Positions 1 to 36,720 of a stretch of 36,720 nucleotides of DNA are shown here, piece by piece. The translations under genes were made by a program, and so were the position numbers. How positions within the stretch are numbered: position 1 is the stretch's first letter; the number at the start of each line of letters is the position of its first letter. This DNA comes from a virus: IMG/VR virus record IMGVR_UViG_3300032285_000423, positions 1-36,720 of that record; one strand, 5' to 3'. A model generated the notes under the pieces. It was not told the DNA's origin and did not search any database. It was given only the letters and a program-made list of their open reading frames with translations.

Positions 1-112
1 ATTTACCAAAGTATTTTTTAGTGCTAAAGAATACAATGATTATGTAAAGACTGATGAATTTAAGGCCAAATGGCCTGCTAGTGAGTATGAAATTGTAAAA
101 GAAACTTATTAA
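1..112 (+). CDS. C-terminal end of an unidentified protein (partial)
   Basis: The open frame enters from the left edge (codons from base 2) and ends with TAA at 110-112. About 36 residues are visible, rich in Lys, Glu, Phe and Tyr (for example EYNDYVKTDEF and WPASEYEIVKETY). It looks like a real protein end because the next gene starts 15 nt downstream behind a strong Shine-Dalgarno. No family can be recognised from so short a piece. It probably shares a transcript with the phosphoesterase that follows. Confidence 0.6.
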   Translation, partial: FTKVFFSAKEYNDYVKTDEFKAKWPASEYEIVKETY

Positions 113-127
113 AGAAAGGAGGCGAAT

Positions 128-733
128 ATGCCAAGTGTATTCTTAGTAAGTGACACGCACTTTGGTCACACAGGTGTATGTCGCTTCACACGTAACGATG
201 GTGTTACAAAACTTCGTCCATGGGACAGTCCTGAGGAAATGGACGAAGCAATGGTTAAGGCGTGGAACGAACGGGTAAAGCCCACTGACAAGGTCTACCA
301 TTTAGGTGACGTTGTTATTAATCGTAAAGCGTTAAGCATCATGCATAGACTTAACGGCGACAAAGTACTAATTCGTGGTAACCACGATATTTTTCCTGAT
401 GTAGAGTACAGGCAACACTTTAGGGAACTTAGAGCTTATCACGTTATGGACGGCATGATTCTTAGTCATATACCTCTTCACGCAGATTCTATGGGTCGTT
501 TTGGTGTAAACATACACGGACACACCCATGCAAACCGCGTTAAAAAAGCCCGAGGTGTTGACGCAAAAACAGGCACAGTTCTGTACAGCGACGAAAACGA
601 TCTTCGTTATCATTGTGTTTGCGTTGAACAAACAGACTTTGCACCCATACTTTTTGAAGACGTTATAGCACGTATTAAAGAAGAAGGCGGCACAGTAGGG
701 TTTCAAAACGGTAATTTTACCAAAGCAGACTAG
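128..733 (+). CDS. Calcineurin-like metallophosphoesterase
   Basis: A 201-residue protein with the metallophosphoesterase signature in order: SDTHFGH near residues 8-14, HLGDVV near 59-64, GNHD near 84-87 and HGHTH near 130-134. These supply the Asp/His/Asn ligands of a two-metal site that hydrolyses phosphomono- or phosphodiesters. Small phage proteins of this type are common, but their substrates (nucleotides, RNA ends or cyclic nucleotides) are mostly unknown. The ATG at 128 has a near-perfect Shine-Dalgarno, AAAGGAGG at 115-122. The gene is followed by a strong terminator, so it ends a transcription unit. The family is clear; the substrate is not. Confidence 0.88.
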   Translation: MPSVFLVSDTHFGHTGVCRFTRNDGVTKLRPWDSPEEMDEAMVKAWNERVKPTDKVYHLGDVVINRKALSIMHRLNGDKVLIRGNHDIFPDVEYRQHFRELRAYHVMDGMILSHIPLHADSMGRFGVNIHGHTHANRVKKARGVDAKTGTVLYSDENDLRYHCVCVEQTDFAPILFEDVIARIKEEGGTVGFQNGNFTKAD

Positions 734-747
734 TAATATACTGCTTT

Positions 748-775
748 AAATAGGGCCTTAGGGCCCTATTTTTTT
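748..775 (+). terminator. Rho-independent terminator
   Basis: The stem ATAGGGCC (750-757) pairs perfectly with GGCCCTAT (762-769) around a TTAG loop, followed by a run of seven T (769-775). It lies 17 nt after the phosphoesterase stop codon and before the fibre gene, so it separates two transcription units. It is the clearest intrinsic terminator in the window. Confidence 0.9.
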
Positions 776-797
776 GGCTCTACGTTCTGTTCATTTT

Positions 798-805
798 AAT
801 AAATA
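798..805 (+). promoter_or_regulatory. Candidate T4-type late promoter of the fibre gene
   Basis: AATAAATA differs by one base from the T4 late consensus TATAAATA. It sits between the terminator and the fibre gene, 47 nt before the ATG at 853. A TATAAT-like box also occurs at 809-814 but has no good -35 partner. A late promoter is the better reading because the gene it serves is structural. Confidence 0.5.
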
Positions 806-852
806 CAGTATAATAATCATCAAGCAGATGACAAGCATATTGGAGATAGCAC

Positions 853-2424
853 ATGTCGCTACAAATTAGACGCGGAACTGATGCTCAAAGACAACAAGTT
901 GTTTTTGATCTAGGTGAAATTGTATACACAACTGACACTAAAAAATTATACATCGGCGACGGTGTTGGTGGAGTTGGTACAGCCGGAGGAGTGAACGTCC
1001 TTGCTAGCTCAGCAGGTACAGGGCTATCTTGGAATTCAACTACACAGACGTTGAACTTTTCAGGAACACTAAGCGGTTATACAACGGATAATCTAGCACA
1101 AGGTACAGTTAACTTATATTATCTACCTAGCAGAGCTAAAGCGGATATAGCTACTATGTTTACTGCTACAGGTTCAAGTACAGTAACCGGTACAGTAACA
1201 GCCACTACAGCTACTACTATATCGTTTGTAGGCGCAGTGTCTACTGTTAACGGTACAGGAGTATTGACCTATACTAGCGGTACAGTGCCACAAGTCGGTA
1301 TGATCATAACAGGTACTGGTATTAATGCAAGCCCTGCTACGTACATTGTGTCAGGTACTAGTCCCACATTTATTTTAAATCAAGTACCTACAGCCGCAGG
1401 TACAGGCGTAGCGATACAGGGCGCAATATCACTAGTTTCAGTCGGTTCAGCCAGTGGTCTAGTGGCACTAGAACCATTTACAGTTACTGGTACAGGTGGC
1501 GGTGGTTTATCAGCCGCAACATACTATATTATTAATCCAACTGCTGGATCTAATCAAATTAGCTTGGCAACTTCGTTAGCCAATGCTCAAACTGGTGTTG
1601 CTATTACTAATTTGACTACTGCAACATTAGTAGCTACTACATTCACAGCAGGCGGACCTGACGCTAATATTACTTTCAGTTATAATCCAGTAACCGGTAC
1701 AATGTCTGTTAACTCTGCGGCTTCTGGAATTACAAGTGTTGTACAAGATACTGCTCCACGATTAGGCGGCGACTTAGTACTAAACAGCAAAAATATTACA
1801 GGTACAGGTAGTATTAATATTACCGGAGGTATAACTGCTAGTGGTGCTTTGGGAATTACAGGAACCACGACGTTGGGCACAGCCAATATTACTACTGGTA
1901 ATATAACAAATGTAAACACATCATTTATAAATGCACCGGATGCTGGTCAAGGTTTGCAAATTAGTGCCAAAGTAGGAAACAGTTTTGCACTAGGTTACTA
2001 CAACGGCACGGCCGCGTCACCGACTAATATCGTAGCCGGTGCTGGCGGTATGGTATTATCTATCAAAGGATATATTGGCAGTAACAACTATGCGTTTGCC
2101 GGCGGTGCAGGTGCGCAATTTGATGTCGGTGCTACTCTTACTGACGCTTATCCGAAGTCTTCAATTGGTCTGTTTGCAGGAGCAGGCGGATCAACTATTA
2201 ATCAAGCAACTTTAACCAGTGCAGGCGTATGGAATGCTCCTGCACTACAAACAACTGTATATTCAGTAGCTGGCACTGCATTACCTAGCGCAAGCACAGT
2301 AGGTGTAGGTGCTAGAGCATTTGTCTCAGATGCTACTGCAACAACCTACGCTTCGGCATATACAGGTAGCGGTTCAAACAAAGTTCCAGTTTACTCAGAC
2401 GGTACAGTTTGGCGCATTGGTTAA
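853..2424 (+). CDS. Tail-fibre-like virion protein with Mtd-type N-terminus
   Basis: A 523-residue protein. Residues 1-45 carry the signature RRGTDAQRQQVVFDLGEIVY then LYIGDG, typical of the N-terminal domain of the major tropism determinant and of many phage fibre proteins, where it attaches the fibre to the virion. The middle is low-complexity and rich in Thr, Gly, Ala, Ser and Asn, with beta-repeat-like runs such as TGSINITGGITASGALGITG. The end (VPVYSDGTVWRIG) is a common fibre terminus. The ATG has a GGAG Shine-Dalgarno (about 842-845). The coding DNA repeats GGTACAG about ten times. It probably binds the host surface. It immediately precedes the modification-enzyme island and is the obvious candidate substrate, though that is inference. 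Confidence 0.8.
   Translation: MSLQIRRGTDAQRQQVVFDLGEIVYTTDTKKLYIGDGVGGVGTAGGVNVLASSAGTGLSWNSTTQTLNFSGTLSGYTTDNLAQGTVNLYYLPSRAKADIATMFTATGSSTVTGTVTATTATTISFVGAVSTVNGTGVLTYTSGTVPQVGMIITGTGINASPATYIVSGTSPTFILNQVPTAAGTGVAIQGAISLVSVGSASGLVALEPFTVTGTGGGGLSAATYYIINPTAGSNQISLATSLANAQTGVAITNLTTATLVATTFTAGGPDANITFSYNPVTGTMSVNSAASGITSVVQDTAPRLGGDLVLNSKNITGTGSINITGGITASGALGITGTTTLGTANITTGNITNVNTSFINAPDAGQGLQISAKVGNSFALGYYNGTAASPTNIVAGAGGMVLSIKGYIGSNNYAFAGGAGAQFDVGATLTDAYPKSSIGLFAGAGGSTINQATLTSAGVWNAPALQTTVYSVAGTALPSASTVGVGARAFVSDATATTYASAYTGSGSNKVPVYSDGTVWRIG
853..2424 (+). repeat. Dispersed GGTACAG heptamers in the fibre gene
   Basis: GGTACAG occurs about ten times, mostly encoding Gly-Thr-Gly or Gly-Thr-Val. 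Examples follow the contexts GTT, GCA, CAA, ACC, AAC, AGC, ACT, ACA and GAC. The repeats are in frame and dispersed, not tandem, and fit a repetitive beta-structured shaft. They could also serve as short homologies for recombination between fibre genes. Confidence 0.6.
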
Positions 2425-2456
2425 ATCTATTATAAAATGACAGGACAATCATAGCC

Positions 2457-2464
2457 AATAAATA
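2457..2464 (+). promoter_or_regulatory. TATAAATA-like late promoter abutting the ATG of the first island gene
   Basis: AATAAATA ends five bases before the ATG at 2470. No Shine-Dalgarno lies between the motif and the start. If the motif acts as a -10 element, the transcript would begin at or next to the start codon. The same arrangement recurs at 8190, 16325, 16347 and 26781. Confidence 0.45.
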
Positions 2465-2469
2465 GAGCT

Positions 2470-3195
2470 ATGATACATAATCAACTTTATATAGATTTAG
2501 AAAAATACATAGATCTAACAGAATTCGATGCCTTACATCTAGAGATATGTAGGGGCATAGCTCTAGCAAGAGATCTAGCTTTAGACGGTCTTCAGTCTGT
2601 TCCCGAAGGAACTATGCACACAGATGCACAAGGTTATAAAGTCAAACCGTTATGGGAAGTTGTTGATAAATGGTGCAGTTTACCAGATGATGACCCATTT
2701 AAAATAGCTGGTAAAGATCTTACTTACAATCAACGTACCGACTATCTAAAAAATGCCTATGGTGCATACGAGTTTTATCGTATCTTTCAGATTATTCGAG
2801 ACGACGGTGTTAATTTAAAACTAACCGAACACTTTCCGGGTCTATTAAAATGGATACAAAGTTTTGAAACTTCCGGAATAATAAAAAAACTACACAGTGC
2901 TAATTTACTATCTATAGATGCAGGTGGCATTCCTTGGGAACACTTTGATCCTGCAGACGGAGTTGAAAGCCCTGGATTCTTGCCTGAGTTCATTCATATA
3001 AAAACTGATACTGATAGGCCGTTCTATATACTGGATCCTGAAACAGGAGAACGCACTTTTATGAATACCAGAGTAGCTTATTGGAATGAGAGAGACTGGC
3101 ATGGCGGATTACCTATACACCGACCTACTTATACTTTGAGAATAAACGGTTATTTTACAGACGAGTTTAAGAAAAAAGTAGGGATGCCGATATAA
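2470..3195 (+). CDS. Fe(II)/2-oxoglutarate oxygenase-like protein (Asp/Asn-hydroxylase type)
   Basis: A 241-residue protein in two parts. The N-terminal half is helical. The C-terminal half is a double-stranded beta-helix with an HxD metal motif (H158, D160 in WEHFD), a distal histidine H211 in DWHGG, and an arginine (R224, TLRING) placed to bind 2-oxoglutarate. It is a clear paralogue of the gene at 10284: both share EFIHI, the DPET stretch, NTR.A.WN, DWHGG and the LRI.G end. The family hydroxylates protein side chains or small molecules; the substrate here is unknown. It leads a three-gene block that overlaps the next gene by one base (TAATG). Confidence 0.72.
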   Translation: MIHNQLYIDLEKYIDLTEFDALHLEICRGIALARDLALDGLQSVPEGTMHTDAQGYKVKPLWEVVDKWCSLPDDDPFKIAGKDLTYNQRTDYLKNAYGAYEFYRIFQIIRDDGVNLKLTEHFPGLLKWIQSFETSGIIKKLHSANLLSIDAGGIPWEHFDPADGVESPGFLPEFIHIKTDTDRPFYILDPETGERTFMNTRVAYWNERDWHGGLPIHRPTYTLRINGYFTDEFKKKVGMPI

Positions 3196-4037
3196 TGAAC
3201 TACACCTTACACGAAAATGGTTGGACAGTATTTGCCGATCTTGATATAAAACATTGCACACAACAGGACGTCCGCGACCTTGAAAAATTAATTTTAAGGT
3301 ATACATGTGTTGTTATTAAAAATCAATCGCTAACTATTGATGACGAATTGAGATTTTTAAATATGTTCGGAAATCCCAAATCATTGTATCCTAAAGATGA
3401 CCCATTCTTTAATGATTACGCATTAGATATTAATAAAGATCCGGACGGAATAATCTTTAGAGTAACTAAAGAACTCCGTGATGGAAAAAATGGAATGGCT
3501 GATTGGGAAGAAGGGTTTGATTGGCACAGTGATACTCCAGAAGAACCGGATCGTAGCTCACTATTATATTTGTATGGAATTAGAGGAACAGCAGGTTCTA
3601 GAACTAGTTGGAATAACAATATTCTTGCTTATGCTGATCTAGATGATGATATTAAAAATCAAATATCAAACCTGCATTCTATTTACGGAAATATCTACGC
3701 ACCAAATGCTCCTGATCATGTTGGAGTAGTATATAATACAAAATGGAATCCACCACTTGTTCATAAAACTAAAGGTATTGGTATGTATTTTGCACCATTC
3801 CAATTAGGCAAATTTGTAGAACTTACACAAGAACAATCTGATGAACTTAAACAGGCACTTTGTAACCACGTGCTAAGTGAAAAATATGTTTATCATCATG
3901 ACTGGCAAGATGGAGATGTAGTAATTTCCGATCAATGGAATGGCATACACAAACGCTGGCCTTTTAATAAGATGAACGTAAGAGTTCTACACAGAGCCGG
4001 AGTAGACTATACGGAGTCGCTAGATGATACAATATAA
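3195..4037 (+). CDS. TauD/TfdA-family 2-oxoglutarate dioxygenase
   Basis: A 280-residue protein with the TauD-like layout. The N-terminus resembles HENGWTV then CVVIKNQSLT. The metal motif is H111-S-D113 in FDWHSD, followed by LYGIRGTAGSRT. The late block HHDWQDGD then GIHKRWPF supplies the distal histidine (H252), and the VLHR arginine (R267) is the likely 2-oxoglutarate ligand. The length matches the family. Known members hydroxylate small acids such as taurine or amino-acid derivatives. The start codon overlaps the upstream stop, and the 3' end overlaps the paralogue that follows, so the pair is translationally coupled and arose by tandem duplication. Confidence 0.85.
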   Translation: MNYTLHENGWTVFADLDIKHCTQQDVRDLEKLILRYTCVVIKNQSLTIDDELRFLNMFGNPKSLYPKDDPFFNDYALDINKDPDGIIFRVTKELRDGKNGMADWEEGFDWHSDTPEEPDRSSLLYLYGIRGTAGSRTSWNNNILAYADLDDDIKNQISNLHSIYGNIYAPNAPDHVGVVYNTKWNPPLVHKTKGIGMYFAPFQLGKFVELTQEQSDELKQALCNHVLSEKYVYHHDWQDGDVVISDQWNGIHKRWPFNKMNVRVLHRAGVDYTESLDDTI

Positions 4038-4890
4038 ATTACATGAAAATGGTTGGACTGTTATACTTGAAAATTTCAATATCAAGGATGCTACTCAAGA
4101 CGATATAAATCAAATAGCTAGACTATTGGCAACTAATACGTGTGTTGTTATTAAGAATCAATCGCTAACTATCGAGGATGAAGTTAGGATTGCTAAGATG
4201 TTTAAAAATCCTCAACAGTTCCACTTGGATGTAGAAGGATCATTCGACGCCGAATGTTATCGAGGTGCAGAAGTTGATGGATCTGAAAAATTTGCACTAA
4301 GGGTAACCGGTGAAAAAAATGGACAGGGTCTTCCAGGTATAGCAGGTTGGGAAGACGAAATGGTATGGCACTGTAATGACCCTCATGACCCGTTAAAACG
4401 TTCGTTAATTTGGTTGTATGGAGTTCGTGGTACAGCAGGCTCTAGAACTACTTGGAACAACAACATATTGTCGTACGATGAATTAGATGAAGAGAAAAGA
4501 AAACCATTAGAAAATTTAAAACTTGTAATGGCAAACTGGGCTGAACATGATGCCGATATGCTAGCAGGTTATACTGGAGTAGCACTAGACGGATATACTC
4601 CCAATCTTGTTATGGAAAATATAGCAGGAAGAAAAGGTTTTTATTTTCCATTCTTACAAATCTCTGGTTTTGTAGGATTATCACAAGAAGAAAGTGCAAG
4701 TATAATCAGTTGGTTGTCGGAATACACTATACAAGAAAAGTATTGTTATCACCACGATTGGCAAGACGGTGATATTGTTATAGCAGAACAATGGCTTGGA
4801 ATACACAAGCGTTGGCCATTTAAAGAAATAGAACGTAGGCTCTTACATAGAATGGCGTTTGATTTTCCTGATCAGGATTATAGCATTTAA
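4024..4890 (+). CDS. TauD/TfdA-family paralogue with an HxN metal motif
   Basis: A 288-residue tandem paralogue of the upstream dioxygenase, sharing HENGWTV, CVVIKNQSLTIEDE, LYGVRGTAGSRT, HHDWQDGD and GIHKRWPF. Where the sister has WHSD, this protein reads WHCND (H116, C117, N118, D119), so the usual metal-ligand Asp aligns with Asn. The distal His and the LHR arginine are kept. Either the next Asp takes over, the chemistry is altered, or the copy is no longer a normal hydroxylase. The start overlaps the upstream gene by 14 bases. The stop lies in a TTAA (4887-4890) that also supplies the stop of the convergent gene on the other strand. Confidence 0.8.
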   Translation: MIQYKLHENGWTVILENFNIKDATQDDINQIARLLATNTCVVIKNQSLTIEDEVRIAKMFKNPQQFHLDVEGSFDAECYRGAEVDGSEKFALRVTGEKNGQGLPGIAGWEDEMVWHCNDPHDPLKRSLIWLYGVRGTAGSRTTWNNNILSYDELDEEKRKPLENLKLVMANWAEHDADMLAGYTGVALDGYTPNLVMENIAGRKGFYFPFLQISGFVGLSQEESASIISWLSEYTIQEKYCYHHDWQDGDIVIAEQWLGIHKRWPFKEIERRLLHRMAFDFPDQDYSI

Positions 4891-5531
4891 GGTAATTCGT
4901 CGATTACTTTGTATTCGCCAGTAATATTTTGTTTAACTGCGGCATCTTCGATTAATTTTTTCCAGCCATCTAGAGCATCATGTCTAGCTATAATCATATG
5001 CATACGATCTTCGTTACTTTCATTAATTACACTATGATGGTAATGTAAATTCATAGCATACACGCCGCCTGGCTCCATAATTATTTCCTCACCATCTCCC
5101 CAAATCCATTTACATCCAACTGGGTTATTGAGAGCAACATTTATATTTTCTATTAGTTTTATACTAGAGTCGCTATGTAGTGCTATTTTTCCGCCAGCAC
5201 GTAACAACATAAATCTAACCCTACCGTACTTATTACAAGGGAATTCTTCCTTGAGCCACTTAGTTGTTATAGGACATAAGTCGGCAATCTCAGTCCAGAC
5301 CATATCGTTGCTAGCATCTTTACCTTTGGCATATCCGTAATTACTGTAGTTTTCATGTTTGTCCCAACCGAGCCCGTGTATGGTCAAACTTTCCCAACCA
5401 TGCGAATCTTCATCTCCCCTGTGCGGGCTAAATTTATCAAGTAAAGCAAATGCTTCGGCACACATTTCTTTGTAAGGTAGTGCTATATCTAGTTTTAGAT
5501 AACGACCTTCTGAATGGAAATACTCTTTCAT
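4887..5531 (-). CDS. Aspartyl/asparaginyl beta-hydroxylase-like 2OG oxygenase
   Basis: A 214-residue protein with the AspH-type core: GKIALHSDSS (H119, D121), then WGDGEEI, PGGVYAMNLHYHHSV (distal His about 165) and NEDRMHMI (R176 for the co-substrate). This family hydroxylates Asp, Asn or related residues, often in proteins, using Fe(II) and 2-oxoglutarate. I chose the ATG at 5531; the in-frame TTG three bases earlier is not needed. The ATG overlaps the upstream stop by one base (TGATG), so it is the last gene of a coupled four-gene minus-strand block. The substrate is unknown. Confidence 0.75.
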   Translation of the reverse strand: MKEYFHSEGRYLKLDIALPYKEMCAEAFALLDKFSPHRGDEDSHGWESLTIHGLGWDKHENYSNYGYAKGKDASNDMVWTEIADLCPITTKWLKEEFPCNKYGRVRFMLLRAGGKIALHSDSSIKLIENINVALNNPVGCKWIWGDGEEIIMEPGGVYAMNLHYHHSVINESNEDRMHMIIARHDALDGWKKLIEDAAVKQNITGEYKVIDELP

Positions 5532-6976
5532 CAATTAACTCCTAACAGTCGTTCGCTATCATGTTTCCAATCAATCGCATGCCAGTTGGGAATTTTTAAA
5601 TCTGTAATGTCTGTATAGGCAAAGTTGCCGACCTTGTCTAGTCTTTGATCAATTTTAGTTTTCCAAAATCCATCAGCGGCCCTCGATGTTATTAACAGCG
5701 TTATATTCGGATCTTTGTTTTTAAGTTTTTGTAATAGATTATTCTCACAACTGATTCGATATTTTAAACTTGTAGAGGCAATGAAAGGAGAATGATTATA
5801 CAAGTCACTTAGATTTAATAGTGTTTTCTTGCCTGCTTCTAACCAATCAAAATTATAAGATGCTGTGTAGTCTATAAGAATATAATCATAGGTTAAATTT
5901 TTAACTTTACCCCATAAGGAATCCCAGTCGTCTATTGTTGTTAAAAACTTTTCCCATTGCTCTTTTATCTGATCCTTATATGTAGGAGGTATATGAGGCG
6001 GGTTATTAGGTAACATAGGTTTATGCGCCCAATAGAATTCGTCGTAGTCTTTTCCATCCCATTCCTCGACCATTTTTTTCATAAACATTAAACAGTTATA
6101 GTTGATATCTGTAAAAATGACTTTAGTATTATTTGAGAACCCTACTGTTTCTAAATTTTTAATCCAATTGAATCCGATTCCTACACTAGCGTACTGTTCA
6201 ACTGGACCTTCAAACGGTATATCTTCACGCAGTCTATCAGAGTTCCATCCTGCAAAGAAATTCATTCCAAAAAATTGATATTGTTTTATGTCTGCTAGGT
6301 GTCTAAGGAATACATGATCGTATTCGTAATATAGATATTTTTTACTATTGCGTATTTGTTGATTTAGTGTTAATAACTTTTTATCATGCTCTAGTCCAAC
6401 ATTTAAAATGTTCCATCCATGCAATTTAACAGAATAGGTTTTAAGCTCAGTGCCTTTGGTCATCCAGACAGGAATTTCCGGATCACCGTACAGGCATTCT
6501 TTACTTCTAATAGGGGCGATCTGCTGATACTCTACCCATTCCTCTTTTCCTACTACAGGATAATCTAATTCTTTATATTGATCGAGATTTACTATATAAA
6601 ATTGTTGATGTAATTCAAAACAAGCGTTCTTGTTGTAATAAGAATGGTCACCTCTATCAAGTATATGCCCTGCTACAAAGAATTCCTCTTGACATATATC
6701 TTCTACAGCATCAAACAATCTATCAGACAACCCTAAACTAGTACCGGCTGAGATGACAACAGCGTGAGTATAGCCTTGGTCGACTACAGTCTTTAATAAT
6801 GCATCTTCATCTTTGCTGATCACAATATCGTAATTATGCAGATCAAATCGATTTATTAAAAAGTCAGTTAGATTTACGCACACTTCTCTGGCATTGCCGC
6901 TTTGACAATTATCAACGATATCTAGTATACAAAAAACTATTGATCGTTTCTTTTCGACTCGAAACTGCATTACCAT
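5531..6976 (-). CDS. Conserved unknown protein, possible two-domain nucleotide-binding architecture
   Basis: A 481-residue protein, the longest unknown in the island. The N-terminal part (VFCILDIVD, then THAVVISAG, AGHILDRGD, ELHQQFYIVNL) reads like an alpha/beta fold of glycosyltransferase or Rossmann type. The C-terminal part (KVIFTDINYNCLMFMKKMVEEW, shown in full only as positions about 307-328, then YDYILIDY) resembles the SAM-binding region of class I methyltransferases. Both are inference; no catalytic signature is certain. ATG 6976 was chosen because GGAGAAAG lies 6-8 bases upstream. A longer frame starts only with TTG at 7024. It overlaps the gene upstream by seven bases. Confidence 0.6.
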   Translation of the reverse strand: MVMQFRVEKKRSIVFCILDIVDNCQSGNAREVCVNLTDFLINRFDLHNYDIVISKDEDALLKTVVDQGYTHAVVISAGTSLGLSDRLFDAVEDICQEEFFVAGHILDRGDHSYYNKNACFELHQQFYIVNLDQYKELDYPVVGKEEWVEYQQIAPIRSKECLYGDPEIPVWMTKGTELKTYSVKLHGWNILNVGLEHDKKLLTLNQQIRNSKKYLYYEYDHVFLRHLADIKQYQFFGMNFFAGWNSDRLREDIPFEGPVEQYASVGIGFNWIKNLETVGFSNNTKVIFTDINYNCLMFMKKMVEEWDGKDYDEFYWAHKPMLPNNPPHIPPTYKDQIKEQWEKFLTTIDDWDSLWGKVKNLTYDYILIDYTASYNFDWLEAGKKTLLNLSDLYNHSPFIASTSLKYRISCENNLLQKLKNKDPNITLLITSRAADGFWKTKIDQRLDKVGNFAYTDITDLKIPNWHAIDWKHDSERLLGVN

Positions 6977-7506
6977 TTTACTTTCTCCAATTGTTCTAAA
7001 AAGACGTCTACATTTAATTTCCAAAATGTCTGTAGATGTCCCCTGTATTCTTTTTCAAATTGTCGTGTTAGTACACCGGTCTTTTCTAAACTAGGACCCC
7101 ATACGGTATGTACTAGTCTTTGTGTACCGACTTCGCTAGGATGACTGGTTATGTATAGATCTTCCCACGGCGGTGTCCAAGCAATACAAGCCGGCATTAG
7201 ATACTGCGCTGTAACATGTTGGTGATTAATAATCTGATTTCTTGTACGTAGTGTATTAGTTGGTAGTAGGTGTGTTAACACGCAAGTTCTAGCACAAATA
7301 CGATAACCCTCTTCTATGCTGTGTGCCGCAACACTGCCTACTGCTTGATCATTGTGATATAAAATCCATACACACCAACTGTCTTCATTCTTAAAACAAT
7401 CAATCATAGCCTTTTGACTAGAATTGTTTATAAAACCTCGTTTATTGGCTTCTGCGTAAAAGTCAGTAAGATCTAAATCTTCAGTCCAGGGAACTATACT
7501 ATACAT
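6970..7506 (-). CDS. GNAT-like acyltransferase
   Basis: A 178-residue protein. After the N-terminal helix ANKRGFINNSSQ (20-31), the core WCVWILYHNDQAVGSVAAHS (45-63) looks like strands 2-4 of a GNAT fold. The later part (TAQYLMPACIAW, then LYITSHPSEVG) completes an alpha/beta protein of about the right size. The acetyl-CoA loop is not textbook, so the enzyme class is a moderate-confidence call. The ANK.GFINN segment also occurs at the C-terminus of the oxygenase at 15655-16320. It overlaps the upstream gene by 13 bases and the downstream gene by 7, so it is translationally coupled. Confidence 0.55.
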   Translation of the reverse strand: MYSIVPWTEDLDLTDFYAEANKRGFINNSSQKAMIDCFKNEDSWCVWILYHNDQAVGSVAAHSIEEGYRICARTCVLTHLLPTNTLRTRNQIINHQHVTAQYLMPACIAWTPPWEDLYITSHPSEVGTQRLVHTVWGPSLEKTGVLTRQFEKEYRGHLQTFWKLNVDVFLEQLEKVKW

Positions 7507-8174
7507 TTAACACGCTCAATAAATTCTGCAGGATAATTAGTACTAAAACTATTCCAACATAATTGATCCATTACAGCCCAAGGTTGTGGTTTATCCCATT
7601 CGATCCCTAATGTGTCTAAATGCTTTCGCATCTCATTTTGTCTTGTTGTATAGATATGGCTTTCTACTTCTGCAATACTAATATTAGGTTCGTCCTTATG
7701 GTAGGTAAAGAAATAGTTAATACTCTTTAGCTTTCCGTCTACAATAAAATAGCTACTAGGATGCATACTATACTTGTGCCATCCACGTGCCTTATGTGCT
7801 TGAATAATTTCTATCATTTGATCTTGCCAGTCGGGCAGTACGCTGTCGTAGTTAGCTTGATCGCAACCTGCCTGTTCCCAAAAATCTGGACCATCAATGG
7901 ACAAGTATATTTTACGCTCTGGAACATTAACTTCTATAATCTTTGGAACCATATGCGGATTTCGCCAAGCCATGTTGCTCAAGTAGTGCAATTCTCTTTG
8001 GAATTTTTCTGCCATCAACTTTGGATCAACAACTTGATTTTTTCCAGCGTGGTATTCCGTGTCATTGTGATACCATTGGCAGAATACTTTTTTATCCTCG
8101 GATATAAGACTAGTATAAATCAAGTTATTTCTGCATTGTCCCATTCCGGGTACGTTGTTATAATAATATTTCAT
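7494..8174 (-). CDS. Degenerate protein-kinase/aminoglycoside-kinase-like protein
   Basis: A 226-residue protein, paralogous to the gene at 13425-14120. Both have a YYY start followed by NLIYT or NLLYT, a ..RKIY strand, DWQDQM or NWKEQM, and a C-lobe segment. That segment (residues 138-154 here: HPSSYFIVDGKLKSINY) parallels the catalytic loop and metal loop of kinases (H.D....N then K..D) with key acidic residues replaced. This suggests a kinase-like fold with lost or altered catalysis; it is inference from pattern. The ATG at 8174 is preferred over a TTG at 8213. It is the first gene of the minus block, divergent from the radical SAM gene at 8206 with only 31 nt between. Confidence 0.5.
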   Translation of the reverse strand: MKYYYNNVPGMGQCRNNLIYTSLISEDKKVFCQWYHNDTEYHAGKNQVVDPKLMAEKFQRELHYLSNMAWRNPHMVPKIIEVNVPERKIYLSIDGPDFWEQAGCDQANYDSVLPDWQDQMIEIIQAHKARGWHKYSMHPSSYFIVDGKLKSINYFFTYHKDEPNISIAEVESHIYTTRQNEMRKHLDTLGIEWDKPQPWAVMDQLCWNSFSTNYPAEFIERVKCIV

Positions 8175-8189
8175 GGTATAGTAATTATC

Positions 8190-8197
8190 AATAAATA
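8190..8197 (+). promoter_or_regulatory. TATAAATA-like late promoter abutting the ATG at 8206
   Basis: AATAAATA ends eight bases before the ATG, with no Shine-Dalgarno in between. The 31-bp AT-rich gap also has to hold the promoter of the divergent block. On the minus strand the best match is a weaker GATAATTA about seven bases before ATG 8174. Confidence 0.45.
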
Positions 8198-8205
8198 TTT
8201 GCCAC

Positions 8206-9243
8206 ATGAACAATTCAGAAACTATCTCCTTATGCGAGGAATGCTATCGACATATACCAGCAACCAGATTTGAAAAAGATGGTCAAATGATGTTGGGGAA
8301 AACTTGTCCTAAACATGGATATCAAGAAGCAATACTAGATATTAACATAGACTTTTACAAAAGTCAACAATATCAAAGACGTAAACCAAGTTCGTACTGG
8401 TTGGATATTACTAATCGCTGTAATTTAGATTGTCCACATTGCTACCAAATGCCCGATAACAACAGTAAAGATCCTAGTATAGATTATCTGTTATCAGAAG
8501 TTATGAGTTGGCCGGACAATGGATTACCTGTTAGTCTAGTTGGTGCCGAACCTACAGTGCGTAGAGACTTGCCTGATTTAGTTTTGGCTATACAAGCCTT
8601 GCCCACTAAACCTAGGAATGTTATAATAGTTACCAATGGCGTATATTTGGCCAAGTGGGACTATGTAGCACGATTTAAAGGAATATCGAACTTAAAATGG
8701 ACCTTTGGATTAAATCATCCTGACTACAACGGCGGACAGATTCGCACTAAACAAATGGAAGGGTTAGAGAACTGTATTAAGCTAGGATTAGATGTAAAGA
8801 CACTAACTTACACGTTAGCCAACTTAGAACAGTTATCTGATGTAATGTATGAAGTACAAAAGTTCGGCATCAATACTAGGATACAACTAGGAGTTGAAAT
8901 CGGTCGTGTTCCAGAAGGCGACTTTAAAGAACTGTACTTATCAGAGCTAGTTGAAGTTGCTGAACAGTTTTGCTTAGATAACGGATGGACATGGGAACCA
9001 GATTACCAAGGAGGTAATCGTACACATTTTGCTGTCCGCATAAATGGAATAGAACATAAGTTTATTAAATGGTGTGATGTGAGGACTATAGACTTAGAAG
9101 AAGTACAAAGTGAATCTTGGGCTAGTATTGTTCCAGGTAAACCTATGAGTCCGTTGTTACACCAAGTTATATTGAGAGATCAAGCAGTCAATCGAGGACA
9201 AATGTTGTTAGATACAGTACCTGAAAAATATAGACATGAATAA
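8206..9243 (+). CDS. Radical SAM protein with N-terminal Cys3His zinc-ribbon-like domain
   Basis: A 345-residue protein. Residues 10-37 hold CEEC...PA...CPKHG (C10, C13, C34, H37), a small zinc-site-like module. The radical SAM cluster motif is C72-NLD-C76-PH-C79, followed by a glycine motif that reads GAEPT instead of the usual GGEP. No C-terminal Cys set for auxiliary clusters is visible. The N-terminal pattern recalls archaeal radical SAM enzymes of the MJ0619/tetraether-synthase group; that link is from memory and needs a search. The next gene (overlap of eight bases) is a full-length paralogue, so the two may act as a pair. It opens the plus block 8206-12960. Confidence 0.85.
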   Translation: MNNSETISLCEECYRHIPATRFEKDGQMMLGKTCPKHGYQEAILDINIDFYKSQQYQRRKPSSYWLDITNRCNLDCPHCYQMPDNNSKDPSIDYLLSEVMSWPDNGLPVSLVGAEPTVRRDLPDLVLAIQALPTKPRNVIIVTNGVYLAKWDYVARFKGISNLKWTFGLNHPDYNGGQIRTKQMEGLENCIKLGLDVKTLTYTLANLEQLSDVMYEVQKFGINTRIQLGVEIGRVPEGDFKELYLSELVEVAEQFCLDNGWTWEPDYQGGNRTHFAVRINGIEHKFIKWCDVRTIDLEEVQSESWASIVPGKPMSPLLHQVILRDQAVNRGQMLLDTVPEKYRHE

Positions 9244-10300
9244 AATACACGATACAACGTCCGTATGCGAGCATTGCTACCGACACGTTCCAGCTGTTCT
9301 TTTTGAAAGAGACAGTTCTATATGGCTATCAAAGAAATGTAAATGGCATGGTGCTAGCGAACATCTAGTAGAACCTAATGCGGACTTTTATATTAACTAC
9401 AAATACGATCGTCCTACTAACAAAACATATTGTTTGGACATTACTAATCGTTGTAATTTAAATTGTCCCCATTGCTATCAAATTCCAGATAACATGAGCA
9501 AGGATCCGAGTATAGAAACAATACTAGAAACTATTAGGGCATGGGATGATGACGGTTATGCTGTTGCTCTAATGGGTGCTGAACCAACTACTAGGAAAGA
9601 TCTGCCTGAACTATGTAGAGCTATACAAGCACTACCGGGTAAATCCCGAGCAATTATGATACTAACAAACGGGGTGTATCTTTCTGATCTCGAATACTGC
9701 CAACAGTTTTCCGATATACCTAATTTGTTTTGGACTATAGGATTAAATCATCCAGACTATCAAGGACACACTGTTAGAAAGAAACAGATGGAAGGCATAG
9801 ACAACTGTATGAAGTTAGGCATGCCAATTAAGAATGTTAGTTATACACTTGAAACTATTGGACAACTAGAATACTGTCTAGATGAAATACAAGAGTTTGG
9901 CAAGACATTGAGTCCACACAATTATAGAGTCCGTGTAGGAACAGATATAGGTCGTCATCCGGGCGAAGAAAAAGTATACCTATCACAGCTAGTAGATATG
10001 GTAATAGATGTATGTAAACGTAGAGGATGGGAATACAAATACGAACCATCATACGGAATTAGGGTACACTACCCATTGCGAATAAATGGAATATTAGTTA
10101 AAATAATACAATGGCCTGATGTACGTACTATAGACCTTGAAGAAGATCAAACAGAATCGTGGGCCGATATGTTACCTGGTAAGCCGGTAAGTCCATTAGT
10201 TCATCAAGTCATACTCCGTGATGGTGCTGTTAATAAAAACTTACCATTATATGACACAGTGCCTGAAAAATATCAAAGGAAATATGATGCACGGGATTAA
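9236..10300 (+). CDS. Radical SAM protein, tandem paralogue with N-terminal Cys3His module
   Basis: A 354-residue protein colinear with the upstream gene. The N-terminal module is C11, C14, C35, H38 (CEHC...PA...CKWHG). The cluster motif is CNLNCPHC (C73, C77, C80), followed by MGAEPTTRKDLPEL, again with GAEP in place of GGEP. The shared C-terminus (DVRTIDLEE, ESWA, PGKP.SPL.HQVILRD, DTVPEKY) is strongly conserved, so both copies are probably active. The 3' end overlaps the next gene by 17 bases. The enzymes should cleave S-adenosylmethionine to a 5'-deoxyadenosyl radical; the substrate is unknown. Confidence 0.85.
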   Translation: MNKIHDTTSVCEHCYRHVPAVLFERDSSIWLSKKCKWHGASEHLVEPNADFYINYKYDRPTNKTYCLDITNRCNLNCPHCYQIPDNMSKDPSIETILETIRAWDDDGYAVALMGAEPTTRKDLPELCRAIQALPGKSRAIMILTNGVYLSDLEYCQQFSDIPNLFWTIGLNHPDYQGHTVRKKQMEGIDNCMKLGMPIKNVSYTLETIGQLEYCLDEIQEFGKTLSPHNYRVRVGTDIGRHPGEEKVYLSQLVDMVIDVCKRRGWEYKYEPSYGIRVHYPLRINGILVKIIQWPDVRTIDLEEDQTESWADMLPGKPVSPLVHQVILRDGAVNKNLPLYDTVPEKYQRKYDARD

Positions 10301-11087
10301 TGGTAAACCTTATTTTGATATGGCTCCTTACCTGGATATGGTGGGATTCGATAACTTACAGCCCGAGATACTATCAGGCTTTGCTCTAGCACGTGAGTAT
10401 GCTAAAGAAGGTACATGGATGAAACCAGGTTTTACATTTGATGACATGAGCTACAAAATTAGTTGGAAGCCTATCTATCAGTCCATGGATGAATTTATGG
10501 CGTTGCCTAAGGATGATCCAATATATCAAGCTGGCATAAAATTAATGCCAACTGATTTTAAAAACTTCCAACAACGTAATGTGTTTACTCGTTTCCTAAA
10601 AATGTCAATGGGTTCTTATGATCCATACATTTACTATTACTTGTGGGAAGAAGGATCATGGGATGATAGAACTGCACCTCGTAAACTTACACCAGAAGCT
10701 GAATACTTTCCGGAAACTGTTAAATGGGTTGAAAGTTTAGTAGGTACAGTATTTGAAGACATCGGCCGTGTTATATTCTTCCACTGTGAAGCAGATGGCA
10801 TACCATTTGAACATAGAGACTTAGATGCCAAGAATGGGGTTAACGTAGTCAAACCTCATCGTAACGAGTTTATACACATACGTCCTAATACAAAGAAAGC
10901 ATTTTACCTGTGGGATCCCGAAACTAAAGATAAAACATACTTGAATACTCGTGCCGCATGGTGGAACGATGTAGACTGGCATGGCGGTGAACGTATCATG
11001 GAACAAAGCTACGGACTACGCATAGATGGCAAGTTTACAGAACAGTTCCGTGCTGATCTTGGTATTGATCACTTGGAGACTTATTAA
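10284..11087 (+). CDS. Fe(II)/2OG oxygenase-like protein, paralogue of the gene at 2470
   Basis: About 267 residues. The metal motif is H177-R-D179 in FEHRDLD, the distal histidine is H233 in DWHGG, and R246 (YGLRIDG) is the co-substrate arginine. NEFIHIR, LWDPETK and YLNTRAAWWN match the paralogue at 2470. The frame is open further upstream, but AAAGGA at 10275-10280 fixes the start at ATG 10284 or, with better spacing, ATG 10287. Directly downstream, with a one-base overlap, follow two more oxygenases, making three in a row after two radical SAM genes. The substrate is unknown. Confidence 0.75.
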   Translation: MMHGINGKPYFDMAPYLDMVGFDNLQPEILSGFALAREYAKEGTWMKPGFTFDDMSYKISWKPIYQSMDEFMALPKDDPIYQAGIKLMPTDFKNFQQRNVFTRFLKMSMGSYDPYIYYYLWEEGSWDDRTAPRKLTPEAEYFPETVKWVESLVGTVFEDIGRVIFFHCEADGIPFEHRDLDAKNGVNVVKPHRNEFIHIRPNTKKAFYLWDPETKDKTYLNTRAAWWNDVDWHGGERIMEQSYGLRIDGKFTEQFRADLGIDHLETY

Positions 11088-11611
11088 TGAAGTATATAGG
11101 AAACTATAAATCTTGGATGGAAGAGCAAAAGATAATGGAGCACTTGACCGCAGTTCAAGGTGAAAAGACTCCAGTGTGGCAACCTGAAAAGTGGACCGGT
11201 CATCCGATACTAGATAAATTTCAGGAGCTATGTCGTCCGGGTTATTCAGATAACAAACACTTTTTTCATATGTTAGGACCAACTGCTCCAGAAATGAAAA
11301 ATTTTAATTTTGATTTACCATCTCTGCCAGAATCACGTAGCCAAGTAAACTGGTGGTTTGTGAAATTATACCCGGGTGAGTTTCAAGCAATGCATATAGA
11401 TCCGCATTTAACAGATGTTAAGGATCCAATACGCTATACAATGTTTTTACAGGATTGGGAACCTGGCCATATATTTGTATGGGATAATCAATACATAGCC
11501 GATTACAAAGCAGGTGACATGTATGAATGGAGTGACCCTATGACCGTGCATGGACCTGCAAATATAGGATATAACACTCGATACACACTTCAAATAACTT
11601 TACACGAGTAA
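11087..11611 (+). CDS. Small Fe(II)/2OG oxygenase, first of a tandem pair
   Basis: A 174-residue jelly-roll protein. The metal motif is HID in FQAMHIDPH, then RYTMFLQDWEPGHIFVWDN, a DY.AGDMYEW strand, the distal His in MTVHGPANI, and the arginine in YNTRYTLQIT. This is the compact single-domain layout of prolyl- and asparaginyl-hydroxylase-like enzymes. The next gene is a same-length, gap-free copy one base further on. TAATG coupling links it to the oxygenase upstream. It is probably catalytically competent; the substrate is not known. Confidence 0.78.
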   Translation: MKYIGNYKSWMEEQKIMEHLTAVQGEKTPVWQPEKWTGHPILDKFQELCRPGYSDNKHFFHMLGPTAPEMKNFNFDLPSLPESRSQVNWWFVKLYPGEFQAMHIDPHLTDVKDPIRYTMFLQDWEPGHIFVWDNQYIADYKAGDMYEWSDPMTVHGPANIGYNTRYTLQITLHE

Positions 11612-11612
11612 C

Positions 11613-12137
11613 ATGAAGTACATAGGTAACTACAAATCCTGGATAGAAGATCAAAAGATAATGGAACATTTATCTGTATGTCAAGGAGAAGTAAGCCCTG
11701 TATGGCCGGGCGACTTTTATTCAGGACATCCTGCATTAGAAAAAATTAAAGAATCAGGTAGGACTGGATATTCTGACAATCGATTTGTTTTTCATCAGTT
11801 AGGCCCGCACTCTCCAGAGATGGCTAATTTTAAATTTGAACTACCAACTGTTCCAGAATCACGTAGCCAAGTAGACTGGTGGTTTGTAAAACTGTATCCA
11901 GGTGAGTTTCAAATTATGCATGTAGACCCGCATACTGTAGAAGTTAAAAATCTTGTAAGATATACAATCTTTTTACAAGACTGGGAACCCGGACATATCT
12001 TTGTGTGGGACAACAAATATGTAGCTGACTACAAAGCAGGTGACATGTATGAATGGAGCGATCCTATGACCGTGCATGCTCCTGCAAATATCGGATATAA
12101 CACAAGATACACATTCCAAATAACTTTTCACGATTAA
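11613..12137 (+). CDS. Small Fe(II)/2OG oxygenase, second of a tandem pair
   Basis: 174 residues, the same length as the upstream gene and aligned without gaps. Both begin MKYIGNYKSW and share ESRSQV.WWFVKLYPGEFQ, LQDWEPGHIFVWDN and the metal and co-substrate residues (HVD, MTVHAPANI, NTRYTFQIT). Differences cluster in residues 20-75, the part most likely to touch the substrate, which would fit divergence in specificity. It lies between its sister and an SGNH protein, with one-base gaps on each side. Confidence 0.78.
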   Translation: MKYIGNYKSWIEDQKIMEHLSVCQGEVSPVWPGDFYSGHPALEKIKESGRTGYSDNRFVFHQLGPHSPEMANFKFELPTVPESRSQVDWWFVKLYPGEFQIMHVDPHTVEVKNLVRYTIFLQDWEPGHIFVWDNKYVADYKAGDMYEWSDPMTVHAPANIGYNTRYTFQITFHD

Positions 12138-12138
12138 C

Positions 12139-12960
12139 ATGTTAGGCCAGAACTTATTAAATTTTATAAAAAGTAAAAGTCCAGCACTTGTTAGAACACC
12201 GCTAGATATGTTAGAATTTAGCTGTCTTCAATATGCTGTTAGGAACGAGTACTTCGATGAGTTTAGTAAGTTTGGGTGGATTGATTATTTGTCAGAAGAA
12301 GAGAAAAATAATTCGAGTACTAATGAACAAGAGAAATTTAAATATTATATAAACAACATTGGATTTAGAGGCGAATATCCTAGTACAGATAATAAAGATT
12401 TGTTAGCTTTTTTTGGTTGTAGCATAGCCTTCGGACAAGGGTTGCCGGAACATAACATCTACGCTGATTTAATTTCTCAACACTATAATAAAAAATATCT
12501 AAATTTAGGTATACCAGGTGCAGGTTGTCATCGTATAGCGTTAACATTTTCAGCCGCTTCAAAGCTGTGGGATATAGAAACCGCAGTAGTAAATTTGCCA
12601 CCATTTACACGATTCCATTACAGTGATACTACTAATCATCTACAATCAATTTTATTAGCATACAGCGCAGAACAAGCTGAAATAGAATCTGTAAGAGTTG
12701 ACCTAATAAAAGACTTTAGTGATCAATTTTTATTATCGCAAGCTGTTGATTCTATCCAATGGATGATTGATATTGCTGAATCAAAGAAAATTAATTTAGT
12801 GTTAAGTTCTTGGGACGACGATATGATTCAAATAGTCAAGACTGCGTTTGACATCGACATACTTAAATTTAATACCATTGACAGAGCTAGAGACGGACAT
12901 CCGGGCAAAGAGTCTCACAAAACATTTGCCAATAATATAATTAATATCCTAGCAAATTGA
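12139..12960 (+). CDS. SGNH/GDSL-type hydrolase-like protein (GCS variant)
   Basis: A 273-residue protein. Block I reads FFGCSIAFGQG (nucleophile S95), with Cys where GDSL enzymes have Asp. Block II is LNLGIPGAGCHRI (Gly), and the C-terminal DGHPGKESHK supplies the His of the catalytic triad. A lead-in of about 80 residues ends in NNIGFRGEYP. SGNH enzymes are esterases, lipases or carbohydrate deacylases/acylesterases, so a role in adding or removing acyl groups is possible. It closes the plus block; its last 20 bases overlap the end of the convergent gene. Confidence 0.7.
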   Translation: MLGQNLLNFIKSKSPALVRTPLDMLEFSCLQYAVRNEYFDEFSKFGWIDYLSEEEKNNSSTNEQEKFKYYINNIGFRGEYPSTDNKDLLAFFGCSIAFGQGLPEHNIYADLISQHYNKKYLNLGIPGAGCHRIALTFSAASKLWDIETAVVNLPPFTRFHYSDTTNHLQSILLAYSAEQAEIESVRVDLIKDFSDQFLLSQAVDSIQWMIDIAESKKINLVLSSWDDDMIQIVKTAFDIDILKFNTIDRARDGHPGKESHKTFANNIINILAN

Positions 12961-13432
12961 ACATATACTTTTTAGCAAGACCACCATTAATACCGTTATG
13001 CCATTCTCGATGACTAGCCCATTTAACTATAGTGCCTTGAGGTTTATTGTAAAAATACTCTTTACCTAATATAAACAAGTGTCCTACACTAGGTTCACTT
13101 ATAAACACAGAATAGCGTTTTAGCAAACCATAAGTTAGATACTCCTTTTCGTTATCGTCGATATCGTAATGATACCCGGTCATATACCCGGGCTCTACGC
13201 AACTGATCCAACTGCGCAACGGAGTAATACTAACCTCTTTAGCAACTTGTGTTTCGACATCTTTAGTATTGTAATAGTTTGTCCATTTAACACTAGCTGT
13301 ATTAAAATTATTGTCTGTCCACAGTTTTAGCATATCTGCGTACTCTGGATTTTTCATATTCCATTGTGCAGGATCGACAGTAATATCTTTGCCGTCTTTG
13401 AGATTAGCTATTACTGTATTCCAATTAATCAT
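12941..13432 (-). CDS. Small Fe(II)/2OG oxygenase-like protein
   Basis: About 163 residues from ATG 13432 (the longer frame from 13459 uses TTG). The jelly-roll features are GYHYDID (HxD), YSVFISEPSVGHLFILGKEYF, GTIVKWASHREWHNG (distal His) and a final KKYMFNL. It aligns in layout with the tandem pair at 11087-12137, but the usual co-substrate arginine seems to be replaced by lysine. The start overlaps the upstream gene by eight bases. The 3' end overlaps the SGNH gene by 20 bases. It is the last gene of the minus block 12941-16320. Confidence 0.65.
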   Translation of the reverse strand: MINWNTVIANLKDGKDITVDPAQWNMKNPEYADMLKLWTDNNFNTASVKWTNYYNTKDVETQVAKEVSITPLRSWISCVEPGYMTGYHYDIDDNEKEYLTYGLLKRYSVFISEPSVGHLFILGKEYFYNKPQGTIVKWASHREWHNGINGGLAKKYMFNLLGY

Positions 13433-14120
13433 TATAGACTTCTTCAAATATTTCAGCAAATACAGTATTGCCCCATGAACGTTCTTTTAAGTGTTTTGTA
13501 ATTGTAATTTCAAAAAACTTCTTGAAGTCAATAAACCCTTTTTCATCTGTTGATTGATCAAAACGATAAGCACCATCTTTACCGATAATACCTTCTATTA
13601 TTTTTCTTTCTATGAATCTTTCTTCATATGGAATAACAGCGTAGTTGTCTATAGTTTTTAACTGTCCGTCTTTTGCTATAAAGAAACAATTTGGGTACAA
13701 AGACACCTTCCAGAAATTGTTTGCTTTAGTTGCGATAAAGAAATCCTTCATTTGTTCTTTCCAGTTAGGAACTTCTGTATCTAAATCTCTACCAGGAGTA
13801 AACAACACTTGCGATAGTGTTTCTTTATTCCACTCCATGTAGATTTTTCTATTCTCAAAATCTACATCATATAGAGCAGGTGTAGTTTTAAGATGAGATA
13901 ATTGTTGTAAAAACTTAACATCTCTTTTAAAGAACCAATCTACTAAATCCGCCGGCACTAGGATATCCTCATTCGGTCTATACGCTGGATCGATACAGTA
14001 GTGCGCACACATTACTGTTTGTTCTGGATTAACTCTAGGAGTATACAACAAGTTTGAAGGATATGGAGTTCCGGTAGGATTTAATTTATAGTAGTAATCC
14101 CATGTGCTTGTATCTGTCAT
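13425..14120 (-). CDS. Degenerate kinase-like protein, paralogue of the gene at 7494
   Basis: About 231 residues from ATG 14120, which overlaps the upstream TGA as ATGA; the longer frame from 14132 starts with TTG. It shares with the 7494 gene the WDYYY start, NLLYTPRVN, LQQLSHL, the RKIY strand, VPNWKEQM and a C-lobe loop (SLYPNCFFIAKDGQLKTIDN). That loop resembles a kinase catalytic and metal loop in which the catalytic Asp is missing but a D remains in TIDN. Kinase-like fold is inference. It sits between a radical SAM gene and an oxygenase, as its paralogue sits with a GNAT-like protein and an oxygenase. Confidence 0.5.
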   Translation of the reverse strand: MTDTSTWDYYYKLNPTGTPYPSNLLYTPRVNPEQTVMCAHYCIDPAYRPNEDILVPADLVDWFFKRDVKFLQQLSHLKTTPALYDVDFENRKIYMEWNKETLSQVLFTPGRDLDTEVPNWKEQMKDFFIATKANNFWKVSLYPNCFFIAKDGQLKTIDNYAVIPYEERFIERKIIEGIIGKDGAYRFDQSTDEKGFIDFKKFFEITITKHLKERSWGNTVFAEIFEEVYND

Positions 14121-15658
14121 TGTGTGTTCCAATTTAATTTTTTACTGATATAAGATTGAACTTGATCTTTAAACTTTTGATCAGCTGTATCTATATCTGA
14201 TAGTTTGTAATTATATATTGCTTCGTAGGAGTTTGTTTCGTAAAAAGCGAATAGCCTATCAGATAAGAATGGGTTACATCCACGTAGTCCTTTAAATCCC
14301 ATGTCACTATAAAAATCTTGCACTAATGCTTCTGCTTGATACCAATCCATAGTATCGTGACTCCAAATGACAACATCATTTCTAGTACTGCCTACACCAC
14401 CGCCTCGTGGAGTAGTAGACTTGAATACAACATTACCTCTACTATCTTTAGTAACTTCATACCCTGGATTTTGTCTAGCTTCTAGTTTAACTAAACCATT
14501 GCTCACAAGTTCTTTAGTAAATCGACTTTGATTAGTAAGTGTTTCGTCATAGTCTGGTACTTCCAATATATGTGCAGAAGCACTTTGTCTAGTCCATTTG
14601 GTGTTAAGCCATTCTAGTGAGGTATTCCAAGACTCTACACTTTCACCGGGTATGCCACATATCATTTGTATATTAGCTCTGTACCGATTAGGAGCATGAA
14701 TATCAGTGTATTCTTGAAACTCTAACAGGCCTTGTTGTAACTTATCAGGATCCATACCCTTGCGTACAAGTTTACCTGCGGCGTGATTGAATGTTTCAAT
14801 ACCCATCGAGTGGCCAAGGAATCCTAGTCTAATATAAGTATCCCAATGCTCCTTGTGTTTAACAACTAAGTCGCCTCGAGCAAATCCGCATATCCAAGGA
14901 TTGTATCCTAACTCGTCTACTGCGTCTGCGTACTTCTGTAGTTTCTCAGGACGATCGTTAAATGTTTCATCCATTACACGCCAGTTGACTATCCCCCACT
15001 TTTCATAGCCTAGTTGTAATTGTTTCTTAAATTCTTCCTTGCTTACACTAACGTCTTGTGCTTGCCCTATGATAGGAAAGTTACAATAACTGCAACTAAA
15101 CATACAACCACGTGCTGTTTCAATTTGCGGGCATTCCCAAGGCATCATAAAGTCACGAGCTTCATAATCTACTAGGTAGCTATCTAATGGCGCACTTGGG
15201 TAGTGATGTAGCCCGCGAATAACTTTCTTATTGGGGATTGTAATATCTGTTTTTAGTCTTTCGCCTAGTGTTCCAATGAGATGCTGGCATAGTGCTAGTA
15301 CAGCATTTTCTCCATAACTATCTATCCAGTAGTCTACATGTTCAGCAGGAGTAGTTAGCGCATTGTTGCCGCCTACTACTATAGCAACGTTGGGATACTC
15401 TGCTTTGAGCCAAGCGGTAAATTCGTTAAGGTATGGGCTCCAAGGATTTAAAAACGCTGTGCCAAAACAAAACATAACGGTCTTATCTGTTGTTCTGCTA
15501 CGAACAAACTCTTGCAGTTCTTCTAATTGCCAAAATGCTGTGAAGTCTACAACTTCAGCATCCCAATCATGCATTCGCAGGTATGTGGCCACTCGATGGG
15601 TCCATAGGATCCTTTCCCAGCGTTTACCCGTTAGGCTAAAGAATAGCGCATGGTTCAT
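14117..15658 (-). CDS. Radical SAM protein with B12-binding-like N-terminal domain
   Basis: A 513-residue protein. Residues 1-130 form an alpha/beta domain (EVVDFTAFW, VMFCFGTAF, VAIVVGGNNAL) like the cobalamin-binding part of B12-radical SAM enzymes. I see no DxHxxG cobalamin motif, so it may not hold B12 in the usual way. The radical SAM motif is C185-MFS-C189-SY-C192 in ARGCMFSCSYC. WRVMDETFND and CGFARGDL are typical of this group, as is MICGIPGES. The start overlaps the upstream stop as ATGA. The C-terminal 100 residues are unassigned. Fe-S cluster and SAM use are near certain; the reaction is unknown. Confidence 0.85.
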   Translation of the reverse strand: MNHALFFSLTGKRWERILWTHRVATYLRMHDWDAEVVDFTAFWQLEELQEFVRSRTTDKTVMFCFGTAFLNPWSPYLNEFTAWLKAEYPNVAIVVGGNNALTTPAEHVDYWIDSYGENAVLALCQHLIGTLGERLKTDITIPNKKVIRGLHHYPSAPLDSYLVDYEARDFMMPWECPQIETARGCMFSCSYCNFPIIGQAQDVSVSKEEFKKQLQLGYEKWGIVNWRVMDETFNDRPEKLQKYADAVDELGYNPWICGFARGDLVVKHKEHWDTYIRLGFLGHSMGIETFNHAAGKLVRKGMDPDKLQQGLLEFQEYTDIHAPNRYRANIQMICGIPGESVESWNTSLEWLNTKWTRQSASAHILEVPDYDETLTNQSRFTKELVSNGLVKLEARQNPGYEVTKDSRGNVVFKSTTPRGGGVGSTRNDVVIWSHDTMDWYQAEALVQDFYSDMGFKGLRGCNPFLSDRLFAFYETNSYEAIYNYKLSDIDTADQKFKDQVQSYISKKLNWNTQ

Positions 15659-16320
15659 AGTATTTTAAATTCTTCTGGTAGCATACGCTTAAACGATTCT
15701 AATTTATCCTGCTCTATGTTAAACGTTATTGCCACGTTGCCTTGTGCAAAATTGTTTATAAATCCTGCTTTGTTTGCATCATTGAACCAAGGACTCATTG
15801 TATTATCAAATAAGAATCTAGCATGATTGGGATTATCCATACTAGTAGCTAGAGATACTGCAACAGGATTGGATAGTTTGTTCTTCTTTAATAGTTTACG
15901 TACAACCAACTGGACCCTTGCCTTGCGGCCGAAGTTTGTAGCTGTATGTAGGAAACTTGCATCCATATCATACCAAATACCATCCTGTTTGAGTGGGTGC
16001 ATGATATCCCTAACTAAGTCTATTAGATAACTGTTGTCGCCTAGGACATTCAAATGATATCTGTCATCTATGTCTGCGTGAGTTTGATAACAGTGGCCGG
16101 GATCCAAAATAATAATCCTTGCCTCCCCTTTGGTTACGGGTAGTGAATTATATAGGGTTTCCCAAACTGTACCTTTGTACTCATCTTTTAACTCCCAAGC
16201 ATCATAAAAGAAATCACCAGTTGGGTTGTTAATAGTTGTTTTCATTGCACCTGTTGGTAAATGGAAACAAGCCTCTTGAAATAGTTTTGGATCTGTTGTA
16301 TAATTGGTAGGAGTGAGCAT
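15655..16320 (-). CDS. 2OG oxygenase-like protein with an extra C-terminal segment
   Basis: A 221-residue protein. The first 145 residues are an AspH-like jelly roll with H81-A-D83 in QTHADID, H125 in FLHTATN and R132/R135. The remaining 75 residues add a separate segment in which ANKAGFINNFAQ (182-193) matches the N-terminus of the GNAT-like protein at 6970-7506. The segment may be a shared docking or substrate-recognition module. The ATG at 16320 has no Shine-Dalgarno; a CATAAATA motif ends four bases upstream. It opens the minus block. Confidence 0.68.
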   Translation of the reverse strand: MLTPTNYTTDPKLFQEACFHLPTGAMKTTINNPTGDFFYDAWELKDEYKGTVWETLYNSLPVTKGEARIIILDPGHCYQTHADIDDRYHLNVLGDNSYLIDLVRDIMHPLKQDGIWYDMDASFLHTATNFGRKARVQLVVRKLLKKNKLSNPVAVSLATSMDNPNHARFLFDNTMSPWFNDANKAGFINNFAQGNVAITFNIEQDKLESFKRMLPEEFKIL

Positions 16321-16324
16321 GAAA

Positions 16325-16332
16325 TATTTATG
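16325..16332 (-). promoter_or_regulatory. TATAAATA-like late promoter for the minus block starting at 16320
   Basis: On the minus strand CATAAATA (one mismatch to TATAAATA) ends four bases before ATG 16320. The 38-bp divergent gap contains a second motif of this type facing the other way. Confidence 0.45.
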
Positions 16333-16346
16333 TGCTACTATTATAG

Positions 16347-16354
16347 TGTAAATA
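16347..16354 (+). promoter_or_regulatory. TATAAATA-like late promoter for the plus block starting at 16359
   Basis: TGTAAATA ends four bases before ATG 16359, again with no Shine-Dalgarno. Together with the motif at 16325-16332 it makes a compact back-to-back promoter pair. Confidence 0.4.
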
Positions 16355-16358
16355 AAAG

Positions 16359-17204
16359 ATGAAGATTAAGATAGCTCCAGAATACGATCCAAAATATTTA
16401 GAAGTAGACAGACCACAACCTTTAGTAGACAATAATATTGAAAGTATGATACAGGATGTTATATCTGGCAAACTAGATAAGGACATTACTGATAAGGTTT
16501 ATACTAATTTTAAAAGCGAAATGACTGCTTGGCTATTGCAGTCTAAATTAAACACCGTAACAGGGCTAGACGCATTTGATCGTGTAGATATTGTTAATGG
16601 TTGTACTCAGTTTATCGATACTATCTACATGAATGGTCCTGTACAAGTCTTAGCAGGAGACTACAGATACCATGCTAGACTAGGCAATTGGTATACACAT
16701 CCTGGGTTTCTTAGCGAAGCAAAGCAATTGGTTGTTGCGTGGCCATTTCCAAGCACAGGTGATACACACGCACAGATGAAGGAGATATTAGATGAAGCGC
16801 AAGACAAAGGAATTAGTGTACATGTGGATGGCGCTTGGCTTACTTGCTGTCGCGGAATCGATTTTGATTTATCACATCCATCTATTAAGTCAGTCGCTAT
16901 CAGTTTGAGTAAAGGACTAGGTCTAGGTTGGAATAGAATTGGCTTACGTTGGACCAAGAGTGATAATGCTGATGCTGTTACTATACAAAATGACTTCAAT
17001 ATGAATCTTCGTGCACCTGCTATGATTGGATTACATTTTTTAAGAAATCTAGAACCTGATTACTTATGGAATACACACGGTGATAGATACTATAAAATAT
17101 GTCATGACTTTGTACTCACGCCAACTAGAAGTATATACATAGCATTGAAAAATGGCCAACCTGTTGGGGTTAGCCCACTTATAAGGTATTTAGAAAATGC
17201 CTAG
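16359..17204 (+). CDS. Small PLP-dependent fold-type I aminotransferase-like protein
   Basis: A 281-residue protein. VHVDGAW (D157) is the PLP-ring aspartate motif and AISLSKGLGLGWNRIGLRW (K185) is the internal-aldimine lysine with its usual glycine-rich surroundings. Fold-type I enzymes normally run 370-450 residues. Here the large domain is present, but much of the C-terminal small domain is missing or replaced by a short tail. It may act on a carrier- or protein-bound substrate, or form an unusual dimer. There is no sign of a frameshift: the gene ends cleanly and overlaps the next by eight bases. Confidence 0.7.
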   Translation: MKIKIAPEYDPKYLEVDRPQPLVDNNIESMIQDVISGKLDKDITDKVYTNFKSEMTAWLLQSKLNTVTGLDAFDRVDIVNGCTQFIDTIYMNGPVQVLAGDYRYHARLGNWYTHPGFLSEAKQLVVAWPFPSTGDTHAQMKEILDEAQDKGISVHVDGAWLTCCRGIDFDLSHPSIKSVAISLSKGLGLGWNRIGLRWTKSDNADAVTIQNDFNMNLRAPAMIGLHFLRNLEPDYLWNTHGDRYYKICHDFVLTPTRSIYIALKNGQPVGVSPLIRYLENA

Positions 17205-17826
17205 GCTAGTAACATTTGGCGACAGCTTTACCTACGGACACGGTCTAGAAGATTGTTGGATTGCAGACAAAGAATATCCCGGTCCAACTCCTAGCAAGTT
17301 TGCATGGCCGCAACACTTGGGAAATATGCTTGGACTAGAAGTAGTTAATAAATCAATGTGCGGTTATAGTAATATACAGATACTAAGGGAAATTATAAGT
17401 TTTGATTTAGAACCAACAGATATGGTTATAGTAGGCTGGACATACAGTTTAAGAGATTGTATTTTTAGTAAAAATATATTTGGAAAAGAATCGGCAATGA
17501 GACTTAGTGTTTGGCACAAAGATACTAAGTTTATTAAAAAATATTTTGATGTGCATAATAATCATGATATGGCTGTTAGGATGGGATTATATATGCATCA
17601 TGCCGAGTCATATCTAAAAACAAAAGTAGTCAAGCAACATCATTTTTGTGCTTACCACGGATGGTATGAAGTAATGCCACATTTTACAGAACCACTTGAA
17701 AATTTTATTTCTAGTGAAATTGTACAGCACAAGTTAGATATAGCATTAGACAACAGCCATCCTGGACCGATAGCACATCACCAAGCGGCCGAACGATTAT
17801 ATAAGATACTAAATGAACCAAAGTAA
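17197..17826 (+). CDS. SGNH/GDSL-family hydrolase
   Basis: A 209-residue protein with FGDSFTYGHG at residues 7-16 (nucleophilic Ser in GDS), NKSMCGYSN (block II Gly) and DNSHPGP near the C-terminus (Asp/His of the triad). It is a complete single-domain SGNH hydrolase, probably an esterase or acyl hydrolase. It shares the GxSxxxGxG pattern with the GCS-type protein at 12139. It lies between the PLP protein and a radical SAM gene, overlapping each by 8-14 bases, so it is made with them. Confidence 0.78.
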   Translation: MPRLVTFGDSFTYGHGLEDCWIADKEYPGPTPSKFAWPQHLGNMLGLEVVNKSMCGYSNIQILREIISFDLEPTDMVIVGWTYSLRDCIFSKNIFGKESAMRLSVWHKDTKFIKKYFDVHNNHDMAVRMGLYMHHAESYLKTKVVKQHHFCAYHGWYEVMPHFTEPLENFISSEIVQHKLDIALDNSHPGPIAHHQAAERLYKILNEPK

Positions 17827-19072
17827 AACATTTTGTCTGCATCCATTTACAGGACTAGCTACTAGAGAAGACGGCGCTATATGTGCTTGTTGTCGTAGCC
17901 ACCCTGTTGGTTTTATACAACAGCAGTCCCTAGAAGAAATTTGGAACAACGACACTATGAAACGAATACGTAAGTCAGTGCTTACTAACATACGTCCTCC
18001 GGAGTGTGAGCCGTGTTTTAGCTTAGAGGACCAAGGTGTCGAATCCTTGCGTAAACGTCATATAAGCGGTGCAATCCCCGAAGCTAGGGTAAACTTGTAC
18101 CCTAATGCCTTAGACGCTTTAAACGACGATTACACTATGCCGTTTGAAATTCCTACTATGGAACTAAAATTAAACAATTTGTGTAACCTCAAGTGCCGTA
18201 TGTGCCACCCAATGGACTCAACAAGTTGGAATGATTGGAGTGCAGTAAAAAAGTATTACAAAGAAGAAAACAACATCATGTACGCTATCGTTGAAGAACA
18301 TGATTTAGAAAATAAGCCACATCTTGATAAGTTTCAAGATAGCCCAGAATGGTGGGCTAGTTTAGAAAAATTACTTCCGTACTTTCGACGTGTAGAATTT
18401 GCAGGCGGAGAGCCTTTGATGGATCCGCAACACTATCGCATATTAGATATGCTTGCTCCTTACGGACACCAGATTGAAATTAAGTATGCTACTAATCTAA
18501 GTATGCTAGGTAAGAGTAATCGCACTGTGTGGCAGTATTGGCCTAAGTTTAAGAGTGTTGCTGTGAACGTAAGTATAGACGGTATCAGTAATAGTTATGA
18601 ATACATACGCGGTAATGCATCTTGGTCAGAGCTTGTTAATAACATACGTCAAATACAGTCAATATCTAATATTAGTCGTATTGTAGGTGCCTGTACTGTA
18701 CAGGTTAGTAATGTACTAATCCTAGACAAGATGTGTGAATTCTTTTTAGATAAATTAGGTATTGTATTCCATACCCATCGCGTGGCATATCCTAAAGTAT
18801 TATCAGCACAGGTATTACCTAAGCCATTAAAGGCCCTGGCTATTATGCGTCTAGAGGCTCTTAAGGATCGTGTTCCTAATTTTAAACTAGTTAAAGAACA
18901 TCCAGAATTATTAAAGTATACACTAGGTCAAATACAAGATAATATAAACTACCTTAATTCTGTGGATCAAAGTGAGCTATGGGAAGACTGCGTAGGCTTC
19001 AATCGTGCATTAGACGCTACTCGTAATCAGAGTTTTACAGATGTTACTCCAGAGTTCAAAGACTATGTTTGA
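17813..19072 (+). CDS. Radical SAM protein with N-terminal twitch (Fe-S) domain
   Basis: A 419-residue protein. Residues 1-70 carry a Cys set (C8, C24, C27, C65, C68; FCLHPF...AICACC...ECEPC) with IWNNDTMKRIRKS between. This is the N-terminal twitch layout that binds an auxiliary cluster. The radical SAM motif is C124-NLK-C128-RM-C131, then FAGGEPL. The paralogue at 21769 has the same order. Twitch/SPASM radical SAM enzymes typically act on peptides, proteins or carrier-bound sugars. It overlaps the genes on both sides. Confidence 0.86.
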   Translation: MNQSKTFCLHPFTGLATREDGAICACCRSHPVGFIQQQSLEEIWNNDTMKRIRKSVLTNIRPPECEPCFSLEDQGVESLRKRHISGAIPEARVNLYPNALDALNDDYTMPFEIPTMELKLNNLCNLKCRMCHPMDSTSWNDWSAVKKYYKEENNIMYAIVEEHDLENKPHLDKFQDSPEWWASLEKLLPYFRRVEFAGGEPLMDPQHYRILDMLAPYGHQIEIKYATNLSMLGKSNRTVWQYWPKFKSVAVNVSIDGISNSYEYIRGNASWSELVNNIRQIQSISNISRIVGACTVQVSNVLILDKMCEFFLDKLGIVFHTHRVAYPKVLSAQVLPKPLKALAIMRLEALKDRVPNFKLVKEHPELLKYTLGQIQDNINYLNSVDQSELWEDCVGFNRALDATRNQSFTDVTPEFKDYV

Positions 19073-19871
19073 ACTAACATTAACTAACGGTGTTGAGGAT
19101 TTAGTATTAACTTTCAAGTTAAGAAAAACTAATATTGCCAACAAGTGGTTTACTGAATTGTCTAAAGGGTATGCACTATACGAAACTAATAGATTTAGCA
19201 ATTGGGGTCCGCATGATTTTGTTAATCAGCTTAATCAACAGATTGATATTATAAATGCCTATCAACCTTTAATAGATAAGTGTGTTACCGAATCGTCTAC
19301 ACAACAAGAATTAAATTACCTACACAAGTTCTTTGAAGACTTACGAGGCGAAGTTGATAACAGTACTGAATGGTATCAACAAGCACCCAACTATGTACAA
19401 GATGCTGTGTGTAAATTTAACATACTAATACATCAACTCGAGTCATCAATTAGGACAGGATATAAGCATCCTACAGTAGTAGTAACATTTAAGGATAATC
19501 TTAAACTAGCATTATCAGAAAATGACATGCGAAAGTTTACATACAAGTGGAAACAAGGGACTGTGTATATAAACTATTGTCAAGTGGGCAAGACAGTGCT
19601 AGATGTGTTTAAGGATAAAGACACGCTATCAGAGGCAGTACGGCCACAAACACATTACAGTGCAGACTTTATGGTCAAGTTTGGACCAAGCACTAATTGG
19701 TTAGCGTATGTTGCTCGTTCTATCATAATTAAGTTGTGGCTATTAAAAAGAAACTTTAAATTTAAAAATTTAAATATAGGAATGATCCCAGTTGCAGATT
19801 TAGTTACACCGGTAGATAAATCTACACTATTAAAATTTAACGAGGTTAAAAAAGTAACATGTTTAAAGTAG
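19065..19871 (+). CDS. Unknown protein encoded between two radical SAM genes
   Basis: About 268 residues, starting at ATG 19065 (MFELTLTNG), which overlaps the upstream stop by eight bases. An in-frame ATG at 19041 would add eight residues. The protein is mostly helical in the middle (FVNQLNQQIDIINAYQ, ELNYLHKFFEDLRGEVDN) with a beta-rich C-terminal third (THPTVVV-like and KWKQGTVYINYCQVG). I recognise no catalytic motif. Its position, overlapping a radical SAM gene on each side, suggests a partner or substrate-presenting protein, but that is only context. It is one of two large unknowns in the island. Confidence 0.6.
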   Translation: MFELTLTNGVEDLVLTFKLRKTNIANKWFTELSKGYALYETNRFSNWGPHDFVNQLNQQIDIINAYQPLIDKCVTESSTQQELNYLHKFFEDLRGEVDNSTEWYQQAPNYVQDAVCKFNILIHQLESSIRTGYKHPTVVVTFKDNLKLALSENDMRKFTYKWKQGTVYINYCQVGKTVLDVFKDKDTLSEAVRPQTHYSADFMVKFGPSTNWLAYVARSIIIKLWLLKRNFKFKNLNIGMIPVADLVTPVDKSTLLKFNEVKKVTCLK

Positions 19872-20755
19872 CCAGTCGATATCCAACACACACGGGTACT
19901 ATCAAAATTGAATGGAACTTAGGCAAGCGTTGTAACTTTGATTGTAGTTACTGCCCTAGTAGCATACACGATAACTCTAGTCCGCATACTGATATAGAAA
20001 AGTTAAAAGCGTGTGTTGATAAACTTATTACACTAGGTAAACCTATACGTCTTAGTTTCACAGGTGGTGAACCAACAGTACATCCTAAGTTTAAAGAGCT
20101 TGTTACATATTGCAAACACGTAGGCATTACATGGATTAGTGTAACAACTAATGGAACACTTCCGCACGAGTTCTATTCTAGTTTACCCGTGGATCAATTT
20201 GTGTTCAGCGTACATATGGAATACGATGTTAGGCGTGTATTAGACACCATTGTTAATACTAAAGAACTATTCAGTGGAAAGATACTAGTACATGTAATGG
20301 CACATCAAGATCATATGAAACGTACTAGATACATTGCAGAAGCGTTAAGAGCAAGCAATGTGCCCCATGCTGTTCGTAGAGTTCGATGGACACAAGGCGA
20401 TCACGACTTGTTTGACGACATGCGTTACAACGCAGAAGACCTAGCGTGGGTTAAAGAATATGAAGCAACAGTAGAAGCAAACTGTGTTATAGACGATGAT
20501 GGTAATCAAATGTATCATGCTAATGACATAATTAAATTGCACATGAACAAGTACAAAGATTGGTCATGCAACGCAGGTATAGAAAGCCTAATGATTAATT
20601 GGGACGGAGATGTACACAGAGCGACTTGCAGAGTCGGTGGTAGTCTGGGCAACATTTATGAAGGAAGCTTCGTTGCACCTAGCGAACCCGTAACTTGTGA
20701 CCGTAATTTTTGTACCTGCGCCGCTGATATACCGTTAACTAAGTTTAAACTTTGA
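19859..20755 (+). CDS. Radical SAM protein with C-terminal Cys-rich (SPASM/twitch-like) end
   Basis: A 298-residue protein. The cluster motif is C25-NFD-C29-SY-C32, then SFTGGEPTVHP. The C-terminus has WSCNAGIESLMINWDGDV, then ATCRVGG, then CDRNFCTCAADI, a Cys set fit for an auxiliary Fe-S cluster. It is similar in layout to the proteins at 20735 and 25815 (CNYKCEYCWP and CNYKCSYCWP). Its last codons, AAG TTT AAA CTT (KFKL), form a 12-base palindrome. The palindrome also encodes KFKL in the convergent radical SAM gene on the other strand, where the genes overlap by 21 bases. Confidence 0.86.
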   Translation: MFKVASRYPTHTGTIKIEWNLGKRCNFDCSYCPSSIHDNSSPHTDIEKLKACVDKLITLGKPIRLSFTGGEPTVHPKFKELVTYCKHVGITWISVTTNGTLPHEFYSSLPVDQFVFSVHMEYDVRRVLDTIVNTKELFSGKILVHVMAHQDHMKRTRYIAEALRASNVPHAVRRVRWTQGDHDLFDDMRYNAEDLAWVKEYEATVEANCVIDDDGNQMYHANDIIKLHMNKYKDWSCNAGIESLMINWDGDVHRATCRVGGSLGNIYEGSFVAPSEPVTCDRNFCTCAADIPLTKFKL

Positions 20756-21772
20756 TTGGTGTGTTTCACAACTACATAAACAATTCTTAATAGAGCAGAT
20801 AGAAGATTTAAATTCAGGATTAAATTTTTCTACGAAGTCTTCATCTAGAATATTAAACGAATAATCTAGCCCATAGATAGTTTGTTGGCACGATCCTTGT
20901 ATCTCACCTGTCCAACTAATATAAACATTATCGAGACCTATATCACAACTCCAGCCTTCGAAGTTAGTCCAGTTATTATTGATATATGTATTAGACTTTG
21001 CTCGTACAGTCTTGCCATTATCAAGTGTTGCTACACTTTCGTACAGGCGCATTTGCCCTTCAAAGATTAATTTTCTGTTTTTCCAAATCCATAGGGGATT
21101 AGGTATACGCTTTAAAGGGTTTTTCAAGAAACGTTTTTGTTCCGGTGTTATTTGTATATCATCAGCATTGACAACTTTGATATTACCGATCTTAGCAACT
21201 TCAGGTTCAATGACTTCACAAGTTATAATAAACCAATTGTACCTGCTGTTCTTTTTCATATAGTCAATAACATCTAACCCTTCTTGCCAATGCTTGCGAT
21301 CCATTAGGACTTTTACAGTTACCTTCTTGTTGTATTCAAACAAAGTGTCTGCTACAGCAATCATATGATCAGGATCGGCCTGAGAGATATGATAAGACAA
21401 GTGCGCATTATCGATTAAGTGTCCGTATTCTTTCCACCAACGTAGTGTGCGTGACCCGTTGCTGATTAAACTTAGATAGATATCGTTTTCTTTTTTAATT
21501 GCTTCGATGAACAACGCAAGGTCTCTCCATAGTGTAGGTTCACCACCTGCTAGGCTGAGATGTATTTTAGTCTTGCCTATTTTTTGTTTGTAAGTTTCTA
21601 TAAAGTGATTGAAGTTTTTAACTACTAAATCTAAATTTTTTGGAGAAAGATAATCTCCCGAATTATTATCGGGCCAGCAGTATTCACATTTGTAATTACA
21701 AACATTATTAGGATTCCATCTTATTGCTAGGATGTTGGGTTTCTGCGTTGATACGATCTTAATAGGTATCAT
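20735..21772 (-). CDS. Radical SAM protein with C-terminal Cys-rich end
   Basis: A 345-residue protein. The motif is C25-NYK-C29-EY-C32 followed by WPDN, then LAGGEPTLWRDL. The C-terminus has GWSCDIGLDNVYISWTGEI, GSCQQ and CSIKNCLCSCE, a likely auxiliary-cluster site, then ends SKFKLS. It is the last gene of the minus block that starts at 26774. Its ATG overlaps the upstream TGA (ATGA). The 3' end overlaps the plus-strand radical SAM gene across a palindrome that codes the same four residues in both. Confidence 0.86.
   Translation of the reverse strand: MIPIKIVSTQKPNILAIRWNPNNVCNYKCEYCWPDNNSGDYLSPKNLDLVVKNFNHFIETYKQKIGKTKIHLSLAGGEPTLWRDLALFIEAIKKENDIYLSLISNGSRTLRWWKEYGHLIDNAHLSYHISQADPDHMIAVADTLFEYNKKVTVKVLMDRKHWQEGLDVIDYMKKNSRYNWFIITCEVIEPEVAKIGNIKVVNADDIQITPEQKRFLKNPLKRIPNPLWIWKNRKLIFEGQMRLYESVATLDNGKTVRAKSNTYINNNWTNFEGWSCDIGLDNVYISWTGEIQGSCQQTIYGLDYSFNILDEDFVEKFNPEFKSSICSIKNCLCSCETHQSKFKLS
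20740..20751. repeat. 12-bp palindrome encoding KFKL on both strands
   Basis: AAGTTTAAACTT reads the same on both strands and lies in the 21-base convergent overlap of two radical SAM genes. On each strand it is in frame as Lys-Phe-Lys-Leu at or next to the C-terminus. Plus-strand coordinates are approximate to within a base or two. Confidence 0.85.
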
Positions 21773-23187
21773 AGCAAGTGTGCTAACTCTGGAAACGTTG
21801 TTTTAAAATCTGTGTTGCGTTGACGATCCATTGTTGTAATGTAATCTTTAAAATCTGTTAGCAAGTTGGTGTGGTCTTCTTTGTCCATCCAGTCTAGGAT
21901 ACCTTCCCAACGCTTCCACCCATATGGATTAGTTTCCCAAAACTCTTTGTCCTGTGTATAGTTTTTCCACAGCCATTCTTGTAAAGTAACAAACAACTCA
22001 CGCACTTCCTCTTTATCTTCTTTGGGTAATACACGTAAACTTAGCCACGTAGGAATCCAAAGCAAGTGTACACCTACTAGTCCACCCCCCATAGTTTGCC
22101 CTGCGGCATTCTTATCAAAATTGACTTTCTTAAAGTTCATACGTACTTTCCATTTGATAAAATCTGGAACGTGTTTGATGTTTAAGATTTGTACCGCCAT
22201 AGCAATGTTAGTTTGTATGTTGTCTGGAGCATTGTCTAACTTGATTAGATTCTCCTCTACAGTTTTCCAATCTAACGGATAGCGTATGTATTCACCACGT
22301 GGGCCAATACCGTCTAGGCTAACACCTACTTTAACTTTACGGAATTGACTCCATATATCGATAATTTCATCGTTAACTAGTATGCCGTTAGTGTTGTAGC
22401 GTAGACTAATCTGTCCAGCATAGCCACGTTTAATAATTTCTAAAAGGAATGTCTTGTGTTCCTTGATTAGTAGTGGCTCGCCGCCGGCAAAGTATAACTG
22501 TTTAATGTTAGGAATTTGATCGTATACTTCTTCCCAGAACGCAGGATTTTCATGCCACTTGTTATTAAAGTCATCCGCTTCCCAACTCATTTGTTTCTTA
22601 ATTAGTGGGCTAGTGAATATAGGAAATACTTTCTTATGTTCCGGTACCCACATACTACTATCGTGTGGGCTACACATGATACATTTTAAATTACAAGTAT
22701 GTCCTAGACGTAGGTCTAAGTATTGTAGTTTATAGGGCACAGAGCCATCTAGTTCTGTTTCGGCAATTAGTTCTTTGATATCAATCTTTTCATTCAGATA
22801 CCAAGTACCAGTTTCCCAAATACGTTTGCTTGCAATACCTTCTGCTTCTTCTTCGTAGCACTTGACACAACTAGCAGGTACTTCGCCAGCTAACATAGTC
22901 TTACGTACTGACTTCATATAGTCGTTATTAAATGCTTCAGTGGGCAAATCTTTACTAAAGTTAGCAGGCTTACCATCTTCCATCTTAACAAGTCCTACGG
23001 TATAGTCACCTGTGTCTGCACCTGATGCGTTTGCTACACAGCATATACGCATATCACCGTTGGGACGAGTTGCAAGATGTATCCAAGGTAGGACACAGAA
23101 ACTAGGACTACCAGCTACTTCTGTAATCTGTCGTTGCCACTCGCCTAGTTGTGTGTTCTCAGGTTGTAACCAAAATACTTTATTCAT
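21769..23187 (-). CDS. Radical SAM protein with N-terminal twitch domain
   Basis: A 472-residue protein. The N-terminal Cys set (C31 in SFCVLPW, C49/C50 in MRICC, C107/C110 in ASCVKC) brackets FNNDYMKSVRKTML, the classic N-terminal twitch arrangement. The core motif is C165-NLK-C169-IM-C172, followed by FAGGEPLLIKEH. It is a paralogue of the 17813 protein, with about 50 extra residues between the twitch and core domains. ATG 23187 overlaps the upstream stop. Auxiliary Fe-S plus radical SAM chemistry is a confident call; the substrate is unknown. Confidence 0.88.
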   Translation of the reverse strand: MNKVFWLQPENTQLGEWQRQITEVAGSPSFCVLPWIHLATRPNGDMRICCVANASGADTGDYTVGLVKMEDGKPANFSKDLPTEAFNNDYMKSVRKTMLAGEVPASCVKCYEEEAEGIASKRIWETGTWYLNEKIDIKELIAETELDGSVPYKLQYLDLRLGHTCNLKCIMCSPHDSSMWVPEHKKVFPIFTSPLIKKQMSWEADDFNNKWHENPAFWEEVYDQIPNIKQLYFAGGEPLLIKEHKTFLLEIIKRGYAGQISLRYNTNGILVNDEIIDIWSQFRKVKVGVSLDGIGPRGEYIRYPLDWKTVEENLIKLDNAPDNIQTNIAMAVQILNIKHVPDFIKWKVRMNFKKVNFDKNAAGQTMGGGLVGVHLLWIPTWLSLRVLPKEDKEEVRELFVTLQEWLWKNYTQDKEFWETNPYGWKRWEGILDWMDKEDHTNLLTDFKDYITTMDRQRNTDFKTTFPELAHLL

Positions 23188-24265
23188 TGTCTGCTATCTT
23201 AAATTTTTGATCGTCGATTTGTATAAACGGACTGTGAGGCCCGCACATGATTATACAAGTTGAACTAGATTTATCTTTCCACTTTTGTTGCCACATTGTT
23301 TGCCAGACATCAGTTTCAATAGTGTTTTGTAATCCGGACTCTAATACATTTAGTCTTGGAAATGCTAGAACTTGCTGGCGTACTTTTTCGCCTTCTTCTA
23401 TAACTGAATCTTCTTGAAATAGATTATATGATTTATATAAATCTACATCATAGTTTGTATAAAGGAATGCACCAATCATACAACAAGGACTTAGTTGATA
23501 GTGTGCATCAATATATAACTCTTTGTCGTTAACAGCCATGCAGTTTATTTTATCCGCATTAGGCCAATTTTGATGTCCTTGTATATCTGCTTTGCTCACA
23601 AACTTAACTTCGCTATCAGATGGCTGTTCAAGATTATATAAAAATTTACCAGCGTTATCAACTACTGGGAATGGACGAGCATGACGTCTGCTGTTCTTTA
23701 CACTGAATCTTTTAAAGCCTAGTTCATTAGATAACTGTTCTGCGTCATTAACTTGATGCTCGTTATGTTTAAATCTAATAAACACCCATTCAGCAATACC
23801 GCCTGCTTCGATAAATGTTCTAGCGTTTTTTAGAATTAAACTAAAGCTAGTGCCAACTCTGTATATGCTGTGCGTATCTTCTAGTCCATCTAAAGCAAAC
23901 ACCACCCTATGGTTTTTAGGTAGTGCTGTTGCTAATTCTTTCCACCAAGCAGTTGAACGTAAACTGCCATTCGTGTTTACTAGTATTTCAATGTCAGGTG
24001 CATTGTCTGTAACATATCTACACATATCAATTAAATCAGCGTTCATTAGTGGATCACCAAAGTTGCCGCAAAAGTTAATTGTCTTAAGTTGTGTTAGTAC
24101 ATCCTTTGAAAATATTTTGATAAAGTCGTTTAAGGACCATTCGTTAATAGGTAGCAGGGGATTTTCTATACCCCCGTGAATATTGCGAGGACACATAGGG
24201 CAAGATGCTTGGCATCTATTGCTAATCTCTATGTGAACACTTTTAAGTTCATTAAACTTAAACAT
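23180..24265 (-). CDS. Radical SAM/SPASM protein (GNFGDP type)
   Basis: A 361-residue protein. VHIEISNRCQASCPMCPR holds the cluster cysteines C18, C22 and C25. The glycine motif is CGNFGDPL, the GxxGDP variant in place of GGEP. The C-terminal INCMAV, SPCCM and later C..C residues make a SPASM-like auxiliary site. It is a close paralogue of the gene at 24847: both have FKHNEHQV, DGLEDTH and YRV.T. The methyltransferase-like gene lies between the two copies. It overlaps its neighbours on both sides by eight bases. Confidence 0.87.
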   Translation of the reverse strand: MFKFNELKSVHIEISNRCQASCPMCPRNIHGGIENPLLPINEWSLNDFIKIFSKDVLTQLKTINFCGNFGDPLMNADLIDMCRYVTDNAPDIEILVNTNGSLRSTAWWKELATALPKNHRVVFALDGLEDTHSIYRVGTSFSLILKNARTFIEAGGIAEWVFIRFKHNEHQVNDAEQLSNELGFKRFSVKNSRRHARPFPVVDNAGKFLYNLEQPSDSEVKFVSKADIQGHQNWPNADKINCMAVNDKELYIDAHYQLSPCCMIGAFLYTNYDVDLYKSYNLFQEDSVIEEGEKVRQQVLAFPRLNVLESGLQNTIETDVWQTMWQQKWKDKSSSTCIIMCGPHSPFIQIDDQKFKIADNE

Positions 24266-24857
24266 TTGATTTTCCTATAAGCATCCAGCGTGTATATAAA
24301 GGTAATTGTAATTCGCCCGCCCATATAACATCGATATGGCTTTGTTCTGTAAATTCAGCTAGACTATCTGCTGTACGTACATGTTCGTCTATTTTGTAGT
24401 TATTGCTTTGTAGGACTAGTAATTGATCTTTGTTCCTATTACGCAACCATTGTTCGTACTGAGCTTGTGTGATATGTTCGCAACTAGTATTGATAACAAC
24501 ATCAACAAACGAAATTAAACTGCACATGTCTGTAGTCACAGCACTGAATCTACCATCTATCTCTTCTTGCTTGTTCATAAGAACAGCAATAGCTTCACAT
24601 GATGGATCAATATCAATACTACAAATTTTCTTAACAGGTATTTTACTCTGGAACAGCATACTGGCTAGTACACCAACCCAACCACCGTGTATTTCAATAC
24701 TTACTTGATCCCGGCGTAAGTGGTTATTTAAATTACTGATTAGCCATTCCTTACTTTGTAATTGTCCTGACCAAAAAGCGTCCATGGTCCTCATCGGGTT
24801 TTCACTGTTGCGAATAGCCTGCATCCAATGATGTAGGTGTTCTGTATCAATTAACAA
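24258..24857 (-). CDS. Class I SAM-dependent methyltransferase-like protein
   Basis: A 199-residue protein. IEIHGGWVGVLASML (54-68) is a motif I-like glycine loop, ICSIDIDPSCEAI (78-90) supplies the acidic residue that binds the SAM ribose, and FSAVTTDMCS plus VVINTSCEHIT follow as motifs II-IV. No nucleic-acid recognition motif is visible, so the acceptor is unknown. The start is probably TTG at 24857: an AGGAG lies six bases upstream and it overlaps the preceding stop. The first ATG (24824) would remove 11 residues. It is sandwiched between two paralogous SPASM enzymes. Confidence 0.7.
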   Translation of the reverse strand: MLIDTEHLHHWMQAIRNSENPMRTMDAFWSGQLQSKEWLISNLNNHLRRDQVSIEIHGGWVGVLASMLFQSKIPVKKICSIDIDPSCEAIAVLMNKQEEIDGRFSAVTTDMCSLISFVDVVINTSCEHITQAQYEQWLRNRNKDQLLVLQSNNYKIDEHVRTADSLAEFTEQSHIDVIWAGELQLPLYTRWMLIGKSNV

Positions 24858-25827
24858 ATTGTTCTCCTAGTTTATCAAACTTACCGCATTGACGTGAACA
24901 TTCTAGCAAAGGTTTGTGCGCCCAAGTATTTTCAATCTGTTGAAAATGTCCCGACGAAAATATAGTTGCTAGTGAATCTTTTTGTAGATTAGGAAACAGG
25001 CCAATAGCATCCATGTAGTCTACACGACTTGATTGATTGGGTAACTGCCAACTAAAGTCTAGCCAACAGCAAGGACTTACTGTACCATCTGCGGCAATGT
25101 ACATTTGTTTGTGTTGTACAGCCTTACAATTAATCTTAGTAGAGTTTATATTATCTTTAACTTTACTAACCATTGCCTTGCTAGTTTCTGTAGGATACAG
25201 TATGTGTGTAGTGTGCCCTGTATCATCTAATACATGAAGTTTATCTTCTACAAAACGTGAAGTATGCTTGGCTTGGAAATTTTTAAATTTCATATCTGTA
25301 GCCATAGCACGACATTCTTCTACTTGATGTTCGTTATGTTTGAATATTAACATGTGCCATTCTGCTTCTCCCCCAGCTTCTATAAATGCCCATGCATTTT
25401 TTATAATCTTGTGCCAGTCGGTACTTACACGATATAGCTTGTGTGTATCTTCTAATCCGTCGATACCAAACGTAACTTTAACTTTATGTTTGGCTAATTC
25501 TTTCCACCAATCAATATTTCTAGCACTGCCGTTAGTATGCATGGTCAGTTGCATATTAGGATTAGTTTCTCTTAAGTATTGAAATATTTCTAAACAATCT
25601 TCTGCAATAATAGGATCACCTAAGTTACCACACATAAACAGTTTGTTGAGTTGCTGTATAAATTCTGGACTAAACCAAGATTTAAATGTTGCTAAGTTTA
25701 TTTCTGTAGGATCAAACAGAGGATTCATAGGACCACCGTTGATACGCCGTGGGCACATAGGGCAACGTGCTTGGCATTTGCTAGTTAGTTCTAAATGGAC
25801 ATCTCTTATATCTTCTAGTTTATACAT
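24847..25827 (-). CDS. Radical SAM/SPASM protein (GNLGDP type)
   Basis: A 326-residue paralogue of the 23180 gene. VHLELTSKCQARCPMCPRR gives C18, C22 and C25; the glycine motif is CGNLGDPI. FGIDGLEDTHKLYRV and FKHNEHQVEE follow. The SPASM-like C-terminus has INCKAV, VSPCCWL and ECSRQCG. Its ATG (25827) overlaps the upstream gene by 13 bases. Two copies flanking one methyltransferase suggest successive steps on the same substrate; that is inference. Confidence 0.87.
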   Translation of the reverse strand: MYKLEDIRDVHLELTSKCQARCPMCPRRINGGPMNPLFDPTEINLATFKSWFSPEFIQQLNKLFMCGNLGDPIIAEDCLEIFQYLRETNPNMQLTMHTNGSARNIDWWKELAKHKVKVTFGIDGLEDTHKLYRVSTDWHKIIKNAWAFIEAGGEAEWHMLIFKHNEHQVEECRAMATDMKFKNFQAKHTSRFVEDKLHVLDDTGHTTHILYPTETSKAMVSKVKDNINSTKINCKAVQHKQMYIAADGTVSPCCWLDFSWQLPNQSSRVDYMDAIGLFPNLQKDSLATIFSSGHFQQIENTWAHKPLLECSRQCGKFDKLGEQFVN

Positions 25828-26774
25828 TTTGGTATCTTGCTATCCGCACTACTTACACACCTAGTAGTTACGCATTTTTGTGGTGCGGAAAACAAAGTAA
25901 ATTTTTCTATCGTGCCTAGTGCTTCTTCGTGGCAACTATAGGCACGTTTAACTTCCGTACCTTTTATTATAACACTCTGATAACCTGCATTACAAGTCCA
26001 ATTGGCAAATTGATTAAACCCTAGTGCATTAAAACGTTCTGCTTGATCAATGAAATAGTTTTGATCGCCATCTGTTAAACGTATCTGAAATCCTTCCTGC
26101 TGTTCAAAATCGTTTTGCATTATAGCAATCATTTCATCGGTATAGCCATCTACGATAGCAGTAGCAGAGTCGTTACTTTGCGGTTTGAGAGTTACGTTAA
26201 TTCCGCGAGTCCTTAGTCGTTCACAGCGTTCTAGTGTTTCAAAAAACTTTTCAGGAACCATTACTTGATTGACTGTTACATGAACACGGTCGTACATCAA
26301 TTGCAAACACTTGTCCCCGAACTCTTGCTCCTTGGCAAACTCTGCATGAAAACTGGCTGTTATACTACGGCGTTGTAGTAATTCTGTATTAGTAGACCAA
26401 CTCTTCCACCATTTAGAGCCTGGACTCAAATTAGTAGTCATGTGTATGCTTTGATAGCTACTTTCTGTTTCGTCTAAGTATTTGACTAGATCGGGCAGTT
26501 GTTTATATGCTGTAGGTTCGCCGCCACTAAAGCTCCAGTGAAATTCAGTAAATCCATTTTGGCGAGCTTGCCTTTTGATTTCGTCTATAGCACGAGTGTA
26601 CACTTCAAATGGTTGGTAGTCCAACCTATCACTGCGAGCATAGGGCCAACAATAGCTACATTTATAATTACAAAATCTACCCAATATCCAACTTACGTTA
26701 AATAAAGGACGGTCCAACATAGTTTGTTGTCCAAAATGCGTTATATCTTTGAGAGGGATAGCGTTAAAGTTCAT
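25815..26774 (-). CDS. Radical SAM protein with C-terminal Cys-rich end, first gene of the last minus block
   Basis: A 319-residue protein. The motif is C35-NYK-C39-SY-C42 in GRFCNYKCSYCWPY, then FSGGEPTAYKQL. The C-terminus has NWTCNAGYQSVII, YSCHEE and CVTTRCVSS, an auxiliary-cluster-like Cys set. It resembles the proteins at 20735 and 19859. ATG 26774 lacks a Shine-Dalgarno and lies six bases after a TGTAAATA motif. The start codon region overlaps the -35 box of the divergent tRNA promoter, so transcription in the two directions may compete. Confidence 0.86.
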   Translation of the reverse strand: MNFNAIPLKDITHFGQQTMLDRPLFNVSWILGRFCNYKCSYCWPYARSDRLDYQPFEVYTRAIDEIKRQARQNGFTEFHWSFSGGEPTAYKQLPDLVKYLDETESSYQSIHMTTNLSPGSKWWKSWSTNTELLQRRSITASFHAEFAKEQEFGDKCLQLMYDRVHVTVNQVMVPEKFFETLERCERLRTRGINVTLKPQSNDSATAIVDGYTDEMIAIMQNDFEQQEGFQIRLTDGDQNYFIDQAERFNALGFNQFANWTCNAGYQSVIIKGTEVKRAYSCHEEALGTIEKFTLFSAPQKCVTTRCVSSADSKIPKCIN

Positions 26775-26802
26775 TGACAGTATTTACAAATGATAGTATA
26801 AT
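26774..26802 (+). promoter_or_regulatory. Consensus sigma70 promoter of the tRNA-like gene
   Basis: TTGACA (26774-26779), a 17-base spacer and TATAAT (26797-26802) give a perfect match. The expected start of transcription, about seven bases later, falls on the first base of the tRNA-like gene at 26809. This is a host-RNA-polymerase (early) promoter. Confidence 0.85.
26781..26788 (-). promoter_or_regulatory. TATAAATA-like late promoter for the minus block starting at 26774
   Basis: On the minus strand TGTAAATA ends six bases before ATG 26774, with no Shine-Dalgarno. It lies inside the spacer of the plus-strand sigma70 promoter at 26774-26802. Confidence 0.42.
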
Positions 26803-26808
26803 ATACAT

Positions 26809-26904
26809 GTAGACGTGAGTGGAACATGGTATACCTCCAGCTTGCTGGGATAGGGCCTTGCCCTTAGGGTGGCTTTGTAGGTTCGAATCCTACCGTCTAC
26901 ACCA
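26809..26904 (+). tRNA. tRNA-like gene, long and with unreadable anticodon arm
   Basis: 96 nt including an encoded CCA. The acceptor stem is perfect (GTAGACG with CGTCTAC, 7 bp). The T arm is perfect (GTAGG, loop TTCGAAT, CCTAC). A D-arm-like stretch contains the conserved GG (26828-26829). The middle, 26835-26876, is about 20 nt longer than in a normal tRNA and does not give a clean 5-bp stem with a 7-nt loop. It holds a hairpin CCAGC-TT-GCTGG (837-848) and a GCC..CCC-TTA-GGG.GGC hairpin (855-873). A long variable arm with a poorly paired anticodon arm (possible GCT, Ser) is one reading; an insertion or a non-decoding tRNA mimic is another. Confidence 0.6.
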
Positions 26905-26935
26905 TTTTACAACTTAGGCAAAGAAAGAGGCAAAA

Positions 26936-27268
26936 ATGAAAAAGGTACTTTTTATGTTGTTGTTGGCGGCATCTAGTGCTCATGCAGAATATCGTGGAGA
27001 CGAGCCATTCAAAGAGTTCGATGCAACACGTAATATGGTGAACAAGACTGTTATCGTTTGGCGACAGGAAGCTAACGTAACACAGGCTTGTGATGCAGAA
27101 AGCCGCAGACAAGGTAATGGCGGATTTGGCTATAATGTATTAGGTTGCAGTTTCTATACTGTAGAGAAAAATACTAGTTACTGTACCATTCTAACACCAC
27201 AAAGAACAACCCTAGCTAATTTAGGTCACGAAGTACGTCACTGTTTCCAAGGGCATTGGCATGATTAA
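26936..27268 (+). CDS. Small secreted HExxH zinc-protease-like protein
   Basis: A 110-residue protein with a clear signal peptide (MKK, hydrophobic core, cleavage after AHA at about residue 17). Near its end it has LGHEVRHCFQGHWH, where H98-E99-x-x-H102 is a zinc-metallopeptidase motif followed by further histidines. The mature protein is under 100 residues and has four cysteines for possible disulphides, so it would act in the periplasm. Whether so small a protein cleaves anything is open. An AGAGG Shine-Dalgarno lies upstream, and the gene is probably on the same transcript as the tRNA-like RNA. It overlaps the next gene by eight bases. Confidence 0.65.
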   Translation: MKKVLFMLLLAASSAHAEYRGDEPFKEFDATRNMVNKTVIVWRQEANVTQACDAESRRQGNGGFGYNVLGCSFYTVEKNTSYCTILTPQRTTLANLGHEVRHCFQGHWHD

Positions 27269-27815
27269 AAAAGTAGCAAGCAGTCCAGAACGACATACCT
27301 TTCAAAAGGAAGGCGCAATACGACGGGCGGAAGAAACGGGCGAAGAGCCCAATCAAGCATACATCGAAATGTGGGAACAGATTAAAATTGATGATGCTAA
27401 CAAGATCAACGATCCCAGGTGGCAACGGAACAATATGGAATACGATTTGCGCTCTAGCAAAGAACTATGCGATAAAGTTAAAGCCAGTGACAACTATGCT
27501 CAAAACTTATATGCCGCAATGTGTAACATGACTTGGCAAAGCAGAGAGTTTTGGCAAGAGCTAAAAGGTGAAACTTGGAGTTGCTCTTGGCGCCACTCTG
27601 GTGGTATAATTGCTGATATGCGCGAACAAGGTGACTACATTGATTGGTACTGTAGCGGCATTGGTAATGCAGAATTAGGTAATGGGTTAGACGGAACTGT
27701 ACCAGATGTTACTGATGGTCGCGACTATGTACCCGAAGGTCAAGTAACTGAAGAAATTGAATTAGACTTAAACCGTTTGGGTTGGAGACCAGTTCCCTGG
27801 AGTGATGATGAATAA
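27261..27815 (+). CDS. Conserved phage protein of unknown function
   Basis: A 184-residue acidic protein with no known motif. It has a Trp- and Cys-containing centre (LYAAMCNMTWQ, GETWSCSWRHSGGIIADM, YIDWYCSGIG) and an acidic C-terminus (VPEGQVTEEIELDLNRLGW). I recall similar proteins in other marine T4-like phages, without an assigned function. The three Cys and the many Trp residues suggest a compact domain. It overlaps the secreted HExxH gene upstream and the AbrB-like gene downstream. Confidence 0.65.
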   Translation: MIKKVASSPERHTFQKEGAIRRAEETGEEPNQAYIEMWEQIKIDDANKINDPRWQRNNMEYDLRSSKELCDKVKASDNYAQNLYAAMCNMTWQSREFWQELKGETWSCSWRHSGGIIADMREQGDYIDWYCSGIGNAELGNGLDGTVPDVTDGRDYVPEGQVTEEIELDLNRLGWRPVPWSDDE

Positions 27816-28002
27816 AGATGTAAATACAATCATGACACATTGGACAGTGACAGTTGAAGAAGCAGATGACGGTAGTGGGGACATTGTTCTCCCCTTGCCT
27901 CCTGAACTGCTAGAAACACAAGGTTGGAAAGAAGGAGACACATTGGAATGGACCGACTTGGGCGATGGCTCGTGGACCATTACAAAGGCAACTAATGGCT
28001 AA
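27808..28002 (+). CDS. AbrB/MazE-like DNA-binding protein
   Basis: About 64 residues. HWTVTVEEADDGSGDIVLPLPPELL then QGWKEGDTLEWTDLGDGSWTI follows the swapped-hairpin AbrB/SpoVT layout (WxVTV, D.VLPLP, GW.EGD.L.W, GSW.I). Such proteins act as dimeric DNA-binding regulators or antitoxins. No toxin gene lies next to it; the following gene is IF-1-like. The start is ATG 27808 (GGAG five bases upstream); ATG 27832 would give only the core. It overlaps the IF-1 gene by eight bases. Confidence 0.7.
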   Translation: MNKDVNTIMTHWTVTVEEADDGSGDIVLPLPPELLETQGWKEGDTLEWTDLGDGSWTITKATNG

Positions 28003-28213
28003 AGACGATATTATTGAATTAACAGGCTCAGTAGAAGAAGTATTGCCCGGAAATATGTTTAGGGTTAAGGTAGAAAATATGCCTAATCCGTTACTATGTT
28101 ACATGGGCGGCAAATTGAAACAAAACAAGATCCGCATTATCCTAGGAGATAATGTAAAGCTAGAGGTCAGTCCATATGACCTCACCAAAGGTAGAGTAAC
28201 TTATAGGTTGTAA
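27995..28213 (+). CDS. infA: Translation initiation factor IF-1 homologue
   Basis: 72 residues, the length of bacterial IF-1, from ATG 27995 (MAKDD; the longer frame from 27965 is not needed). The OB-fold signature is complete: IIELTGSVEEVLPGNMFRVKVEN, then GGKLKQNKIRIILGDNVKLEVSPYDLTKGRVTYR at positions 38-71, matching the IF-1 GK, IRI, GD, SPYDL and GR.TYR blocks. Bacterial IF-1 binds the 30S A site during initiation. A phage copy could keep translation going late in infection or change start-site choice. It sits in a tight run of early-type genes. Confidence 0.85.
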   Translation: MAKDDIIELTGSVEEVLPGNMFRVKVENMPNPLLCYMGGKLKQNKIRIILGDNVKLEVSPYDLTKGRVTYRL

Positions 28214-28215
28214 CT

Positions 28216-28878
28216 ATGAACATCATTCTCGAACGTGTGTATAATGTATGTAAAAAAGTTCGAGAACAAAGTCCTGAACAAATTAATTTTAGAAATTTAG
28301 TAGGACGTACACGCAATGCATTCAAATTACATGATTTCGACATTGCAATCAAAACTAAGAAAGACAAGACCTTAGATCCAGACAAGTGGTATGTTATAGC
28401 TTATTACGATAGCGAAAACGACTACAATATGGATACTGCTATAGAAGTCATAGTACATCATAATCTAAAAGGTGACGAACTTTTTGGTCAACATCAAGTA
28501 ACTAGTTTCCTTACAGAAATTTTTGATGCTACTGTACACGAGTTTAGACACCAATATCAAAGTATGAGGAGAGATCACAACCAGTATGGCGAACACTTTG
28601 ATACGCCGTATGAACTGTATCTTGCCGATGATGATGAAATGGATGCCTATGCGTTTAGTATAGCCATTGAACTACTACGCACTATGGACGCAGACCGTGC
28701 CAAAAGACGCCTATCCAAAATTAGTGTACTAAGCAAAATGCGAACAGGCGCCCAATTCTCAAGCCCGCAGTTGAGAGCATATATAAGCCACTTTGGGCTT
28801 AATGATCTAACTAAAAAATTAGCCAAAAAGATATATTATCACTTAGAAACTATTGACAATCGCTACGTTTTCGTGTAA
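28216..28878 (+). CDS. HExxH (gluzincin-like) zinc-metallopeptidase-like protein
   Basis: A 220-residue cytosolic protein (no signal peptide). TVHEFRHQYQS gives H108-E109-x-x-H112, and about 30 residues on the acidic DDDEMDAYAFSIAIEL provides a possible third zinc ligand (E141). That spacing fits gluzincin-like peptidases. The N-terminal 60 residues contain RVYNVCKKVREQ and a basic stretch. The function is unproven; it could process a phage protein or be a non-catalytic relative. It starts three bases after infA. Confidence 0.6.
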   Translation: MNIILERVYNVCKKVREQSPEQINFRNLVGRTRNAFKLHDFDIAIKTKKDKTLDPDKWYVIAYYDSENDYNMDTAIEVIVHHNLKGDELFGQHQVTSFLTEIFDATVHEFRHQYQSMRRDHNQYGEHFDTPYELYLADDDEMDAYAFSIAIELLRTMDADRAKRRLSKISVLSKMRTGAQFSSPQLRAYISHFGLNDLTKKLAKKIYYHLETIDNRYVFV

Positions 28879-28881
28879 AAT
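28853..28881 (+). promoter_or_regulatory. Sigma70 promoter upstream of 28907
   Basis: TTGACA (28853-28858), 17-base spacer, TAAAAT (28876-28881). It starts inside the end of the preceding gene and reads into the small-gene run from 28907. Confidence 0.75.
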
Positions 28882-28906
28882 ACTTGTACAATGAAAGGGC
28901 GATGCT

Positions 28907-29161
28907 ATGAGTAAAGCAAAACATAAACCGTATCAGTGGATTGATGGTGAAACTGCTGATCGAATTACTAGCCTTAATCTTAAAGATTATCGTGCTTATC
29001 TTAAAAAAGAAATAAAGCAGTGGAAGAAGAATCCAAAGTCAGATGCTAACCCAAACGGCTATTGGCTACACCCGGGCGATCTTGTGCTCAATATGCGTAC
29101 TATAGAAGCACTTGATTTAATTATTAGCCATTTTGCAGAAACATCGGATGAAATCAAATAA
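28907..29161 (+). CDS. Small conserved protein of unknown function
   Basis: 84 residues, basic N-terminus (MSKAKHKPYQWIDGETADRI), then KDYRAYLKKEIKQW and HPGDLVLNMRTIEALDLIISHF. The ATG lies behind GAAAGGG and a consensus promoter at 28853. No motif is recognised. It is translationally coupled to the next gene by a one-base overlap (TAATG). Confidence 0.6.
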   Translation: MSKAKHKPYQWIDGETADRITSLNLKDYRAYLKKEIKQWKKNPKSDANPNGYWLHPGDLVLNMRTIEALDLIISHFAETSDEIK

Positions 29162-29382
29162 TGTATAAAACAATTTACACAGAAGTCGAAGTAGACGTTG
29201 ACTTGTCAGAATTTGACACAGACGACCTAATTGAAGAATTAGAGTCACGCGGTTCGGGTGTGTTAGACTACGGAGATGGCAAGGAAGTATTAGAATCCAT
29301 TTACCAGAAACGTAGACTTGGACAAGACTATCAACTAGAATTAGAAGCATTAATCTATTTAGGATTAGGAAAAATTATATGA
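29161..29382 (+). CDS. Small acidic phage protein of unknown function
   Basis: 73 residues, very acidic (EVEVDVDLSEFDTDDLIEELESRG at positions 8-31), then ESIYQKRRLGQDYQLELEALIYLGLGKI. Acidic small proteins with the DVDLSEFDTDDLIEEL pattern are common in tailed phages. DNA mimicry or binding to a host enzyme is conceivable, but nothing shows it. It overlaps the next gene by four bases. Confidence 0.6.
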   Translation: MYKTIYTEVEVDVDLSEFDTDDLIEELESRGSGVLDYGDGKEVLESIYQKRRLGQDYQLELEALIYLGLGKII

Positions 29383-29984
29383 AGAAAGAACACGACGAAT
29401 ACCTATGTAAGGTATATCCAAAGATGATGGTTAATCGTAACCTACACATGACTGAAACTTGTATGTGTTGGGGATTTGAATGTGGTGATGGTTGGTTCCA
29501 GATCCTTAATCAACTTATGGGTAATATTCAGCATCACATTGATTGGAAGATTAGACAGCGTGAAGTCGCTATCAAATTTAATAAGATGGCCGAACAACTC
29601 AAAGCCGGTGACTCTACATTATTCGACGAGGATATGAAAGACATGCTGAATCGAGATTACGTAGAAAAACGTAAGCAAGAACTTATCAAAGATCCCCTGC
29701 GTGAAATTCCCGCAGAAGTTCCGCAAGTAACTCTGGATCAAGTTAAAGAAAAGTTTGGCACCCTACGCTTCTACTACACAGGCGGTGATGAATATATTGC
29801 TGGGCTTGTTAGCATGGCGGAATCTATGTCAGGTGTTACCTGTGAAGAATGTGGCAAGCCAGGTACACAAACAAGTGGCGGTTGGATCAAGACAGTGTGT
29901 GTAGAACACGGTGGACAGGATTTTGATACTCCGGAAGATGAACTAGAAGAAACTAAATTACTCAAGGAAGGATTCGAGCAATGA
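29379..29984 (+). CDS. Conserved phage protein with C-terminal Cys4/CCCH zinc-site-like segment
   Basis: A 201-residue protein. The N-terminal half includes a Trp-rich, Cys-containing strand (CMCWGFECGDGWFQIL) and a long helix. The C-terminal part TCEECGKPG...GGWIKTVCVEHG (about 155-178) has the spacing of a zinc ribbon. QVKEKFGTLRFYYTGGD is a strand-rich segment I have seen in other phage proteins. The function is unknown. It overlaps both neighbours by four bases. Confidence 0.62.
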   Translation: MKKEHDEYLCKVYPKMMVNRNLHMTETCMCWGFECGDGWFQILNQLMGNIQHHIDWKIRQREVAIKFNKMAEQLKAGDSTLFDEDMKDMLNRDYVEKRKQELIKDPLREIPAEVPQVTLDQVKEKFGTLRFYYTGGDEYIAGLVSMAESMSGVTCEECGKPGTQTSGGWIKTVCVEHGGQDFDTPEDELEETKLLKEGFEQ

Positions 29985-30613
29985 TTACTTTAAAAGAATG
30001 GATGGAACTAGTTGACTATAAAATCACCGAATGTAGTGATTATGGTTGGGAATGTTATGGCCCATACAGCTATACACTAGATTCATGGAATCGTGTTCAC
30101 GGCAAGGGCGGATACAGTTTCAGTATTGTGTTCAGTACTAAGAGCCAAAAGGTCTATGAAGTAAGTGTATGCGACTATACTAATGATCGTGCTTATCGCA
30201 TGATCAATCCTAAGTTTGCTGAAAAGCATCGTAAAGAAGCACTAACTCGTGACGTTAATTTGAACGAAGCATGGGATGAGGTTGACTACGTTGATTTGGA
30301 AGTCGATGACGACTTTATTCAAAAGTGCCTTGCTATTAAAGCAGGCAAAGAATACAGCACAGATATAAGTGTTCCACTGGACTTGCCAGACGATCTGTTG
30401 ATGTTTGCATTTAAAGCCGCACATGCCGAAAACATGACATTTAATGCATGGATGAACAAGATGCTTGCATCATTTGTTGACAAAGTTAATAAAGGTGAGT
30501 ATAATAAAGAAGATGCACAGGATTGGCTTAAACAAAACAACTTGCCAAAATTTCCTACCGATTATAAAATAGTAGACTATAAGATAGTAGACGACGATTC
30601 GACAGAGGACTAA
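29981..30613 (+). CDS. Phage protein with ribbon-helix-helix-like segment
   Basis: A 210-residue protein. The N-terminal half is beta-rich with many aromatic residues (YGWECYGPYSYTLDSWNR). Around residues 128-160 the stretch ISVPLDLPDDLLMFAFKAAHAENMTFNAWMNKML (positions only) resembles HicB-like or ribbon-helix-helix N-termini. The end carries a duplicated pentapeptide (YKIVD YKIVD). It could be a DNA-binding regulator; that is inference. It overlaps the upstream gene by four bases and the phosphoesterase follows at once. Confidence 0.58.
   Translation: MITLKEWMELVDYKITECSDYGWECYGPYSYTLDSWNRVHGKGGYSFSIVFSTKSQKVYEVSVCDYTNDRAYRMINPKFAEKHRKEALTRDVNLNEAWDEVDYVDLEVDDDFIQKCLAIKAGKEYSTDISVPLDLPDDLLMFAFKAAHAENMTFNAWMNKMLASFVDKVNKGEYNKEDAQDWLKQNNLPKFPTDYKIVDYKIVDDDSTED
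30563..30592 (+). repeat. In-frame 15-bp tandem repeat
   Basis: Two copies (30563-30577 and 30578-30592) of TATAAAATAGTAGAC, differing at one base, encode YKIVD twice at the end of the upstream gene. It is probably replication slippage that keeps the frame. Confidence 0.85.
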
Positions 30614-31474
30614 ATGAAAATTAAATTGGTGTCAGATCTCCATTTAGAGTTTGACGACATTAACATTCAAAATGATCAAGACTATGATGTCTTGATCCTA
30701 GGTGGTGATATTATGATCGCCCAGGATCTTCACGATCATCCAGAGTCAACTAGTACTAGTGATCAAGCGGCTATTGCTAACGGCACCGGCTTGGGCAGGC
30801 GTCAGCAACGAGCACAGCGTTTCCGTGATTTCTTCAAGCGTTGTAGCTTTCAGTTCCCACATGTTATCTACATTATGGGCAATCACGAATTTTACAATGG
30901 CAAGTTCTATGCTAGCATTGATCATATGCGTGACGAATGTGCCAAATACCCTAACATCTATATGTTGGAGCAGGACACAAAGATCATTGACGATGTTGTA
31001 TTTGTCGGCGGAACACTTTGGACCAATATGAATCGGCGTGATCCATTGACCATGCATGCCATTGAAGGTATGATGAACGACTTTCGTATTATACGTAACG
31101 ACTACAGAAGTTATGCATGTATGAGTGCATTGGATGTAGCTGTTCGTCATGACAAGACTTTGGCCTATATCAAACTGATTGTCCAGGAACACAAGGACAA
31201 GAAGTGTGTTGTGGTAGGACATCACAGTCCAAGTTTCAAAAGTGTACATGAAATATATGCTCATGAAACACTGATGAACGGTGGCTACCACAGCGACTTG
31301 AGTGAGTTCATTTTGGATCACCCGCAGATTGTTCTGTGGACACATGGACACACTCATCATCCGTTTGATTACAAGATTGGTGAAACAAGAGTAGTATGTA
31401 ACCCACGTGGTTACGAAAGTCCAGGCTACAGTGAAGACACTGGCTGGAACCCTAACATTTTATTGGAGATTTAA
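30614..31474 (+). CDS. Calcineurin-like metallophosphoesterase
   Basis: A 286-residue protein with all five family blocks: SDLHLE (D8, H10), LGGDI, GNHEFY, VVGHHSPS and THGHTHH. It is larger than the phosphoesterase at 128 and resembles predicted phosphohydrolases of the SbcD/Icc-like group without their extra domains. A two-metal phosphoesterase is a confident call; the substrate is not known. It starts directly after the previous stop. Confidence 0.85.
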   Translation: MKIKLVSDLHLEFDDINIQNDQDYDVLILGGDIMIAQDLHDHPESTSTSDQAAIANGTGLGRRQQRAQRFRDFFKRCSFQFPHVIYIMGNHEFYNGKFYASIDHMRDECAKYPNIYMLEQDTKIIDDVVFVGGTLWTNMNRRDPLTMHAIEGMMNDFRIIRNDYRSYACMSALDVAVRHDKTLAYIKLIVQEHKDKKCVVVGHHSPSFKSVHEIYAHETLMNGGYHSDLSEFILDHPQIVLWTHGHTHHPFDYKIGETRVVCNPRGYESPGYSEDTGWNPNILLEI

Positions 31475-31648
31475 ATGACTGAAGAACTTAAAAACACAGT
31501 AACCGTTGCAGAAATGCTACGAACTACTGGCAAGAACACAGCTGAGTTTATGGAACAAGTAGCGTCCCATATTGAGAAGTTGGAAGAAGGCATTGCACAG
31601 TTGCAGGCCCGAGTCACTGAACTAGAAAATTTATCCAAATCAGAATGA
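31475..31648 (+). CDS. Small coiled-coil protein
   Basis: 57 residues (MTEELKNTVTVAEMLR then a heptad-rich second half: FMEQVASHIEKLEEGIAQLQ and ARVTELENLSK). It starts at the stop of the phosphoesterase (TAAATG) with a GGAG Shine-Dalgarno about ten bases before the ATG. It ends in an ATGA overlap with the next gene. The Leu/Ile/Val spacing fits a coiled coil, so it may form a homo- or hetero-oligomer. The function is unknown. Confidence 0.7.
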   Translation: MTEELKNTVTVAEMLRTTGKNTAEFMEQVASHIEKLEEGIAQLQARVTELENLSKSE

Positions 31649-32055
31649 AGTTCTTTGAACCACTGCGTGACGATCTGATGGTGCAACAACAGATCAACAA
31701 TGCCTGGGAACACATGGTAGGGGTCATCATGCTTAACCAAACTAGTCGCAAGCCAGTTAAGATGACCCTACCTGAATTCCTTTATTGGTTTCCTACTCCT
31801 CAAGCATTGCTTGGTGCGGATGAAGACTTTGTTAAAACGATTTTGGCTCCGTTAGGTATGCTCAATGTTCGTTATCAAAGATTAGTAAGGATGAGCAAAG
31901 ATTACTTGACTTGGGACGGAAATGATGCTACAATGCTTTATGGCATTGGCAAGTACGGCAGTGACAGTTATGAAATATTTTTTAAGAGAAATTATGCGGT
32001 CGAGCCCACAGACAAAGAGCTTGTCCGTTATCTACGGGAGGAAGTAAATGTTTGA
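31645..32055 (+). CDS. Compact MBD4/EndoIII-like HhH-GPD DNA glycosylase
   Basis: A 136-residue protein. VGVIMLNQTSRKPV, then LGMLNVRYQRLVRMSKDYL, the helix-hairpin-helix LYGIGKYGSDSYEIF (98-112) and VEPTDKEL with D123 match the order in MBD4-type glycosylases (LN.TS, PLGL...R, GIGKYGNDSY.IF, P.D..L). D123 is in the place of the catalytic Asp. Such enzymes excise mismatched thymine or uracil from DNA. It is a minimal single-domain version. A role in phage DNA repair, or in guarding modified bases, is plausible. Confidence 0.75.
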   Translation: MKFFEPLRDDLMVQQQINNAWEHMVGVIMLNQTSRKPVKMTLPEFLYWFPTPQALLGADEDFVKTILAPLGMLNVRYQRLVRMSKDYLTWDGNDATMLYGIGKYGSDSYEIFFKRNYAVEPTDKELVRYLREEVNV

Positions 32056-32449
32056 CTGTTTAATTGTAGGTGATAGCATTGGAGTCGGAGTTGCAAACGT
32101 CCGCAAAGAATGTACTGCGTATGTAAAAGGCGGTATCAATTCTAAACAATGGTTAGATAAGAATGTTCAAAATACTCCGCTGATTGCTAGTCATGTGATT
32201 ATTTCTCTTGGCTCAAACGATCACAAGTATATAAAAACTGAAGAAGAATTGCGCACTATCAGACAGCTAACCAAAGCTGATCGTGTATATTGGGTGTTAC
32301 CGTCAACAAAATTTCCAGTACAACGAGATGCTATTTGGCGTATTGCCAACGAGTATCACGATACTGTACTTAAGACTGAACGTATGCAAGAAGATAACGT
32401 TCATCCAAGTCGGGCAGGGTATAAAGAAATTGCAGAGGCATCAAAATGA
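32048..32449 (+). CDS. SGNH-like hydrolase, minimal
   Basis: A 133-residue protein. IVGDSIGVG (GDS nucleophile near residue 9), VIISLGSND (block III) and DNVHPSRAGY (catalytic Asp/His) form a full SGNH set in a very short chain. It is preceded by GGGAGGA (32036-32042). It overlaps neighbours by eight and four bases. An esterase or acyl-hydrolase on cell-wall or lipid material is possible; the substrate is unknown. Confidence 0.72.
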   Translation: MFDCLIVGDSIGVGVANVRKECTAYVKGGINSKQWLDKNVQNTPLIASHVIISLGSNDHKYIKTEEELRTIRQLTKADRVYWVLPSTKFPVQRDAIWRIANEYHDTVLKTERMQEDNVHPSRAGYKEIAEASK

Positions 32450-32886
32450 AAATCGGACTAAGTTATAGTCGTTGCATCCGAGATATTGTAGATGGCAAAG
32501 TCAGCATAGATGATGTGCTAGTACTCATCACTCGTACAGATTTCGATCCGCATAATGACGAACAATGGTCAGATATTTGGATTGGCTACGGCGGTGGTAC
32601 CGAAAATGCTTACCAACACAATATGTTTAGCCAAAGCAATCCCGAGTGGGCTGGCTATCATGACGAGGATCAATTTCGTAGTATCAGCATAGAACTTTGG
32701 GAAACTGGCAAGATGCATCAGCCCCGTAAGTTTGGCGCACATCCAAAACGCCGTCCAGAAATTTGGCTAGAAACTGTGTTGCCCAGTAGTGAATTGGCAA
32801 ACAATCCTGCCGCAAAGACCGCTTGGGATAAATTCCAAACGGTGGCAGGCCTTACTAATGTAGAACTTAATGACAAATACCAATGA
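32446..32886 (+). CDS. Conserved phage protein of unknown function
   Basis: 146 residues, Trp- and His-rich (WSDIWIGYGGGTENAYQHNMF, then RKFGAHPKRRPEIWLETV). No motif is recognised. It overlaps the SGNH gene and the lipoprotein gene by four bases each (ATGA), so it is part of one translational run. Confidence 0.6.
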   Translation: MKIGLSYSRCIRDIVDGKVSIDDVLVLITRTDFDPHNDEQWSDIWIGYGGGTENAYQHNMFSQSNPEWAGYHDEDQFRSISIELWETGKMHQPRKFGAHPKRRPEIWLETVLPSSELANNPAAKTAWDKFQTVAGLTNVELNDKYQ

Positions 32887-33287
32887 AACTTTTATCAGCA
32901 CTTTTGGTTATTTTACTAGCGGGTTGCAATAACTCGCCTATTCCTGTAGCCACAGCAGAACCTATCCAAGAAGCCCGAGTAGATAAACCTCAAGGTTGCG
33001 TTATAGATACTAGTAGTAGTTTGGTTAACCAACGCAAAGTTGGCAACATTCTGAACTTAACCAAAGAAGAAGTAGCCAACGGTTGGGAAAACACATGCAC
33101 TGTCCATTTTGATCTAGAGGTTGATGGTGTCATGCATCATGTAGACGATACTGAAAAAGGGCTTGAACAAATGGCTAGTATCTGCTACTATGCCAAAAAG
33201 AAAGGTAGAGAAAACCTATTACTAGATTTAGGCGGAGAATTTAAAAGTGAAGCCAAAATTGACTGTGTAATAAAAGATCGAGGTTGA
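32883..33287 (+). CDS. Predicted lipoprotein
   Basis: 134 residues. MKLLSALLVILLAGC is a type II signal peptide with lipobox LAGC and lipidated C15. The mature part has three further cysteines and a beta-rich segment (NTCTVHFDLEVDGVMHH). It should be anchored in the host inner or outer membrane. It is the first of four lipoproteins in the next 2.1 kb. The function is unknown; superinfection exclusion or lysis are usual roles for phage lipoproteins. Confidence 0.75.
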   Translation: MKLLSALLVILLAGCNNSPIPVATAEPIQEARVDKPQGCVIDTSSSLVNQRKVGNILNLTKEEVANGWENTCTVHFDLEVDGVMHHVDDTEKGLEQMASICYYAKKKGRENLLLDLGGEFKSEAKIDCVIKDRG

Positions 33288-33312
33288 CACTCTAGTCTAA
33301 TGATTGTATAAT
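33284..33312 (+). promoter_or_regulatory. Consensus sigma70 promoter upstream of the lipoprotein run
   Basis: TTGACA (33284-33289), 17-base spacer and TATAAT (33307-33312). It overlaps the previous gene's stop codon and reads into the small gene at 33348 and the entericidin-like gene. Confidence 0.82.
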
Positions 33313-33347
33313 ACTAACATGTTCAACAAACATAGAAGGCAAACATT

Positions 33348-33476
33348 ATGAAGGCATTTATCGCAGGCACTATCTTTGGATTGGTTTTGGCTACTGTTGG
33401 ATTCTCCGGCATTGCTAAGATGTTAGACAAAGGTGTAGACACAGTTAAAACACAAAGCACGGAGTTAGCAAAATGA
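33348..33476 (+). CDS. Small single-pass membrane protein
   Basis: 42 residues (MKAFIAGTIFGLVLATVGFSG, then AKMLDKGVDTVKTQSTELAK). There is one hydrophobic segment (about residues 3-20), no lipobox cysteine and an amphipathic tail. It lies behind a consensus promoter and overlaps the entericidin-like gene by four bases (ATGA). The pairing recalls toxin/antidote gene pairs such as ecnA/ecnB, but the similarity is only in context. Confidence 0.65.
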   Translation: MKAFIAGTIFGLVLATVGFSGIAKMLDKGVDTVKTQSTELAK

Positions 33477-33622
33477 ACCCGTACACAGTAAAAAATATCA
33501 TGTGGGCAGTTATCATTATGATGATATTCCTGTTAAGCGGTTGCTCAACTGTAGCAGGTGTTGGTAAAGATATTCAAGACTCTGCACAATGGACTAAAGA
33601 AAAGATGGGTGGTTCTAAATGA
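33473..33622 (+). CDS. Entericidin-like small lipoprotein
   Basis: 49 residues. The lipobox is LLSGC (C24), followed by STVAGVGKDIQDSAQWTKEK, which fits the entericidin pattern (C-T/S-T..GVG.DI..). Entericidin B of E. coli is a stress-regulated lipoprotein with bacteriolytic effect, antagonised by EcnA. In a phage it could promote lysis or disturb the envelope. The stop overlaps the next lipoprotein start (ATGA). Confidence 0.72.
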   Translation: MNPYTVKNIMWAVIIMMIFLLSGCSTVAGVGKDIQDSAQWTKEKMGGSK

Positions 33623-34176
33623 AAAAAATTCTATTACTAGCCCCAGTTGTTGCTATGTTAGCGGCTTGTGGTACTACTGACATTTATCAGAAACGTGCTG
33701 ATGCTGAACGCGAACGCCAAGAAGCATTAGTCGAACGTGCTCTTAGCAAAGCACCGGATTGGATGACCAAGGTGCCGTTGAGTAACTCGGCTGTTTTTGA
33801 AGCTGGTACTGCTGTCAGCGGCGACTTCAGTATGGCCGATATTAAAGCCAAAGCAGATGCGTTTGGTAAGATCTGTATGCTAGCCGGTGGTACTGCTACA
33901 CAGCAAACTAAGATCTATCGTACAGACTCAGCTGTTACAAGTACTGAAATGAGCGAAATGGCTCTGCGTACTAATTGCAAGGAAGTTGATCTTACTGGTG
34001 TAGAGATTCGTGATATTAAACGAATTCCAGAAGGCGGCCGTTTCCGTGTGTATGTTCTAGTAGCATTACCTACAGGCGACGCTAACCTTTTAAAGAAAGC
34101 TAAAATGGCACAAGCACAGGAAACACTTGCGGCTCAACGTGCTCCAGAAGCTTTTAAAGAACTTAATAAACAATAA
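33619..34176 (+). CDS. LPP20-like lipoprotein
   Basis: 185 residues. MKKILLLAPVVAMLAAC is the signal peptide (lipobox LAAC, C17). The mature part has an acidic/basic helix, then PDWMTKVP and AVFEAGTAVSGDFSMADIKAKADA and YVLVALPTGD, the layout of the LPP20 family of outer-membrane-associated lipoproteins. The role in phage is unknown. It overlaps the entericidin gene by four bases. Confidence 0.65.
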   Translation: MKKILLLAPVVAMLAACGTTDIYQKRADAERERQEALVERALSKAPDWMTKVPLSNSAVFEAGTAVSGDFSMADIKAKADAFGKICMLAGGTATQQTKIYRTDSAVTSTEMSEMALRTNCKEVDLTGVEIRDIKRIPEGGRFRVYVLVALPTGDANLLKKAKMAQAQETLAAQRAPEAFKELNKQ

Positions 34177-34184
34177 GGACAATT

Positions 34185-34502
34185 ATGTTTAAAGAAATCT
34201 CAGCAATCGTACTTGGTTGGATAGCTCTTATTGTTGTAGCTATGTTTGGTAGCTTTTTTGCCTATCAGTATTTTGCTCCAAAATATCGTCAAGTGGATAA
34301 TCAAGTGTTCAAACAAAGTGAGCAGTACAACGATGGCATGATCCGTGATTTGGAAAACTTGCAGATTGAATATATCAGTGCCGATGCGGAGAAGAAGCAA
34401 GCTCTCCGTGCTATTGTGTTACACCGTTTTAGTGTGTACCCAGAGGATAAAATGCCTCCTAACCTTCGTAACTTTTATAACAGTTTGAAAGCAGGTAAGT
34501 AA
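34185..34502 (+). CDS. Inner-membrane protein with periplasmic domain
   Basis: 105 residues. One transmembrane segment (IVLGWIALIVVAMFGSFFAY, about 8-27), then a helical periplasmic domain (YFAPKYRQVDNQVFKQSEQY, NDGMIRDLENLQIEYISADA). N-in orientation is likely. Spanin function was considered because lipoproteins flank it, but no spanin pairing is shown. Its AAGGA Shine-Dalgarno is good. Confidence 0.62.
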   Translation: MFKEISAIVLGWIALIVVAMFGSFFAYQYFAPKYRQVDNQVFKQSEQYNDGMIRDLENLQIEYISADAEKKQALRAIVLHRFSVYPEDKMPPNLRNFYNSLKAGK

Positions 34503-34503
34503 A

Positions 34504-34986
34504 ATGAAACAGATCCTAGCCCTTGTAGCTGTCGCAACTCTTTTGACAGCATGTGATGTTAAAGAAACATCTACTCAGATTGAACGCCGTAAGCAAGAAG
34601 AACTCAGCTTACAAGGTGTACAGTCAGTTGGTATGCCTAGTATTGTAAACTTTGCTGAAAAGCGTATGATGAAAGACATTATCGAGTTGCGTGATCAAAA
34701 CGTAGCCACTTATGTTTACATCACAGACATGAATGGCAAACTACACAAGGTTTGTAATGCTGTTGGCTATGGCTTGCCTTATGCTACTCAATACACTAAC
34801 CCAATGCGTATCAGCGGTGATGGGCACGGTAATGTAACTTTACCACAAGCTGATCCAAATGGATTGTATAGTCCTGCAAGTGCCGACGGTACTTGGGTAT
34901 TGTGTGTAGATACTAAGTCTGGCAAACCTAAGCCAGTTTATATTGAACCACGTGTTATTGTAAGTCCGATTGCATTGGGTGAGTAA
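34504..34986 (+). CDS. Predicted lipoprotein
   Basis: 160 residues. MKQILALVAVATLLTAC is a type II signal peptide (C17). The mature protein has a helical stretch, then a beta-rich centre (VATYVYITDMNGKLHKVCNAVG) and Gly/Pro-rich loops (YGLPYATQYTNPMRISGDGH). No family is recognised with certainty. It begins one base after the membrane-protein stop, so the two are likely made together. Confidence 0.65.
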   Translation: MKQILALVAVATLLTACDVKETSTQIERRKQEELSLQGVQSVGMPSIVNFAEKRMMKDIIELRDQNVATYVYITDMNGKLHKVCNAVGYGLPYATQYTNPMRISGDGHGNVTLPQADPNGLYSPASADGTWVLCVDTKSGKPKPVYIEPRVIVSPIALGE

Positions 34987-34987
34987 T

Positions 34988-35467
34988 ATGAAGTTGTTTG
35001 CTCGCTCCGGAGGACATTGGTTATTCTGGAGCGGTTTTACATATCTCAGTTTAACCGCAGTGGTTGCGTTAAGTCCGTATAGAGACTATACTATGTGTGT
35101 ACAGTTAGTATGGCTTGTTATGGTAGCTTTGCCACTAATTTGTAATCCGCTGGCTCGCTGGCTCAATATGAAAGAAAATACCATGTTTGATTGGATGAAG
35201 AAAAATAAAATGCCCAAAAATGTAGTTCCGTTTCCTGCTCCAGCACCCAAGCTGGTAGAACCGCCTGAGCCTCCTCCGGAACCAAAAAAGCCTGCCGTAA
35301 CTTATTACACACTAGGAATGACCAGTGAGGGTCGATTAGAGTTTAAGATGGGCTATAGTGCTATTACCATGAACTATGGTGGTGTTTGTAACTTAATGAA
35401 TCAACTTGAAGTATACAAGAAACAACTAGCCGAATATGAAGGCCTCAAGGAGACTGAAAATGATTGA
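34988..35467 (+). CDS. Membrane protein with proline-rich linker (possible fusion of two genes)
   Basis: About 159 residues from ATG 34988. Two hydrophobic segments (FWSGFTYLSLTAVVAL and LVWLVMVALPLICNPL) are followed by MFDWMKKNKMP, a proline-rich linker (PFPAPAPKLVEPPEPPPEP) and a C-terminal segment (TYYTLGMTSEGRLEFKMGYS, NLMNQLEVYKKQL). In other phages the MFDW...part is often a separate small protein. An internal ATG at 35183 would give it here, so this may be a fusion or two overlapping products. Confidence 0.6.
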   Translation: MKLFARSGGHWLFWSGFTYLSLTAVVALSPYRDYTMCVQLVWLVMVALPLICNPLARWLNMKENTMFDWMKKNKMPKNVVPFPAPAPKLVEPPEPPPEPKKPAVTYYTLGMTSEGRLEFKMGYSAITMNYGGVCNLMNQLEVYKKQLAEYEGLKETEND

Positions 35468-35618
35468 TTGGTTTAGACGTTATAGTTACGAAATTAGTTT
35501 TTTTATTGCCGGCTGGTGCGCCTTGGCCGCAATAAATGATTTGGGCAAAGGCGATTATGTATGGGCGTTGATTAGTGGCGGCCTAGCATACTTAAACATA
35601 AGGTTAGCAAGATCATGA
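35460..35618 (+). CDS. Small two-helix membrane protein
   Basis: 52 residues from ATG 35460 (MIDWFRRYSYE), which overlaps the upstream stop by eight bases; a longer frame starts at 35436. Two hydrophobic stretches (ISFFIAGWCALAAIND and YVWALISGGLAYLNI) are separated by a short GKGD loop. It looks like an inner-membrane hairpin. A small phage membrane protein of this size could be a lysis or membrane-associated accessory, without proof. Confidence 0.6.
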   Translation: MIDWFRRYSYEISFFIAGWCALAAINDLGKGDYVWALISGGLAYLNIRLARS

Positions 35619-36073
35619 TTAAACAATTTATTAACATCGTGGAATCAATGGAAGGTATTACCGATGATTGGTTTAGGACAGGTGCGTTTGAAACATTCAA
35701 ACATCCTACACCTATCCATTATAAAACTGCTATCGCTCCAGGTACTAGTGAAACCTTAGAGGGTTCAGTAGACTATCAAGCTGGTGATAAAATTATTACA
35801 GGTCCTAAGGGAGAGCAATATCCAGTGAGTCCTGCAAAATTTGCAGAATATTATGATGACAATAAAGACGGTACTGCTACGCCTAAGAAGATCCATAAAC
35901 ATGCTAAACTGGCAGATCACGACGGTTCAGTAGTATTGAAATATAATGGGCAATCATTAGCGTATAATGCTGGGGAAGACTATATCGTACGTCACGGTGC
36001 TGGAGACTACGGTGTGGTAAAGAAAGATATTTTTAAACAAACATACGACACAACAAATGACAAATCCATTTAG
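35615..36073 (+). CDS. PGDYG-family protein
   Basis: 152 residues. The C-terminus contains YIVRHGAGDYGVV, the signature that names the PGDYG family. The middle (GDKIITGPKGEQYPVSPAKF) matches the usual GxxGExYP element. The N-terminal third (MIKQFINIVESMEG) is helical. The family is widespread in bacteria and phages and has no established function. It overlaps the MazG-like gene by 17 bases. Confidence 0.7.
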   Translation: MIKQFINIVESMEGITDDWFRTGAFETFKHPTPIHYKTAIAPGTSETLEGSVDYQAGDKIITGPKGEQYPVSPAKFAEYYDDNKDGTATPKKIHKHAKLADHDGSVVLKYNGQSLAYNAGEDYIVRHGAGDYGVVKKDIFKQTYDTTNDKSI

Positions 36074-36437
36074 AGATCAAGAAAAGTTTATGAAGGCTTG
36101 CGATCAAACAACAGACGATTGGAATGTTGAACAATTCAATCTGTATGTTAATTTGATCGAGGAAGAATTTAGCGAGCTAAAAGTTGCTATCAAAGATTGC
36201 GACCCTACAGAAATTGTAGACGCTCTAGCTGATATTCTAGTTGTTACTATTGGCACTGCTCATAGCATGGGTTGCGATATTGAAGGTGCTTGGAAAGAAG
36301 TCATGCGTACTAACTTTGCTAAAATCGATAAAGAAACTGGTAAGGTGCGTAAACGTGAAGATGGCAAAGTATTAAAGCCGATGGGCTGGACTCCTCCCGA
36401 ACTAAAACAATTTATTACAAAGGAAAAAAATGCCTAA
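36057..36437 (+). CDS. MazG-like nucleotide pyrophosphohydrolase
   Basis: 126 residues. [13 protein letters not shown] and [13 protein letters not shown] give the EExxE and ExxD metal sites of the all-alpha NTP pyrophosphohydrolase superfamily (HisE/MazG type). NFAKID..TGKVR and [10 protein letters not shown] follow. These enzymes hydrolyse (d)NTPs or related alarmone-like nucleotides to monophosphates. T4-like marine phages often carry MazG. The ClpP gene starts within its last codons. Confidence 0.82.
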
Positions 36438-36720
36438 TTTGGTACCAATGGTAATCGAGCAAGAAGCTCGTGGAGAACGCAGTTATGACATTTACAGTCG
36501 CTTGCTCAAGGACCGTATTGTTATGCTGGACACAGATGTAAATGAACACAGTTCTAGTTTGCTAGTAGCACAATTATTGTTTTTAGAAAGCCAAGGCAAT
36601 GAAGACATTACTTTTTTCATCAATAGTCCTGGGGGTGTGGTTACTGCCGGCATGGCTATCTATGACACAATGCAATTTATTAAACCAGACGTCTGTACCG
36701 TCGTTATGGGTCAGGCTTGC
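36430..36720 (+). CDS. clpP: ATP-dependent Clp protease proteolytic subunit (partial, N-terminal 97 residues)
   Basis: From ATG 36430, with AAGGA at 36420-36424, the frame runs to the window edge: [31 protein letters not shown], then [17 protein letters not shown] and VVMGQAC. These are ClpP blocks; the segment ends in the residue before the expected catalytic Ser, so activity cannot be judged here. ClpP-like proteins occur in many phages, either as maturation proteases or as auxiliary copies of the host enzyme. The 3' end lies beyond the window. Confidence 0.85.

Follow-up and report, generated by a model that had tools for sequence, protein, structure and literature searches.

A 36,720-base IMG/VR virus record, the whole of which is referred to here as the window, encodes two adjacent radical SAM proteins that, as judged from their sequences, belong to a virus-specific clade in which a GAEP-type radical SAM core that lacks auxiliary [Fe4S4] clusters carries a rubredoxin-type mononuclear metal domain at its N-terminus. 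Both genes lie on the + strand and their ORFs overlap by 8 bp. Protein A (8206..9243, 345 aa) consists of the rubredoxin-type module, the radical SAM core and a short, cysteine-poor C-terminal part; protein B (9236..10300, 354 aa) is its paralogue, with 54% identity to A across residues 5-344.

In both proteins a Cys3His module (CX2C-X20-CX2H) lies N-terminal to the CxxxCxxC motif. The module's ligands are C10, C13, C34 and H37 in A (C10xxC13...C34xxH37G; 8233..8316, + strand) and C11, C14, C35 and H38 in B (9266..9349, + strand). The radical SAM cluster motif follows at C72, C76 and C79 in A (8419..8442) and at C73, C77 and C80 in B (9452..9475), and GAE replaces GGE at residues 113-115 of A (8542..8550) and 114-116 of B (9575..9583), again all on the + strand. 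All 74 full-length sequences in an alignment of both window proteins with 72 of 76 relatives, four short or partial relatives having been dropped, retain C10, C13, C34, H37, C72, C76, C79 and G113-A114-E115 without exception. The initial annotation's description of a radical SAM pair with a Cys3His module and a GAE motif at 8206-9243 and 9236-10300 is thus borne out, as is its remark that GAEP is unusual: among the matches listed, only six of 71 cellular radical SAM relatives carry it, five of these six being one group. Since the Pfam scores exceed the cut-offs both for Zn_ribbon_HMPTM (PF23545; A 52.4 and B 48.9 bits, cut-off 27; residues 4-43 or 4-45) and for Radical_SAM (PF04055; A 48.7 and B 54 bits, cut-off 29.5), neither assignment is attributable to chance. 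A Pfam search found no SPASM match in A or B, and the 74 sequences likewise have no invariant C-terminal cysteines, indicating that the pair does not belong with the SPASM/Twitch peptide maturases. Values of dN/dS were 0.027-0.065 for A and 0.030-0.126 for B (finite dS in five of seven comparisons each), consistent with purifying selection, and because these values are low both look like working genes.

The N-terminal pattern had been likened to that of the MJ0619/tetraether synthase type, and the comparison holds at the level of the metal site. In the structure of GDGT-MAS (MJ0619), a rubredoxin-type iron is held by C9X2C12X20C33X2H36 (PMC9433317); the phage site, C10X2C13X20C34X2H37, has equal ligands and spacing. 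An AlphaFold2 model of A built from a 20-row alignment (pLDDT 87, pTM 0.86) gave 7tol as the top Foldseek match (E 2e-15; best other protein E 1.5e-7), and VIA-align superimposed A on MJ0619 over 327 of 345 residues with Z 29.6, 3.2 Å and 24% identity, the next-ranked protein being MoaA at Z 17.6. A sequence profile search returned 7tol at E 1e-28, in agreement with the structure match. The radical SAM core and overall fold are therefore common to A and the MJ0619/GDGT-MAS/Tes proteins (PDB 7TOL, 7TOM; NF045702). The initial annotation had proposed just such a profile and structure comparison, in which MJ0619/GDGT-MAS came out as the best match, covering almost the whole protein and well ahead of all others; the outcome that it named as contrary, matches to an unrelated family with the zinc module absent, did not occur.

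Beyond this common ground, the phage enzymes differ from MJ0619 in size and cluster content. MJ0619 has about 500 residues, a GGE motif and two more [Fe4S4] clusters, of which the C-terminal one bears a substrate-sulfur (C-S) intermediate of C-C coupling (PMC9433317), whereas the phage enzymes have 345-354 residues, GAE and the ligands of neither cluster. For the N-terminal auxiliary [Fe4S4] cluster of Tes/GDGT-MAS (C73, C77, C80, His), CPxxCGxC-type cysteines were found in 0 of 20 phage sequences; for the C-terminal one, no invariant cysteine lies C-terminal to C79 in the 74 sequences. One phage member contains six cysteines in total, all of them metal ligands. Scores against the Tes equivalog (NF045702) were 72.4 and 77.7 bits, below the cut-off of 450, and those against the TrsS equivalog (NF045646) were 74.9 and 75.3 bits, below the cut-off of 490. 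Proteins of Pfam PF23545 (Zn_ribbon_HMPTM; HMPTM/Tes/TrsS type) share the N-terminal module with the phage enzymes above the curated cut-off, but the ten cellular HMPTM-type proteins read for comparison (from 11 loci, one without a suitable ORF) are all 467-605 aa long, carry GGEP and have a second CPxxCGxC-type motif ahead of the radical SAM motif, which the phage proteins lack. Of 33 invariant positions after the cluster motif in the 74 sequences, 20 are polar or aromatic-polar, 10 are G, P or A, and 3 are aliphatic. In the AlphaFold2 model, N170-H171, Y202-T203 and W289 sit near strand ends, and this placement, together with the polar invariants, suggests a polar pocket.

A core tree of 48 rows (unrooted; MJ0619 was not a row and a truncated protein from locus L048 was left out) places 21 phage rows in one group (support 100/99) that is joined at 99/97 by a compact bacterial GAEP group of five rows (100/98). 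Ten HMPTM rows form a group (100/98) separate from both, so the phage core falls outside the Tes/HMPTM clade; the other 12 rows are further radical SAM proteins. The phage enzymes thus carry GAEP and share a joined core clade with the compact bacterial enzymes, lying beside the bacterial group and not nested inside it. The bacterial enzymes, from Roseibium, Labrenzia, a Rhodospirillales MAG, an Acidobacteria MAG, a gammaproteobacterial MAG and one further genome, have GAEP and a compact C-terminal part as in phage, but they lack the rubredoxin module, are encoded in cellular genomes and show 18-24% identity to the phage rows. In one genome scan, the Cys3His module was present in 0 of 71 ORFs listed, from 80 retained of 223 relatives, and no cellular source of the full architecture was found there. 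Genomes with a close GAEP relative numbered 2 of 385 in the class of the Roseibium record, 1 of 369 in the class of L048 and 1 of 199 in the phylum of L040, with the genome used to define each sample counted in.

In three of the six loci of these bacterial sisters (L039, L041 and L042), genes for a GNAT protein, an Asp/Asn hydroxylase and the GAEP radical SAM enzyme follow one another in near-overlapping order, and downstream of the triad is a protein of 2620-2778 aa with 27-48 RTX-type repeats. The N-termini of these three giant RTX proteins differ. In a fourth locus (L198), a GNAT gene precedes the GAEP radical SAM gene, and the contig starts with a piece similar to the giant RTX proteins. 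An RTX neighbour is absent in the other two loci, L040 and L048. In the latter, from the gammaproteobacterial MAG (L048:1-4045), the genes after the GAEP radical SAM gene encode a haem-oxygenase-like iron protein and what looks like an MBOAT/SGNH pair for acylation. The bacterial triad resembles the phage island described below by composition and not by order. An Asp/Asn hydroxylase, which adjoins the bacterial enzyme in the three triad loci, is also found in the window island; the comparison of phage and bacterial hydroxylases (hhalign probability 59%, E 1e-4) is suggestive only. The acyltransferase-like family of the phage island, considered as a homologue of the bacterial GNAT, showed no measurable relation to it.

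To assess how the pair is organized in other viruses, we used 75 viral loci drawn from the best 80 of 185 viral matches, a set that includes near-copies, so that its counts are not independent. Radical SAM copies number one in 33 loci, two in 37, three in 4 and four in 1, and are in tandem in 31. The tandem pair reported in the initial annotation is therefore real in the window but is not a fixed unit. Thirty-three sequences are A-type, 33 are B-type and eight are unassigned, with fixed A/B differences at nine columns. Because several of these differences adjoin invariant positions (175, 201 and 288 next to invariant 174, 202 and 289; 227 near 225), A and B appear to reflect duplication with specialisation. 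In some phages a third, divergent paralogue of 375-390 aa, with 32-38% identity to A and B, lies between the A-type and B-type copies (L024:12448-13575, L025:12428-13585, L026:12403-13530 and L029:12374-13546).

Around the pair extends an island that is conserved among T4-like phages. The pair's most constant partner, present in 74 of 75 loci and in 58 of them the next gene 3' of the radical SAM run, is a putative 2OG-Fe(II) oxygenase (10284..11087, + strand; referred to as the 10218 family), recognised by eye from an HxD...H...R pattern whose H177, D179, H233 and R246 are invariant. Two putative 2OG-type oxygenases, also assigned by eye, follow in tandem on the + strand (11087..11611, its family in 71 of 75 loci, and 11613..12137); neither 10284..11087 nor 11087..11611 gave a Pfam match. 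On the - strand, directly upstream of the radical SAM run in 48 loci, is a kinase-fold protein (7494..8213; 68 of 75 loci), and a second, distant relative is encoded at 13425..14132 (- strand; 71 of 75 loci). A joint profile of the two matches protein kinases at E 1e-6, yet on inspection of the alignment both seem to lack the usual catalytic kinase residues, and they are probably pseudokinases. These two families are nearly as constant across the 75 loci as the radical SAM gene. An acyltransferase-like protein (6970..7506, - strand; 72 of 75 loci) shows weak similarity to FeeM, an acyl-ACP enzyme, with matches in five of nine family members (best E 0.027) and a score of 13.3 bits for the window member against a cut-off of 27. 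Next to it, at 5531..7024 (- strand; 57 of 75 loci), a domain of GT-A glycosyltransferase fold is joined to a methyltransferase-like domain. In the AF2 model of this protein (pLDDT 87), residues 9-233 resemble viral glycosyltransferases and LH3 in structure (Z 10-11); the Foldseek rows for it, NNMT-like ones among them, include none at E 0.001 or below. The top structural rows for the GT-A domain include the PBCV-1 capsid glycosyltransferase as well as LH3. PDB sequence searches with the profiles of the 10218, 5531 and 6970 families returned nothing firm.

Further oxidative and radical chemistry is encoded on either side. The left part of the island contains two TauD-family dioxygenases (3195-4037 and 4024-4890, + strand; PF02668, 80.5 and 77.7 bits) and an Asp/Asn beta-hydroxylase family protein (4887..5534, - strand; PF05118, 45.1 bits, cut-off 22.6). 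To the right are a radical SAM protein with weak B12-binding similarity at its N-terminus (14117..15658, - strand), two or three related copies of which occur in some other loci, and seven further radical SAM ORFs beginning at 17813, 19859, 20735, 21769, 23180, 24847 and 25815 (17813..26774), all above the PF04055 cut-off and some with SPASM. By eye, the ORF at 24258 is methyltransferase-like and that at 16359 aminotransferase-like, the latter with no Pfam match. Two more families, 12941 and 15655, occur in 68 and 63 of the 75 loci. The window contains 10 radical SAM ORFs above the Pfam cut-off, and 21 related records have 8-15 radical SAM matches each. Across the window island (2424-26774), genes overlap or nearly abut, and since gaps are at most 45 bp no gene for a small precursor peptide is evident between them. 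A tRNA-Ser(GCU) lies at the island edge (26809-26904), and at the right end of the window (36430-36720) the apparent start of a ClpP-like protease gene is seen by eye beside a MazG-like gene. Accessory genes in related loci (271 unlabelled ORFs of at least 150 aa, 52 cluster representatives, 25 families displayed of 49 matched) include oxygenases, methyltransferases (FkbM among them), AMP-binding enzymes, a tryptophan halogenase, a sulfotransferase, a hexapeptide transferase, QueC-like domains and a tRNA-methyltransferase-like family. The largest unlabelled accessory family, L183:15120-15839 with a further 51 ORFs related to it, is spread over 44 loci; the match of its representative to QueC is confined to the C-terminal part of that protein and spans 55 residues.

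At the left of the island, a tail-fibre-like protein with an Mtd_N N-terminus (853..2424, + strand; PF18454, 39.2 bits) is a candidate substrate. The fibre was sought in the 44 of the 75 loci that lie on long contigs, most of these records being fragments. An Mtd_N fibre is present in 34 of the 44 and absent as a match in 10; in 33 of the 34 it is 2.2-11.8 kb from the radical SAM gene, the exception being L163, where it lies 43.5 kb away. For single long records this closeness is not significant, with a rough chance of 0.08-0.55 each. Among related records, two long ones (200.8 and 186.2 kb) have a gene for T4-type gp23; it was not seen in four others searched, which may be fragments.

The fibre-adjacent island resembles two known arrangements in T4-like phages. 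The host recognition cluster of pelagimyophages is described as hypervariable, with fibres and with radical SAM cassettes by which clusters differ from one another (PMC7029224); it is unlike the phage island in being rich in LPS glycosyltransferases, and the freshwater group in that description is without radical SAM genes. Campylobacter T4-like phages are described as having interchangeable radical SAM modules (PMC2853527). In two of two records of cultured Campylobacter phages, a radical SAM group with an aminotransferase and an amidinotransferase lies directly ahead of the tail genes. CP220, CPt10, WX1 and CC_R7 have many radical SAM genes beside tail genes, as in the phage island, but the matching WX1 protein has GGEP and no rubredoxin module, and the Campylobacter group includes the amidinotransferase. 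A tblastn search with A matched 9 of 50,697 cultured phage records, all of them distant and none covering 80%; the 10218, 17813 and 5531 proteins had no match in cultured phage records. BFVD gave generic radical SAM matches only, and no description of this radical SAM family was found in the open-access literature searched.

Taken together, these observations lead us to favour, tentatively and with somewhat less than even confidence, a model in which the pair and neighbouring island enzymes modify amino-acid side chains in a protein of the phage surface. The [Fe4S4] cluster would cleave SAM to give a 5'-deoxyadenosyl radical, which would abstract hydrogen from a polar substrate; a role in structure or in electron delivery may fall to the rubredoxin-type site, and the A and B copies would be specialised. 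The foremost candidate for the surface protein is the adjacent tail fibre; its side chains might be changed jointly by the pair, the neighbouring oxygenases, the transferases and the other radical SAM proteins, which would alter host recognition. Consistent with protein tailoring are the invariant metal sites and GAE motif, the MJ0619 fold match and the clade shared with bacterial GAEP enzymes; the conserved oxygenase, acyltransferase-like and kinase-fold genes among so many radical SAM matches; the nearby Mtd_N fibre in all but one of the records that carry it; the giant RTX proteins beside bacterial sisters; the polar invariants; the A/B differences next to invariant positions; the lack of an obvious precursor-peptide gene in the window island; and, in other phages, the Campylobacter radical SAM group before tail genes and the cassettes described for pelagimyophages. 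However, fibre proximity is guilt by association in a T4-like region that collects unrelated cargo, and ten records have no Mtd_N match while in L163 the fibre is distant. Moreover, the phage acyltransferase-like family has no measurable relation to the bacterial GNAT, two sister loci lack the RTX neighbour, and the GT-A-fold protein and accessory sulfotransferase would fit glycan work too. We hold with still more reserve, as a possibility well short of even, the broader proposal that the island of these T4-like aquatic phages equips the receptor-binding fibre with non-canonical amino-acid side chains, which would make host range a matter of chemistry as well as sequence, and that the bacterial sister enzymes act on giant RTX exoproteins.

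Some of the same evidence could point to surface glycans. The island might make a sugar, or alter one, on the lipopolysaccharide of the host or on virion glycans and so change receptors or keep other phages out, with the pair acting on a sugar or its nucleotide carrier. The resemblance to the pelagimyophage host recognition cluster, which is reported to hold glycosyltransferases (PMC7029224), the GT-A fold at 5531, whose best structural matches include viral capsid glycosyltransferases, and the sulfotransferase, hexapeptide transferase and FkbM methyltransferase domains of the accessory genes are all compatible with this. We nevertheless regard it as rather unlikely: glycosyltransferase-like genes are few compared with radical SAM and oxygenase genes, none occurs among the 25 families displayed (of 49 matched, 52 accessory representatives), and sugar genes were not recognised by eye beside the bacterial sisters. 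Less likely again is that the island is a biosynthetic cluster for a small molecule or ribosomal peptide acting in the infected cell. The accessory AMP-binding enzymes, tryptophan halogenase, QueC-like proteins and methyltransferases would suit such a cluster, as would the aminotransferase-like ORF at 16359 and the aminotransferase of the Campylobacter phage island; but in the window island the genes overlap so closely that a precursor peptide would have no room between them, the modular, patchy gene content is unlike that of a fixed pathway, and a transporter was not recognised.

The initial annotation had raised lipid or alkyl-chain chemistry, the joining of unactivated carbons as in tetraether synthase. 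MJ0619 being the best match in both fold and sequence, the weak FeeM similarity of the 6970 protein and the possible acyl-transfer genes seen by eye beside two bacterial sisters speak for it. Because the auxiliary sites are missing, the invariant residues are mostly polar and the core groups with bacterial GAEP enzymes, lipid coupling does not follow from the likeness to MJ0619; with the Tes and TrsS cut-offs missed, the core outside the HMPTM/Tes-type clade and the FeeM match under its cut-off, we consider it very improbable. The alternative offered alongside it, simply a shared zinc module, comes nearer, except that the metal in the MJ0619 site is iron. DNA or RNA hypermodification, to which we give the least credence of all, would draw on the QueC-like domains and the tRNA-methyltransferase-like family among the accessory genes; yet only 55 residues of the representative of the largest accessory family match QueC, and a nucleotide kinase or thymidylate-synthase-like partner was not seen in the window island.

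The rubredoxin-type module is known from archaeal lipid synthases. Its occurrence also on a compact viral radical SAM core that has no auxiliary clusters means that module and lipid chemistry are separable. If the island does tailor the fibre, this would explain why some T4-like phages carry about 20 kb of radical and oxygenase chemistry beside it, and the island would be a source of enzymes able to modify C-H bonds in large proteins. In bacteria, the operons of hydroxylase, acetyltransferase and radical SAM genes beside RTX proteins make the tailoring idea testable in culture.
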